The notes below the pieces were generated by a model. That model was not told the origin of the DNA. It saw nothing but the letters and a program-made list of their open reading frames with translations, and ran no database searches. Shown here piece by piece: positions 1 through 64,000 of a stretch of DNA of 64,000 nucleotides (position 1 is its first letter; each line of letters begins with the position of its first letter). The stretch is from Pyropia yezoensis. Its lineage: Eukaryota; Rhodophyta; Bangiophyceae; Bangiales; Bangiaceae. Location of the stretch: assembly GCA_009829735.1 (NCBI GenBank), contig CM020620.1:372001-436000 (forward strand), given 5' to 3'. Position numbers and translations under genes: made by a program.

Positions 1-1650
1 ATACCTTGCTTCATCCTCCCGAATGTCGGACGTGGCTGGCACGCTCCCCTGTATGAGACACCTGAAGCTCATCAACCGGTGACCATTCACCGGATGCTGG
101 AGGCACAACTGACGGATCCTCAATGCTTGGAGCTTCGCCACCAAATGGACCTGAACCGGAACAGTCGTTTCTCCGAGTCTACGGACGGACTCCTAGTACG
201 GGTGTCACCCTTCGATGGGGCCACTCAAGTCTACGTACACCGGGGCCTACGAGCTGACATCCTACGCCTGGAGCACTCGTCTCCCCAGGCCGGACATCCT
301 GGTGTCAATCGGATGTATGCTTCGATGAGACGACACTATTACTGGGAAACCATGGCCAGTGACGTCCATAAGTACCTGGAGGCTTGTGTTTCGTGTGCAA
401 GGAACCGGTTGTCCCAGAGGAAGAAGACTTCTAAGCTACGCCTATTCCCTGCGGCGGAGCCCTTTGCAAGCTTAAGCATGGACATCCTGGGGCCCCTACC
501 TGAAACATCCAGTGGCAACATATACCTGCTCATCATATGTGACCGGTTCTCCAAGTTTACTCGAGCAATCCCGCTGAGGACCATCACGGCTCTGGATGTC
601 ACGTCAGCCTTCTGCGAGTACTGGATAGCTGCCTACGGCCCTCCAGACTCCGTCTTGACCGACAACGGTCCCCAGTTTGCATCCCTGTTCTTCCAAGGAG
701 TCTGTGACCTGATGGGCATCAAGAACTTGTACACTACGACGTACCACCCTCAAACGAACGGCCAGGTGAAACGATTCAACCGGACCCTAGTAGACATGCT
801 ACGGCACTACGTGGAGGAGCACCAAGAAGACTGGGACGAGCTCCTGGCTGTCCTCACTCAAGCCTACAACTCCCGAGTTCACCGGACAACGGGGGTCGCT
901 CCACTCGACTTTGTCACCCCAAGGCGGCTGACCAACTTCTCCCTGGAAAGAATACCGGACGGTCTCCAGCCTGCACTGAAGTCATGTCCCAAGGCAAAGG
1001 ATGAGTTCCTGGAACAACTGAAGCTCCTGCTCCCAAGAGTCAAGAAGTCAACCTCGAAGACCCAGGAGCGATACAAGCGGTGCTATGACAAGGGCGTTCG
1101 GGAAAAGAACAAGGAACTGGGTGGTGGCGACTGGGTTTTTGTGGACAACCATAGCAAGACCCGGGGGAAGCTGGACTCGAAGACGGATGGACCTTATGAG
1201 ATCCTGAATACGGACGGTTGGACCTTTCTTCTAGACGTGGATGGCTCCCCGTACCGCGTGAGCAGCGACCATGTCACCCGAGCCCCACCGCCAAGCCAAC
1301 GGGACTTGACCCGGCGCAAGCGGGCCGCAGTACCCTGGCTATCCCAAGAAGAAGGTCGGGAATATGTCTACGTCAAGTTTGTGGACCATGCCTGGAGAGA
1401 CGGACGCCTGTACCTGCGAGTACGCTGGTTCGGTTTTAACCCGGCAGATGATACCTGGGAACCCTCAAACCGGCTACCCATCGCGGATGTCTGTGCCTAC
1501 ACGCGACGGAACGGGATAGAGGGCACTCCAGTGGCCAGAGCCGGCAAGATTCTGGAGTCGGACTCGGAGGAGGACCAAGAGGATGGGGCCAACCAAGACC
1601 CTCGGGACGAGCCGAGTTCATCCGAAGCGGATGCGGAACAAGAGGATTGA
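1..1650 (+). CDS. Pol polyprotein, integrase plus chromodomain (partial, element A)
   Basis: The frame is open from base 1, so the window edge cuts the gene; the RT and RNase H parts lie outside. It starts with the HHCC zinc-binding region of integrase (LEHSSPQAGHPG near 260-300, CVSCARNR near 388). The DDE core follows: first Asp in MDILGPL near 478, second Asp in LTDNGPQF near 655. The C-terminal part contains a chromodomain-like module (VRWFGFNPADDTWEP, about 1415-1470) that in chromoviruses directs integration to marked chromatin. The third catalytic residue is lost: where relatives have GQVERFN, this copy reads GQVKRFN (AAA at 769-771), so strand transfer should be dead even though the frame is intact. 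Confidence 0.9.
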   Translation: MPCFILPNVGRGWHAPLYETPEAHQPVTIHRMLEAQLTDPQCLELRHQMDLNRNSRFSESTDGLLVRVSPFDGATQVYVHRGLRADILRLEHSSPQAGHPGVNRMYASMRRHYYWETMASDVHKYLEACVSCARNRLSQRKKTSKLRLFPAAEPFASLSMDILGPLPETSSGNIYLLIICDRFSKFTRAIPLRTITALDVTSAFCEYWIAAYGPPDSVLTDNGPQFASLFFQGVCDLMGIKNLYTTTYHPQTNGQVKRFNRTLVDMLRHYVEEHQEDWDELLAVLTQAYNSRVHRTTGVAPLDFVTPRRLTNFSLERIPDGLQPALKSCPKAKDEFLEQLKLLLPRVKKSTSKTQERYKRCYDKGVREKNKELGGGDWVFVDNHSKTRGKLDSKTDGPYEILNTDGWTFLLDVDGSPYRVSSDHVTRAPPPSQRDLTRRKRAAVPWLSQEEGREYVYVKFVDHAWRDGRLYLRVRWFGFNPADDTWEPSNRLPIADVCAYTRRNGIEGTPVARAGKILESDSEEDQEDGANQDPRDEPSSSEADAEQED

Positions 1651-1795
1651 GAAGTAGGGAACGGGTATATCAAGGAGAACACGCAATACAAGCATGGAAC
1701 AATCAAGGAAATCAAGCACCCGCTCGGGCAACCCTTCTCTCCGCCTCTTCCCTCCTCGCTTCTCCCAAGACCCTCACCCTCCTTGCCTCCAACTA

Positions 1796-3580
1796 CTACT
1801 CCCGGCGCGGACGCTGAGCCGCGGGAGTGTCCTCCAGCGCTGCCTCCGCGGCACGACGGGAACCGGAGGAAGACGGGATGACGTAGTGCGGTGGACGCGG
1901 TGCATCCCGGTATGACGCCATCGGAGTAGTACCGGTAGTTGCCGGGGGCTCCCGCTCATCCAGATATGCCCGTCGGCGCCCCTGGAAGCCAGTGAAGGTT
2001 TCTGACCACTGCTGGGCCAAGCCATGCCGCGTCAAGGTCGCCAGAAGTTCGCCAACCACCGGGCTGTTCGACATCTGGCCGCTGTCCGCGCAAGCAAACA
2101 CCCGGTCGACCACGTTGTTCAAGACGCTGGCGTAAGTACCCAGCACCAGGGAAGACCCAACGCTTTCAACCTGCACCGGAAGACGACCCAGCTGGTCTTC
2201 AATCATACCGACGTCGTACTGGTCGCATGTCGGACCACCTTGGATCAGGTACCAGTCAGGCACCCGGAAGCGGGTAAGGCGCAGAGTCGGCGCCGGAATC
2301 TCGAACCGCCCCGAGGATGACACCACCGGACGGTCCACAACGGCCCCCGAAACCGGAGTACCCAACTCCAGCGGAGGCACAGCGCCGCCGCCGTTGGAAG
2401 AAGGCGTCCGAGGCGGAGCGGCCGGAGTGGTAGGCGACCGCACGGTCACCCCCAGACTCGCCGCAGACAGGCGCGGTGCCGGAGGAGCTTGAAGTACCGG
2501 CACAGCCGGAACAGGGCGTGAACGCGCCGGCGACGGTTCAGGCGAGGCCACCGGGGCGACAGGTGCAAAAGGAGGAAGCGGAGCCGCCGCAGACGCCTGA
2601 CCGACCGCCGCGGCCCATCCCGACTCCTGCACCGGCGGCCCAACTGGCAGAAGATCAAGGGCGGCCGGGGCAGGAAAGCTACCTAGCTGCGGCCACGCCG
2701 GAAGCGGCGTCGCCAGCTGCACCTTGGCCGGAGAAGACTGGTAGACCACCTGCGCCCAACCGAAGCCATCCCGACGCGGGCGGTTCTGGTCGGCAATCGC
2801 GTTCAAGAAGTTCCGGTCATGCACCGGCACCAGACGCCGGAAGTCAATCATCGCCTGGAAGAGCCCCTTGTACTCTTCGTCCTGGCTGCACAGGAAGTCG
2901 ACGGTCAACTTGTCGACAATCCAGACCATCAGGAGGTCAGGGAGAAACGAAAGCCGGTTGGACACCAAGACCTCGTGAAGCCAGTGGTTGGCCGCCAAGA
3001 CTGTCATCTCGGACGTGTACATCATGTACGGGATCGAGTGGAAGAAGCCCTTGATCGACGCCTGAGTCAAGGCGTCCAGGAAGTACCAGGTGAAGGGGAT
3101 GCTGGAAGGAGCAAACCCGACCGGGATCTCGACTTCCTGCTGCTGCGGGATGACCTTGGGGTAGTACGCCGCCCGGTTAGCCTTATCCAGCTTCCAGAAC
3201 TCCTGATGGTTGCAGCTCACGAGGAAGTCACGCTGGCGGCCGCGTCGCTCGCCTTGCTCCCGTGCCGGTGACAACTTGGAGTACTTCCGGGTCAGGAAAG
3301 GCGGCTTCAGAGCGACCATGCTCGGACGGGGGTCGCAGTTCAGGCTCCCCGACCCCTTGACCGCCTCGTCCCAGACCTTGAGCGCCCGGTTGACGTACCC
3401 TTCTTCCTCCTGCCACCGGAAAACAGACGCGGACACGCGACGCTCGGTCAAGGGCAGATCCAGCACCAGCGCGAAGGGGAGATCCTCCAGACGAGCAACC
3501 CAGGAGGAACCCGAGAAGCTCTGGGAGCGGTCTTGTGCCAGGCGCATCTGGTCCGCCGTGTGAAGAAGAGCCTTATCCAT
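1796..3580 (-). CDS. Antisense third ORF of family I (element A copy)
   Basis: This is a 594-residue frame from the ATG at 3580; it stays open without ATG upstream to 3724, where it enters the neighbouring LTR. It lies convergent to pol, 145 bp past the pol stop. I do not recognise a known domain. The N-terminal half is ordered-looking and charged, with an RRGRQRDFLVSC segment and a YYPK...VEIPVGF motif (YYP near 3159-3167). The middle is Pro/Ala-rich and probably disordered. The C-terminal part is predicted helical (LVLGTYASVLNNVVDRVF). No membrane segment or signal peptide is evident. Homologues occupy the same place in elements B, C, D and E. It ends in a double TAG. Non-AUG or spliced starts are possible. 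Confidence 0.75.
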   Translation of the reverse strand: MDKALLHTADQMRLAQDRSQSFSGSSWVARLEDLPFALVLDLPLTERRVSASVFRWQEEEGYVNRALKVWDEAVKGSGSLNCDPRPSMVALKPPFLTRKYSKLSPAREQGERRGRQRDFLVSCNHQEFWKLDKANRAAYYPKVIPQQQEVEIPVGFAPSSIPFTWYFLDALTQASIKGFFHSIPYMMYTSEMTVLAANHWLHEVLVSNRLSFLPDLLMVWIVDKLTVDFLCSQDEEYKGLFQAMIDFRRLVPVHDRNFLNAIADQNRPRRDGFGWAQVVYQSSPAKVQLATPLPAWPQLGSFPAPAALDLLPVGPPVQESGWAAAVGQASAAAPLPPFAPVAPVASPEPSPARSRPVPAVPVLQAPPAPRLSAASLGVTVRSPTTPAAPPRTPSSNGGGAVPPLELGTPVSGAVVDRPVVSSSGRFEIPAPTLRLTRFRVPDWYLIQGGPTCDQYDVGMIEDQLGRLPVQVESVGSSLVLGTYASVLNNVVDRVFACADSGQMSNSPVVGELLATLTRHGLAQQWSETFTGFQGRRRAYLDEREPPATTGTTPMASYRDAPRPPHYVIPSSSGSRRAAEAALEDTPAAQRPRRE

Positions 3581-3694
3581 CTCTGTCAAGACCCCGCGCT
3601 GGAGTTCCTTGCGCCAGAGGTCCAAGCAATCCTGCTGGAACTGGGCCGCGCCGGCGTTGCCGACCACCGTGGAGTAACGCCGGGCCGCCAGAGG

Positions 3695-4266
3695 TGTGGT
3701 ATAAAACTCGATCCTCTCAGACACGTGTCAATATCCCTCGGGGGAAAGGGACAGGTAACGCAGAAAGGGGAACTACGAGAATGGTATGCCTGTTGCCTCA
3801 CGTGCCTGCTCGCAGAGCAAACAGATACGCACGGTAGTGCACACGGGGAAGAGGAAAGCAAACGCGCAGTTGTCTTTTTCCCTGAGGGCGCGGGCCGAGG
3901 GCGCCTCGCTGTCCCTCTTAACGTGCATCTGGGGGAACCCCGGCACGTTGGCCCGGTAGCCCCCCCATAACCCCGAGTGGCCCCGACCCGAGTCTAACCT
4001 CGTCAGGTCGGGGGCCACTATCACTACTAATTCTATTCCCACTCACTAATCTCACACTCAAATTTTCTCAAATCAAGTCCCTCACAAATATGCAAAAACA
4101 CATCAGAAATCCCTCTCTCGCGTGTGGATAGCGTAGTCCACCGCATCCCAGTGCCGGGCACGGGCCACGGCCGCCAACCATCGCCACACGGCGGGCGTGT
4201 TCTGGCACCTGGTGCCCTCTGGTTGCAGTCCCTGGTCGGCGCCAAGTCGGGGCCAGGGATGCTACA
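3695..4266 (-). repeat. 3' LTR of element B
   Basis: This 572-bp direct copy of 12330-12903 is bounded by TGTGGT..GCTACA, giving TG..CA ends in either strand. In element sense it starts TGTAGCATCC after the polypurine tract and ends TTTTATACCACA. It also contains the first 30 bases that the neighbouring antisense frame of element A reads into. Confidence 0.9.
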
Positions 4267-6130
4267 TAGCTCCCTCCCTAGTCCGGCACGTCCTCGGGCC
4301 GAACCAGGTGCCACCGTGCACAGCCTCGAGCACGTCCACACCGGTGCCGAGGTCGAGCGTCTTCATACGGCGGACCAGATGCGCCTGGCACAAGACCGCT
4401 CCCAGAGCTTCTCGGGTTCCTCTTGGGTTGCTCGTCTGGAGGATCTCCCCTTCGCGCTGGTACTGGATCTACCCTTGACCGAGCGTCGCGTGTCCGCGTC
4501 CGTTCTCCGGTGGCCGGAGGAGGAAGGGTACGTCCACCGGGCGCTCAAGGTCTGGGACGAGGCGCTCAAGGGGTCGGGAAGCTTGAACTGCGACCCCCGT
4601 CCGAGCATGGTCGCTCTGAAGCCGCCTTTCTTGACCCGGAAATACTCCAAGTTGTCGCCGGCACGGGAGCAGGGTGAGCGACGCGGGCGTCAGCGTGACT
4701 TCCTTGTGAGCTGCAACCACCAAAAGTTCTGGAAGCTGGACAAGGCTAACCGGGCGGCATACTACCCCAAGGTCATCCCGCAGCAGCAGGAAGTCGAGAT
4801 CCCGGTCGGGTTTGCTCCTTCCAGCATCCCTTGCACCTGGTACTTCTTGGACGCCTTGACTCAGGCGTCGATCAAGGGCTTCTTCCACTCAATCCCGTAC
4901 ATGATGTACACGTCCGAGATGACAGTCTTGGCGGCCAACCACTGGCTTCATGAGGTCTTGGTGTCCAACCGGCTTTCGTTTCTCCCTGACCTCCTGATGG
5001 TCTGGATTGTCGACAAGTTGACCGTCGACTTCCTGTGCAGCCAGGACGAGGAGTACAAGGAGCTCTTCCAGGCGATGATCGACTTCCGGCGTCTGGTACC
5101 GGTGCATGACCGGAACTTCTTGAACGCGATTGCCGACCAGAACCGCCCGCGTCGGGATGGCTTCGGTTGGGCGCAGGTGGTCTACCAGTCTTCTCCGGCC
5201 AAGGTGCAGCTGGCGACGCCGCTTCCGGCGTGGCCGCAGCTAGGTAGCTTTCCTGCTCCGGCCTCCCTTGATCTTCTGCCAGTTGGGCCGCCGGTGCAGG
5301 AGTCGGGATGGGCCGCGGCGGTCGGTCGGGCGTCTGCGGCGGCTCCGCTTCCTCCGGTTGCCCCTGTCGCCCCGGTCGCCTCGCCTGAACCGTCACCGGC
5401 ACGTCCGCGCCCTGTTCCGGCTGTGCCAGTACTTCAAGCTCCTCCGGCACCGCGCTTGTCTGCGGCGAGTCTGGGAGTGGCCGTGCGGTCGCCGATTACT
5501 CCGGCCGCTCTACCCCGGACGCCTTCTTCCAACGCCGGCGGCGCTGTGCCTCCGCTGGAGTTGGGTACTCCGATCTCGGGGGCCGTTGTGGACCGTCCGG
5601 TAGTGTCATCCTCGGGCCGGTTCGAGATTCCGGCGCCGACTCTGCGCCTTACCCGCTTCCGGGTGCCTGACTGGTACCTGAACCAAGGTGGTCCAACATG
5701 CGACCAGTACGACGTCGGCATGATTGAAGACCAGCTGGGTCGTCTTCCGGTGCAGGTTGAAAGCGTTGGGTCCTCCCTGGTGCTGGGTACTTACGCCAGC
5801 GTCTTGAACGACGTGGTCGACCGGGTGTTTGCTTGCGCGGACAGCGGCCAGATGTCGAACAACCCGGTGGTTGGCGAACTTCTGGCGACTTTGACGCGGC
5901 ATGGCCTGGCCCAGCAGTGGTCAGAGACCTTCACAGGCTTCCAGCGGCGCCGACGGACATATCTGGATGAGCGGGAGCCACCGGCAACTACTGGTACTAC
6001 TCCGATGGCGTCATACCGGGATGCGCCGCGTCCACCGCACTACGTCATCCCGTCTTCCTCCGGTTCCCGTCGTACCGCGGAGGCAGCGCCGGAGGACACT
6101 CCCGCGGCTCAGCGTCCGCGCCGGGAGTAG
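4259..6130 (+). CDS. Antisense third ORF of family I (element B copy)
   Basis: This frame is nearly identical to the element A product from LHTADQMRL (near 4352) to the double TAG at 6128-6133. The upstream part differs: 85 bp of element-specific sequence follow the LTR, and the first in-frame ATG (4259-4261) lies in the last 8 bp of the LTR, giving 623 residues. The YYPK motif is at 4760-4768, the proline-rich middle at about 5240-5580, and the C-terminal helical segment (LGTYASVLNDVVDRVF) near 5780-5830. It is convergent with pol, 143 bp away. The frame is intact although the pol of the same element is broken, so selection or recency keeps it open. Function unknown. Confidence 0.75.
   Translation: MLHSSLPSPARPRAEPGATVHSLEHVHTGAEVERLHTADQMRLAQDRSQSFSGSSWVARLEDLPFALVLDLPLTERRVSASVLRWPEEEGYVHRALKVWDEALKGSGSLNCDPRPSMVALKPPFLTRKYSKLSPAREQGERRGRQRDFLVSCNHQKFWKLDKANRAAYYPKVIPQQQEVEIPVGFAPSSIPCTWYFLDALTQASIKGFFHSIPYMMYTSEMTVLAANHWLHEVLVSNRLSFLPDLLMVWIVDKLTVDFLCSQDEEYKELFQAMIDFRRLVPVHDRNFLNAIADQNRPRRDGFGWAQVVYQSSPAKVQLATPLPAWPQLGSFPAPASLDLLPVGPPVQESGWAAAVGRASAAAPLPPVAPVAPVASPEPSPARPRPVPAVPVLQAPPAPRLSAASLGVAVRSPITPAALPRTPSSNAGGAVPPLELGTPISGAVVDRPVVSSSGRFEIPAPTLRLTRFRVPDWYLNQGGPTCDQYDVGMIEDQLGRLPVQVESVGSSLVLGTYASVLNDVVDRVFACADSGQMSNNPVVGELLATLTRHGLAQQWSETFTGFQRRRRTYLDEREPPATTGTTPMASYRDAPRPPHYVIPSSSGSRRTAEAAPEDTPAAQRPRRE
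4269..4279 (-). promoter_or_regulatory. Polypurine tract, element B
   Basis: On the - strand the 11 bases AGGGAGGGAGC sit two bases before the TGTAGC start of the 3' LTR, the expected plus-strand primer position. Element E has the equivalent tract. Confidence 0.7.
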
Positions 6131-6273
6131 TAGTTGGAGGCAAGGAGGGTGAGGGTCTTGGGAGAAGCGAGGAGGGAAGAGGCGGAGAGAAGGGTTGCTC
6201 GAGCGGGTGCTTGTTTCCTTGATTGTTCCATGCTTGCATTGCGTGTTCTCCTTGATATACCCGTTCCTTCTTC

Positions 6274-9200
6274 TCAATCCTCTTGTTCCGCATCCGTTGC
6301 GGGTGAGCTCGTCTCGTCTCGAGGGTCTTGGTTGGCCCCGTCCTCTTGGTCCTCCTCCGTGTCCGACTCCAGAATCTTGCCGGCTCTGGCCACGGGAGTG
6401 CCCTCAATCCCGTTCCGTCGCGTGTAGGCACAGACGTCCGCGATGGGTAGCCGGTTTGAGGGTTCCCATGTATCATCTGCCGGGTTGAAACCGAACCAGC
6501 GTACTCGCAGGTACAGGCGTCCATCTCTCCAGGCATGGTCGACAAACTTGACGTAGACAAATTCCCGACCTTCTTCTTGGGATAGCCAGGGTATCGCTGT
6601 CCGCTTACGCCGGGTCAAGTCCCGTTGGCTTGGCGGTGGAGCTCGGGTGACATGGTCGCTGCTCACCCGGTACGGAGAGCCATCCACGTCTAGAAGGAAG
6701 GTCCAGCCATCCGTATTGAGAATCTCATAAGGTCCATCCGTCTTAGAGTCCAGCTTCCCCCGGGTCTTGCTATGGTTGTCCACAAAAACCCAGTCGCCAC
6801 CACCCAGTTCCTTGTTCTTTTCCCGGACACCCTTGTCATAGTCCCGCTTGTATCGCTCCTGGGTCTTTGAAATTGACTCCTTGACTCTTGGGAGCAGGAG
6901 CTTTAGTTGTTCCAGGAACTCATCCTTTGCCTTGGGACCTGACTTCAGTGCAGGCTGGAGACCATCCGGTATTCTTTCCAGGGAGAAGTTGGTCAGCCGC
7001 CTTGGGGTGACAAAGTCGAGTGGAGCGACTCCCGTTGTCCGGTGAACTCGGGAGTTGTAGGCTAGAGTGAGGACAGCCAGGAGCTCGTCCCAGTCTTCTT
7101 GGTGCTCCTCCACGTAGTGCCGTAGCATGTCCACTAGGGTCCGGTTGAATCGTTCCACCTGCCGTTCGTTTGAGGGTGGTACGTCGTGGTGTACAAGTTC
7201 TTGATGCCCATCAGGTCACAGACTCCTTGGAAGAACAGGGATGCAAACTGGGGACCGTTGTCGGTTAAGACGGAGTCTGGAGGGCCGTAGGCAGCTATCC
7301 AGTACTCGCAGAAGGCGACGTGACATCCAGAGCCGTGATGGTTCTCACGGGATTGCTCGAGTGAACTTGGAGAACCGGTCACAAATGATGAGCAGGTATA
7401 TGTTGCCACTGGAGGTCTCAGGTAGGGGCCCCAGGATGTCCATGCTTAAGCTTGCAAAGGGCTCCGCCGCAGGGAATAGGCGTAGCTTAGAAGTTTCTTC
7501 CTCTGGGACAACCGGTTCCTTGCACAAGAAATACAAGCCTCCAGGCACTTATGGACGTCACTGGCCATGGTTTCCCAGTAATAATGTCGTCTCATGGAAG
7601 CATACATCCGATTGATACCAGGATGCCCGGCCTGGGGAGACGAGTGCTCCAGGCGTAGGATGTCAGTCCGTAGGCTCCGGGGTACGTAGACTTGAGTTGC
7701 CCCATCGAAGGGTGACACCCGTACCAGGAGTCCGTCTGTAGACTCGGAGAAGCGACTGTTCCGGTTCAGGTCCATTTGGTGGCGAAGCTCCAAGCATTGA
7801 GGGTCCGTCAATTGTGCCTCCAGCATCCGGTGAATGGTTACCGGTTGATGAGCGTCAGGTGTCTCGTACAGGGGAGCGTGCCAGCCACGTCCGACATTCG
7901 GGAGGATGAAGCAAGGTATTTCCTCCGGGATAGGACCGGTATCGGCTGCAGGAGTCTCCAGCCGGACATGGTGTCGGCGCAGTGGTGCTCCCTCCCTGCT
8001 CTGGTGCACACCTTGTACTTGAACTCCGAAAGGCGTAGGCGCCACCGGGCGACCCTTCCTTGACTGCTGTCCATGCATAGCAGCCACCTTAGACTGGCGT
8101 GGTCCGTCCGGATGAGGAACTCTTGTCCTTCAAGATATGGACGTAACAGGAAGCAAGCCCAGACGACCGCCAAGCACTCGCGCTCGGTCGTGGAATAGTT
8201 CTTCTCGGCTGGAGTCAAGACGCGACTGTAGTAGCCTATCGGGAGGAAGTGCCCATCAGGTTGTTGCTGGAGTAGTGAGCACCCCACCTGGACGCCACAG
8301 GCGTCAGTCTCCAGAACAAACTGACCCTCCCGCTTGGGTAACGCCAGTACTGGAGTGGTGGTCAGGCGCTTCTTGAGCTCTTCGAAGGCTGCTGTCTGCT
8401 TCTCGTCGAACACCGGGAGTTGTGCTGGAAGCTTCTTGCTAGTAAGCTTGGTCAAGGGCCGGGCAATCAGAGCGTAGTCCCGTACGAACCGGCGGTAGAC
8501 GTTGCACATACCCAGGAAGCTCTTGAGTTCCGTCTGGGTTTTAGGTTGCCGTGCATGCCGGAGGGCCTTGATGTTCTTCTCGTTGACTCGGAGCTCCCCC
8601 GGACTCAGCACGTGCCCCAGGTACTCCACCTCAGTCTCAAACAGGTGGCACTTCTCGGCCTTGAGGGTAACTCCAGCCTTGGACAGGAGGGCCAGGACCT
8701 CTCGAAGGTGCTCCAGGTGTTCCACTGGGGTCTTGGAGAAAACAATGATGTCGTCCAGGTAGACCAAACATGTTCTCCACCTTAGCCCCGACAGGATGAT
8801 GTCGATGGCTCTCTGGAAGGTTGCCGGAGCATTAGTGAGACCAAAAGGGAGACGCTTGCACCGGAACAGTCCCATGTGGCACGTGAAGGTTGTCTTGTCC
8901 TTGTCCTCGTCAGCCAGAGGGATCTGCCAGTAACCGGCATTACAATCCAGCGTCGAGAAGAGGGTGGCATCACCAAGAAAGTCGAGGCAATCATCCATCC
9001 GGGGTATCGGGTATACATCCTTGACTGTCATCTCGTTCAGGCGTCTGTAGTCAACGCAGAAACGGAAGTGACCGCCAGGTTTCGGGACGACTACCACCGG
9101 GAAAGCCCACTCGCCATCAGACGGCTCGATAACATCCATCTTGAGCATCTTGTTAACCTGCTTCTCAATCTCATCCCGGCGATGAGGTCCAGCCCGGTAT

Positions 9201-10360
9201 GGGTGCATGTGCACTGGTTTGGCATCTGGCTTGAGTTGAATCCGGTGTAGGGTGGCGTCCATCTTGCCCAGCTCTCCAGACCACAGATGCCGATGTTCCT
9301 GGAGAAGCTTCTCCAGTGCCTCCTTCAAGTCGAGAGGGACGTTTTCTTGGTTGACCTTCGGCATCCCGGGCGGTGCTTGTTCGGGCTTCGGAGTAGTACG
9401 GCCAGCCTGCTCTTGTTCCGGAGATACGTCTAAGGCCGTCAAGTTGGATGCCAGCTCTTGTTGCAGGTTGAAGAGGTCTTCCTTGCTCATAGCGCGGGCG
9501 GACCCCCGGTACGGCTCTGCTGTACCAACTCGAGTGCCCTTGGCGAGGGTTATTGGCTTCCGGCTCACGTTGACGATCAGCACCGAGAACGGGGTGTGCC
9601 GCTCCACCTTCTTGTGATGTCCATGGGCTAGGTATAATCGGTGTTTCGCCAGAAATTCCTTGCGTCCGTAGATCAGGCATTGACCTGCAGTCCGGGTCGT
9701 GACTTGAACCTTGGTCTCCGAGCGAGGAGGTAGGAGCACCGGTTTGATGAGGGTCAAGGTAGAGGGTGGGATGCGTTCCTTCTGGTTCTTGGCCACACGA
9801 ACCTTGGTGTCCAGGTGCTCCAGCACTGGTGACACAAACCCATGGTTGAACTGCACCTTTCCTTCTCCGGGTAGGATGCCCTTGACATGCTGCTTCTGGA
9901 AGTCCCAGCCTAGGATGAGGGGGACTGATAAGGTCTTGACTACTAGAAAGGGAAAAAGCATTGGTTCATTGTTGACATAGATGGCGACGGGAAGACGGCC
10001 AAGCGGTCGTAGGGTTTGACCTGATGCGTCTACAATCCGGGTCTTGGTAGGCGCTCTCCAGGCATGTCGACGCCAGCCCGGAGGTAACAGGTTCTCAGTG
10101 ATGACGCTTGGTCCGGCTCCCGTGTCGACCACCGGCGTAACAGCTTGGGGGAGGCTATCCCCCACACGCATACGAGCATTAATCTTGAGGTTTTCCTTAC
10201 GCAGGACGAGCAAGGTCCCCTTGAACAAACAGGGTGTCCAGGCGGCTACCGGTTGAGCAGGTAACTGCCGTCCTTTCTCCCGGCACGCAAGGGGAGAACA
10301 GGTAGAAGTACCCTGCCGTTGGAGATTCGGGAAGACACTTGGGGAGAGCGCCTGCCCTAC
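6274..10360 (-). pseudogene. Pol polyprotein of element B (PR-RT-RNase H-IN-chromo), frameshifted
   Basis: The frame enters from the gag overlap by a -1 shift at 10360. Aspartic protease has DTGAG (10118-10126). Reverse transcriptase has FCVDYRRLN and YLDD (8750-8761). RNase H has the ETDACG and TDHASLRW motifs. An integrase and a chromodomain (VRWFGFNPADDTWEP) follow. Compared with element A, single-base deletions break the frame at about 7965, 7497, 7348, 7320 and 7165, all inside the linker and integrase; the remainder (7158-6274) is in frame again to the TGA. No polyprotein can be made from this copy as written. The alternative is an indel-prone read error, because all five changes are 1-nt losses within 0.8 kb. 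Confidence 0.85.
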
Positions 10361-12117
10361 TCGTTTCCCGGCTCCGAGGAGTCCTTAGAGGTTTCGGTCT
10401 CCAGGTCAAAGTCCGTAGGAGCTTCCCTTGCCAGAGCCTCCGTGATGCTCTGTAAGGTTGCCACTCGGATGGCATGTACCTGTGCCTTGTCCATCTTGGA
10501 GGGTGCCCGCCGGTCAGCCCAGTTGACCGCCTTTGCAAACACCAGTCCTTGACGCTTGAGTTTCTCCTGGAGATCCTCGGGAATGGTCGGGCACTGGTAG
10601 GACATATGATCCTCTTTCTGGCACAGCCAGCAAGACCGGAACCGCTGGTTCCTGATCTGCTTGGGGGCGACCAGGGAAGGTTGCTCCTTAGAAACGAAGC
10701 CGCCCCACTTGTCCCTTGACTCCATGGGTGAGGCCTCGCCAACTGCGAGTACCGGTACAGGGTTATCACCTCCCTTATACTTGTCGGGTCCGGGACGAAC
10801 TCGCGACAACGGCTTGGGGGTTGATACCATAGGAGCCTGGAGGGCCTTGGCTTGCCGGTGCTTGCCCTGGGTGTAGGCCATCAACTGCTGGAAGGTATGT
10901 TCTTGATGTTCCTGGTTGTAGTTCTCCGCATCCACTTGAAGATATTCAGGAAGCCCCTCCGAGAAGATCATCTTGAGCCTGTCCTCAGGGTAAACGTTGC
11001 CACAAGCATCGCTCATCTCCCGGACACGACGGGCGAACGCCTCTGGAGTCTCTTGTCTCTCCATGGTTGCCCGGTTCAGCCTACCGACTGCCTTACGCAG
11101 GGAGTCCGCGTCTGCGTAGTTGGACAGGAGCCAGTTGACCGCCTCCGGATAACTCGCAACGGTACGTCCAACAATGTGCCCGGCAGAGTCTGGTAGAACC
11201 TGTGCAAACCGCTGTTCCGCTTCTCCGGTCATGAAGTTAACCAGGAGATAGAGAGCCTTGCCCTCGGACACATCGTTGTCATTGCATGCCTTGACAAACC
11301 GGCGCAGGAAGGCAAAGATAAGCGCCGGTCTCTTCCCGGAAAACTTAGGATGTCCCCCAAAGCTCGGCTGCATTCGCCGGTTCAGGGATGCCATCTTCTT
11401 GGCCATCTTCCGGGTGTAACCTTGGTCTTGGTTCTCCAGCCGGTAGTTACCCCAATACGTGACCTTGTTCAGGGTGGCATCTCCCACTTGGTGGGCAGGG
11501 AAGTCGAACTCGACTAGCCTGCGCCGGGTAGGACCGGGAGATGCATCCCAGTCATATCCCTCCTCAGAGCTGGAGGAACTGGTCTCGCTGGTGCTAGAGC
11601 GGCGGCGACGACGCCGACGCCTACGGCTGCTCCGGTCACCGGTCTTGGAGCTCCCCGCCCCATAGGACGCAAGGGGAGGAAAAGCTTGGCCGGTCCCAGG
11701 AGTCGAAGTCTCAGGAAGACCCGTAGAACCAGTCATAGCGGTGCCTCTGGCACTGCTAGTGCCCACAGGAAGAGGTGTATACACCCAGCTGCCATGTGTG
11801 GGTCCAGGAGTAAACACACCAGGGGCTATCCCTGGAGGTTGAAGAGTAGAACCGACAGGAGGGAGACGTCTGCTGCGAGCGGACTCAAACGCCGTTGACC
11901 CCGGGGTGGCTCCCACAGGAGGAACAGCCGGAGGAACGGGAGCAGGGGGTACTTGGCCGCCTGTAGACTCCAGTCCACTACCGGATGTCACGCCCAGGTC
12001 TGCTTCACCCGTAGGGAGAACGCCGGGTTGGGCACCGTCCCCCGCGGTGACCAGGGATGTGTCAAGGGACGCGGGGTCTACCCCTTCGGGCACCGTCGTG
12101 CCAGGGAGGGTAGCCAT
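10357..12117 (-). CDS. Gag of family I (element B)
   Basis: This 586-residue ORF starts at ATG 12117, 211 bp after the 5' LTR. The N-terminal third is Pro/Gly/Thr-rich. A run of Arg and then Ser/Glu lies near residue 165. The capsid-like helical region follows (about 240-400, including MERQETPEAFARRVREM). The nucleocapsid zinc knuckle is CWLCQKEDHMSYQC (CX2CX4HX4C). The last codons are CCG GGA AAC GAG TAG: a G GGA AAC slippery site just before the stop, with pol in the -1 frame. Gag packages element RNA and forms the virus-like particle in this family. The frame is intact. Confidence 0.88.
   Translation of the reverse strand: MATLPGTTVPEGVDPASLDTSLVTAGDGAQPGVLPTGEADLGVTSGSGLESTGGQVPPAPVPPAVPPVGATPGSTAFESARSRRLPPVGSTLQPPGIAPGVFTPGPTHGSWVYTPLPVGTSSARGTAMTGSTGLPETSTPGTGQAFPPLASYGAGSSKTGDRSSRRRRRRRRRSSTSETSSSSSEEGYDWDASPGPTRRRLVEFDFPAHQVGDATLNKVTYWGNYRLENQDQGYTRKMAKKMASLNRRMQPSFGGHPKFSGKRPALIFAFLRRFVKACNDNDVSEGKALYLLVNFMTGEAEQRFAQVLPDSAGHIVGRTVASYPEAVNWLLSNYADADSLRKAVGRLNRATMERQETPEAFARRVREMSDACGNVYPEDRLKMIFSEGLPEYLQVDAENYNQEHQEHTFQQLMAYTQGKHRQAKALQAPMVSTPKPLSRVRPGPDKYKGGDNPVPVLAVGEASPMESRDKWGGFVSKEQPSLVAPKQIRNQRFRSCWLCQKEDHMSYQCPTIPEDLQEKLKRQGLVFAKAVNWADRRAPSKMDKAQVHAIRVATLQSITEALAREAPTDFDLETETSKDSSEPGNE
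10363..10369 (-). promoter_or_regulatory. Candidate -1 ribosomal frameshift site, family I
   Basis: GGGAAAC on the - strand, phased G GGA AAC in the gag frame, followed by GAG TAG. The pol frame is open across this point in the -1 register. Confidence 0.65.
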
Positions 12118-12307
12118 GTTGGTCTCTTGACAGCCACAGTCCAGTTACCTGCGTGTCCAAAGATCGCAAGACCACAAGAGAGGGGTTGGAGAGCCAGGAA
12201 TGGGGTTCCCGTGAACGGGTGCAAATAATTCCCAAACCACTGAAAAAGACAGAATAGGAACAACGCAACCGCTGCTCCCAAATGTCTCTTCTCAAACACT
12301 CCAATCA

Positions 12308-12325
12308 TCCCCTGCTGCTCCACCA
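12308..12325 (-). promoter_or_regulatory. Primer-binding site, element B
   Basis: TGGTGGAGCAGCAGGGGA on the - strand, four bases after the 5' LTR end. It would pair with a tRNA ending TCCCCTGCTGCTCCACCA. It is identical to the site in element D. I do not assign the tRNA. Confidence 0.75.
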
Positions 12326-12329
12326 AATA

Positions 12330-12903
12330 TGTGGTATAAAACTCGATCCTCTCAGACACGTGTCAATATCCCTCGGGGGAAAGGGACAGGTAACGCAGAA
12401 AGGGGAACTACGAGAATGGTATGCCTGTTGCCTCACGTGCCTGCTTGCAGGGCAAACAGATACGCACGGTAGTGCACACGGGGAAGAGGAAAGCAAACGC
12501 GCAGTTGTCTTTTTCCCTGAGGGCGCGGGCCGAGGGCGCCTCGCTGTCCCTCTTAACGTGCATCTGGGGGAACCCCGGCACGTTGGCCCGGTAGCCCCCC
12601 CCCATAACCCCGAGTGGCCCCGACCCGAGTCTAACCTCGTCAGGTCGGGGGCCACTATCACTACTAATTCTATTCCCACTCACTAATCTCACACTCAAAT
12701 TCTCTCAAATCAAGTCCCTCACAAATATGCAAAAACACATCAGAAATCCCTCTCTCGCGTGTGGATAGCGTAGTCCACCGCATCCCAGTGCCGGGCACGG
12801 GCCACGGCCGCCAACCATCGCCACACGGCGGGCGTGTTCTGGCACCTGGTGCCCTCTGGTTGCAGTCCCGGGTCGGCGCCAAGTCGGGGCCAGGGATGCT
12901 ACA
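12330..12903 (-). repeat. 5' LTR of element B
   Basis: 574-bp partner of the LTR at 3695-4266. Its + strand right end (GCTACA) joins directly to family II reverse transcriptase sequence of element C. Confidence 0.9.
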
Positions 12904-15627
12904 GACCCCACGGTTCTGTATCGACTACCGTAAGCTCAATGAGAGCACGGTTAAGGACAGTTATCCCCCACCCAGGATGGACGACTGTCTGGACTCTCTG
13001 GGGGAGGCAAACGTGTTCTCTATCCTAGACTGTAACGCGGGGTATTGGCAAATTCCCATTGCCCCGAAAGACAGGCATAAAACTACCTTTACCTGTCACT
13101 GTGGTACCTACCAGTGCAAACGACTACCGCTTGGACTGTGTAACGCGCCGGCAACTTTCCAGCGCGCCATGGACATGATTCTGGCCGGAGTACGGTGGCA
13201 GATCTATCTTGTGTACCTAGACGATATCATTGTGTTCTCCCGAAGTCCGGAGGAGCACATTGGCCATCTTGGCCAGGTGTTCAAGCTACTTGCTGACGAC
13301 TGTGTGTCACTGAAGGCGAGCAAGTGCCACCTCTTCACTCAGGAGGTGGAATACTTGGGACATGTTGTCCGTGCGGGGCGCCTCAGTGTGAACGAGAAAA
13401 ACTTGAGGGCCATCCGTAAGGCTCAGTACCCCCGGACCCACACCCAGATGAGGAGCTTCCTCGGGATGTGTAACGTGTACCGACGTGTCACCAAGGGCTT
13501 CGCCAAGGTGGCGAAGCCGTTGAATGAGCTAGTGAGCTCAACGCTACCGAAGAACCTGCCTCCCCCCAGTCGGGTGGAGCAGGAATCCTTTGAGACTGTT
13601 CGGGACCTTCTGCTGAAGCCCCCCATCTTGGCTATTCCCAGGTTGGGAGGCCACTACATCCTGGATGTGGACGCTAGCTACGACCAACTTGGTTGTTTGT
13701 TGCTTCAGCAGCAGGCGGACAAGGAGTACTTGCCGGTGGGATACTTCAGCAAGGGGCTGAACTCGGCTGAGCAGAACTATGGAGTCACCGAGTTGGAAGG
13801 ACTCGCAGTGGTGTGGGCGGTGACGTCACTTCGTCACTACCTAGAGGGTGAGAAGTTCCTCATCCGCTGTGACCACCGCGCGTTGCAGTTCATCTTCAAG
13901 ACGGATTGCACGAGCACCCGCCTTAACAGGTGGAGGGTGCGACTGGCACCCTTCAACTTTGATATTGAGTACCGACCTGGCAGGCAACATGCCCTTGCCG
14001 ACGGCCTTTCTCGGGTACCTACCGAGGGGCTGGACACTAACTCAGTCGATGAGGACATCCCCATCGTGGGGGTAGTCACGCGCTCGGGTCAGGCGTTGGA
14101 CCCCGAGGCGCCAGGGAACAAGAAGTACTTGCCCCTGTCCCTGGACGAGGCGGTGAAGGCCCAGGCCGAGGACTCCTTCTGCAAGTCGCAGAGGGATACG
14201 CTAGATACGGTGGCGGAGACGCGGTTCTTTCTGGGAGACGATGGCCTCCTCATGAGGAGGGGGGTATTCCAGGGGACCGAACAACTTGTCGTCCCCGCAT
14301 CCCTCAAGAACAGTATCCTTGAGAGGGAGCATAACGCTCCCACAGGTGGACACCTGGGGTCTAGTAAACTGTACCAGACCCTGAGGACCAGGTACTACTG
14401 GCCGTCCATGGTGGTGGACATCTACAGTTGGGTGGCTGCCTGCACAAGTTGTGCACAGAACCGTCTGATGGAACGGCGGCCTACTAGGGCTATGCTATTG
14501 TTCCCGGCCAAGGAGCCCTTCGCCGCGTTGGCGATGGACATCCTTGGGCCCCTGCCAGTGACCGAGGAGGGCAACCAGTACCTCCTGGTCATCTGCGATC
14601 GCTTCACGAAACATACGCGAGCGATCCCTCTTGCAGAGATCACCGCCATGTCGGTCGTGTCAGCCTTCCTAGATCACTGGGTTGCCGCGTATGGCATCCC
14701 GGACAGTACACTATCGGACAATGGACCGCAATTTGCGTCTGTACTGTTTCAGGGAGTGCTGGATATGTTGGGGGTTCAGGCATATTATGCCACCCCCTAC
14801 CACACACAATCTAATAAGCAGGTGGAGCGCTTTAACAAAACTATTGTTAGGCAGCTGCGCCACTATGTGAGTGATCACGTGAAGACGTGGGACCAATACA
14901 TTTCTATTCTTACGACTGCCTACAATTCGCAGGTTCACTCATCTACCGGGGAAGTACCCCTCGCTTTTGTGACCCCCCGTCGCGTGCGGTCTATTGCCGT
15001 GCGGCGGCCGCTCCCAACTAGGGAGGCCGATGGCAGTACGCCTACTCCCACTGAGAGTAAGGCGGAGTTCGCTGCTAGGCTCGAAAGCCTCATCCCTAAA
15101 GTCAGGGCTGAGATGCACAAAGCGCAAAAGCGCTACAAGCGTACTTTTGGCAAAAGGTGCGTAACGCCAAGCATGTCCCCGAGCAGGGTGACTGGGTACT
15201 GGCTCACTCACACACCCCAACTGGGGGTAAGTTGGTATTCCAGACGAAGGGGCCGTACCAGGTCCTTCGTACTGATGGACGGCGGTTCACCATCGAAAGT
15301 GACGATGGGGTCCGCACAGTGAACGGACAGGACGTGGTCAAAGTTGTACCACCGCCCGCAGGCGACCCGGCTTGGGCGCGTGCGCTGAAAGCGTGGCGCC
15401 TGCCATCGCTACCTGCGGCCAAACAGGGCCCGCAGGAGTACGTGTTCGATAAGTTCATCGACCACGGATGGGATGAAGACACTGACCGCCTCATGTTGAG
15501 TGTGCGTTGGTTCGGCTATAAGGCGAAGGATGATACGTGGGAGTCTGTGGAGGACCTTCCCGCTGAGAAGGTCCGGGCATACTGGGCCCGGAATGATATC
15601 GACCCCACTTGCCCTCCCTCAATGTGA
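12904..15627 (+). pseudogene. Pol of element C (RT, RNase H, integrase, chromodomain)
   Basis: It begins inside reverse transcriptase at RFCIDYRKLNESTV; the LTR of element B is joined upstream. YLDD lies near 13216-13227. RNase H (VDASYDQLG, CDHRALQF) and integrase (HNAPTGGH, MDILGPL, LSDNGPQF, QVERFN) follow, so the DDE residues remain. The usual PQTNG before the last Glu reads TQSNK. One A is missing from an A-run near 15152, shifting the frame so that the last 470 bases, including the chromodomain (VRWFGYKAKDDTWES), are read in another frame. Element D keeps CAG where it has its own stop, and C keeps that codon intact here. Confidence 0.85.
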
Positions 15628-15739
15628 GGGAAGGCCGAACAACAGTGCCAAGAGAGTGCTTCAAGTCGAAGTGGTACGCAGAGTGGCTTTTAACTACAGC
15701 CATAACCCCTCACACTCTCACAACAAAGGCAGCTGCCAA

Positions 15740-17682
15740 CTAGGCATGCATGCTAGACTCTCCCACTCCACGGCCCTCGCCCTCTCGTAGAGGCGAGCGG
15801 CGAGACCCACGGCGATAACGCTCCCCACCAGTCGGAGGGGGCGGCGGCTCTAAGTCGGAACCGTCGCGCCCCTCACGGTCGCGCATGTGGCGCCGACCGT
15901 GGCTACTCTTCTGCCTGGTCTTGCGCGCAAGTTGGCGACGCAGACGCCGGACCGACTCCGACTCTGACGGAGTCGAGGACTCCGAGACGGAATAAGACAA
16001 CTCGTCTTCCGACACGGAGGGAAACCGCCGCGAGTGACGGCGACGACGGCGAGGAGGCGAGTACGCCTGGCTCACCTGACGCTTGCCCGCCCAAGTGGGA
16101 CTGGCTGGGGCACAATTGACCCAGTACGGGCCAACTCGGTCGTCATAAACCCCGCTACCGACTCGCAACTCGCGGTCGCCACAGCAGTACGAACGCGCTC
16201 CTCAAGTTGAGGAGTCTCGGAAACTTGAAGGGTTGCAGTCGACACGGCCAACCAAGAGATGGTGCGCATCAACGTGGTGATCATCATTTCGGAGGTCAAG
16301 GGCGTGGCCGGCAATACCAACTTGGGATAGACCGTCAGGAGGGTGGCCCCCAAGTTGGGGGACACCGGGGTGGACGACTAAACAGCAACGCTTATCGGGA
16401 TGTCCCCGTGCGGCTGGAAAGGGACAGGAGGAAGCGGAGGGGCTCGCCGAGTTGGCGGAGCCCGAGAGTAACTGCTACCCCTACTCGGGGCCCCCGCAGT
16501 GGGTTGAGTCATGTAGTCATCGTGAGAGTGCACAGCCATCACGATTGCCTTGTCCGGGGGAGGCGCAGTGTGGCGATCCACCCCCGGGGCATACGGGTAG
16601 TCCCCGCTGCCCAACCCCTCTCGAAGTACCACACGGCCGTCGTGAAGCTCACGACCGACCCAGACGACCTGGCGAAGTGTGCCATCGTCCTTGGGCCCGC
16701 GGGAGGATCGGCGCAGCTTGTGCTCGATACTGTCACACTCGATGAGCTTATGGAGGAGCAGCATCTCCTCAAGTAGAGTGAGCTGTCCTGATGAGCACCC
16801 CTCAGCAACTAGCCGAGGGGTGAGCTGTTCCAAACCTTGGACAAGCCGGAGGGGGAGATGCCAGAGCATCCCCCGCCGCTGAACACAAGACACCCAGGTC
16901 GACATGACCTCGAGGAGCCACTAGGTCGCCAACATGGCGAACATCAGGTGGTCCAGGCTAGCCGCCAACATCGTGGAATCGAAGTGATCGAGCAACCGCG
17001 GAAGTAAAGCCGAAAACCCGTAGGGGACCTCAACTTGAGCCCACCACTCGGGCTTCTTGGGGTAGTACTGCTCCTTGCTAGCAGCGGACTGCTGCGGAAA
17101 CTCGAGTTGAGCCGAGGTCACCAAGTAGGGACCTCGCCGGAAGTCCTTCCCCATCCGCACATCAAAGTGATGAGTGTGCGGATCGGCCTCGTGAAGGTAC
17201 GGGGGGCGAGCTGCCACCGCGTCCCAAGTAAAGGTCGGCAAGTCGCCGGGACCCGGGATAGTTCCCCCGCGGTCCACCATGACCTTGGCCCGCTGTATGT
17301 CTTCGACCTCCTCGTCGTCCAGGAAGGAAAACTGGTCCGTCCTGAAGCCGGCAGGGAACCCGACCCTACGGGGATACTTCTCCCGTAGGCGGTCCCATAC
17401 CCGACCCATCGCTGCGCCAAGTCGGCCACAGCGAAGAACAGTCAACCCCTCCTCATGTAGAGGCCAAGCTGGGTAAAACCACCGCCCCAAGGCCTCACGC
17501 GGGACAACTTGTCCCGCCTCCGGGGGAGATCCCGCCGTCAACCCAAAGCCGGGTGACACGGGAGTCCCATCCCCCGGAGCGATCGCGGAGCCCCCGCCGG
17601 AAGTCCCGGCGGGCGCTGCGTAGTAGGACGTGTCCTCCATACGTTCGTCCAGGGAGTCAGTCTCCACCCCCGGGGTCACCAT
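15740..17682 (-). pseudogene. Antisense third ORF of family II (element C copy), broken
   Basis: This is homologous along its length to the intact copy in element D. From ATG 17682 it is interrupted by TAG at 16921-16923 (D has CAG), by TAG at 16378-16380 (D has GAG) and by a frameshift near 16090-16100. The Arg/Ser-rich tail is still readable to the TAG at 15740. An upstream open stretch without ATG reaches 17769. It is convergent with pol, 112 bp away. Confidence 0.75.
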
Positions 17683-18007
17683 GGCTCTCCCCAAGTTGGG
17701 GAGAGACGACCTGGTTGCAGCGGCACGAGACCCGCCTCGAGTTGAGGGGGACTCGGATCGTGGGTACACGGGTGGCCTCCCCAGCGTGGGGCGGCCCAGT
17801 GGAAGGTGAAGGGGAGGTGGTGGTGGTGGTGAGGTGTGAACTGAGGAGAGGAAGCTGCCGAGTGGGCAAGCTTGAGGAGAGGGGCGGTCAACGTGACCGC
17901 CTCCACATCCGTGTTACGTACTCGATGTGGGACAGCAAGTCGCGCCCCCAACGCCGAGACGTGCGTTTACGCACCCCCTCACAGGGCCGACCGGGTCGGT
18001 CGGAACT

Positions 18008-18020
18008 GAGGAGAGGGGAG
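18008..18020 (+). promoter_or_regulatory. Polypurine tract, element C
   Basis: GAGGAGAGGGGAG immediately before the TGTGGCAG start of the 3' LTR; identical to the tract in element D. Confidence 0.75.
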
Positions 18021-18489
18021 TGTGGCAGTATTGACCCCCAGGTAGGGGGGCAACACGTGCCATGCAAGGGGCGGCAGGCCACCAGCCTGATCCGTTCCTC
18101 CCCCTGCATTTGGGTCCATATTCCCTAAGTTTGGGATAGTTAGCTTAGTAGTAAATCCAACTTGGATTTGAGGGTTTTCTGCATTTATCGTCTTGAATTT
18201 TCGTGTGGCCCGGTGGACAGGTGCTGGGGTGGGAGATTCTGAGTGGCGAGATTCTGAGGGGACCCTGGGGGGATAAGGGGAGGGACAGCGGGGCTTGGCC
18301 TTGCTTCCCCGTCCCGACCAAGAAACTGTTGGCCCACACACCATCTTCTTGTTTGTTAGTGGGGCGATTGCCCCACAACAGGGACAGAGTGTGTGCGACT
18401 TGCACTTCTTCCGGTTCCCCCGACACGGGATGCAGCCGTTGTGCACCGCCCCAACTTGGGTGTCGCGTGTGCGAGTGGTTTTTGCCACA
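18021..18489 (+). repeat. 3' LTR of element C
   Basis: 469-bp family II LTR, TGTGGCAG..TTTGCCACA, same length as both LTRs of element D but with many scattered substitutions, so C is older than D. Confidence 0.88.
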
Positions 18490-19066
18490 TTTATTTTGCT
18501 GCCTGAAGTCGAGGCCTTTTGTCGCCTATCAAACAAGCTGGTGAAGAACAAGCAGCTGAACGGGAATCGGCTGGCAAGTCCTCTCGAACTGCGACGAGTG
18601 TCGCTGCGCCCCTTGAGGAGGGGGGGGGGGGCGCCGGCTCTGCCTCTTCGCCGGGCCCTCGCGCAGTGTCGACGGATGAGCTCTCAAAATGGCAGTGAAT
18701 GGGAAAGGGGTTGGCGCAGCCGCCGGCATGGCAAGCGCGCGGAGAGCCTGCCGAAACAACTACGGTCAAGTTTAAATTGTCCATGGTTTTCAGTAGAAGT
18801 GGTCACATAAGTAGACTTAATTAAACCCCGTAACAACCCTGGTCCGAGATCGTCCCGGTGGACTCGTGAGCTGCTGGGGTCGAGCTCCCGTCGAGCAAAG
18901 TATGATATGAGTTCGTACTTCGCTTATGCTCCCGCACTGTCGGACACAGCAGATCGCAGTATCAAGTACTGACAAGCCTTGGTCTTCCAAATTTAGACAA
19001 TGCAAAACTCGGCTGATGCGTGACACCGCTCTTCTGGATGCAAGCACTTTGCGCGCCGTGCGAGCG
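18490..19066. other. Flank between element C and malic enzyme
   Basis: No gene is supported. The stretch contains a G11 run near 18619 and presumably the promoter and 5' leader of the malic enzyme gene. An in-frame upstream ATG exists at 18926, but the residues it adds do not look like a targeting peptide. Confidence 0.5.
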
Positions 19067-21422
19067 ATGAGCTGGCTGATCAGGGCAGTGGCTACCACCG
19101 CGCGATCGCGCGCGCCCGCGGCGACGACGCTACTCTCTGCCCCTGCCCCCCCCCCCCCCCGCCCACTTTCCGTCCGTTACGCCCTGGTGACGATGGGGCC
19201 TCCTCCCCGGTTTTGGCTGTCAACTGCCGCCACTGCCGCCGCAACTGGCCGCCGCGCCGGAAGAAGCTGTCGCGGCACGTCGGCTTCCCTCTACAGCGGG
19301 AGGTCGCCCACACTGTCGTCGGTGGCGAGCTCCCCCCCTCTGCCGTCGTCGGCAGTGGCAGCCGCAGCCTCTTCCTCCCGCAATGCCCCAGCCGCTCCAG
19401 AGCAGCAACCCCACGGCGACAATGGCACCGGCTCCTCCCGTTTTTTCTCAGTCAGTGGCCACGTCGGCAGAGGCAAGCCCCAGCTCACGACCGCTCGTGG
19501 CATGGCTCTCCTCCTGGACCCGATGACTAACCGGGGAACGGCCTTTAGTGCTTCTGAGCGGGAGCGCCTGGGCCTTCGGGGGCTCGTCCCGCCCGCCACC
19601 CAGCCGCTGGAAGCACAAGTGTCCCGTATTATGGTCGCCTACAGCCGCATCGTCGGAGACCTTGACCGGCACGCGTTCCTGTCCAACCTTCACGACAGAA
19701 ACATTACTCTGTTTTACGTAGTCCTCATGGCCTATTTTGAGGCGCTCGCACCGGTCGTCTATACGCCAACGGTTGGGGATGCGTGCCGCAAGTTTCATGT
19801 CATGTTCCGCCGCGCCAGGGGCATGTACTTCAGCGCGGATGATGTGGGTGAGATGCGCAGCATGGTGTGGAACTGGAATCGGGACGTCGACGTGGTGGTC
19901 GTCACCGACGGCAGCCGGGTGCTGGGCCTCGGGGACCTTGGCGTCGGGGGCATGGGGATCCCTGTTGGTAAGGGCTGCCTCTATACTGCCGCCGGTGGGA
20001 TTGACCCGCTTCGCCTGCTGCCCGTCGTAATCGACGTGGGTACAGACAATGAGGCGCTGCGGGAGGACCCACTGTACCTGGGCCTCCGGCAGCCCCGCCT
20101 ACGGGGCGCCTCCTATTTCGCGGTAGTGGATGAGTGGGTGGCTGCTATCCGGTCGCGCTGGCCAAATGCTCTTATCCAGTACGTTGGGCTGCTATTGTGT
20201 GAGAGAGAGAGAAGGGGCAAGGAAGGACCTGCGTGAGCAGGTTGCGTCTCGCCTCTGTGCCTGTGCTCTCTATCTGCAGTGGGTTGAGCACTCTCACTGA
20301 CGATTTCGTTCATGCCTGCCTTGGCGCCTCTGCCGACTGGACGCACGCCATGCGGCCCACTGCTCTGGTTGCATCCCACGCCGCAGGTTTGAAGATTTTG
20401 CCACCCCCGTGGCCGCCCCCCTCCTTGAGGCATACCGGAACCCTCCGCACGGCCCCGTCTTCAACGACGACATCCAGTCGACGGGTACCGTGGCGGTTGC
20501 CACCGTTCTTTCTTCCATGACCGCCCGCAATCTCCCCATGTCGGCCCTGCCCGCCGAGCGAATTGTTTGCGTGGGTGCTGGCAGCGCGGGCCTGGGTGTC
20601 TGCGACGCGCTTGCGTCGGCCATGGTGCGAGCAGAGGGGAGCCCGTTTGCCGACGCCACCGCCGCGGCGGCGTCTCAGTTTTGGATGCTTGACGAACACG
20701 GGCTGCTGTCGACCGCGCCGCCCGTGGCGGGCGACACCGGCGCGGGCGGGCGCCCCCCGCCGCCGGCGTGTAGCCGTTCCAACATGGCACCCGGCCAGGC
20801 GCGGTACGCGCGTGGGGACCTCCCCCGCGGCACCTCTCTCGCAGACGTTATCCGCGCGGTGCGGCCGACGGTGCTGCTAGGCCTGTCGGGCGCCGGTCCA
20901 GGCACCTTTTCCGAGCCAGCCCTCCGCGCCATGGCTGCCAGTACCCCGCGGCCGGTGGTGCTGCCTCTCTCCAACCCGCTGACTTCTTCTGAGTGTACCG
21001 CCGAGGAGGCGTTCCGTTGGACCGACGGCGCCGCGCTGTTTGCGTCGGGCTCCCCCTATGCCGACGTGCCGCTGCCGGGTGGGGGGCTCGGCACTACCAG
21101 TCAGTGCAACAATGTGTTTTGCTTTCCTGGCATTGGCCTGGCCATTGTCGCCCTGCGGGTGTCGACGGTCAGCGACGGTATGTTCCACGCCGCCGCGGTC
21201 GCGCTGGCGCGGCTGGTGGACGCCCCCGACCGGGCGGCGGGGCGGCTGCTGCCGCGGATGGGCGGCCTGCGTGAGGTGAGCGTTGCCGTAGCTGTGGCGG
21301 TGGCGGAGGTAGCGCTCGCCGAGGGGGTAGCGGGGGTGACTGAGTTTGGGGAGGACGGCCTGGAGGGCCACGTCCGCCGCTCCATGTGGGAGCCCCACTA
21401 CCGCACGCTGGTCCCCGTCTGA
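19067..21422 (+). CDS. Malic enzyme, NAD-type, probably mitochondrial (two exons)
   Basis: It catalyses oxidative decarboxylation of malate to pyruvate. The start at ATG 19067 gives a presequence rich in Arg, Ala and Ser (MSWLIRAVATTARSRAPAAT), typical of mitochondrial import. Exon 1 ends at 20178 (CA|GTACGT) and exon 2 begins at 20387 (CCGCAG|GTTTGAAG). The join restores LIQFEDFA and gives about 715 residues. Family motifs are YTPTVGDACRKF, TDGSRVLGLGDLGVGGMGIP, FNDDIQSTGTVAVA, the Rossmann glycine motif VCVGAGSAGLG, and the C-terminal SNPLTSSECTAEEAF and NNVFCFPGIGLAIVALRV. It is longer than many homologues because of a Ser/Ala/Pro-rich leader before the catalytic part (from about residue 150). 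It lies between two retroelement-rich blocks but shows no lesion. The NAD versus NADP preference is inferred from the targeting, not from a diagnostic residue. Confidence 0.92.
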
Positions 21423-21893
21423 GTGGGTGGGAAGGGCACGATGCGTTCGGGAGCTGGCGGTGGCGCGCCCAATGCGTGAGGGCCACTGGGCCTGCGTCCG
21501 CGTTGCGGTCAATGGGGAAAGCAAGCGTGGGTCACTGGAGCTGCGTCCCAATGGGTCTAGCGGCCACGAGGGGGCGGCGGCCAAGCGTAAAAGAACGCAC
21601 CGCGGATGGTCCTCTGCGGAAACCTGTGCGGGCCGACCCACACGGCAACTCCAGCGACCAGGAGGGCGAGGCGCGGGGCGCACAATAGCCCACGACGGCC
21701 CCACCGCCACCCACAGCACCAGCTGGTCACAAGAGGCCGAGAAATGCCCTCGTCTCCGCGGCCTCGGCGGCGCGGTCCCTCCCAGCCCGCACCCATCCTC
21801 TCCCCAGTGTGGGTTGCCCGCACCACCAACCCCAAGCCTTACGCCTCCCACCCCCCCAGACAGCTCGACCCCACCTCGCACGCCCCCCGGGCC
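21423..21893. other. Intergenic, convergent gene ends
   Basis: This is about 470 bp between the malic enzyme stop and the stop of the - strand gene. I see no gene in it; it should hold both 3' ends. Confidence 0.5.
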
Positions 21894-23103
21894 TCACATG
21901 GTCGTAATCTCCTCCTTGCTCTGCACGTACGACAGCGTCCCAGCCACGATGGTGCCCGCCATGAGCACGCCCAGCAGCGGCTGGATGACCACCCCCCAGA
22001 TGGATAGCCATGCGTCTAGGAGGACCTCATTGTGGGATGCGTAGTGGGGGATGAGCGCAACGACCAGCCACGCCAGGAAGAAGCACACGACAAAAAAGTC
22101 CTGCGTGGAGGAAGAGGAGGGGAAGTAGGGGGTAGGGGCCGTCGGGACGAAGAAAGGCAGCCACACGCCCAAGCACAAAAAAACAAAGCGTACAGTATGG
22201 TAAACATAAGACGTGATGAGCACCGCGTGTCCCGACAGCGACGACCCCCCCCCCGCACTTATGGCACGCCGGGCCGCGCGTCAGGCCACCCACGGTCCCG
22301 TCCCGGGGAGCCACGCAGGTACCGGCGCGTGTCAGCCACGGCCGATAGCCAGCGGGCAGACACCCTTACCACCATCACCGGCCACGGCCCACGTGGTGGA
22401 CCCAAAACCCCCATGTGTCGCCCGCACAGTTCCACACCAGCCACACCCCCCTCAGGCTGTAGCCCCCCACCGTCTCAACCCCACCCGCCCCCTTCCTCCA
22501 CTTTGCATGGCCGTGGGACGTCACGCACCGCCACCAGCAGCGTCGATACAGCCTTGCCCACCCGCTCCAGTGTCGATGCGGGCACAGGGGCGTCGTCTGA
22601 GGAGGGCGGTCACACAAGAGGAGTTTACGTCGAGGGGGGCGGCGGGAGAGAGAGGAAGAACACCACACCGAAACACACACCGTCACACGGACGGACCCGC
22701 CATCGAAACGTACAGGGGGGACCACGACGACCAAACGTCGTCAGACAAGCCACAGCGCCGCGTCAGTGGCGGCCCACCGCGCCGGGTGGAGTGTGGCGTG
22801 AACAAATCGCCCAAACCGTCGGGGCCAGAGGCGGCGCAGTCATCCCTGCACCGCCTCAGTAGCAACTCTTGCGCTGGCCCCAGCCCACCCTCCAACCTCG
22901 CCTCCCTCGCCCCCCCCTCGCCCCCCCCTCGCCCCCCTCGCCCCCCCCTCCCCCCATCACGCCGCCACGCACCTTCCGAGTCGTCCTTGCCATCCCGCCG
23001 CCGCTGGCGGGACCGAAAGCCCGCCAAATCCCGCTCCAGGGTCGCCTCGACAGACTCGCCTGGCGTCGCCGCCACCGCCCGCAGCGACGGCTCGGCCGCC
23101 GCC

Positions 23104-23135
<32 letters not shown>

Positions 23136-23414
23136 TGGCGCTGCCGCCTGCCGCCCCGTGGCCGTCTCGGCAGCTGCCATGGGCGCCGCCGACGCCGCCT
23201 CTACGGCGCCTGACCCAGGCGCGGGACCGCTGGCGCCGCCGCTCGATGCGCGGCGCTTGCGGCCGCCACCGGCGGCCCGCTTGGGGCGGCCGCCTGCCGG
23301 CGGCGGCCGCGTCTTGCACACCACCCCGGCCCGGCTGGCGGCGGCGGGCCGCCCCACCGCCACGGCGGCGCCCAAGGGCGGGGGCACGAGAAAGGCGCTC
23401 GCGGTGAGCGTCAT
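21894..23414 (-). CDS. Putative plastid-targeted small membrane protein (multi-exon, model incomplete)
   Basis: Two pieces on the same strand look like one gene. The first, from ATG 23414 to a donor at 22973 (GGAAG|GTGCGT), encodes MTLTASAFLVPPPLG, an Ala/Arg-rich leader of plastid transit type, then an Ala-rich low-complexity stretch and a charged segment (LERDLAGFRSRQRRRDGKDD). The last exon starts after CCACGCAG at 22100 and encodes two hydrophobic segments (FFVVCFFLAWLVVALIP and IQPLLGVLMAGTIVAGTLSY), ending KEEITTM and TGA. A short exon before it (ending VLITSYVYHT near 22203) fits. The reading phases of the first and last exons do not match directly, so a middle exon between 22.2 and 22.95 kb is missing from this model. 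The function is not recognised, and the two ends could be separate genes. Confidence 0.4.
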
Positions 23415-23449
23415 GGCGTTTGTGAACAGGAAGCGTTGAAGCGGTAGCG

Positions 23450-24700
23450 CGGCGAGGGGGGGCGGAGGGGGGGCGTCGTTGGTCTGCTGCACAGAGCTCC
23501 GGCTTGGTGGGGGAGAGGGCAGGCGCGCGCGGGAGTCCTGGGGAGAGGGCAGGCGCGCGCCATGTAGTATCCCAGGATCCCAAACGCACCGGAAATTTTT
23601 TGCGGGTGGCACCCCCAGTTAAGGGCGGACATTAGAGTTCAGAAGGAATATTGCATTACATCCAACACGTGCCACGTTCGGGCGACTTCTCTCTCGATAC
23701 GGCTTCCTGGTTGGACGAGAGAAAAGATATACGACCATACGCAGCAAGAAAAAAAGAAGCAAGAACACAAAAGAAATAACAAGAGAAAAAAGAGGTACAA
23801 ACGTATCTCTTCCGTAGCACCTGAAAATGCCTCGTAAGAAGGGCCATTTTTTCCATGCATGAAAAGTCAATGGTTCAAAGTGGTTCGGCAATTAGTCCGC
23901 GCGCGAATGCAACTTTCAGGGGCTCTCGCACTTGTATATGAGTTTTACAATTCTCCCCGGAATCCATCTGATCCACAGCGCAAATCGAACGGCCCCACCC
24001 GCTCCTGCCAGAGCCCACGGTCAGATCCGGACATGAGAGCGAAAGGACAAGGAAGCAGCAGCGGAGGAGGCCGAAGCAGAGGCCGACGATGCCTTGCTTG
24101 CTGCTGCAGAGGAAATGTGCCTTGCCATTTTGCTTGACGATTAAATATACACTGGCTGTTCTTTCACATGACCTGTGTACTCTGGACATTCCTGTGTACA
24201 TCTTCCAGGCTCCTATGTCTTCGCTCAGGTTCCCCTGGGTGCCCCGTGTGCGACTTGCGCGCATGCCGAGGAGGAAGATACGACGACCAACCCATGGAAG
24301 AGACCTTCTGGGATGCGGGGAAATAACTGAGCTGCTCTTGTTCCCGTGCAACCATCCCCTTCCGCCTTAGAGGACCTGCTCGCCCTTGGGCTGTCTTGTG
24401 TGACTTCGTCGTTGCTGTGGCGATGCCCGTGAGGCACTGTGCGCTTTTTCATTGAGAAGAAATGTGCTGATTCCATGTCGATTTTCCACGCAAGAGGCCC
24501 TCCAGAGCAGCCCCAGGCAGCTGTGCTCCATTTCTCATCAGACACGTCGCTTGAACCCTGGAATAGTGTGACAGCTTTCAGTATATGCCATATTTGCTCC
24601 TGACACAGCGCTCTGGGCCAATGGCTGATCCGGAATCGCTCTGAACTCTAGTGTCCTCTCTGGGCACGCCTTAACTGGGGGTGGTGGTGGTCGGTGAGAA
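23450..24700. other. No gene recognised
   Basis: This stretch is less GC-rich and has only short frames with no family resemblance on either strand. I see no tRNA-like or snRNA-like sequence. It may include the promoter of the - strand gene ending at 23414. Confidence 0.4.
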
Positions 24701-26480
24701 GCTCTGAGAGTGCGCCGTGCCCGTCCGCGCTCCACAGCGGCCGCTGGGCTCTGGCCCAGCCCCGACGCCGTCGGGGTACACGTGTGCTCCGATAGCTACA
24801 TCATGCTACTTACCGTCCTATGTACTGACCCTCCCATTCCCGCCCCGCCTGGAAAACGCTGTGATGCCAGGCTCCCGCCACCGCGGTACCCTCCTCCCGC
24901 CACCCCGCGCACATCCATCCCGCTGGGCCCCCCCGGCGCGCTGCGCCCCCCCCCCCCCGCGCGCTGCGCCCCCCCCCCCCGCCCGCGCCGCCTGCCCCCC
25001 ACCCGCGCCGCCCGCGCCATCGCCGCGCCGCCCGCCCCCCGCCGCGCTCCACCGCCCTCCACCCGCACTGCCCCCCTCCCGGCCGCGCCGATCCCCCGGC
25101 ACCACCGCGCCTCACCATCCCCGCCCCCGCCGCTGCCCGCTGCCGACGCAGCTGCCGGCGGCCGGCGGCCGCCCCCGCCCCCCGCCGTCGCGGCCGGCCG
25201 GCGGCCGCCCCCGACCCCTGCCGCCGCGGCCGGCCGCCGGCCGCCCCCGCCCCTCGCTGCCGCCGCCGCCTGCGCTTTCACCTGCGCCCCCGCTGCTGCT
25301 GCTGCCAGCTGCTGTCGCGAGCTGCAGCCGCCGCCACCGCGGGCGGCCATCGTCCGCCATCGCCTCCCGCCGCCGCGGGCCGCCTCCGGCCGCCCCCCGG
25401 CCGCCCCCGCCCCCTGCTGCCGCGGGCGACCGCCAGCCGCCCCCGCTCCCACCCACGGCGGGCGGCCGCCAGCCGCCCCCGCCCCCCGCCGCCGCCGGCA
25501 GCCTCGGGCCGCCCCCGCGCCGCAGCCGCGGACGGCTGCGCTCCCACCCACGCCCCCGCTGCGGCCGCCGTCGGCTGCTGCCGCCGGCTGCCGCCGCCGT
25601 CACCGCGGGCGGCCGCCGGCCGCCCCCGCCGCCCACTGCCGCGGGCCGCCGCCGGCCGCCCCCGCCCCCGCCGCCGCGGGCAGCCGCCGGCCGCCCCCCG
25701 GCCGCCACCGCCCTGGGCGGCCGCCCGCCGCCTCCGGCCTCCGCCGCCGCGGGCGGCCGCCGGCCGCCCCCGCCACTCGCCGCGTCGGACGGCTGCCCGC
25801 CGCTACCGCCCACCGCCTCACGGCCGCCTGCGCTTTCACCTCAAGTTCCGCTTCCGCTCCAGTCAGCTGCTGCCGGCGCCGCCCCGGGCGGCCGCCGGTG
25901 GCCGCCGCTCGCGGCCCCGCGCCCGATTGCGATCCCGCACCCGCCCCGCACCCGCCCCCGCCGCCGCTGCGGGTGGCCGCCGGCGGCCCCCGGCCGCCCC
26001 TGCTGCCGCGCGCTGCTTGTTCCGCCGAGGGCGACAGCCGGCCACCCCCTCCGCTCGCCACCGACGGCGGTTTTCCAGCCGCCCCCGCCCCGGGCCCCGC
26101 GCCCGCCCGCCCTCCCGCCCCCGCCCCCGACGCCGCCGCCTCCAGCTGCCCCCAGCCGTCCCGTCTCCGTTCCATAGCTGCAGCCGGCTGCGCCGCCACC
26201 GCTGCTGGCTGCCCCCGGCGCCTCCGGTGGCCGGCGGCCACCCCCGCCCTGCGTTGCCGCGGGCGGCCGCGGGCGGCCACCAGCAGCGCTTACCCGCGGC
26301 CCCGCCGCCGCTCCCGCCTCCAGCCCGGCCTCCGCCACCGCCGCCGGTTGTCACCGCCCCAATGGTCGGTCGCCAGCGGCCCCATCCGATTGGCACCCCC
26401 TGGTGCCGACGCCGTGGGCGGCTGCCAGCCGCGCCCAACCATGGGCAGGCCCAATTACAGCCGCCCTGGGTCGTAGTGCG
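24700..26480. repeat. GC-rich simple-repeat block (CCG/GGC rich)
   Basis: It consists of imperfect repeats of roughly 30-50 bp built from GCCGCGGGCGGCCGCC-like and CCCCCGCCCC-like words. Long frames are open on both strands because stop codons are rare at this base composition: Pro/Ala/Arg on +, Gly/Arg on -. No start context, domain or conserved block supports a protein. I read it as satellite-like low-complexity DNA. Confidence 0.6.
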
Positions 26481-26932
26481 CCGCTTGCGCCCCAGAGCAC
26501 CCCCGGCGACTGCCGCCGCGGGCGCCGACGGGCCAGTTCTGGCGCCCCCCCGTGTTCTTGCACGCCGGCGCGGCAACCTGTCCTGCTTGGGGCACGGATC
26601 GGCGGCCACTGGCTTGCTGGTGCCGCCACGCCCCCCTTTCGGCTGCCCGTTTCTCGGATTTCTCGCCGGCCCCCTTCTGTCCGCGCTTTTGCCTGCCCCC
26701 CTCCTGGTGTACGCCTCTCGTCTTGTGGCAAAAAGGACCGCCAGAGTGTTTCCGCAGGCATTTTTAGCTGTCCAGAACATGGCTGCCGTGGCCCATAGAA
26801 GCAGCCAAAGGCGTCACCCTCCCTCGCTCCCACCGCCACTCGCACTACCGCTGTCTGCAACAGACCCAGCCTCAACGTCCGCGTTGCCACCTTCTGGTGG
26901 TCCCGCACAGGCGGGCCCTGCCACACCGACAG

Positions 26933-27190
26933 TTACCTCACTCTTCCCGCCGTCAAAACTAGCCCCCTTCTTGCTCTCCCCACCGTCAACACTATCCCCC
27001 TACTCGCTCTCCCCACCGTCAAGGCTTGCTCCCATCTCACTCTCCCCACCGTCAAGCCTTGCTCCCATCTCACTCTCCCCGCCGTCAGCATCCGCTCCAA
27101 ACTCGCCCTCCCCTCCTTGAACAGCTGCTCCTGCGCCACTCTCCCCGCTATCAACGCTTGCGTCCATCGCACCCTCACAGCCGTCAACGC
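26933..27190 (-). repeat. 30-bp tandem repeat encoding an Asp/Gly/Glu/Ser decapeptide
   Basis: About eight units of roughly 30 bp encode variants of DGGESEMGAS at the C-terminus of the KDZ-like gene. Two further units continue in frame past a TAG at 27000-27002. Confidence 0.75.
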
Positions 27191-30100
27191 TTGTTCCTAA
27201 CTCCACCGCGCCGCCGCCTGGCAACCGATCTGGCTCCGCTCGGCTATTGACGCTTGCCAGGCAGGTGCACTCCCTGCGGACGCACTTGACTCCGCGGACC
27301 TTGAAGTAGTACGAGTTGAGGCGGACCCCGTCATTTTCGGCCTTGGCCGCGGCGTCCGTCAGCTTGAAGGCAGCGGTCAGGTTCATCAGCGACAACTGCG
27401 CAATGCGGTGCGCCATAAAGGAAGCCGGGGACATGTAAGTGAGGTGGCCCCGGAACTTGACGGATATTGAGTGCTGCACCTCGGCCGCCTGCGTGGACAC
27501 GCAGTTGGTGACCGCCAACGCCGCGTCCGGGTTGTACACGCAGGAGCACGTGTGCCCCTTGGCGTGCACCCGGTCGAGGCAGAAGCACACGCCGTGATGG
27601 GAGAGGATGAACCGCACCCGCTGCATTCCGTTCCGGTCAATCTTGCAAGCGACGCCGTAAAACACGACCTTAGGCAGCGTAGGGAAGCGCTCCAAGATGA
27701 GGGAGAGCGCGTCCGCCACGCTCTCGGCCTGGAACATCACTCGGAACCCAAATATGACCACATGCGGGCAGACGATGTTTAAGACCTCAGCCGTCAGGCG
27801 CGAGTGCTTGGGGAACGACTTCGAACACCGATCCCCCGCGTCCTCAAGCGCAGCCTGTGACCCCTTCCGTGGCGCCCCACCGGCCGCCTGTTGACGGCTA
27901 ACCCCTCTGCGTGGCTTCGCCCGCGGTGTGAAGATAGCCGGCCTCACCCGCTTCAAATACCCGAAGTACTCAAACGTCTTGTAGGGGGAGTCGAGGTCGT
28001 GGTCCTTGAAAATGGGGTGCTCGGCCGCATACTTCTTGTACTCCTCATGCGTCGTGACGCCCAGCTACCGCTTGCAGAAGTCCAGCGTCTCGGTCTGGCC
28101 GGCGTCGAGCGCCTTCTGGGCCGCCAGCTGGAAGTCCCTGTCAACCACCTCGTCGACGTCGACCGCAAACAAGAGCAGCCCCCCGACCGCCATGCGCACC
28201 GCGGGCTCCTTTGCCAGGAGTGGACCGATGCGCGCGAAAAAGTTGGCCACAAAGCCGACAGCGTTGGACGCTGTCGCCTTCTTGCGCCACAGCCCCCCGT
28301 CTTCCTTGACCAGCTCTTCGGCCAAAGCTCGAGGGGGACCTTGAGGTTGGCCTGCAAACATGTTGACCACGGGGTCACCCAGCAGCCCCAAGATGAACGG
28401 GCGGACAGTCACCCACTCCGTGCCCGCCGCGGTAAACTCGTCCAAAAGGGGATGGCATGTTCCCACCCGCTCGTACCAGGGTGCTGAAGTAGGTGCCACC
28501 GCTGGGGCATCCCCGAGCCCGCCGGCTGTCCCGTCTTGTGCCGCACGCGCCGAGCCGCCATCGTCGCCCGAGGCAGCTGCAGGAGGACCCTGGCCGGCGG
28601 GGTTGCCACTTCGATCGATGCCGCCGCCGTTGACGGCATCCCGGGGCCGCGAGCCGGTGAGGTCGTCCACCGAGGTCCCCTCAAAGAAGCGGAAACACAG
28701 CGTGGCGGCGTGGCGCTTGAGCTGCCAGTTCTCAATGGTGGCTGCTAGCCGCCCTCGAGGGCGCACCGACGAAACAACAGCATGAAGCTTTTCGAGGGCT
28801 TGCGCGTCTGTCTTGTTGAGCCTGTCCCCGGTCTTGACGACCTTTCGTATAGCCGCCCTGATGCTTAGCTCTCGTATGGCCGAGTAGTTGTCAATCTTGG
28901 GGTTCATACTTGGTAGATGTAGCGCGGGACGGGAGACGAGGATGCCATCCCGCAGCTGGAAGCCGAGAGACTGGCCGTCGATGACGATGTAGTCCGGGTT
29001 GACGCCACACTTGGGGCAGACGAAAAGTTTGGGTGTTGGCTGCAAGGTAGCCACGAAGCAGCGGCCGAGCAGGACGATGAGCTGCCGCCGCAGCCCAAAG
29101 CTTGACCGCAACGACGCCAAGAAGGAGGTGGCTGCAGAGTAGGAAGACCGCGAGTTGTACACGAAAGACAGGAGGCCGTCACAGAATGACCGCGTGAGGA
29201 GCAGCACGTGCCCCGCGTCGTCGGACTTGCGAAGAGAATACAGGCCATCCTCCCCACCGTCGTACGGCACGTCATGCCCATCCGGGCACGTCCATTCCCC
29301 TATCGTCATCTACTCACAGGACGAGGCGGACAGAACGTAGGACTTCAGAGCGAAAAAGAGCAGCCACCGGGCGTCAGTTCATGACCACAAAGCGAGCAAA
29401 ACGTTGACCAGCAAGAAACAATCACACGGTGCGCAACAATCACATGGTGCGCGCAGATGGGAGAAAAAAATGACGTACCTCCATTGGCGCCAGAGCATTC
29501 CCGTCGCTGTATAGCAGCGCCGCGGTCTCAACGAGTTTGGCCTCGTCTGACCTCCGCGCATCGCACTTGGAGCAGCGTTTCTCCGCCAAAACCGCCGACG
29601 GGTCGTACGCGAGGCCGAGCTCCGCCATGCGCCCAACCAATGTCACCGGCTTGGCAGGAGGCGCTGGTTGGCCGTCAACACCGACGGGGGGCGGACAAAA
29701 GATGGCGGCTGCAGGTACGTCGACCGTGGCCAATTCTGCCGTCCGTGCCCACAGCAGCGCCCGCCTGTCCTCGTCCGTGCACGCCACGAGGTTGCGCTTC
29801 TGCCGGTCCCTGGAGATGACGACAAGCTCCTCCTCGATGACCCGCTCGTCTTCTTCATCCTCCCGCGCCGAGTCGTCGCTGTCGGAAAACACATCCGAGG
29901 AGTCACCGTCGTCCCCGCGCCCCCCGACCAAACGGTCCAGCTTCCGCACCAAAGACGCATGGTGACAGCGGCGCTGGGCCGACTTGCAGCCCACCGTGAT
30001 GCACTTGATCAAGTGCCGCCGGGCGGCCACGACCGGGCTGTAGATCACCCCGTCCAAAGCGGCCGCAGCTGCGCCGCGGAAGGTAGATATGTCTACCGCG

Positions 30101-30862
30101 AACGGCTTCGTGCCGACTGCCACGCGGAGGTACTGAGACAGCGCAGCTTCGTGCTCAGCCAGGTCCTTAATGGCCTTCTTGAACGCCTCCGCGTGCCAGA
30201 ACGTGCTGTCCTGCCCAGCCATCGAGAGCAGACCCACGTTCTCCGTGTGGCCCCAGCAAGAGCACAGGGTCGCACCGTCTGGGCAGAGCCACAGTGTAGC
30301 CAGGTCCACAGCTTGCGGTCCAGTGACACAAAACAAGAAGCGCGAGGGGGAAGAGTCGGCGCCGACAACTTGTGCCATCATGCCGCTCCCGACGGTAGCG
30401 CCCACCAGCGTCCGCTTCCCGAGCAGACGACTCAGTGCGGCCGTAATGAGGCCGACAAGCACATGCTGTCGCTCGAGGGTAGACTCGCCTCGAGGCCGCC
30501 CGCGAGCCCGACGGGGACGGCGAGCTGGTCGACGGCCAGCCTTCGACTTGGTGCCCTCAGGGGAATCGGGCGCAGATGCGTCGGAGTCGCTGCTATCGTC
30601 GAGCGGCGGGGGCGAGTCAAACCCGCGGCCATCCTCGTCATCATCGGGGGACGGGTAATGGTCGAGAAAAACTTGGGATGAGGGGGAGGGGGGGGGGGGG
30701 CAAGCTAGAACGCTCGATGGATACCTCGGGAACAACCCGCGCAGCGAGGGACCTCGCCGGTCGTGTCGTCGACGCAGCCAGTCGCAGCAGCCCCAGCGTG
30801 CCCAACTGCGTTTGACGGGAACGCAGCGTTGAGTGCGCGTTCATGCAGTCGTCGTCGTCCAT
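27000..30862 (-). pseudogene. KDZ-superfamily (Zisupton-like) transposase gene with in-frame stop
   Basis: A candidate first exon begins at ATG 30862 (MDDDDCMNAHS). The next spans about 30671-29479, with a Ser/Asp-rich and basic N-terminus, a zinc-binding-looking CSKCDARRSDEAKLV and donor GAG|GTACGT. The last starts at 29309 after TGAGTAG and reads to 27000. KDZ hallmarks are CPKCGVNPDYIVIDGQSLG (zinc pair plus first catalytic Asp), CPHVVIFGFRVMFQAESVAD, FCLDRVHAKGHTC and the glutamate-containing STQAAEVQHSI. The second acidic position, normally Asp in a YDxAC motif, reads FYGVAC. One frame is shared across a single TAG at 28065-28067 (DFCKR, stop, LGVTTHEEY). These two changes suggest an inactive or domesticated copy. 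The first splice junction is not phase-consistent in my model. Confidence 0.6.
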
Positions 30863-31840
30863 GGCAGGCAAGCCAACGGCACTCCCAAGGAGACAGCATT
30901 CGGGCGCAAAATGCGCCCGAGCGAGAGCTAGACGACGGTTGCGCAGCCGGGGGCGAGGCGGTGCGCCGAGGTGCACGGCGGTGGGCCTTCGCTCGAGCGA
31001 TTGACGTATTTGTCGCGTGACCGCGATTGTAAGGGCCGCTTCTGCAATTTCCCCTCATCAATCAAAGATTCCGAAATACTTGCATCGATTTCTGCTCAAA
31101 GAGTTACTTGATGTAGTCCCCCATGGATTATCTGACAGTTCTGATTTCGCGATCTGGACCAGATTGGCCAATCAGCGCCCGGGAATCACTCGAATCTGGG
31201 CCGGCGGGCCTTGCCGCTTGAGTTGTACGCCGCACAGTCTCGCCGATCGGCTCAAATGCCGGCCGCCCAAGGGAGTGCTCCCGTAAGCATACCTTTGGTT
31301 TGTGCTTCGCCCACCGGCCAGGACGAAAGATGTAGTGTGCCTTGCCCGACGTGCGCGGTCCTCGTTCTCGACGTCGATACGTCGGTGATTGCGTCTTCAT
31401 GCCCGCCCTTTCGCTGCCACCCGCCGCGCCATCCCGCCCGAATCCATCCATGGAAACGATGGTCCCCAATCCTGTGGAGCCATCGTCGGCGACCGGAACC
31501 ACTGTATTTCAGTGCATGTTTTCCTGTATTTCAACGCCTGTTTGAAATGCAGTAAATACAGGCAGATGCTTGCAACTCAGGCACCGAAAAAGGGCAGCAA
31601 CAATGGTGTGATGCAACATACACCACGTGTATTGCATCCCATAACACACCTCAATGCAAGCTAGATTGCAGTGTGAAACACAATGAGTTGAATAGGCCAC
31701 TACAGGGCGTATCCGGCACATGCCGGATGACGCCGGATGACGGCCCATTTTATCCCGGTCCTTGTGGATTTGCTCATTCAATTTTGTTTACTTCAGTTGT
31801 TGCTCAGAAACATATCACAGAGGCGGGCCACCTGGAGCTG
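30863..31840. other. No gene recognised
   Basis: Short frames only. The stretch presumably contains the upstream region of the KDZ-like gene. I found no terminal inverted repeat pair by eye. Confidence 0.35.
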
Positions 31841-32930
31841 CCTGATCAGGTGAATAGACACAGACACGGACAGACACTACAGACAGACACAGTCACAGCC
31901 ACTCGCCACATCGACGTCAGTGCCTCGCCACAGTGTCTGGGCCGCGCCCGACACACACCGTCAGACACCGCCACAGACACACACGGTCGTCGGGTCCACC
32001 TGTGATCCCCCACCACGTGCACCACAACAGCATCCGCCTCCCATACACACGCCAACCTTCACCACCACACAGGCTGTCACTATCTTACCTGTCCACTCCA
32101 CCGCCACCACCGCGCCAGCCACCACTGACAGCCGCCACGCCACCCCAACTCCGCTGCGGTACCCGCCCTGTGCCGAGCCGCCCACCAACAACGCCACGAG
32201 AGGTGCCACCTGCGGACGCTTACCCCAATTGCAGCCACCACCCGCACAGCAGCCCATCTTCACCACCGTGTCAGCGGCGCCTGTGCATCCCGCCCCGCCG
32301 CGGCAGCCACCACCCGCCCAGCCGCCCACAAAACCGCCCGAGGCAGCCGTCGCACGTGCGGCTTGCACCGCCGTGGCAGCTGACACCCGTTCAGGCCACC
32401 CGCCCAGCTGCTCCCCTCGACCACCGTGGCAGCGGCGCCTGTGCATTCCGCACAGCCGCGGCAGCCACCAGGCGCCGAGCACCACCCGCCAAGCTGCCCA
32501 CGAAAACCACGGCGGCAGCCGTCGCCCGTGCAGCTTGCACCGCCGCGGCATTTGCCACCCGACCAGGCCACCTGCCCAGCCAACGTCCTCCACCACCGCG
32601 GCAGTGGCCCGTGCATCTCGCACGCACTTTCGCGGCAGCCACTCCGAGCCCACCGCGCACCGACGCCACGGTGAAAGCGGCGCCCGCGAAGATAGCGCCG
32701 CCGCGGCGGCTGCCGCACGTCCTGCTGCCCCCGAACAGCACATTGGCAGTCGCCACCCACCAGTCCCCCGACCGACGCCAACGCGCCACCACTCGTCCAG
32801 CCACCCACCATCATCACCGAGGCAGCCGTCACCCACCCGCACCGCCGCGGCACCGTGGCAGCCGCTGCTAGCGGCGCCCCGTGCATCAGGACCGCCGCGT
32901 AAGTCGCCGCACACTTGTTGTCCATCACCA
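31840..32930. repeat. CAGACA-rich tract and degenerate ~160-170 bp tandem repeat
   Basis: 31850-31990 is rich in CAGACA words. From about 32260 a unit starting CCACCGTG/CCACCGCG recurs at 32263, 32421 and 32593 (spacing 158 and 172 bp), each with GCAGCC and CCCGTGCA words. Long frames are open on both strands by composition; I do not support a gene. Confidence 0.55.
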
Positions 32931-33032
32931 CCATGGCGACGGCATATCGGACATACAGGGACGTACAGGGACATACAGTGACACACAAGCAAACACAGGA
33001 AGTAGCAAGAAAGCAATGATCATTGAACACTG

Positions 33033-36000
33033 TCACGCACTGCCACTCTCATCCTCATCCCCGCTCTGCCGACAATCCCCACTCTCACCCGAGCCACTAC
33101 ATTCTTCACTCCCACCATCGCCATCTTCCTTGGCCTCCTCGTCCTCATCCTCCCCCTCCTCATCCTCTCCCTCCTCCTCCTCTCCCTCCTCCTCCTCGCC
33201 CTCCTCCTCCTCGCCCTCCTCCTCCTCGCCCTCGTCCTCCTCGCCCTCCTCCTGCTCCTCCTCCTCCTCCTCACCTACACTACCCTCCCCCTCAGCCTCT
33301 TCACTGGGGGCCCCCCCGTCATCACCCTCCTCCATCTCCCAGGACGCGTCACTTCCTTCACCCTCTTCCTCCTCCACGATCTGCAGGTCCTCATCACTTT
33401 CCCGCTCCATCTTGACCTTCACTCCAGGCACACTGTCGCGCATCGGCTCAGTCGACATCAGCCGCTGCATGCGCAGCTCGTCCCGCGACTTCGGCGCGAC
33501 CGTGACAGACGGCGGCGTCACGAGCACGACCTCGTCGTCTGACGTGAAGTCCGACTCCTCCTCAATTGTGGAGTCGCACAGGTGCCGCAGGGTCTCCTTC
33601 TGCTTGTCCTCGTCGCCGTTGAACTTCCGCTTGGCACCCCGCCGAGCGGCAAACGTTCGGGTCCCCAAGGTCACTTCCGGGTCCTTCAGCGAAGCGCAGT
33701 CGTCCTCGTCCACGTCCGTCTTAAAAAGCCATACCCATACACAGTCCGGCGAGCGCGCAGACTCGTAGAGAGCCGCCAGCTCCTCGCAATAAATGGCACG
33801 GTGAGACGGGGTCAGGCCGCCAAACACCTTCTGCTTCCCGTCCCTACCCAGCGACCACAGCAGTAGCTGGGCGCGCACCTGCACCCATAAGACAGAAAAA
33901 GCGACAACACAACACACACCAACCGTATACATCCACGACACGGAAGAAGCGACAGAGCACGAGCCAACCACACAGTACCATGTGTCAGGCCGAGATCGGA
34001 GGTAGGAACTGGCACTGCGTGACAGCGACTCACAATGAATCGCAGAGAGATACAGTACGATGGAGTGCGGTACAAAAGATATAGTACCCGGCACAGCACA
34101 ATGTAGTGCGATGCAAGGAGATGCGCTAACCTTTAGAACAGCGCAGACGAATGCAACAACTTATCTTGGCAAGAATGATGGCCAGTTGACAGAGCCGCAA
34201 CCGCAGCACTACGCGTCCCTTATGGATCGCCGTTGTCTTCGCGTTGTCAACGTCGAGGTTGCGGATGAACTCAGCTGCAATCTGATACAGCGCCAGGCGA
34301 CCCTTCTTTGTCTTCAGGTACCGCCTGCCACGCAGCCACCACCGCGCCGCCTTCGCCCGGGTATCCTGGGCACGCGCCTTGGCACGAACTTTCTCGCCCT
34401 CGCCCCGCACCCCGTCCTCTCCTTCATCCTCTTCGTCCGGTGGCGTAAACCCGGCTGAGTCGTAGAACTTGGCATGGTACTGCCACCGATGGATGATCCA
34501 GCGCGTGAGCGCGCCGTAGACGGCCGACCGCGCCATCCCACAGAGCTCGAGGAGGTCATTTACCCGCCTCTTGCTCCCCGACCCACCTTCCTTCGGCTTC
34601 CCCTTGAGCTTCCGGGGCACCGTCTCGGCCACAGTGTGGCGCAACTCCTTTGCCCGATCCAGGCTGGCGGGGGCCGCCGCCATGAAGGACGCCAGGTACA
34701 TGGCGTCGGCATCTTCAGCACAGAGGAAGACGTCGTCAGCGTCCTCGGGCGCCGCCATCCCGTGGTTCACGCGGGCGCTGACCTCCGCCCGAACTGCGAC
34801 GGCAAGGTCGATCCCCTCTTTCTCGTCCGGGTGCCGTGCCGGCCCCTTGCCCTTCTTCGACTGGCGAGGCTTCTTGTGCATGGGGGGGTTGGCCTTGTCC
34901 GCGTCGCCGTCGGCGGGGTCCTCGACGGGGTGCCCAGGAACTGGGCTTGCAGGTAAGAGCGCTGCTGCGGTAGCCGCGCGGCGCTTGCCAATCACTGCAC
35001 CGGGTGGTCCTCGGACCAGAGCCCCCCCCTTCTTCATCGCACGCACTACAGCAGGCACCCGCGCTTTAAAAGCGCGCACAGGAGCGCGTGCCGTCGTCGA
35101 CGCGGCCGCGGCAGCCCCCGCACCACCCGCAGATGCAGCCGGGACTGAAAGAGTGAGGTGCTGTGTCGGGCGCCCGACAACCACCGGAGGTACAGCGACA
35201 GCCGGGGACTTGCCTGCGCGAGGCATGCCACCTGCTGGCCCCCCCGCCCTCGCCCCACCAGCCTTGGCCGCGCCGCCCACCTTGCCCTGCACAGGCGTCT
35301 TGCGCCGTACTGCAGGGGCTGTGGCGCTGGCCGGGCGTGTGCTCCGCTTCTGTTGCGCGGCCGCCTCGGCGGCTGCGGCGTCCTCCGAGTCGCTACTGGA
35401 CCGCCCGCTGGCGGATGTCGACGGCGACTTCGGCGGCGGTGGCTTCTTCCGCTTCTTTTGCAGCTTCTTTGCAGGTACAACCGCCTTGGCCGGCCTCTTG
35501 GGGGCCTTTGCCGTGCAAGCCGCCGCCCTCAATGGAGGGCCCGCGGTGCCCTCCGCCTCTTTGGGAAGAGCCGATTTCTTGGGCGCTTTCGGAGGAGGGG
35601 CAGGCGCAGGCGTGGCATCCTCCGCACGTCCCTGGGGGGGGGGGGATCAGGAAAGATGAGGGGGGTGGGGATTGGAGATCGAAGGAGGGGGGCGGGGGGA
35701 GGGGGGGCGGGGGTGAGGGGGGGGAAGGAGGGCGTCAAGACAGTGCTTGAGAGGCTGCAGGTAAGGATCCGGAACATACAGTATCATACAACGTGAAATA
35801 CAGGCCTGTACAACCAGCAGCACACAAATACAACACACGACAAGGATCGGGTCGTGGCGTTGCGCGATGTGGACTCCTACGCTATGTACCTGTCGCTTCG
35901 TCTTCGCCACCGGCTTCGCCGGTCGGGGAGGCGCTTTCGCAGGTGTCTGTTCATCCGTGTCAGCTGGTGCCTGTTTCTCCGTGCTCGCCTGAGAAGGTAC

Positions 36001-38017
36001 CATGGCGAGGGGATCAAGCAGGACGCGGGGGGGGGGGGGGGGGGGGGGAACGTTCGAGAGGGGCGGTCGGTGGACGGTGGACAGCCAAAGTCTTACGGAA
36101 GACGGGAGAGAGAGTAGGGTCAGTCCCCTGAATACAAACAAACATACAACACATTACACGCAACACAGCGCATTGCGTGGGCCTGCCCCTGACGGGGCAG
36201 TATCGCCAAGCACACCACAGCAAGCAGAACAAAAGTGTAAACGTACCTGTTGGTTCTGTCTCGCCACCGCTTTTGGCGGACTGCGCACGGATACAGGCTT
36301 GGCTCTACGGCGTGGAGTGAAAGCTGCAACCGCCATCGCGGATGCGACCGCCTTTGCAGCCCGGCGCGCAGGCGCGACTGGCTTCTTCACCGCAGACTTC
36401 TGTTGAGAAGGGACAAAAGACAGGGAGGGTGATGAACGACATTCCAAAGAACCAGAAGCAACGTGAAACAGTGGCGGGGAGCAGGGTTGGCTGGCAAGTC
36501 AGCACATAATTTCCCTCCAGCGAGCAGGGTCACGCGCACCATAACAGCACAACATGTCCAAGACAAGAAAAAAGCATGGAGTGGTGCAGTTGTCGAGGCG
36601 TACCAGTTGCTTCCCTTTGCCCGCGGCCTTCCGCCGCATCGGTGGCTTTCGACCACCTGTCTTCTTGGTCTGCTACGCTCTAGACATGGAGGCCAGTGAA
36701 AACAACGAGGCGATCATGCGCGTGAGTGACGGTTAGCACGTGATACAACATCTGCACCCAGGATTGGAACTGGCGCGTCGCGAGTTGCACAGAGATACAA
36801 TGAGAGGTGGCGAAAGGCAATCCCGTACAATGTGACTCGGTCAGACACAGCAGAATCCAACAAACACAACGCAGTACACAATCTGTTCATACCTTCACCG
36901 TGGCAGCCGACCTCAACCGTTCTCGCGGGCTTACGGTCCGCTTCTCAGCGGCTGTTGGCGTTGGTACAGGGGCGCCGTCCCCCACTGAGTCTCCCACAAC
37001 GGTATCAGCAGGCACAACGCCGGGATCGTCTCCATCGCGGGGTGCCGTATCTGCTGCAGCGCCTCCGGCGTCACCAATAACGCCGCCTGTGCCATCATCG
37101 GTCACTTCCCCAGCGTCGGTTCCACCGCCACCGCCCTGGTTAAGCGGCAGCGTCAGCGCGCTGGCCGCGTGCGCCGCGCGCAACGCGTCGGTTGCCCCTT
37201 TCGGGGTGAGGGTCGTCTGCCTCATCCCGGTGTCACTACCCTCAGTGTCCGTGAAGGGATGACCCGGCGGCCACGCAGTTGTTGCGACTGTCGACAGGAG
37301 GGGCGTCGTCACAGGGGGCGTCACCACCGGCAAGTCAGCGCCGTCGCCGCCGCCGCATGACTGGTCGAAGAGGCGACTGGCCGCCAAAGTGGCTGCCGCC
37401 TCCAGCCGCACGGCCTCCGACTCGATCGGCGCGCAGGGCGCGGCCGACCTCGTCGCCGCTGCCCCACTCGGTGTCGCCGTGGGCGTTGTCGCCGGGGCGA
37501 GCACGGCCCCTGGCGCGGCCGCCGTGGTAGCCGCCGCACAGACCGGCGCGGTGGGCGGGGACGCCGCCGTCCGGGTAGGGGTGGCGGGCCCGGCCGCCGT
37601 GCTTGCCGCCGCCAGGAGAGGCGCCGTTGACGCCTCCGCCGCGGTACCCGCCGCACAGACCGGCGCGGTGGGCGGGGACGCCCCCGTCCGGGTGGGGGTG
37701 GCGGGCCCGGCCGCCGTGCTTGCCGCCGCCAGGAGAGGCGCCATTGACGCCTCCGCCGCGGTACCCGCCGCACAGACCGGCGCTGTGGGCGGGGACGCCG
37801 CCGTCCCGGTCGGGGTGGCGGGCGCGGCAGCCGTGACTGCAACCGCCGACCTGATCGTTGCGGTGGGCGCGGCCGCCGAGGTTGCCACCGCCGACCCGAT
37901 CGGTGCGGCGGGCGCGGCCGCCGAAGTTGCCGCCGCCGTCTGGACCGGGGTGGTGGGCGCGGCCGCCGCGGTATCCGCCGCGCAGACCGGCGTGGTGTGC
38001 GGGGACGCCGCCGTCCG
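33033..38017 (-). CDS. Repeat-rich multi-exon gene, 3' part (interrupted by element D)
   Basis: Six exons fit on the - strand: up to 36893 (AAG|GTATGA), 36669-36604, 36399-36247, 35988-35890, 35631 to about 34213, and 33878-33033. The first four junctions are all phase 0 with CAG acceptors and GTACGY/GTACAT donors. The product starts with 40-residue Ala/Thr/Pro repeats, then an acidic stretch, three short Lys/Arg-rich exons (TKKTGGRKPPMRRK), a long basic Ala/Lys exon with a folded-looking part (RRVNDLLELCGMARSAVYGA, ARWWLRGRRYLKTKKGRLAL) and an acidic Glu/Asp tail. The pattern recalls nuclear chromatin-associated proteins, but I recognise no family. The last donor is uncertain (GTAGTG at 34212 keeps phase; GTTAGC at 34130 does not). 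The 5' part lies beyond element D. Confidence 0.5.
33120..33300 (-). repeat. (TCC)n-type microsatellite coding poly-Glu
   Basis: CTCCTCCTC-rich run on +; on - it encodes the Glu-rich tail (EEEEGEEEEGEE pattern) of the gene ending at 33033. Confidence 0.7.
37400..38017 (-). repeat. 120-bp (40-codon) tandem repeat, left block
   Basis: Units beginning at GTTGACGCC (37626) and ATTGACGCC (37743) repeat at about 120 bp and encode variants of TAASPPTAPVCAAGTAAEAS. The same array resumes at 47428 on the far side of element D. Confidence 0.75.
38013..38017. other. Target-site duplication GTCCG, left copy (element D)
   Basis: GTCCG directly before the 5' LTR; matched by GTCCG at 47428-47432. Confidence 0.85.
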
Positions 38018-38486
38018 TGTGGCAGTATTGACCCCCAGGTAGGGGGGCAACACGTGCCATGCAAGGGGCGGCAGGCCACTAGCCTGATCCGCTCCTCCCC
38101 CTGCATTTGGGTCCATATTCCCTAAGTTTGGGATAGTTAGCTTAGTAGTAAATCCAACTTGGATTTGAGGGTTTTCTGCATTTATCGTCTTGAATTTTCG
38201 TGTGGCCCGGTGGGCAGGTGCTGGGGTGGGAGATTCTGAGTGGCGAGATTCTGAGTGGACCCGGGGGGGATAAGGGGAGGGACAGCGGGGCTTGGCCCTG
38301 CGTCCCCGTCCCGACCAAGAAACTGTTGGACCACACACCATCCTCTTGTTTGTCCGTGGGGGGTTTGCCCCACAACAGGGACAGAGTGTGTGCGACTTGC
38401 ACTTCTTCCGGTTCCCCCGACACGGGAGGCAGCCCTAGCACACCGCCCCAACTTGGGTGCCGTGTGTGCTAGTGGTTTTTGCCACA
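38018..38486 (+). repeat. 5' LTR of element D
   Basis: 469 bp, TGTGGCAG..TTTGCCACA. It should carry the promoter for element RNA; no TATA box is obvious. Confidence 0.92.
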
Positions 38487-38488
38487 TT

Positions 38489-38506
38489 TGGTGGAGCAGC
38501 AGGGGA
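38489..38506 (+). promoter_or_regulatory. Primer-binding site, element D
   Basis: TGGTGGAGCAGCAGGGGA, two bases after the LTR; identical to the family I site. Confidence 0.8.
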
Positions 38507-38605
38507 CAGAGGTAAACTTTACCTCCGGGTGCACCCGGGTGTAGGGGGCCCTCTGTCTCAGAGGAACGGTGGTCTTGGACCGTGTCATACGGATCGTCAG
38601 CCAAC

Positions 38606-40585
38606 ATGGCTAGCTCGGACCCCCCGTCGTCCGGGGAGTACACGGGTGACGCACGTACTTCAGTGCCTTTGAATACTGGTGAGACACAGGTGGGTTTACC
38701 TGGGGTCGCAGAGGGACTAGAGGTCCCTCAAGCCAGCAGGACTGGAAGTATGGGCGGGCAACAGGCCACCCCGACTCAGTCGGGAGTTCACTCGGGTGAC
38801 ACTTCTGATGTGGGTGGGCCGAAGTCTGGCCACCGTGTGGTATACTCAACGGGAACGTCCCAAGGGGTGAGGACTGTCCCTGCGGGTTCCACTCGGGTTG
38901 GAGCCAACTTTGGCTTGGAGTCGTCGCCAACTAGGCTTTCGGAGGACGGTGGACCTCCGTTGGTCGGCGATGGGCTCGCGCCCATGCCCCCGGTAGAGAC
39001 CCCTGAGGAACGTGGCTACCCCTCAGGTGGACTCCCGGAGGCGGACCGAGACTCAACTGGAGTCGTCAATCCACTCCTCGCGGAAACTGTCCGTCGGGAG
39101 GCGACCAATGTGTTGCGGCAGACTTTGCCGGACCTGGTGGTCACGATGACGAATACTATTCTGAATCAGATTGTGGCGAGTTTGCCAGATGGCCTCAATG
39201 TCCAGACCGGATTGGGGCTTTCGAGCCCGCAGGCGCAGGGGGAATCCCCCCTTACGCCTATCTCTGGTCGCCCCGAACTGGGGGCGACACCTGTGACTCC
39301 CAACGAGGGAGCCACACCATACTCGGTGGGGCGTACGCCCTTCACGGGGGAGTTCCCCCCGGAAACGCCGGCGGCTACACCAAGCGCGCCGCGCCGGACT
39401 ACAGGCACTGAGAGTGAACTTACCCCAGTGCCACAGCGGCTGTTCCCTCAACGTGAGGTGCCGCCCAAGATCCAGGTAGCCAACCCGGTCTACCAGAGGA
39501 TCTTTGACTGTGAGACCTACGCCCTCCACAACAAGTCGGTGGCGTATGGTCCTGACCAGGCCCGAGCCATGGGCCGTGCCAAGAAGAATGCACTTCATTC
39601 TTTTGGGCACAAAGCGGAGTGGGACGGAACTCCCCCCCTCCGCGTCTTTGAGTTCCTACGTCGTTTCACAAAAGCCTGTGACGACAATGCCATAAGTGAA
39701 GGCATGGCTTTTTACATGCTACAGGAGTTTACGAAGGGCGACCTACGGACAGAACTTATGTCCGTCATGCCCAGCTCCTCAAGTGGAGGCGCTTGGGAGG
39801 TGACGTCCTATTTGGAGCTCGTCAACTGGTTGTTGAGAGCCATGGTTGATGAGGCAGCGTTGGCTTCTCAAGTCGAGGAGTTTACGCAAGCCCATCAGGA
39901 AGAGGCGGAGGACGAGTTGTCCTTCGCGGAGCGAGTCCGTAAGCTCAACAATCTTTGTGGGTTTCTTCATCCACAAGCTGTGGTGAAGAGTCGGTTTGTG
40001 GAGGGACTCCATTGGTCAGTCCGGATGGAGACCCGGGAGCATAACACTGCCCGGGCGACCCTGGCCGAGTTGGCCAGGTTCGCCTATCGCAGAGGCGAGG
40101 CCTACCGCAAGTTGCGGGAGGAACAACGCCAGGAGCGTCAGGCCGAGTTGGCCAAGGAACGCCAGGAGCGTCAGGCCGAGTTGGCCAAGGAACGTCAGGA
40201 GGCGCGCCAGGCCAGAGAGTTGAGAGAGGCACGCCGAATCCGCAAGGAGAGGGTGGTAGCTGCCGTGGGAACTTCCCAGGGTATCCCTTCGTCTTCCCCA
40301 GTTGGGAAGACCCCTCCCGGAACGGACCATCGGTGTTGGAACTGCAACTCCGATGGTCACTGGGCGTATGATTGCCCCAAGTTGAGTAAACGCATCCAAC
40401 AACTTGTTAGGAATGCGAGTAAAAAGTCGGCTACGAACGAAGTCCGTTCACGCCGCGAGGGTGGGTCTCGACCGGTCGTTGCGGTCGCCACACCCTCGGC
40501 GGAGGAGGCGGACACGTCGTCCTCGGACTCGTCGTCTTCCTCCCCGCCCTCAGATTCGGACGCCAAGTCGGCGGGAAACGAATGA
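38606..40585 (+). CDS. Gag of family II (element D)
   Basis: ATG 38606 (AACATGGCT) gives 659 residues. The N-terminal 270 residues are Pro/Gly/Thr-rich and probably disordered. The capsid-like helical part lies at about 290-480 (including FLRRFTKACDDNAISEGMAF). A highly charged coiled-coil-like stretch with a repeated ERQAELAKERQ unit follows near 500-530. The zinc knuckle is CWNCNSDGHWAYDC (CX2CX4HX4C). The gene ends GCG GGA AAC GAA TGA, overlapping pol. It shares overall order with family I gag but little sequence. It should assemble the particle and bind element RNA. The frame is intact. Confidence 0.9.
   Translation: MASSDPPSSGEYTGDARTSVPLNTGETQVGLPGVAEGLEVPQASRTGSMGGQQATPTQSGVHSGDTSDVGGPKSGHRVVYSTGTSQGVRTVPAGSTRVGANFGLESSPTRLSEDGGPPLVGDGLAPMPPVETPEERGYPSGGLPEADRDSTGVVNPLLAETVRREATNVLRQTLPDLVVTMTNTILNQIVASLPDGLNVQTGLGLSSPQAQGESPLTPISGRPELGATPVTPNEGATPYSVGRTPFTGEFPPETPAATPSAPRRTTGTESELTPVPQRLFPQREVPPKIQVANPVYQRIFDCETYALHNKSVAYGPDQARAMGRAKKNALHSFGHKAEWDGTPPLRVFEFLRRFTKACDDNAISEGMAFYMLQEFTKGDLRTELMSVMPSSSSGGAWEVTSYLELVNWLLRAMVDEAALASQVEEFTQAHQEEAEDELSFAERVRKLNNLCGFLHPQAVVKSRFVEGLHWSVRMETREHNTARATLAELARFAYRRGEAYRKLREEQRQERQAELAKERQERQAELAKERQEARQARELREARRIRKERVVAAVGTSQGIPSSSPVGKTPPGTDHRCWNCNSDGHWAYDCPKLSKRIQQLVRNASKKSATNEVRSRREGGSRPVVAVATPSAEEADTSSSDSSSSSPPSDSDAKSAGNE
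40573..40579 (+). promoter_or_regulatory. Candidate -1 ribosomal frameshift site, family II
   Basis: GGGAAAC phased G GGA AAC in the gag frame, then GAA TGA. Slipping back one base enters CGA ATG ACC, the pol frame. An alternative is reinitiation at the ATGA overlap (40582). Confidence 0.65.
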
Positions 40586-43500
40586 CCGTTGGGGCTGGTC
40601 GTCCGAAGCTCACAACGGCAGCCTCGGCCAAGTGGGCCAGGAGGAAGAACCAACCGTGCCGGATACTGCGGCGACCTAAGGGAGTCCGCCCATCTCGGGT
40701 AGGACTCCCCAAGAACGTAAACCCACGTCGGGTCATCGCGGTGCTGACGGGTGAGAACTTCCAGGTGGCTGGACGGGTGCAACTTGCCCCCGGCCGTGCA
40801 TGCTGTACCCGTATCGTACTTGATGCCGGGTCAGGAGCCTCCTTGATACGCAAGTCGCTATTACCAAAGGAGGTGAAGCTCCAACGCTGGAGGTCCAAAG
40901 CTGACCATATGATTGACATCAATGGTGGGGTACTTCCCATCGTTGGTGCCGTGACCCTACCAACTAGGTTGGGGACCCATGAGGTCGACGTGACCTATGG
41001 CGTAGTTGAGAATGTATCGGTACCCCTGCTTCTGGGTACCCCTTATGTTGTTACACAAGTGCCTTTGATTTGTGGCCCTGAGTACTGGGTCAAGTTGATG
41101 AATGGGGAGACTATCCCCATCCTTGGTAAGGGAAAGTCTGTGGCTCCTGTGACAGTCTCACAGTCGAAGCCTGTTTGTTCGGTGAGGGAAGGGTTTACTG
41201 CTACCCTGCGTTTAGCCCGCAAAGTCACGTTGCCCCCCAACTCGGTGGCGCACGTTGATGTTGTAACTGATTTTACGGGGAACGGGTTGGTGCACCCTCA
41301 CCCCCGTCTTGCTCGCAAGCACCAAGTGCATGTTGCCCTTGGCACGATGGACTCCAAAGCCGGAGTCCCGTGGAGGATCCAGGTGATGAACCTGAGCCCG
41401 ACGCCCAAGTACTTCAAGTCGGGAGCCAAGTTCGGCTATATCGACCAACACGAGGGACCGGTAGTAGCGGTCACCCTCAACGCGGGCGCAAGTAGCGACC
41501 CGAAGTCCGGAAAGGAGGAGCATCAAGCCAAGTCGGCCGCCTCTCCTCGACCCCATGTGAACATGGAGGGTGTCCCCCCCAGGTTGAGGGTTCAAGTTGA
41601 ACGCCTCTTGGACCAATATCACAAGTTGTGGGATGGTCAATTGGGACTCACGAGAGCCACCCAACACCGGGTCGAGTTGAAGCCCGGTGCACCCCCTATA
41701 CGCCAAAAACCGTGTAGGGGAGGACCTCGTTCAAGGGCCCTCGTTAAGGAGCAAGTTGCTCGCATGGAGGCCCTCGATGTGATCGAGGCCAGCAACGCCG
41801 AGTGGGCGAGTCCGGTGGTTATCGTCCCCAAGGTTGATGGGACCCCCCGGTTCTGTATCGACTACCGTAAGCTCAACGAGAGCACGGTGAAGGACAGTTA
41901 TCCCCTACCTAGGATGGATGACTGTCTGGACTCTCTGGGGGAGGCAAACGTGTTCTCTACCCTGGATTGTAACGCGGGGTACTGGCAAATTCCCATTGCC
42001 CCGGAGGACAGGCATAAAACTACCTTTACCTGTCACTGTGGTACCTACCAGTGCAAGCGTCTACCGTTTGGTCTGTGTAACGCGCCGGCAACTTTCCAGC
42101 GCGCTATGGACATGATTCTGGCCGGAGTACGGTGGCAGATCTGTCTTGTGTACCTGGACGATATCATTGTGTTCTCCCGAAGTCCGGAGGAGCACATTGG
42201 CCATCTTGGCCAGGTGTTCAAGCTACTTGCTGACGCCGGTGTGTCACTGAAGGCGAGTAAGTGCCACCTCTTTACTCAAGAGGTGGAGTACTTGGGACAT
42301 GTTGTCCATCCGGGGCGTCTCAGTGTTAACGAGAAGAACTTGAGGGCCATTCGTAAGGCTCAGTACCCCCGGACCCAGACCCAGATGAGGAGCTTCCTCG
42401 GGATGTGTAACGTGTACCGACGTTTCACCAAGGGCTTCGCCAAGGTGGCGAAGCCGTTGAATGAGCTAGTGAGCTCAACGCTACCGAAGAACCTGCCTCC
42501 CCCCAGTCGGGTGGAGCAGGAATCCTTTGAGACTCTTCGGGACCTTCTGCTGAAGCCCCCCATCTTGGCTATTCCCAGGTTGGGAGGCTACTACATCCTG
42601 GATGTGGACGCTAGCTACGACCAACTTCTTTGTGTGTTGCTTCAGCAGCAGCCGGACAAGGAGTACTTGCCGGTGGGATACTTTAGTAAGGGGCTGAACT
42701 CGGCCGAGAAGAACTACGGAGTCACCGAGTTGGAAGAACTCGCAGTGGTGTGGGCGGTGACGTCACTTCGTCACTACCTGGAGGGTGAGAAGTTCCTCAT
42801 CCGCTGTGACCACCGCGCGTTGCAGTTCATCTTTAAGACGGACTGTACGAGCACTCGTCTCAACCGGTGGAGGGTGCGACTGGCAACCTTCAACTTTGAC
42901 ATTGAATACCGACCTGGCAGGCAACATGCCCTTGCCGACGGCCTCTCTCGGGTACCTACCGTGGGGCTGGACACTAACCCAGTCGATGAGGACATCCCCA
43001 TCGTGGGGGTAGTCGCGCGCTCGGGTCAGGCGTTGAACCCCGAGGCGCCAGGGAACAAGAAGTACTTGCCCCTGTCCCTGGACGAGGTGGTGAAGGCCCA
43101 GGCCGAGGATCCCTTCTGCAAGTCGTAGAGGGATATACTGGATACAGTGGTAGAGACGCGTTTCTTTCTGGGAGACGATGGCCTCCTCATGAGGAGGGGG
43201 GTATTCCAGGGGACCGAACAACTTGTCGTCCCCGCATCCCTCAAGGACAGTATCCTTGAGAGGGAGCATAACGCTCCCACAGGTGGACACCTGGGGTCTA
43301 GTAAACTGTACCAGACCCTGAGGACCAGGTACTACTGGCCGTCCATGGTGGTGGACATCTACAGTTGGGTGGCTGCCTGCACAAGTTGTGCACAGAATCG
43401 TCTGATGGAACGGCGGCCTACTACGGCTATGCTATTGTTCCCGGCCAAGGAGCCCTTCGCCGCGTTGGCGATGGACATCCTTGGGCCACTGCCCGTGACC

Positions 43501-44565
43501 GAGGAGGGCAACCAGTACCTCCTGGTCATCTGTGACCGCTTCACGAAACTTACGCGAGCGATCCCACTGGCAGAGATCACGGCCATGTCGGTCGTGTCAG
43601 CCTTCCTAGATCACTGGGTTGCCGCGTATGGCATCCCGGATAGTACACTATCGGACAATGGACCGCAATTTGCGTCTGTACTGTTTCAGGGAGTGCTGGA
43701 TATGTTGGGGGTTAAGGCAGACTATGCCACCCCCTACCACCCACAAACTAATGGGCAGGTGGAGCGCTTCAACAAAACTATTGTTAGGCAGCTGCGCCAC
43801 TATGTGAGTGAGCACGTGAAGACGTGGGACCAATACATTTCTATCCTTACTACTGCCTACAATTCGCAGGTTCACTCATCTACCGGGGAAGTACCCCTCG
43901 CTTTTGTGACCCCCCATCGCGTGCGGTCTATTGCCGTGCGGCGGCCGCTCCCAACTAGGGAGGATGGTGGCAGTACGCCTACTCCTACTGAGAGTAAGGC
44001 GGAGTTCGCTGCTAGGCTTGAAAACCTCATCCCTAAAGTCAGGGCTGAGATGGACAAAGCACAAAAGCGCTACAAGCGTACCTTTGACAAAAAGGTGCGC
44101 AATGCTAAACATGTCCCCGAGCAGGATGACTGGGTGCTGGTACACTCGCACACCCCAACTGGGGGTAAGCTGGTATTCCAGACGAAGGGACCGTACCAGG
44201 TCCTTCGTACTGATGGGCGGCGCTTCACCATCGAAAGTGACGATGGGGTCCGCACAGTGAACGGACAGGACGTGGTCAAAGTTGCACCACCGCCTGCAGG
44301 CGACCCAGCTTGGGCGCGTGCTTTGGAAGCGTGGCGCCTCCCCTCACTGCCTGCGGCCAAACAGGGCCCGCAGGAGTACGTGTTCGATAAGTTCATCGAC
44401 CACGGATGGGATGAAGACACTGACCGCCTCATGTTGAGGGTGCGTTGGTTTGGCTACAAAGCCAAGGATGATACGTGGGAGTATGTGGAGGACCTTCCCG
44501 CTGAGAAGGTCCGGGCGTACTGTGCCCGGAATGAGATAGACCCTAACAGCCCTCCCTCAACGTGA
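40582..44565 (+). CDS. Pol polyprotein of family II (PR-RT-RNase H-IN-chromo) with one TAG
   Basis: Protease lies near 40822 and reads DAGSG where the family normally has DTG or DSG. Reverse transcriptase has FCIDYRKLNEST and YLDD (42151-42162). RNase H has VDASYDQ and CDHRALQF. Integrase has an HNAPTGGH zinc region, MDILGPL, LSDNGPQF and QVERFN (Glu codon 43762-43764), so DDE is complete. The chromodomain is VRWFGYKAKDDTWEY near 44440-44490. A TAG at 43126-43128 between RNase H and integrase interrupts the frame; element C has CAG there. Translation would need readthrough, or this copy depends on others. Confidence 0.92.
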
Positions 44566-44676
44566 GGGAAGGCCGAGCAACAGTGCCAAGAGAGTGCTTC
44601 AAGTCGAAGTGGTACGCAGAGTGGCTTTTAACTACAGCCCTAACCCTCACACTCTCACAACAAAGGCAGCTACCAA

Positions 44677-46620
44677 CTAGGCACGCATGCTAGACTCTCC
44701 CACTCCACGGCCCTCGCCCTCACGTGGAGGCGAGCGGCGAGACCCACGCCGATAACGGTCTCCACCAGTTGGAGGGGGCGGCGGCTCCAAGTCGGAACCG
44801 TTGCGTCCCTCACGGTCGCGCAAGTGGCGCCGACCGTGGCCACTCTTCTGCCTGGTCTTGCGCGCAAGTTTGCGACGCAGACGCTGGACAGACTCCGTCT
44901 CCGACGGGGTAGAGGACTCCGAAACGGAGTAAGACAACTCGTCTTCCGATACGGAAGGAGAGCGCCGCGAGTGTCGGCGACGACGGCGAGGAGGCGAGTA
45001 TGCCCGGCTCGCGCGACGTTTGCCACGCCCAAGTGGGGCTGGCTGGGGCATAATAGCCCCAATGCGAGCCAACTCGGCTGTCACAAACTCCGCCACCGAC
45101 TCGCAACTCGCGGTCGCCACTGCAGTACGAACGCGCTCCTCAAGTTGAGGAGTCTCGGAACTCTGTAGGGTTGCGGTCGACGCGGCCAACCAGGAAATGG
45201 TGCGCACCAACGTGGTGATCATAATCTCTGAGGTTAGAGGCGTGGGCGGCAACACCAACTTGGGGTATACCGTCAGGAGGGTGGCCCCCAAGTTGGGGGA
45301 CACCGGGGTGGAAGACTCCACGGCCACGCTGATCGGGATGTTCCCGTGAGGTTGGAAAGGAACAGGAGGAAGCGGAGGGGCCCGCCGAGGTGGCGGTACC
45401 CGGGTGTAACTGCGACCCCGACTTGGGGCCCCCGCAGTGCATTGAGTCATATGGTCATCATAGGACGGCACGGCCATAACTATGGGCTTGTCCGGGGGTG
45501 GCGCAGTGTGGCGATTCACCCCCGGGGCATACGGGTAGTCCCCGATGCCCAACCCCTTTCGTAGGACCACACGGCCGTCGTGAAGTTCACGAGCGACCCA
45601 CACGAACTGGCGAAGTGCGCCATCGTCCTTGGGCCCACGAGTGGGGCGGCGCAACTTGTGCTCAATGCTCTCCCACTCGATAAACTTATGGAGCCGGAGC
45701 ACCTCCTCAAGTAGAGTGAGTTGTCCTGATGAGCACCCCTCAGCAACTAGCTGAGGGGTGAGCTGTTCCAAACCTTGGATAAGCCGAAGGGGGAAATGCC
45801 AGAGCATCCCCCGCCGCTGAACACAGGACACCCAGGTCGACATGACCTCGAGGAGCCACTGGGTGGCCAACATGGCCCACACCAGGTGATCAGGGGCAGC
45901 CGTCAACATGATGGAGCCGAAGTGGTCAAGCAACCGTGGCAACAACGCCGGTAACCCGTAGGGGACCTCAACTTGAGGCCACCACTCGGGCTTCTTCGGA
46001 TAGTACTGCTCCTTACTGGCAGCAGACTGTTGAGGAAACTCAAGTTGAGCCGAGGTCACGAAGTAGGGACCTCGCCGGAAGTCTTTCTCCATCCGCACAT
46101 CAAAGTGATGAGTGTGCGGATCGGCCTCGTGGAGGTGCGGTGGGCGAGTTGCCACAGCGTCCCACGTGAAGGTCGGCAAGTCGCCGGGACCCGGGATAGT
46201 TCCCCCGCGGTCCACCATGGCCTTGGCACGCTGAACGTCCTCAACCTCCTCATCGTCTAGGAAGGCAAACTGGTCCGTCCTGAAGCCGGCAGGGAACCCG
46301 ACCCTACGGGGATACTTCTCCCGTAGGCGGTCCCATACCCGGCCCATCGCTGCGCCAAGTCGGCCACAGCGAAGAACAGTCAGCCCCTCCTCATAGAGAG
46401 GCCAAGCGGGGTAAAACCACCGCCCCAAGGCCTCACGCGGGACAACTTGTCCCGCCTCCGGGGGAGACCCCGCCGTCAACCCAAAGCCGGGTGACGCGGG
46501 AGTCCCATCCCCCGGAGCGATCGCGGAGCCCCCGCCGGAAGTCCCAGCGGGTGCTGCCCCGTAGGAGGTATCCTCCATGCGCTCGTCAAGAGAGTCCGTC
46601 TCCACTCCCGGAGTCGCCAT
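44677..46620 (-). CDS. Antisense third ORF of family II (element D, intact)
   Basis: From ATG 46620 it encodes 647 residues; the frame is open without ATG to 46707. It is convergent to pol with a 111-bp gap. The N-terminal region has FRRGPYFVTSAQLEF and a YYPKKPEWWPQVEVPYGL motif (YYP at 45997-46005) that aligns with family I (YYPK..VEIPVGF). A helical segment follows (LLEVMSTWVSCVQRRGMLWH and LTLLEEVLRLHKFIEW). The last 130 residues are Arg/Ser-rich (SPPRRRRRHSRRSPS, RRLRRKLARKTRQ), suggesting RNA binding or nuclear location. No signal peptide or membrane segment, so it is not env-like. Known plant Tat-lineage elements also carry antisense ORFs; relation to those is untested. Function unknown. 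Confidence 0.78.
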   Translation of the reverse strand: MATPGVETDSLDERMEDTSYGAAPAGTSGGGSAIAPGDGTPASPGFGLTAGSPPEAGQVVPREALGRWFYPAWPLYEEGLTVLRCGRLGAAMGRVWDRLREKYPRRVGFPAGFRTDQFAFLDDEEVEDVQRAKAMVDRGGTIPGPGDLPTFTWDAVATRPPHLHEADPHTHHFDVRMEKDFRRGPYFVTSAQLEFPQQSAASKEQYYPKKPEWWPQVEVPYGLPALLPRLLDHFGSIMLTAAPDHLVWAMLATQWLLEVMSTWVSCVQRRGMLWHFPLRLIQGLEQLTPQLVAEGCSSGQLTLLEEVLRLHKFIEWESIEHKLRRPTRGPKDDGALRQFVWVARELHDGRVVLRKGLGIGDYPYAPGVNRHTAPPPDKPIVMAVPSYDDHMTQCTAGAPSRGRSYTRVPPPRRAPPLPPVPFQPHGNIPISVAVESSTPVSPNLGATLLTVYPKLVLPPTPLTSEIMITTLVRTISWLAASTATLQSSETPQLEERVRTAVATASCESVAEFVTAELARIGAIMPQPAPLGRGKRRASRAYSPPRRRRRHSRRSPSVSEDELSYSVSESSTPSETESVQRLRRKLARKTRQKSGHGRRHLRDREGRNGSDLEPPPPPTGGDRYRRGSRRSPPREGEGRGVGESSMRA

Positions 46621-46945
46621 GGCTCTCCCCAAGTTGGGGAGAGACGCTCTGGCTATCGCAGCACGAGACCCGCCTCGAGTTGAGGGGGACTCGGATCGTG
46701 GGTACACGGGTGGCCTCCCCAGCGTGGGGCGGCCCAGTGGAAGGTGAAGGGGAGGTGGTGGTGGTGGTGAAGTGTGAACTGAGGAGAGGAAGCTGCCGAG
46801 TGGGCAAGCTTGAGGAGAGGGGCGGTCAACGTGACCGCCTCCACATCCGTGTTACGTACTCGATGTGGGACAGCAAGTCGCGCCCCCAACGCCGAGACGT
46901 GCGTTTACGCACCCCCTCACAGGGCCGACCGGGTCGGTCGGAACT

Positions 46946-46958
46946 GAGGAGAGGGGAG
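46946..46958 (+). promoter_or_regulatory. Polypurine tract, element D
   Basis: GAGGAGAGGGGAG directly before the 3' LTR. Confidence 0.8.
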
Positions 46959-47427
46959 TGTGGCAGTATTGACCCCCAGGTAGGGGGGCAACACGTGCCA
47001 TGCAAGGGGCGGCAGGCCACTAGCCTGATCCGCTCCTCCCCCTGCATTTGGGTCCATATTCCCTAAGTTTGGGATAGTTAGCTTAGTAGTAAATCCAACT
47101 TGGATTTGAGGGTTTTCTGCATTTATCGTCTTGAATTTTCGTGTGGCCCGGTGGGCAGGTGCTGGGGTGGGAGATTCTGAGTGGCGAGATTCTGAGTGGA
47201 CCCGGGGGGGATAAGGGGAGGGACAGCGGGGCTTGGCCCTGCGTCCCCGTCCCGACCAAGAAACTGTTGGACCACACACCATCCTCTTGTTTGTCCGTGG
47301 GGGGTTTGCCCCACAACAGGGACAGAGTGTGTGCGACTTGCACTTCTTCCGGTTCCCCCGACACGGGAGGCAGCCCTAGCACACCGCCCCAACTTGGGTG
47401 CCGTGTGTGCTAGTGGTTTTTGTCACA
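46959..47427 (+). repeat. 3' LTR of element D
   Basis: 469 bp, nearly identical to 38018-38486, ending TTTGTCACA. Confidence 0.92.
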
Positions 47428-47432
47428 GTCCG
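47428..47432. other. Target-site duplication GTCCG, right copy (element D)
   Basis: Matches 38013-38017. Confidence 0.85.
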
Positions 47433-47850
47433 GGTCGGCTTGGCGGGCGCGGCCGCCGTGCTTGCCGCGGCCAGGAGACGCGCCGTGGGAGCAGCCGCCG
47501 CGGTACCCGCCGCACAGACCGGCGCTGTGGGCGGGGACGCCGCCGTCCCGATCGGTGCGGCGGGCGCGGCCGCTGAAGTTGCCGCCGCCGTCTGGACCGG
47601 GGTGGCGGGCGCGGCCGCCGCGGTATCCGCCTCGCACACCAGCGCGGTCAGCGGGGACGACGCCGTCCGGGTCGGTGTGGCGGGCGCGGCCGCCGTGGCC
47701 GGTAGTGCCCCGGCCCCCGGGCCCGCGCGTAAAGCATCGTTGTCCGTTGTGTCCGTGGGGGGGGGGCGCGTGTGGGCGGCTTGCCGTTCGGGCAGTATCG
47801 GCGTAGTTGTCGCAGGGGGCAGATTGGTGCGCGTGGGGTGGGGGAGGGGG
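47433..47850 (-). CDS. Repeat-rich multi-exon gene, 5' part (right of element D)
   Basis: In the frame that continues the left block, this reads Ala/Thr/Pro repeats (LTALVCEADTAAAAPATPVQ, then ASTAAAPAKPT) and joins exactly to RTAASPHTTPVC at 38017 once element D and one GTCCG are removed. Upstream the frame stays open through TDTTDNDALRAGPG towards poly-Pro codons near 47.85 kb. The true start is not identified; an upstream exon across the G31 tract at 48.2 kb is possible. Confidence 0.5.
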
Positions 47851-48203
47851 GGGTGGAAGGGGGAGGGGGGGGGGGGATGCCATCACGTGAGTGTGTGTAG
47901 CAGGCCCTCGAACAGCAAGTACGAGCGCTTCACCACAGGTACAGGCGCTTGAGCTGTGGGATCGGCGCCCGGCACGGTACATCCAAGGACGAAGGCCCGC
48001 TGTCTGGGCCTGTATCGGCGTGTGACTCCTTCGAGGGCCAGCAACCTGCTGTTGTGCCCTGTGTTGCACCGGCCAGGTATGGGGCCACCCTGCGACGCCT
48101 TGCAGGGGTGAACTCGCTGTATGCTCCTCAGTGGCTGTTGGGGAGGGTGGCTGTGGGGTGCATTGCAAGGTCAGTGGGAGGTCCGAAGGGGTGTGTGCCA
48201 GGT

Positions 48204-48234
<31 letters not shown>
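48204..48234. repeat. G31 homopolymer
   Basis: 31 consecutive G on the + strand (poly-C on -). Shorter examples occur at 36027-36048 (G22), 35637-35644 and 30690-30700, mostly next to acceptors of - strand introns. Confidence 0.85.
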
Positions 48235-48235
<1 letters not shown>

Positions 48236-48620
48236 GGGAGCAGGGAGGCGCCGGGGAGGGCAGGGGGGAGGGGTTGGTGCCCGCAGCTATTGTGTCCACA
48301 AATAGGTGTATGCGGGGCCAGTTCGTGGTGGCGGATTGCAGTGATTGGTCGGACGAGCGAATATAACGTGGAGCTTGCTCGACCGGGTGTCCCGATCAGA
48401 TTCTCTGCGGTCACAGCTCTAAAATGGGACACGTACTTACAAAACGTTTTTGTGATTAACGTGCGTGTTTCCGTCGTCCGGGTGTACCTTGGCGTGGGTG
48501 TGCGCCGGAGTCATCGCTATTTTCGTTGGTGAAGCCACGTGGTTCATCTGAGTTGCAGTGCGTTGCACTTGGCAATGCACGGAGATGCAATGTGCTACAC
48601 AACGGCGGTGACCAACTGTG

Positions 48621-51600
48621 ATGATCGATTGTCCTGTGTTCGACTGCGGGGAGCAGTTTGTGTACTCCATTTTATTGGGTCGCCACCTACGGAGGCGCCA
48701 TGCCCTTGATGGGCGACGTCCCGTCGACGATCCCGGAAATGCTCGTGGAGAAGGCTGCGGTGATGCCGATCCTGTTGGAGGCGCAGCAGGCGGGGGCGAT
48801 ACAGTCGGTGGCGGTGGTGAAGATGCTGGTACTGTGGCTGGAGGTGGTATGAGCGGAAAGGATGGAGGCCCTTACCCTAACGATCTAGGAGACGACTGTG
48901 CAAGCTCGGTCGGAACAAGTGACGGTGAGAGCAGTGACTCGGATGGATTCATGGACGAGGATCGCAGTGAACCAGGTGACTTGACGGACGGAGATGGGGT
49001 ACTACTAAGCGATGACACTGGTTCAGCTATCGCAGAGGACGCGTGTGCTGCGACGTGTGGATCCATGCGAATGGGGGCAGAAGGCGAGTCGAGCGAGCCC
49101 GCGGACGACGTGGAGGATCACGCCTTGTCCAAGTTATACTCCCTTGCCGCTCGTCATCATCCGGGGGAAGTGGATATTGGAGCAGGCGACCTTGGGGCCT
49201 CGTTGTGCGGGCAAGTGTGGGGCTACTAGAACGCACTGCCGTGCGCCAGCAACTCTGTGTATCACCCTGCAACGTTTGCTTCATCCCACACGCACGTGTC
49301 TGCATTTTGGTCTCCTGCAACGAGACAGTTCTTATTCCACGTTTGTACGTCTGGTGGCACTGTTGTGTCCAAGGGTGAGGTCGCCCGGCTCTATCGCCTT
49401 TGTCGACGGGTCGAAGACGGGACCAGCTCAACTACCAGAGCCATCAAGGACGCCTTCAAGTCTCCAACCGCCATCAAGGAGGCTGTTCAGAAGGAGAAGA
49501 AGCGACTGTTGCAGTCGCTTGGATGGAAGGAGGCCGACGCTCCTATCGTGCTTGGACCACAGCGGATCATCTTCCGCAGTGGCATGGCGGAGGTCATGAA
49601 GGCAGTCGCCTCGGCACCAGTTGCTCGTTGGGAGCGTGGAGGTGGTACCTGCAACTGTCGAAAGGATGTGCGCTACGACCGACCCAACTGTGATACAAGC
49701 AAGGACAGTGTGTTGCAAGGCGACCCAAGCAATGTCGAGAGTCCTCGGGTTGAAAGAGGTTGCCGCGAATGCACTCCTGAGCTCGACGAGTGTGGCGAGC
49801 CGCGGCTTTCACCGATGCAGAACGACGACGTGTTACGTGACTGCTTCGATGGGAAAGCGTACGAGGCCCAGAGAGCCGATGTGCTCAAAGTTCTCGGCAC
49901 GGGAGCGCTCATGTTGGCCTTGGCTCTTTACTCGGACGGTACTGTCGTGACCACCTCTGGAGGTAAGACATGCCACTTGCCACCTTCGGCGAATATTGGG
50001 TTCATTCTGGAGTATGTGGCGCCACAGCTCCGTCAGCGTTGCGTTGATACGTATGTGCGTCGCCTTGTATTGTAGAGGTGTTGCATCGACTTGCATTTTG
50101 TTGTATCTTGTTGCGTTGCACGATGTGTACCATACTGACATCGTGTCCGCATATTTGGTCACCACCATGCCTTTCCACAGGTGTGTCTGCTTACCCGATA
50201 AGAATGAGGATTATGAACTTGTTGTCGCGTGTGCCTGTTTGGGTGACTGTGGCATATGCTCCACAGGTGTGGGCAGACTTCCAGAAGAGCTCGGCATCCA
50301 ACGCCGCTGCAGCGCGTGCGCAGGTGTTGCAGCACACGCTCAACCTGGCCTTTGGCGACCTTATGCGTGCGAGTCACTTCGGCGTTGCAGTTACCATGCT
50401 GGACGGTTCGCAAGGCATTGTATCGCCTCGTGTCGTACTGTATGTCAGTGATCAGCCTGAGGAACGAGACATTGTGTGTCTGAACAGGCACGGTACGGCC
50501 TTCAGCTGTACACCTTGTATGGCTCCCTTAAGCAGCTGTGGTCGTCGGCCGAGTGTGCCACACAAGCAGCGCAACGTGTTGAAGATGGTGGGCAAGCAAC
50601 TCAAGGGAGCTCGGATGAGAGGGTCCTATGGTGCGGGTGTCGTGATTGATGCAATGGAGATGAAGTATAGTATCCACTGCATCGTACCTGCACTGGCAGC
50701 TTGGGCGGGTCTGGGCTCCGGGTGTCTTCTGCTCTACAAAATATTTGGATTCGACCGCCTGCATGTACGTTTACCATTTCGTTTATGTTTGTGTGGGTGG
50801 TGTGCTGTTGTTGATCGTATGTCGCTGTATGACGCTGTCTTCCGTACGAGGTAACTGTGTATGTTTGTCATTCCCTGTATGTTCTTGCCACTTACTAATC
50901 ATCTACGTGACGAGACAGACGTCCCACCGCAATGCACTCTTTATTATGGCCTGGTCGTCTCGTTCGCCAGGTGATCGATCTTGGTATCTGTCGAAATCTG
51001 ACAAAGGGCGTGTACAACTACGCGAAGGCGACTGCGCGACAAGGACTTCTCCTCCATGGGACAGACACCGAGTCGATACGTCACGCTAACAAGCGGTTCC
51101 GTTTTGCGTGCCGCACCCATCACGTCCCCTCTGTGGCCCCCGGCTACTTCATTAAGCCGGGTGTGTTGCAAGCCACGCTGAAAGGAAAGGAGCACCGCGA
51201 CGCTGTGCATTTCCTGCCTTTTGCGGTTGCAGGCTTGTTTGGGCGTGGTGCGCCCGGTCGTCGATTCCATGGGATATTGACATGGAGCATCTGTGAGCTG
51301 GCGGCGATGCTCAGGGACTTCTTCGATCCGCGTGCAAAGACGTGGCGCGATGCCAAGGACCTGTGCGAGCGGTTTTCAGATTGGGTTGAGAATGACTTCC
51401 ACGAGCTGTTTGGCGAGACCAACACGAGCAAGGTGCATCGCACTGTATCTCATCTCAAAGACGAGTTCTTGTTGCGCGCGAGTGTGATTGACGGCAACAC
51501 CGGCGCAAAAGAGGCGCTGCATAAATACGTGAAGCGGGCCTTCCAGCTCACCAACAAGAACCGCGGACATGCAGCGCTACAGATGGTGTTGGCTGAGCAG

Positions 51601-52248
51601 ATATCGACCCCCATCTCGCCTTTGGAGGCGGAGCAGAAAGCAGTCAGGCGGGAGGGCAACCGGCGCAGGCGGGTAAGGACACGCGGCAGACCGTGCTCTG
51701 CTGGTAAACTCGCTGTTGATCTAAGCATGCATAAGCTCTGCGACGCATTGCAATGTGATGCATCTGACTGTGTCGTTTTGCAGTCCGGTGTGTGGCTCTC
51801 GGAGAAGGTGCCGCGAAAGGCGGACGGACGTCGGTCGACTTTATGGGCGACAGCCAATCTCAAGGGCCGTCCATGGTTTGACTGGGTGAACTACCGGGCG
51901 TCCGACGGCTCGGAGCGATACGGACGAGCCCGTGTCTTGGTGGTGAGCCCGAACGGGTCCGTCCGCAGAACTGTGGTCGTCGAGCGCGCAGAAGCAACAA
52001 CTGCAGTACCGGACTGCCCTTTTTCTGCTTATGGGTGCACCCGGCTGCGTTGGGTTCATCAGCAGGGTTGTACTGAGGCAGACCTTGAAGCCATTGATCT
52101 GAGTGCCATTACGAGGGTGCTCTGTGTTGAGCTCGACTGGGACGATTGGGTGACGCGGAACGGTCTCATCGACTTTCCCACAATGCACCCGATTGATGCA
52201 CGTGACCTCCACCAGCGACGCTTCTTCGTCAATGCATTTGCTTCTTAG
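48621..52248 (+). CDS. Plavaka/CACTA-type transposase gene (multi-exon)
   Basis: ATG 48621 opens with a C2H2 finger (CPVFDCGEQFVY...HLRRRH), then an acidic Gly/Asp/Ser-rich region. The catalytic part has ALALYSDGTVVTTSGG near 49930, PIRMRIMNLLSRVPVWVTVA near 50210, PRVVLYVSDQPEERD near 50430 and, joined by an intron (about 50756-50971, CAT|GTACGT to CCAG|GTGATC), FGFDRLH plus VIDLGICRNLTKGVYNY. The rest (HFLPFAVAGLFGRG, ...) is the helical C-terminal part of these enzymes, ending TAG at 52248. Further introns are likely near 49.97-50.18 kb and at 51703-51783 (GTAAAC..TTGCAG). A TAG at 49227 needs either a short intron or is a lesion. One junction is off phase, so a 1-nt lesion is possible. 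No CACTA terminal repeats were found. Confidence 0.6.
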
Positions 52249-53640
52249 GCTGCTTTGTCGTCCGTGTCTTTCAATGTCTTGCTCTGCAATCCTCTGTATA
52301 CACATTGCATTTGATTGCAACTCGGGAATACCTCCATTCTGTCTTTTCCATACTGTCATTGTGCGCCTCGGGAGTGTGTTCTCTGGTGCTTGCTTGTATG
52401 GCCATGTATCGACTTGAATGTTTCTCTCTGAAGCGACTATGAGCGATTGTGCCAAGTGGAAGTTTGTATGTTGAGCGTCTTGCTCCCGTCGTCATTTTTC
52501 CTCACGTTCCATGAGCTGATTTGATAAATCAAGGGCCCTTCTTGGAAAGGGGGTCGACATGGGCAAGTGAGAGGGCTGGAGGGCGGGTAGGACGGTGGGT
52601 CGAACAGCATCCGCAGCTGCGACTGACCATGATTTGAAGGGTCAGACAACGATTCCGGGAAAGAGGGGTGGGGATGGCTCAGGACGTAGCAAGGAGAGGC
52701 CATCGAGTAAAATCTTCAATCATGGTCGGGTGAGCTCACAGGCTCTTGTTCTCCGCGACTGCACCAAGTCGATAGTCCTCCGACTTGGGCAAAGAAACGA
52801 CCGTATCCCTCACCAAGGATGATTCTCGGGAGGTGCATTGTGTGGGAATGTGAGAGGCGTGCGAGCCGGGAACCGGATCGTCGCTTATGGAGGATCGTGG
52901 TGCGATTTGGGACACGCTGGGTCCAGAATCAGCTTACTGGCGTCGGTAGATGCGCAACTGAGCATGTTCAGGAGGGGGTGTCAAAAAGTAGCCTCCGTAA
53001 ATGGAGGCTCGGGCGAGGCTGTGTGGTCAGTCAGATGTCGTGAAACGTCCGGACCGCGCGCGATCGAAAGAATTGGTGGACTCTTCTGCGATGTATTTTA
53101 AACGAAGATGACACTGGCGGCCGGGCGCGTACGCGTGAAGAACGAAAGGTCGATGTTCCGTCGTCCGCAACTCGACCAGCTTGTCCGATGCGACTGTCGG
53201 AGTCGCGATGGCCAGTGTGTGAGTAGCGGTGATGTGCATGAGGGATCTGTGTTGCAGCGAAATACAAGACGATGCGGCGATACACAAGTCATGACATGTA
53301 TTGCAGTGGTGCTCTTTTTTGATCGGTGGACGGTCTTCGCGTGATGTTGCAGTACGTTGCAGTAAAAGCGTGTGAGATACAACGCCATGCAGTGTTTGTA
53401 ATTGAGTTGCATGTGGTTCCGGTCGCCGACGATCAAGCCGGCCGCCCGAGGGTGAAAAAATCATTTCGGCTACTAACCCCCCCCACACCCTAAGAATCGG
53501 GGAGGTAAGATCGGCTTTGCAGACCCACCAGGGGTCGCTTTCACCGCACCCCCATGGGCAGCTTGAGGAGTTACTTCTCGGTAATAGTGTAGTTGTAGTT
53601 GCTGTCCCTAGTCCAGAGCTAGTAAGGCAGACGTGTAGCG
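52249..53640. other. No gene recognised downstream of the transposase
   Basis: Short frames only. It includes an AT-rich palindrome (TTGATAAATCAA, near 52520) followed by GGGCCC and could contain the transposon's right end. Confidence 0.35.
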
Positions 53641-55213
53641 AGGCAGTTTTGTTTTTTACATCGACCCGGCATTAGCGTGCTAAAGTCGCCACCATCCTCA
53701 GCCATTCCATCATCCTCCCCCCCCTCCTCCATGCGCAGTACAGCGCTTTGCCCCCATCCACCCTGCCCTCCCCCCCGCTGGTCCTTCCTTCCGCCTGCTG
53801 TCCAAGTATTAAAGCAGCATCGGCAAACTGCGCTGTCGCCACTATCCCCGCTTCCAACCACCCAACTCCGCCCCAAACAACCCCCACCACGCGCGAGACA
53901 CATCGCCTAGCTTCCCCCCCTCCCTTCCCCGCTCCGACCTTCCCACAGCAGCCGTTACTTCCGATGCACCCCCAACTCTGCCCTTGTAGGTCTGCCTCTT
54001 CTCACCAACCTCAACACACGCTCAAACCATCCGACGCCCGTCCCGCCACGTACCGTCTTCCACGCACACCCCGCTCCCGCTGCCGTTGCCACAAACAAAC
54101 ACAGCGCCGCCGCCACCGCCAGCCCACCCAGCGCCGACCTCCACCGTCCCCCGCCGCGCCCCTTCCCCCCCAGCTCTACCCCGGCGCGACAGCGGCGGCG
54201 GCGGCAGCGGCGCCGGTGGTGCCAGCGTGCTCTCCTGCAAGCAAAAAAGAGTCAGTGCGCAGGGCACATAAGCATCAGTCAAAAAAGAAGGGGAGCGGGA
54301 AGATCAGCAAGGGCAATGGAGACAGTAGGAGATTGGGTGTGTTGGGGAGATGAAAAGGGGCGATGAGTGGTGGAGAGGTCTCGAGCTGGCGGCTAGCCCG
54401 CGGTCAAAACGGTGGTCGAGCAGGTGGCCGAGCCGGTGGCCGAGCCGGTGGCCGAGCCGGTGGCCGAGCCACCGCCGCGGACGCCGCCGCCGCCGTCGCC
54501 GCGCGCGACAAAGGCGGACGTAGCCCTCATCGCGCGGCCGCAAACGGCGGTGGCGGTGCAGGTGCCGGTGCCGGCTGCCACCACTGCCGCTGCTACCCCC
54601 TCCCCCGCGGGCGGGCGTGGCCCCAGCTGGGAGGCCTGCAGGCCGACCACGACCGGCGGGGACGGCACCGGCATCGGCGGCGGCCGAGGCGGCGGCACTG
54701 GCGGTGGATGGATTGTGCTGACTTGGCGCTTGGTGAATGCCAGCGGGCGAGCTCTTGGGGTAGGGATTGCGCTGTCCACGTGGACGTGCTCGATAAAAGC
54801 GCGCCCTTTTTCACCCAACCATCGTTGAGACCGCCCGCAGAAGCGACACAGATCCGGCCTCGTCCAATCATCAGGCGGATTCGGTGCCAGAGAGTGACCT
54901 GGCAAATCCAGCCGCGCGCGCCATGGTCGCCGTGTAGCCCTCTGTCTCGGAGCCCTCCCCCGTGTTCCTTCCCGTCCCCATGTACCCCCGTACACCCGTC
55001 CCCCCCTCCCCCATGTTGCCCCCCTCCCCCCTGTAGCACAATAGGGTATCCGCCGCATGTCCACTCTCAGGGAACACTCACCAAGGGGGATCGGCACCAA
55101 CGTCACCGGGAGGCCAAGGTTGCTGTCCTTGGAGCGCAAGCCACGGGACCAAGATGGGAGCCCAAATGGGAGGGGTTTGTTGTTCTGCCTTGGCCGGCGG
55201 TGGATTTGCCGCC
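53640..55213. other. Low-complexity C-rich DNA, possible short gene
   Basis: Pro/Ser-rich and Gly-rich frames overlap on both strands. A + frame near 54412-54828 starts with four VAEP units. No homology or splice model is convincing. Confidence 0.3.
54408..54472. repeat. 12-bp tandem repeat
   Basis: GTGGCCGAGCCG repeated about four and a half times in perfect phase, preceded by a variant unit. Confidence 0.85.
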
Positions 55214-55395
55214 TGCCCCCACGTTATAAACCCTCGGAGACACTACTAACTACCCTCCACCCCAAGATGCAAGTCCCTCTGGTCATACGTAACTTATAGA
55301 TACCGTGACCAGTCCGGACTATCAAATTGAGAGCCAAGGATTAGAAGTAGCCCCCCTAATATTAGGGTTACAATACGGACAACCATATTGCTACA
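55214..55395 (-). repeat. Probable 3' LTR of element E (boundary tentative)
   Basis: In element sense it begins TGTAGCAATATGG after AAGGGGGGGATA, closely matching the start of the family I LTR (TGTAGCATCC). The far end is placed at a CA near 55214 after GTTTATAACGTGGGGG, by likeness to the family I end (GTTTTATACCACA). The second LTR is not visible, so length (about 180 bp) is uncertain. Confidence 0.4.
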
Positions 55396-55408
55396 TATCC
55401 CCCCCTTA
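55396..55408 (-). promoter_or_regulatory. Polypurine tract, element E
   Basis: TAAGGGGGGGATA on the - strand, directly before TGTAGC. Confidence 0.6.
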
Positions 55409-56048
55409 GATTCGGCCCGTCCTCGGGTCGAGTTGCATTCGGGATACCGAATGTAAGTGGGTCGCGTGACCGTTTACCAGTCGGGTGGGGCTTTGCGCCC
55501 CGTCGCGACAGACACCCCTTTTCGAAGTTGTCTGAGGGGGGTGCCCCCCTTTATGTGGTACACCCACGATCCGTTTTCCGGACCGTTAAATTCCCGATGC
55601 GGGTTTTTGTTCACGACCCCCCTTTCCGAGGGGTAGTGCAAGCGGATCCGCCACCGGATGCCTGGTGGTAGGGGAGCCTCTCTCGTGTTACCGAGTGAAT
55701 GGGGGCGGCCGCTCCCGCTTTTCGCGGGGGCGGTTTCGGGGTGAACCCCTCTTGGTTGCCCCGTACGGGGGTGTGGCCCCGTACCGCCCAGGTGCCTGGG
55801 TGGAGCCCGTTCGTAGCCTCGTGGAGCGCGGGTCGACCCGCGCGCCTGCGGCGCTTCTCGTGGCCGTTTGTGGTCATAAGCGCGGGTGCCCGCGCTTCCC
55901 TGGCTCGTCCGCGCGAGCGTTCCTCGTACCGGGTCGAGCCGGCGTCGGCTTTTCTGCACGGGGCGCCCCTGCTACCCCGGTCATCATATCGGACCCCCAG
56001 GTACCCGGGGGCGAGGACGACCTCCTGCTTGAGGAGGAGGAAAAGGTG

Positions 56049-58355
56049 ATGGTGGACGACGTTCCCGTCTCTGCCACCGCCGCCGAGTGCTTCTTTGCGA
56101 GCTCGTCGGAAGACGAGGACGACCGGGTGACCGTTCGTGTGGCCCCGGACGGCGCGCCGGGCGGGTTGTCGTCCGTGTGTAGCGGCACGACGGCTCCGTC
56201 GGGTGGTGGACAACCGCGTGCAGCGGTGGCTTCTACCGTTACTCCTCCGGCGGCCCGGATGGCTTCTGTCGCCGGTGCCGGCGTGGCTCTACCTCAAGAT
56301 GGTGTCGCCGGCGTGGCGGATGGTGGTGGCGGCACCCCGGCCGGTACGGCGGGTCAAGACGGCGCAGGTGCCCGCCCGGTTGGTGTGTCCGCTGCTGCGG
56401 GTAGCGGGTCTACCCGTGCTGCCCCAGTGGTACCCACGTCGGGTCCGGGTGGCGGCGTCGCTCTGCCCGCGGTGCCGCGGACGCGTGATGGTCAAGAGGT
56501 ATCTACCCCGATGGCAGTGGACTCCGGGAGTTACTCCGGGCGGGCGCCCGCCCTTCTTCTTCCTCCTCGGCCTCGGGCACCGCCGGCAACGGCCCATGTG
56601 CCGGTGGGGCATCCCCCGGCTCCCCCGATTCTTCCTGGTCCTGCCCGGGTTGCTCCGTTGGGTGGCGGCGTCGCTGTGGCGGCGGGTCAACCCGCCATGT
56701 CGATGTCCGACTTGGTGGCTCGGGTTCGAGGCATGACTGTGCAAGAGTCAATGGAGTCCGATGGGCGGATGCGGGTGGACTTCCACCAGCCGCGTTACCG
56801 TGGAGAGTCCTCCCGGCGCGTCAAGGTGGACCCGAGTTGGGAGCGGGAGTTGGTGCGGCTGGTCAACCAGCCGAACGCGGTGCGGGTGGAACACCATCGG
56901 ATCCTGAGTCAGCCGGACGAACGGCATGTGCAGCTCTGGCGCACCCGGGTGGGACGGGGTGAGGTCTACCTCGACCCCGCTTTCGGGGTATGCGACCTGA
57001 TTGCCCCCGCGTTGCCGCGGGAGGTTGACTACCCGGCTAGTGCTCGGGGGATTGCGGCGGCGGCGGAGCCGGTTGCGTTTGGGGAGACGGTGGGCGATAC
57101 CGGTCGGTATCCCGACATTGACTACTACCCGGGGGTATCCCCGTATCTGTCGTTGACGGCTCCCTACCCGCCTATGGCGGAGTTGAAGTCGGCGTCGAGC
57201 TGGCGACGTAACCATGGTGTCATGGCGGATGCGTTCCGCACCGATATAACGTGTGCGTTGCAGACCGGCAACGGTCGTGCACCGGTATACACTCCCGTGC
57301 GCCCGCCTCTATGGCAGGAGGGGTGGGAACCCGCCCCTGCTTTCCGGTTTGACACTGGTCCCGGTGTCCGATACTTCGGGAGTGTGTTGGCCTCCCAGCC
57401 GGTCCACCCGTTGCAGGGTACCTTCACCCTTGAGGTTACCCTCGGGCAGGCTTCGTCCTTCTTGCTGTCCGTTCGCCGGCAGGGGCGCCTGTTTCATCTT
57501 CTGACGGGTGTCCGTCGGCACATCGCGCAGTTGGGCGTGGACCTGATAGCCGCCAAGACCGGGTTGGCCCGGGAGTTCGAGGCTCTGCTGGCTGTTCACG
57601 ATGCCGTGAACTGGGCTGGGGTGCTAGCCCTTCCCCCGTACCGGGACCCGCAGGCTGGGGCTTCCCCCTTGCCTCGTCACTCGTTGCGTATCCGGCGTAC
57701 TCAGCCGGGTGAGCCCAATTGCCATGGGTGGGCGTCCACCGAGGCCGTTCCTGACCTGGGTATTCCCGTGGTTATCCATGACCCTCTTCAGGTCCTTGCC
57801 CCGTGGTTCGGTAACCCGATACCGGCGGCGGTTGGCCGTCGTCCCCGAGAGTTGGGCTCTGCGGGTGGGGAGCGTGAGGTGTCTCGTCGTCGGGCGGAGC
57901 CCCGCCGGGGTTACGGTGGAGCCCCTTCGGTGGGGTCCTACCGGGCCTCATATCAGGCGCCACCGGCTCCGGTGGTGGCCGTGTCGGCCCCTGCGGCTCC
58001 TCTGGCTGCGCCAGTGTCACCTCCCGTCCCTGTCATGCATGACGGGGGTCCCCGTCTCTAGTATGAGGGCGTTGACGTCCTTGTTGCCCGCGCAATGCGG
58101 GAGGGTCTCTCTGTTAGCTGGGGGGATATCCCCCCAGGTGCTGCGCTGGTTGGGTCAGCGCGTTGCTTCGGTGGTGTGCTTGACCGCCTCCAGAAAGCTC
58201 TGGAGGACGTGGAGGCTGGCCGCAGCACCCTCGTCCAGCTATGCACCGAGGTAACTCGGGTGATTGACCGTCGTGAGATTGCCGACCGGTGGAGCACGGA
58301 GGTATACGCGATTACGCGTGAGTGGCCTCCCTCGGGCAGTGGGTCTACCCACTGA
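56049..58355 (+). CDS. Antisense third ORF of family III (element E), one TAG
   Basis: The first ATG is 56049; the frame is open without ATG from 55665. It reads 670 residues to TAG at 58059-58061 and continues in the same frame for 98 codons to TGA at 58355. The continuation holds the conserved C-terminal segment (ALVGSARCFGGVLDRL, ADRWSTEV), which matches family I (SLVLGTYASVLNNVVDRV, AQQWSETF), so the gene originally ran through. Other shared parts are VGRGEVYLDPAFG, a YYPGVSP motif (57123-57131) and FTLEVTLGQASSFLLSVRRQ followed by an H-rich helix, like family II (LLEVMSTWVSCVQRRGMLWH). An acidic start (SSSEDEDD) and a Pro/Ala-rich stretch precede them. Function unknown. Confidence 0.72.
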
Positions 58356-58832
58356 AGGGCGCTATTGTTAGTGCGGGAGAGGGCCCCGGTGACCCTTACG
58401 GTGGCCGGGTAGTAGTGAGTATAAACTCATCCCCTTTGGGGCATTGCTTGCCTCTGTTTGCTGCCCTGGGGAGTACTCCTTCTGGCTCAGTGGTGCCTTG
58501 CCTCCCGTCCAACTTCTTCCGGTTGGTTCATGCTTGGGGGGGTCATCCTCCCTCACTATGTGTCTTGGCTTGGGGAGGTCATCCTCCCTTGTAAGCCCCC
58601 TAGTTACTTCGATATTATCGGAGTTAGCCTTTACCTTTAAGTTAACTTATTAAGGTTCAGGTTTCACTTAGTTACCTAAGCTTGGCTGGACTTAGTTGCC
58701 TAAGCTTCGTTTGACTTAGAAACCTAAGTCTGATTTGACTTAGAAACCTAAGTCTGCCGTAACCATGTCACACCCTACTTAGTAGGTATAAGCCTCACCC
58801 CCCAACAGCCGAAGTCGGTGTCGGCTAGGCTG
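58356..58832. other. Gap between convergent antisense ORF and pol, element E
   Basis: Much longer than in families I and II (111-145 bp). It has no gene and contains two GGGAGG-TCAT-CCTCCC hairpin units (58540-58592) and the repeat below. Confidence 0.6.
58664..58757. repeat. Four tandem 24-bp palindromic units
   Basis: Units of the form ACTTAGnnnCCTAAG recur about every 24 bp; each can fold into a small hairpin (CTTAG/CTAAG). The position between two convergent genes suggests 3'-end formation for one or both transcripts. Confidence 0.65.
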
Positions 58833-61800
58833 TTACGGTAGGCGTCGTCGCCTCATGTAAGGCATGAGGAGTTGGCGGGGTATATTTGCCGCCTGTTCCC
58901 AGGTGGGTGAGTCGTATCCGACCCACATAACCTTGACGTACCAGGGTCCTGGTAGGTCCGGGTCGGTGTGTCCGACCACGCTCTCTACTTGGTATGGAAT
59001 CCCATCCGGTCCCACCGGGTCATCTGACCGGTGGGTTGTAAGAGCTTCATGTAGCAACCCAGCCGGTACCGGCTGAGGCTGTTCCGGCTTCGGAGCAGGT
59101 GTGACATCATTTACACTGATACGTTGGATCTCCGTATCGGAGTGTAAGATAACAGAGTGGTCATCTCTGTGGAGAATCTGGTACGGTCCCTTGACCGGTT
59201 GCATGAGCTTGTTCCCTCGGAACGTCTGGTGTCTGATGTAGACCCAGTCACCTGTTACCAGGGTTGCGTTGCGCACCCGTAGTCGGGCGTCGAAGTTCTT
59301 CTTGTATCGAAGTTGTGTTCTGTCAAGGGCACCCTTGAGCTTAGGAATCATCCACGATAGCTTGGCCAACCAAGCTAGGTGGATGCGTTCGGCCGGTCGG
59401 CCTTTCGGTGTATCATACCGAGTGCACCTGCCTGGCGGCAGCGTCAGGTTACCGACGCCTAGTGGCATGACCCATTCCAGTGGGGCGATGTTGGTACTCC
59501 GATGTGGCCTGGCATTGTATGCCAGGGTGAGTACGGACAGAAGCCTGTCCCAAGTGTTCGTGTGCTCGGCCACGTAGCACTGTAGCATCTTGACGATGGT
59601 GCGGTTGAACCGCTCCACCTGCCCGTTGGTTTGCGGGTGGTAGTCGGATGCCCGACGTGGTTCGATACCGAACATGCCCAGGACCTTAGTGCAGAATGCT
59701 GACGTAAGGTTTGCTCCGTTGTCGGAGAGGAGTTGCTTCATGACTCCGTATGCACTGATCCAGTGGTCAACCACTGCGTTCATGATGGTGTATGCCGTAT
59801 CATTCGGGATGGCTGCCGCTCGTGACAGCTTAGTGAAGCGGTCAGACATGACCAGGATGTACCTGTTCCCTTCTTCCGCTACCGGAAGTGGCCCGAGTAT
59901 GTCGATAGCGACTTGCTCGTTGGGCCCATCAGGTGGGAACAGCTTCATGGCAGACGCCTGCCTATGTAGACTCATGCGGTTACGTGCACAGGGGTGGCAT
60001 CCCCTTACGTGGTCGACCACGTCGACGGCCATTGCTGGCCAGTAGAAGAACCTTCGCATTGCTGCGAACATACGTGAACCCCCCGGGTGTCCGGCTGTGG
60101 GGTTCTAGTGTTCTCGTTCCATGACGGCTTGCCGTAAGGACACGGGAACCACGACTTGATGTCGTCCATCGGCGGGTGCCCGCCGGTATATGAGTCCGTC
60201 TTCATTCTCGGAGAAGATGCCGGCTGTACCGGCCAGGAGGTTAGCGCGATGACGTCTACAGTCGTCGTCATTGGCTTGTGCCTCGCGGAAGTCCGCGAGG
60301 GTTAGTGGGCATGCTCGGTGTGCCATGGTATGGTCAACCATACCTTGGGTAGCGTTACCCACCATGCAGACCGGTACCACCGGGATGTCCTCGTCCACCG
60401 GGCAGGTATCCCCGCTCGGGGTGTCGAGTCGAGACAATGCGTCTCCGAGATGGTGGGTTGACCCAGCCTTATACACGGTACGGTAGTCGTGCTCGGCCAT
60501 CTTTAGCCTCCATCGGGCTAGCCTCCCATGGCTGTCGGAATCCTTGTCACCAAGGTTGAGGAGCCATCGTAGGGGTTCGTGGTCGGACCTCACGATGACC
60601 CTGGAGCCCTCCAGGTATGGACGGAGCAGTTGCACTGCCCATATAACTCCGAGGTACTCACGCTCGGTGGCACTATAGTTACGTTCAGCCGGGTTGAGTG
60701 TCCGGCTGAAGTACCCTACCGGACGTAGGTCCGGGGTAACGTTATCGGAACCGATCAACGTCTCTCCCTGTAGCAGGGTGCATCCCACTTTGGTGTCGCA
60801 CGCATCGACATCGATGACGAAGGTACCCCGTCTGTGCGGTAGCGCAAGGACGGGTGGGGATAGTAGGGCTCGCTTCAGCGACTCGAATGCCTCCTCTTCG
60901 CTAGGCGAAGGGGGTTGGAGTACCTTGGGCAAGGTACTGCTCGTAAGAACCGTCAACGGTTTAGCTATCCGAGCGAAGTCCTTGACGAACCGTCGGTATA
61001 CATTGCACATTCCCAGGAAGCTCTTGAGCTGTGTCTGGGTGTTAGGGAACCGGGCATCCCGGAGTGCCCGGGTATTGGCTTCGAGTACCCCTAGTTTACC
61101 AGGGGTTATCTGGTGGCCCAGATACTCGACCGTCTGTTGGAAGAAGGCGCACTTCTTCAGACGCAGGGTTACCCCGGCGTTCCGCAAGAGGGTGAGTACC
61201 TCGTCAACATGTTGCACATGGTCATCCATGTTACGCGAGAAGACGATGACGTCATCGAGGTACACTAGGCAGTTACGCCACTTCACCCCCGACAGTATAA
61301 TGTCGATAGCCCGCTGGAATGTAGCGGGGGCGTTGGACAATCCGAAGGGCATCCTTAGGAACTCGTACACTCCACTGTGACAGACGAATGCCGTCTTGGG
61401 GATATCCTCGTCCGCCACCGGGATCTGCCAGTATCCGGCATTGCAGTCGATGGTGGTAAACACCGTAGCTTCCCCCAGGGAGTCGATGCATTCATCCATC
61501 CTTGGTAAAGGGTAGGAGTCCTTCTTGGTAACCAAGTTGAGGCGTCGATAATCGATGCAGAACCGAGGAGTTTGATCCTTCTTCGGTACGATGACGACTG
61601 GGGCACCCCACTCCGACATCGAAGGTCGTATCACCTTCGCTTCGCTCATCCTCTTCGCTTCTCCATCAACGATCTCTCGTTGCATAGGTCCCGCTCGGTG
61701 CGGTTGTGACCGGGCGGGTCGTGCGCCTGGTACCAGGTCTATACGATGTTGGGTTGCCCCAATGGTACCCAAGGCTCCGCCTGTCCACATGACGTCATGC

Positions 61801-62798
61801 TTTCTTAACATCCGTCGTACCCCTTCGGCTACGGAAGGGGGAAGGTGGTCGAGGTCAGCCTCGGCCAGTGCCTTCAATGCTTCTTGGTCCTTCGGCGGAA
61901 TATCCGCCGGTAATGATGGTCGACTAGGCTTCCCGTCATCGGGTTGCTGTCGCTCGGTGGTCTCGGCGACCGCCAGCACCTCAAGTGGTTCCACTTGACT
62001 TTCCTTGTCAGGGGTAAGGATATCTCCTTCGTAGAGCTCGGCAATCCCGAAGATAGTTCCCTTCGGGAGGGTGACTGCCTTACGGCGATAGTTCGCCATC
62101 ACTAGGAGGGACGACCCTCCTGCTGGGAGGTATATGAGACCGTTGGCCATGGTCAACCCATGGCGCTTGTACGTCCGCAGGTTGGACCGGACTCTGCAGA
62201 TGCCTGCGAGGTCGCAGTTAACCGGGAGGACTGTCTCCGACAACGGTTCAAAGCGAGTTCGCTTGGCCAACCGAAGTGTCTTCGGCTCGACGCTTGCGTA
62301 CACCTCAGCCAAGTTAACGTGGCTCCCTTGTAGCGTCAGGTCCCTGACGATAGCCGTGTGTCCTCGCTTCGTCCCGTCGGCTTCTTGAAGCTCGACGGTC
62401 CTCCGGCCTGGCCGGATTGCATCAACGTGAACGTTGATGGAGGTGCACCCCAGTATGCAGGGCACAGATAGGGTCTCACACGTCAGGAAGTCGACTTCCG
62501 TGGTGAGTTCCCCGATGGTAACCCGCAGCGACATCGCTGCGGTCGTACGAACGAGGCGACCGTTCGCGTCCTTGATGGTGGGTCCCCGAGTCACTCTGAC
62601 TCGCGGAAGCCACTTGTCCGGAAGGGTATCCTTCCGGATAAGGTTGGGTCCAGCCCCTGTATCCAGTACAGGGTAGTACGATCGTGTCGACTGGGGGTCA
62701 ACCCCCAGTGTGGCTGATACCTTGAAGTTCTCCAAGGTGAACAGCACGTGGCCTACACCGATATCCGGTGTAGCTCGGGCATCCTGAACAGGGCCCTA
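58833..62798 (-). CDS. Pol polyprotein of family III (PR-RT-RNase H-IN-chromo) with TAG codons
   Basis: One frame runs from the gag overlap to TAA at 58833, cut by TAG at 62796-62798 and TAG at 60105-60107. Protease has LDTGAG (62656-62664). Reverse transcriptase has FCIDYRRLN and YLDD (61251-61262). RNase H has VDACDTKVG and SDHEPLRWL. Integrase has the zinc region directly after the second TAG (EREH, stop, NPTAGHPG), MSLHRQA, AIDILGPL, LSDNGANL and QVERFN, so DDE is complete. The C-terminus has a shorter chromodomain-like VMWVGYDSPTWEQ. Segments are 880 and 412 residues. It is diverged throughout from families I and II. Confidence 0.88.
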
Positions 62799-63007
62799 GT
62801 CTGGTTCCATGTGACGGGGCTTCCCGTCCTCTCCTCCCAACCTTGGAGGTTGGTCATCAATCCCCTGACGCCGTGTCGTCGGGGCCGGAAGGTGTACCCG
62901 GGGGTTGATGCGGCGTCGGGTCAACCGCGCTCTCCGTGGGGCTTTCTTCGCGGTACTCCGGGATGGCTTGCTTGGGTTACCCCAGCGCCCCCCGGTCATC
63001 CTTCCTC

Positions 63008-64000
63008 TTACTCGTTTCCCGCTCTTGGTAGGGTGCTGTCCGCCGGGACATCCGGCTGAGGAGGTGCCTCCTCGACGGCCAGTACTCCACCTGGAGCTGG
63101 CTGCCTACCCGGTGCGGGTCCGGGTGCTCTGGCAGGATACCCCCCGGTGGATGCCTTGCGTTGCGCCGCTGCCCGCCGAGACTCCTCGGGGATGAGAGGG
63201 CAGGACGACACCCAGTGCTGGGGATCCCCACACAACATACATCCGGACGTGCCGGTTTCTCCTTTAGTTCGCATCGGGGTAGCCCCGTAGCTGCGGTTGC
63301 CTCCCTCGGGCGCCCGAGTTCCTGCTCCCTGGTAGGCCTTGGGTCCTTGGGTCAACCGGAACATGGACTCCCCCAACCGGTTGGGTCGGCCCGCAATCTG
63401 CGGAGGTGCCTCCGTGCGCACCGCCCATGTTGGCAAGGGTTGGTGAGGGTTACCCGTCACCGGGGAGTACCCCGTAGTCCGTACATACGGGACGCGACGT
63501 CCCGGGCCCTCGCTGACCTGGAACTGGGTCCCCGCCGGAGCGATGTACGCTACCGTACCTTGCTCATCGATCACCGGCGTAGCCGGTAACAGCAGGTGGC
63601 CCTGCTGGTCAACCAGTGGTTCCTCCTCGCCCGTGGGGGCGTACTCGGTAGCCACCAGTACCGGTGCGGCCTTCCGTTCCATCTTGTCTTGCCTCGGTAC
63701 CGGGGTAAGATCGAGCTTGCTCCCCTCACCCTTGGGCTTTGAGGCCAGAGCACACTCCGGGTGAAGCACCCGGTAGGCGTCCCCCAGGGACTTGCACATA
63801 TGCATCAGTCGACTGAAGTTCGTCCGTGCCGTGTTAGCGCCCCGTGCGGATATCCGCACGTAGTTGGGTACTCCTGCGAACAGGATGGCCCGTAGCTCCC
63901 CTTCTCCGAGGAGCTTCCCCAGCTCGTAGTCGAGCTCTTGGATCCAGGGTCCAAACATCTCTTCATCCTCCCAGCTCTGGGCGGTGGCAGTGCGCAGGGC
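63008..64000 (-). CDS. Gag of family III (element E), 5' end beyond the window
   Basis: The frame is open to the right edge (TATAQSWEDEEMFG precedes the first visible ATG at 63958), so the N-terminus is missing. Visible parts: the C-terminal capsid-like helices (ELDYELGKLLGEGELRAILF, NFSRLMHMCKSLGDAYRVLH), a Pro/Gly-rich linker and a zinc knuckle CMLCGDPQHWVSSC (CX2CX4HX4C). It ends GCG GGA AAC GAG TAA, the same last residues (GNE) as the other two families. The frame is intact in the window. Confidence 0.85.
   Translation of the reverse strand, partial: ALRTATAQSWEDEEMFGPWIQELDYELGKLLGEGELRAILFAGVPNYVRISARGANTARTNFSRLMHMCKSLGDAYRVLHPECALASKPKGEGSKLDLTPVPRQDKMERKAAPVLVATEYAPTGEEEPLVDQQGHLLLPATPVIDEQGTVAYIAPAGTQFQVSEGPGRRVPYVRTTGYSPVTGNPHQPLPTWAVRTEAPPQIAGRPNRLGESMFRLTQGPKAYQGAGTRAPEGGNRSYGATPMRTKGETGTSGCMLCGDPQHWVSSCPLIPEESRRAAAQRKASTGGYPARAPGPAPGRQPAPGGVLAVEEAPPQPDVPADSTLPRAGNE
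63014..63020 (-). promoter_or_regulatory. Candidate -1 ribosomal frameshift site, family III
   Basis: GGGAAAC phased G GGA AAC, then GAG TAA; pol frame is -1. Confidence 0.65.

Follow-up and report, generated by a model that had tools for sequence, protein, structure and literature searches.

The window, that is, the whole 64,000-nt stretch of DNA analysed, belongs to a bangiophyte red alga, the host of the elements A to E described here, and in three Ty3-type families (I, II, and III) of these elements an antisense frame lies tail-to-tail with pol and adjoins the 3' LTR. Element D, of family II, is complete, with both LTRs (one difference between them), a 5-bp target duplication, and a polypurine tract. 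Assignment to Ty3/gypsy follows from the order of reverse transcriptase (RT), RNase H, and integrase downstream of gag (Pfam matches) and, for D, further from its LTRs, polypurine tract, and duplication. Chromo matches at the integrase C-terminus were recorded for A, B, and D at E-values of 1.2e-4 to 3e-4, all below the curated cut-off; in the Pfam scan of the E integrase, no chromodomain was found.

Features of the retroelements in the window, in window coordinates
Feature	Position	Strand	Remark
A (family I) antisense frame	1796..3694	-	cut by B's LTR at 3694/3695
Element B	3695-12903		minus-oriented, family I
B (family I) antisense frame	4379..6130	+	from ATG 4379
C (family II fragment) antisense gene	15740..17682	-	broken; limits approximate
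D 5' LTR (family II)	38018..38486	+	duplication GTCCG at 38013-38017
Family II dyad array over D	38018..46957	.	26 perfect inverted repeats, 22 odd-centred; core CAA(C/G)TTG
D gag	38606..40585	+	zinc knuckle near C-terminus
GGGAAAC heptamer within D gag	40573-40579
D pol (RT, RNase H)	40582..43128	+
D integrase	43147..44565	+	weak chromodomain-like C-terminus; in D, own frame apart from pol
D antisense gene	44677..46620	-	647 aa from ATG 46620
D leader, antisense ATG to 3' LTR	46621..46958	-	four short dyads; polypurine tract at end
D leader dyads	46623, 46821, 46899, 46925 (starts)
D polypurine tract	46945-46958
D 3' LTR	46959..47427	+	duplication GTCCG at 47428-47432
E 3' LTR (family III)	55032..55395	-	outer limit approximate
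E leader	55396..56048	+	seven short dyads
Family III dyad array, E part in window	55402..64000	.	58 inverted repeats, 45 even-centred
E (family III, minus-oriented) antisense gene	56049..58061	+	TAG at 58059-58061

A preliminary description had given all five elements a long antisense frame, which is true of A, B, D, and E as regards long stop-free stretches and fails for C, where two in-frame stops and a 1-nt indel leave a longest piece of 282 aa. The other frames are of uneven extent: that of A is truncated by the LTR of B; that of B, 668 aa long, lacks part of the N-terminus found in a related copy (L040) and starts within sequence that belongs to LTR and leader; and that of E stops short of its relatives P0003 and P0004, which go on with a C-terminal part to about 58352. 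In D the 676-aa frame spans 46707-44677, with its first ATG in the context GCCATGG and an upstream part that remains open.

The longest stop-free antisense stretches reach 632 (A), 620 (B), 724 (D), and 823 (E) codons, compared with maxima of 429, 353, 469, and 412 codons among dinucleotide shuffles (n = 300), such that the observed frame was longer than every one of the 300 shuffles in 4/4 regions, and the longest sense-strand frame in the same regions is 225 codons. The frames are therefore not shadows of a sense gene, pol included, in agreement with the preliminary description, and the substitution pattern, being specific to the antisense frame, leads to the same rejection. Third positions of that frame take 49 of the 77 differences between A and B and 130 of the 209 between D and C; antisense dN/dS is 0.139 for A/B and 0.203 for D/C, with integrase and RT at 0.126-0.194 in the same pairs. 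Across family II the antisense value is 0.087 (171 pairs, 19 copies), next to 0.256 for pol (55 pairs) and 0.202 for integrase (136 pairs), so that the antisense gene stands at or under most of the enzyme values. Comparisons of E with L009-L013 in family III gave 0.31-0.34 (core, 0.23-0.27). Four of the five other A/B frames, by comparison, give dN/dS of 0.94-2.7, and two other D/C frames give 1.4 and 2.2; the fifth A/B frame shares third positions with the antisense one and reaches 0.196, yet is closed by stops. The comparison of dN/dS suggested in the preliminary description thus yielded 0.087-0.34 in most cases rather than values near 1, the high pairs being E/L014 (0.53) and L011/L013 (0.55), both in family III.

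Within the same families, the frame is also a regular feature of relatives rather than missing from most of them: among the matches listed, 61 of 66 in family II and 45 of 67 in family III have no stop in it, the copy lists having been selected by antisense matches and age being available from LTRs for few copies. A chance frame in GC-rich DNA, or an RNA or DNA constraint on the region with no protein gene at all, would draw on a genome that is GC-rich and has many long frames, but the frame-specific substitutions, the lengths beyond any shuffle, and the existence of annotated family III relatives in another species, Pyropia vietnamensis (52-57% identical), leave that explanation with very little probability. 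We conclude that the antisense frame is a real gene under purifying selection.

Elements that have lost gag and pol, with young LTRs, retain the complete antisense frame. In one of them (L019; 4,428 bp), the LTRs show 1 difference in 469 sites and sense frames are at most 277 codons long; in three others (L020, L021, and L030; 5,016 bp in the sequence retrieved), the LTRs show 0 differences in 466 sites and sense frames do not exceed 377 codons. Variable antisense codons among these three comprise 1 nonsynonymous and 11 synonymous differences, and 6 of the 11 are common to D and look like recombination. The integrase remnant of such copies, expected to be useless, also appears constrained: relative to autonomous copies it gives 0.095 against 0.046 for the antisense gene, and within the three copies it has 7 nonsynonymous and 9 synonymous differences. 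Because of the constrained remnant and the differences shared with D, a large share of the selection may have acted before gag and pol were lost. The deletion junction of L021 recurs at at least 40 scored places, 8 of which coincide with scored antisense matches, none with a stop. Family III, for its part, has a tandem array of 3,489-bp units composed of an LTR and the antisense gene, in which gag, pol, and integrase had no match at E 1e-4.

The product is about 580-800 aa long, with proline-rich stretches, an acidic N-terminus in D and E, and, in family II only, a basic arginine/serine-rich tail. Its size, its proline-rich linkers, and helical parts predicted at low confidence might suit a structural or particle-associated protein (an accessory capsid, cell-to-cell, or env-like protein). 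We consider this improbable, given that antisense orientation leaves no mRNA in common with gag and that elements without gag-pol retain the gene. A duplicated Gag was rejected, as only short weak Gag matches were found (best E-value 0.063; the Gag of element E is partial), and an env-like protein was rejected on orientation and on the lack of a strong hydrophobic segment in the five proteins (best 19-residue mean, 1.55). Pfam scans of the antisense products returned no zinc knuckle. AlphaFold models of the D and P0004 products were unusable (pLDDT 31.7 and 33.6), and neither Foldseek (best E 4.1) nor a profile-based comparison with solved structures was informative, so that no fold was recognised.

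Families I and II, and likewise II and III, are remote homologues, although hhalign probabilities from the shallow alignments reach only 43% and 37%; direct homology between I and III was not seen by this method (0.2%). The ordered motifs first reported as common to all three families survive in part: families I and II have RRG and YYP/VE(I/V)P in common, and II and III have LEV..RRG.L.H, whereas in E neither VGRGEVYLDP nor YYP aligns as the counterpart, the segments aligned in E being SSWRRNHG and PVYTPVRPPLWQEGWEP. Together with purifying selection, this remote homology bears out the notion of a distinct antisense retroelement protein; the RNA binding and the antisense promoter close to the LTR that the preliminary description proposed along with it are conjectural. 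In viral contigs, 24 stretches fitted a pattern and none coded for a relative of the product.

Third genes in antisense orientation have been described in LTR elements before and still lack an explanation. In the HBZ-type antisense gene of HTLV, the antisense transcript begins in the 3' LTR. The arrangement seen here is itself already known from plant Retand and Grande elements and fungal Boty. The Retand antisense ORF, which has a TRP28 domain, likewise lies between pol and the 3' LTR of Ty3/gypsy elements, occurs in nearly all recently active element clusters of that study, and has been proposed as a regulator (Vicient 2025, PMC11963269). TRP28 (PF04195), however, was rejected as an identity for the red-algal protein, with no match at E<=10 in eight products and 0 genome-wide. 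Retand is a non-chromovirus lineage, unlike the present elements with their weak chromodomain-like match on the integrase, and the same account found recently active Retand in eudicots and Liliopsida only (PMC11963269), not in a red alga as here. Maize Grande (gene23), rice RIRE2, bean PvRetro13, and fungal Boty carry genes in the same position and orientation, the two features compared here, and the passages on them make no mention of dyad arrays; gene23 reportedly has a promoter of its own upstream, from which it is transcribed, and is called a nuclear protein in the title of a work cited there (Vicient and Casacuberta 2020, PMC7264820).

Families II and III are rich in short perfect dyads with a family-specific centre and parity, and family I is not. 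With arms of at least 7 and loops of at most 6, thresholds and cores having been set post hoc after inspection of the sequences, we counted 26 dyads in D (mean 4.4 and maximum 13 in 300 Markov sequences), 16 in C (mean 2.6, maximum 9), and 58 in E (mean 4.2, maximum 15); the family III core is G-D-Y-R-H-C, as in GGTYRACC. In family I, B has 3 against 4.2 expected and A has 2 against 2.0, so that it was rejected as a third dyad family; the family I-type copies L037-L042 have 1-5 per 3.8 kb (raw counts, with no null). Since family I has the gene with no dyad excess, the gene does not as a rule depend on dyads. Where present, they occur in coding as well as noncoding sequence (a weak case being the pol-integrase frame of C, with 4 against 1.2, maximum 4 in 60 null sequences), and their arms are less variable than the surroundings (8/274 vs 423/5684 sites). 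Among host stretches used as controls, 18493-27500, which includes a GC-rich tandem repeat and is enriched in gapped palindromes too, has 19 dyads and lies above its null (mean 9.65, maximum 17 in 40 Markov sequences); the contrast between element and host thus rests on the other two, with 10 (mean 5.6, maximum 13) and 2 (mean 3.1, maximum 6). As two of three controls fall within the null, we rejected the idea that host DNA at large is rich in such dyads.

Could the dyads act as hairpins in sense RNA, the product being an export or packaging factor, Rev-like or akin to CERV of Cer1, that binds genomic RNA in the nucleus? Gag-pol-deleted elements keep the gene and would still depend on export and packaging of their RNA, the dyads span coding and noncoding parts, and CERV, an accessory nuclear protein that acts on its element's own RNA, demonstrates the principle in an LTR retrotransposon, although it is made from spliced Cer1 mRNA, is not called antisense in that account, and is similar by description only (PMC10309623). 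On the other hand, near-dyads on the sense strand showed no excess of G.U over A.C (7 vs 11 in D, 7 vs 17 in E; p = 0.04 for the two pooled, two-sided and uncorrected, with the bias running opposite to hairpins). Five family III relatives gave 7 double changes that keep pairing and 23 that break it, hence no covariation. In many D dyads, moreover, and in a minority of those in E, self-complementarity extends to the very centre, a position at which the loop of a hairpin would be unable to pair. Sense-RNA hairpins were accordingly rejected, and an export or packaging role appears unlikely.

The odd parity of family II dyads and the 5-bp duplications had raised the idea of integration targets. 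None of the six perfect duplications (GTCCG, GCCAC, CTGCG, CCAAC, GATTG, and GAATG, the last flanking a solo LTR in L020) has an A-(C/G)-T centre, and the idea was rejected; two more copies read at both ends have one mismatch (L021) and no duplication (L018). In a single case, a copy (L003) adjoins a dyad, ACAACTTGT, resembling another family II copy.

A real gene with unrelated dyads, these being, for example, host-factor sites or traces left by templated repair or by reverse transcription, is quite possible, if somewhat short of probable. It accords with a family I that has the gene and no dyads, with the turnover of dyads among family III subfamilies in the absence of covariation, and with the control stretch above its null. 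Against it, centre and parity are family-specific, neither family I nor two of the three controls show an excess, and the arms are less variable, which together suggest element-specific maintenance.

The reading to which we give close to an even chance is that the product is an element-specific nuclear regulator acting on the nucleic acid of its own element, perhaps through the dyads in families II and III. VANDALs are Mutator-type DNA transposons. Their VANC anti-silencing proteins are element-encoded and diverge together with short, family-specific motifs repeated within the element (Hosaka et al. 2017, PMC5735166). The dyads of families II and III are a candidate counterpart of such motifs, and family I has no dyad excess; VANC motifs are often tandem repeats in noncoding regions (PMC5735166), whereas the dyads span the whole element, coding parts included. 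As an accessory gene of Ty3-type elements, the antisense gene would be driven by an antisense promoter within the leader, and its product, perhaps nuclear in view of the basic arginine/serine-rich tail of family II, may act on the element's DNA or RNA by anti-silencing or transcriptional activation. Copies carrying the gene would thereby be expressed and mobilised, and copies with no gag and pol, moved in trans, would still retain it. The dispersed dyads of families II and III, with their family-specific centres, are candidate working sites that a regulatory product might bind.

A stronger version, which we hold to be doubtful, joins antisense protein and dyad arrays in one putative self-recognition system. 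In each family, tens of short palindromes, with a common centre and parity peculiar to that family and with arms of any sequence, would label the element from end to end, and the protein would read them as base-paired or dyad-symmetric DNA, telling element from host genome and keeping the element active.

To the known antisense genes, the red-algal case adds strong purifying selection on a product with no recognised domain, naturally occurring gag-pol-deleted elements in which the gene is retained, family-specific candidate sites, and, in family I, a natural control that lacks such sites; with these in hand, function is directly testable by binding and by swapped sites. If the dyads are indeed the target, they would represent a novel means by which an element labels its own DNA from end to end, and, were self-recognition true, gag-pol-deleted elements with LTRs, sites, and gene would be self-marking parasites.

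In four of the five Ty3-type elements of the window—A and B (family I), D (family II) and E (family III)—the strand opposite gag-pol is stop-free for 632, 620, 724 and 823 codons, respectively, between integrase and the 3′ LTR, against longest stretches of 429, 353, 469 and 412 codons in 300 dinucleotide shuffles per region and of 225 codons on the sense strand of the same regions. The preliminary description had given all five elements such a frame; in C, of family II, it is broken. The frame of D has its first ATG in the context GCCATGG, that of B is without part of its N-terminus when compared with L040 (another genomic stretch), that of A is truncated by the LTR of B, and that of E ends with a TAG where the frames of relatives go on into a C-terminal part. 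The genome searched (107,475,971 bases over 11 contigs, among them ones of 43.6, 34.3 and 29.4 Mb) holds at least 40 family I copies by DNA probe; among the best-scoring candidates only, 61 of 66 family II matches and 45 of 67 family III matches are stop-free. In 23 family II copies the antisense frame was open in 19/23, gag in 12/21, pol in 12/21 and integrase in 17/23, a comparison tilted toward the antisense frame because the copies were picked by antisense matches and rearranged copies align badly in gag-pol.

Between families, the pol frames are 41–45% identical. D has LTRs of 469 bp each that differ at one site, a 5-bp target duplication (GTCCG) and a polypurine tract, and its products are a zinc-knuckle gag, a pol and an integrase; A and C are fragments. 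Pol and integrase form two frames in D and a single continuous frame in C. Shortly before its stop codon, gag of each family carries GGGAAAC, a heptamer that is a classical site of −1 frameshifting; from it the pol frame is open in B and D, and in E a stop intervenes before the pol frame. TTTGGTGGAGCAGCAGGGG, found after the 5′ LTR in families I and II, is probably the same tRNA primer site in both. A and B lie head to head, an arrangement resembled, with different junctions, by L038 on another contig, and no target duplication of B was found within the window. D is inserted in a GC-rich minisatellite-like repeat.

Positions of elements, sequence features and dyad arrays
Feature	Position	Strand	Details
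Element B	3695-12903		family I, distinct from the family of D
Single LTR between A and B	3690-4270
Element D	38018-47427		family II; complete Ty3-type (LTRs, duplication, polypurine tract, domain matches)
Element E	about 55032 to past window end		third family (III)
GGGAAAC, B	10363-10369	-
GGGAAAC, D	40573-40579	+
GGGAAAC, E	63014-63020	-
TTTGGTGGAGCAGCAGGGG	about 12308-12329	-
TTTGGTGGAGCAGCAGGGG	38487-38505	+
Pol and integrase as two frames, D	43128-43147
First antisense ATG, D	46620
Antisense TAG, E	58059-58061
Repeat around D	37444-38020, 47420-47700		spacings about 40-120 bp
Dyads, D	38018-46957		26 (null mean 4.4, max 13); 22/26 odd
Dyads, C			16 (null mean 2.6, max 9); 14/16 odd
Dyads, E	55402-64000		58 (null mean 4.2, max 15); 45/58 even
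Deleted element L019			4,428 bp; LTRs differ at 1 of 469 sites; duplication CCAAC
Deleted elements L020, L021, L030			5,016 bp within stretch; LTRs identical over 466 sites; duplication GATTG (L020), CTAAG/CTATG (L021)
Family III tandem array (L014-L016)	G000:C2:9880067-9892399		antisense matches at 9880067, 9883556, 9887045, 9890534

The third position of the antisense frame takes 49 of 77 differences between A and B and 130 of 209 between D and C, and dN/dS (NG86) is well under 1 in both pairs (0.139 and 0.203), in keeping with the conserved gene first proposed; integrase and RT in these pairs range from 0.126 to 0.194. Four of the five other frames in A/B gave 0.94–2.7, the fifth, a sense frame with common third positions, gave 0.196 but is closed by stops, and the two other frames tested in D/C gave 1.4 and 2.2. 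Mean dN/dS of the antisense gene was 0.087 in family II (171 pairs), where pol averaged 0.256 (55 pairs), integrase averaged 0.202 (136 pairs) and gag provided no usable set; the antisense gene of five family I copies averaged 0.194 (10 pairs). For family III, E compared with the stretches L009–L013 gave 0.31–0.34 overall and 0.23–0.27 in the core, with integrase at 0.08–0.11 in four of them; E against L014 gave 0.53 for the whole antisense gene and 0.26 for its core, and L011 against L013 gave 0.55 and 0.60. The antisense gene is therefore under selection as a protein, stronger in the core than in the linkers. Synonymous divergence in matched copies is higher in the antisense gene than in integrase in families II (0.29 vs 0.15) and III (0.69–0.73 vs 0.22–0.25), which could stem from recombination between lineages or faster turnover; in family I it is not above integrase (0.128 vs 0.143).

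The antisense gene also persists in mobile elements that have lost the means to make gag or pol. Among D and L017–L036 (20 stretches), four internally deleted elements keep both LTRs and, between them, the C-terminal part of integrase and the complete antisense frame; several further stretches of the L017–L036 set are interrupted or incomplete. A probe for the gag-pol junction of L021, which stops short of the second junction (into integrase), scored 40 places with at least 789 of 791 bases matched (98–100%). Eight of these have a scored antisense match at the distance expected for the deleted element, all eight stop-free; what is said of the antisense gene at the 40 places applies to these eight. 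Compared with autonomous copies, L020, L021 and L030 show an antisense dN of 0.0053 and dS of 0.114 (ratio 0.046, 24 pairs), and a dN/dS of 0.095 in the integrase remnant. Among the three, variable codons are 1 nonsynonymous and 11 synonymous in the antisense gene (p 3e-6 in a binomial test on the site ratio) and 7 and 9 in the integrase remnant (p 0.005); at six of the 11, L030 equals D, changes that look like recombination. The gene is probably still selected in these deleted elements, and part of the signal may predate the deletion. Family III offers a tandem array with units of 3,489 bp, each an LTR plus an 843-codon antisense frame, in which gag, pol and integrase found no match at E 1e-4; in L015, neighbouring units are equal at 1376 of 1377 bases.

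Homology among the three products was assessed by running family profiles on single sequences, the null being decoys shuffled locally. Profile II scored 13.6 bits on A (reached by 0/2,821 decoys) and 8.4 bits on P0004, a database relative of the family III product (2/2,734), profile III scored 11.3 bits on D (0/2,968) and profile I 4.3 bits on D (4/2,967), and no homology appeared between I and III (1,354/3,000 and 2,297/3,000 decoys as high). These scores, together with hhalign probabilities of 43% (I–II), 37% (II–III) and 0.2% (I–III), are moderate evidence for a remote relationship within the pairs I–II and II–III; families I and III would be connected through II only. The motifs described at the outset as common to the families are borne out in part, RRG and YYP/VE(I/V)P between I and II and LEV..RRG.L.H between II and III; two of the family III equivalents put forward do not align. 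A protein database search dependent on exact words in common returned at least one relative for family II, at least five for III and at least one for I, three of those listed being from Pyropia vietnamensis (including annotated relatives of the family III product, which place the host among the bangiophyte red algae). Eight antisense products had no Pfam match at E≤10 except one DUF below its cut-off, four had no NCBIfam match at E≤1, the solved structures searched held no convincing relative, TRP28 was absent across the genome at E≤10, and both predicted structure models were unusable.

In a k-mer screen, CAACTTG occurred 20 times in D (3.3 expected) and E had 10 occurrences of GGTCAACC (0.96 expected); these k-mers form the middle of perfect inverted repeats whose arms vary. 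CAASTTG sites extend by at least three pairs in 11 of 22 cases in D (both LTR copies included) and GGTYRACC sites by at least four in 7 of 12 cases in E; none extend in A (0/5) or B (0/3). Counted as inverted repeats with arms of at least 7 and loops up to 6, against 300 third-order Markov sequences, these dyads form arrays in families II and III, with no excess in family I (B 3 vs 4.2; A 2 vs 2.0). Other family II stretches have mostly odd centres and eight family III loci mostly even ones; mixed parity occurs in L021 (18 odd, 13 even) and in L030 (18, 15), the latter with a family III pol beside the family II element. Against 60 shuffles preserving amino acids and codon usage, dyads within genes number 19 vs 4.4 in D (max 10) and 47 vs 5.3 in E (max 13), with only 4 vs 1.2 in the pol-integrase of C (max 4) and 3 vs 3.3 in B. 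The leaders, between antisense ATG and 3′ LTR, hold 4 (D) and 7 (E) dyads with arms of at least 6, numbers reached in 1/200 and 0/200 shuffles, respectively, and so are also rich in dyads.

Dyad arms vary less than their surroundings: 8/274 vs 423/5,684 sites among 12 copies and 4/232 vs 379/5,355 between D and C, values as low arising in 18/5,000 and 23/5,000 random placements, in a test somewhat biased by the use of D to define the dyads. Three family III relatives agree (0.105–0.121 in arms vs 0.183–0.194). Between E and five relatives, 800 pair cells are unchanged and 152 are broken by single changes; double changes retained pairing in 7 and lost it in 23, so the sites turn over without covariation. 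This, and the lack of a sense-strand G.U excess in near-dyads, counts against a pairing-based role. Because dyad centre and parity are family-specific, the family's own antisense protein is a candidate reader of the dyads; family I has the gene without the excess, so the gene can exist without them.

An antisense gene in this arrangement is already known from plants and one fungus (PMC7264820). Neither an antisense gene of red-algal LTR elements nor dyad arrays like those of D and E are described in the open-licence PubMed Central titles and abstract starts surveyed, nor in passages of PMC2864245 and PMC12477816, which mention red algae. The main rival model makes the red-algal product an RNA export factor, as in Cer1 CERV (PMC10309623). 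In the mechanism we propose, antisense transcription would start from the leader, and the product would enter the nucleus and act on its own element's nucleic acid, for example preventing silencing or raising element expression. This agrees with the regulatory role suggested for plant antisense genes (PMC7264820, PMC11963269), and resembles VANC in logic (PMC5735166). Elements without gag and pol would then benefit from their antisense gene while relatives supply gag and pol.
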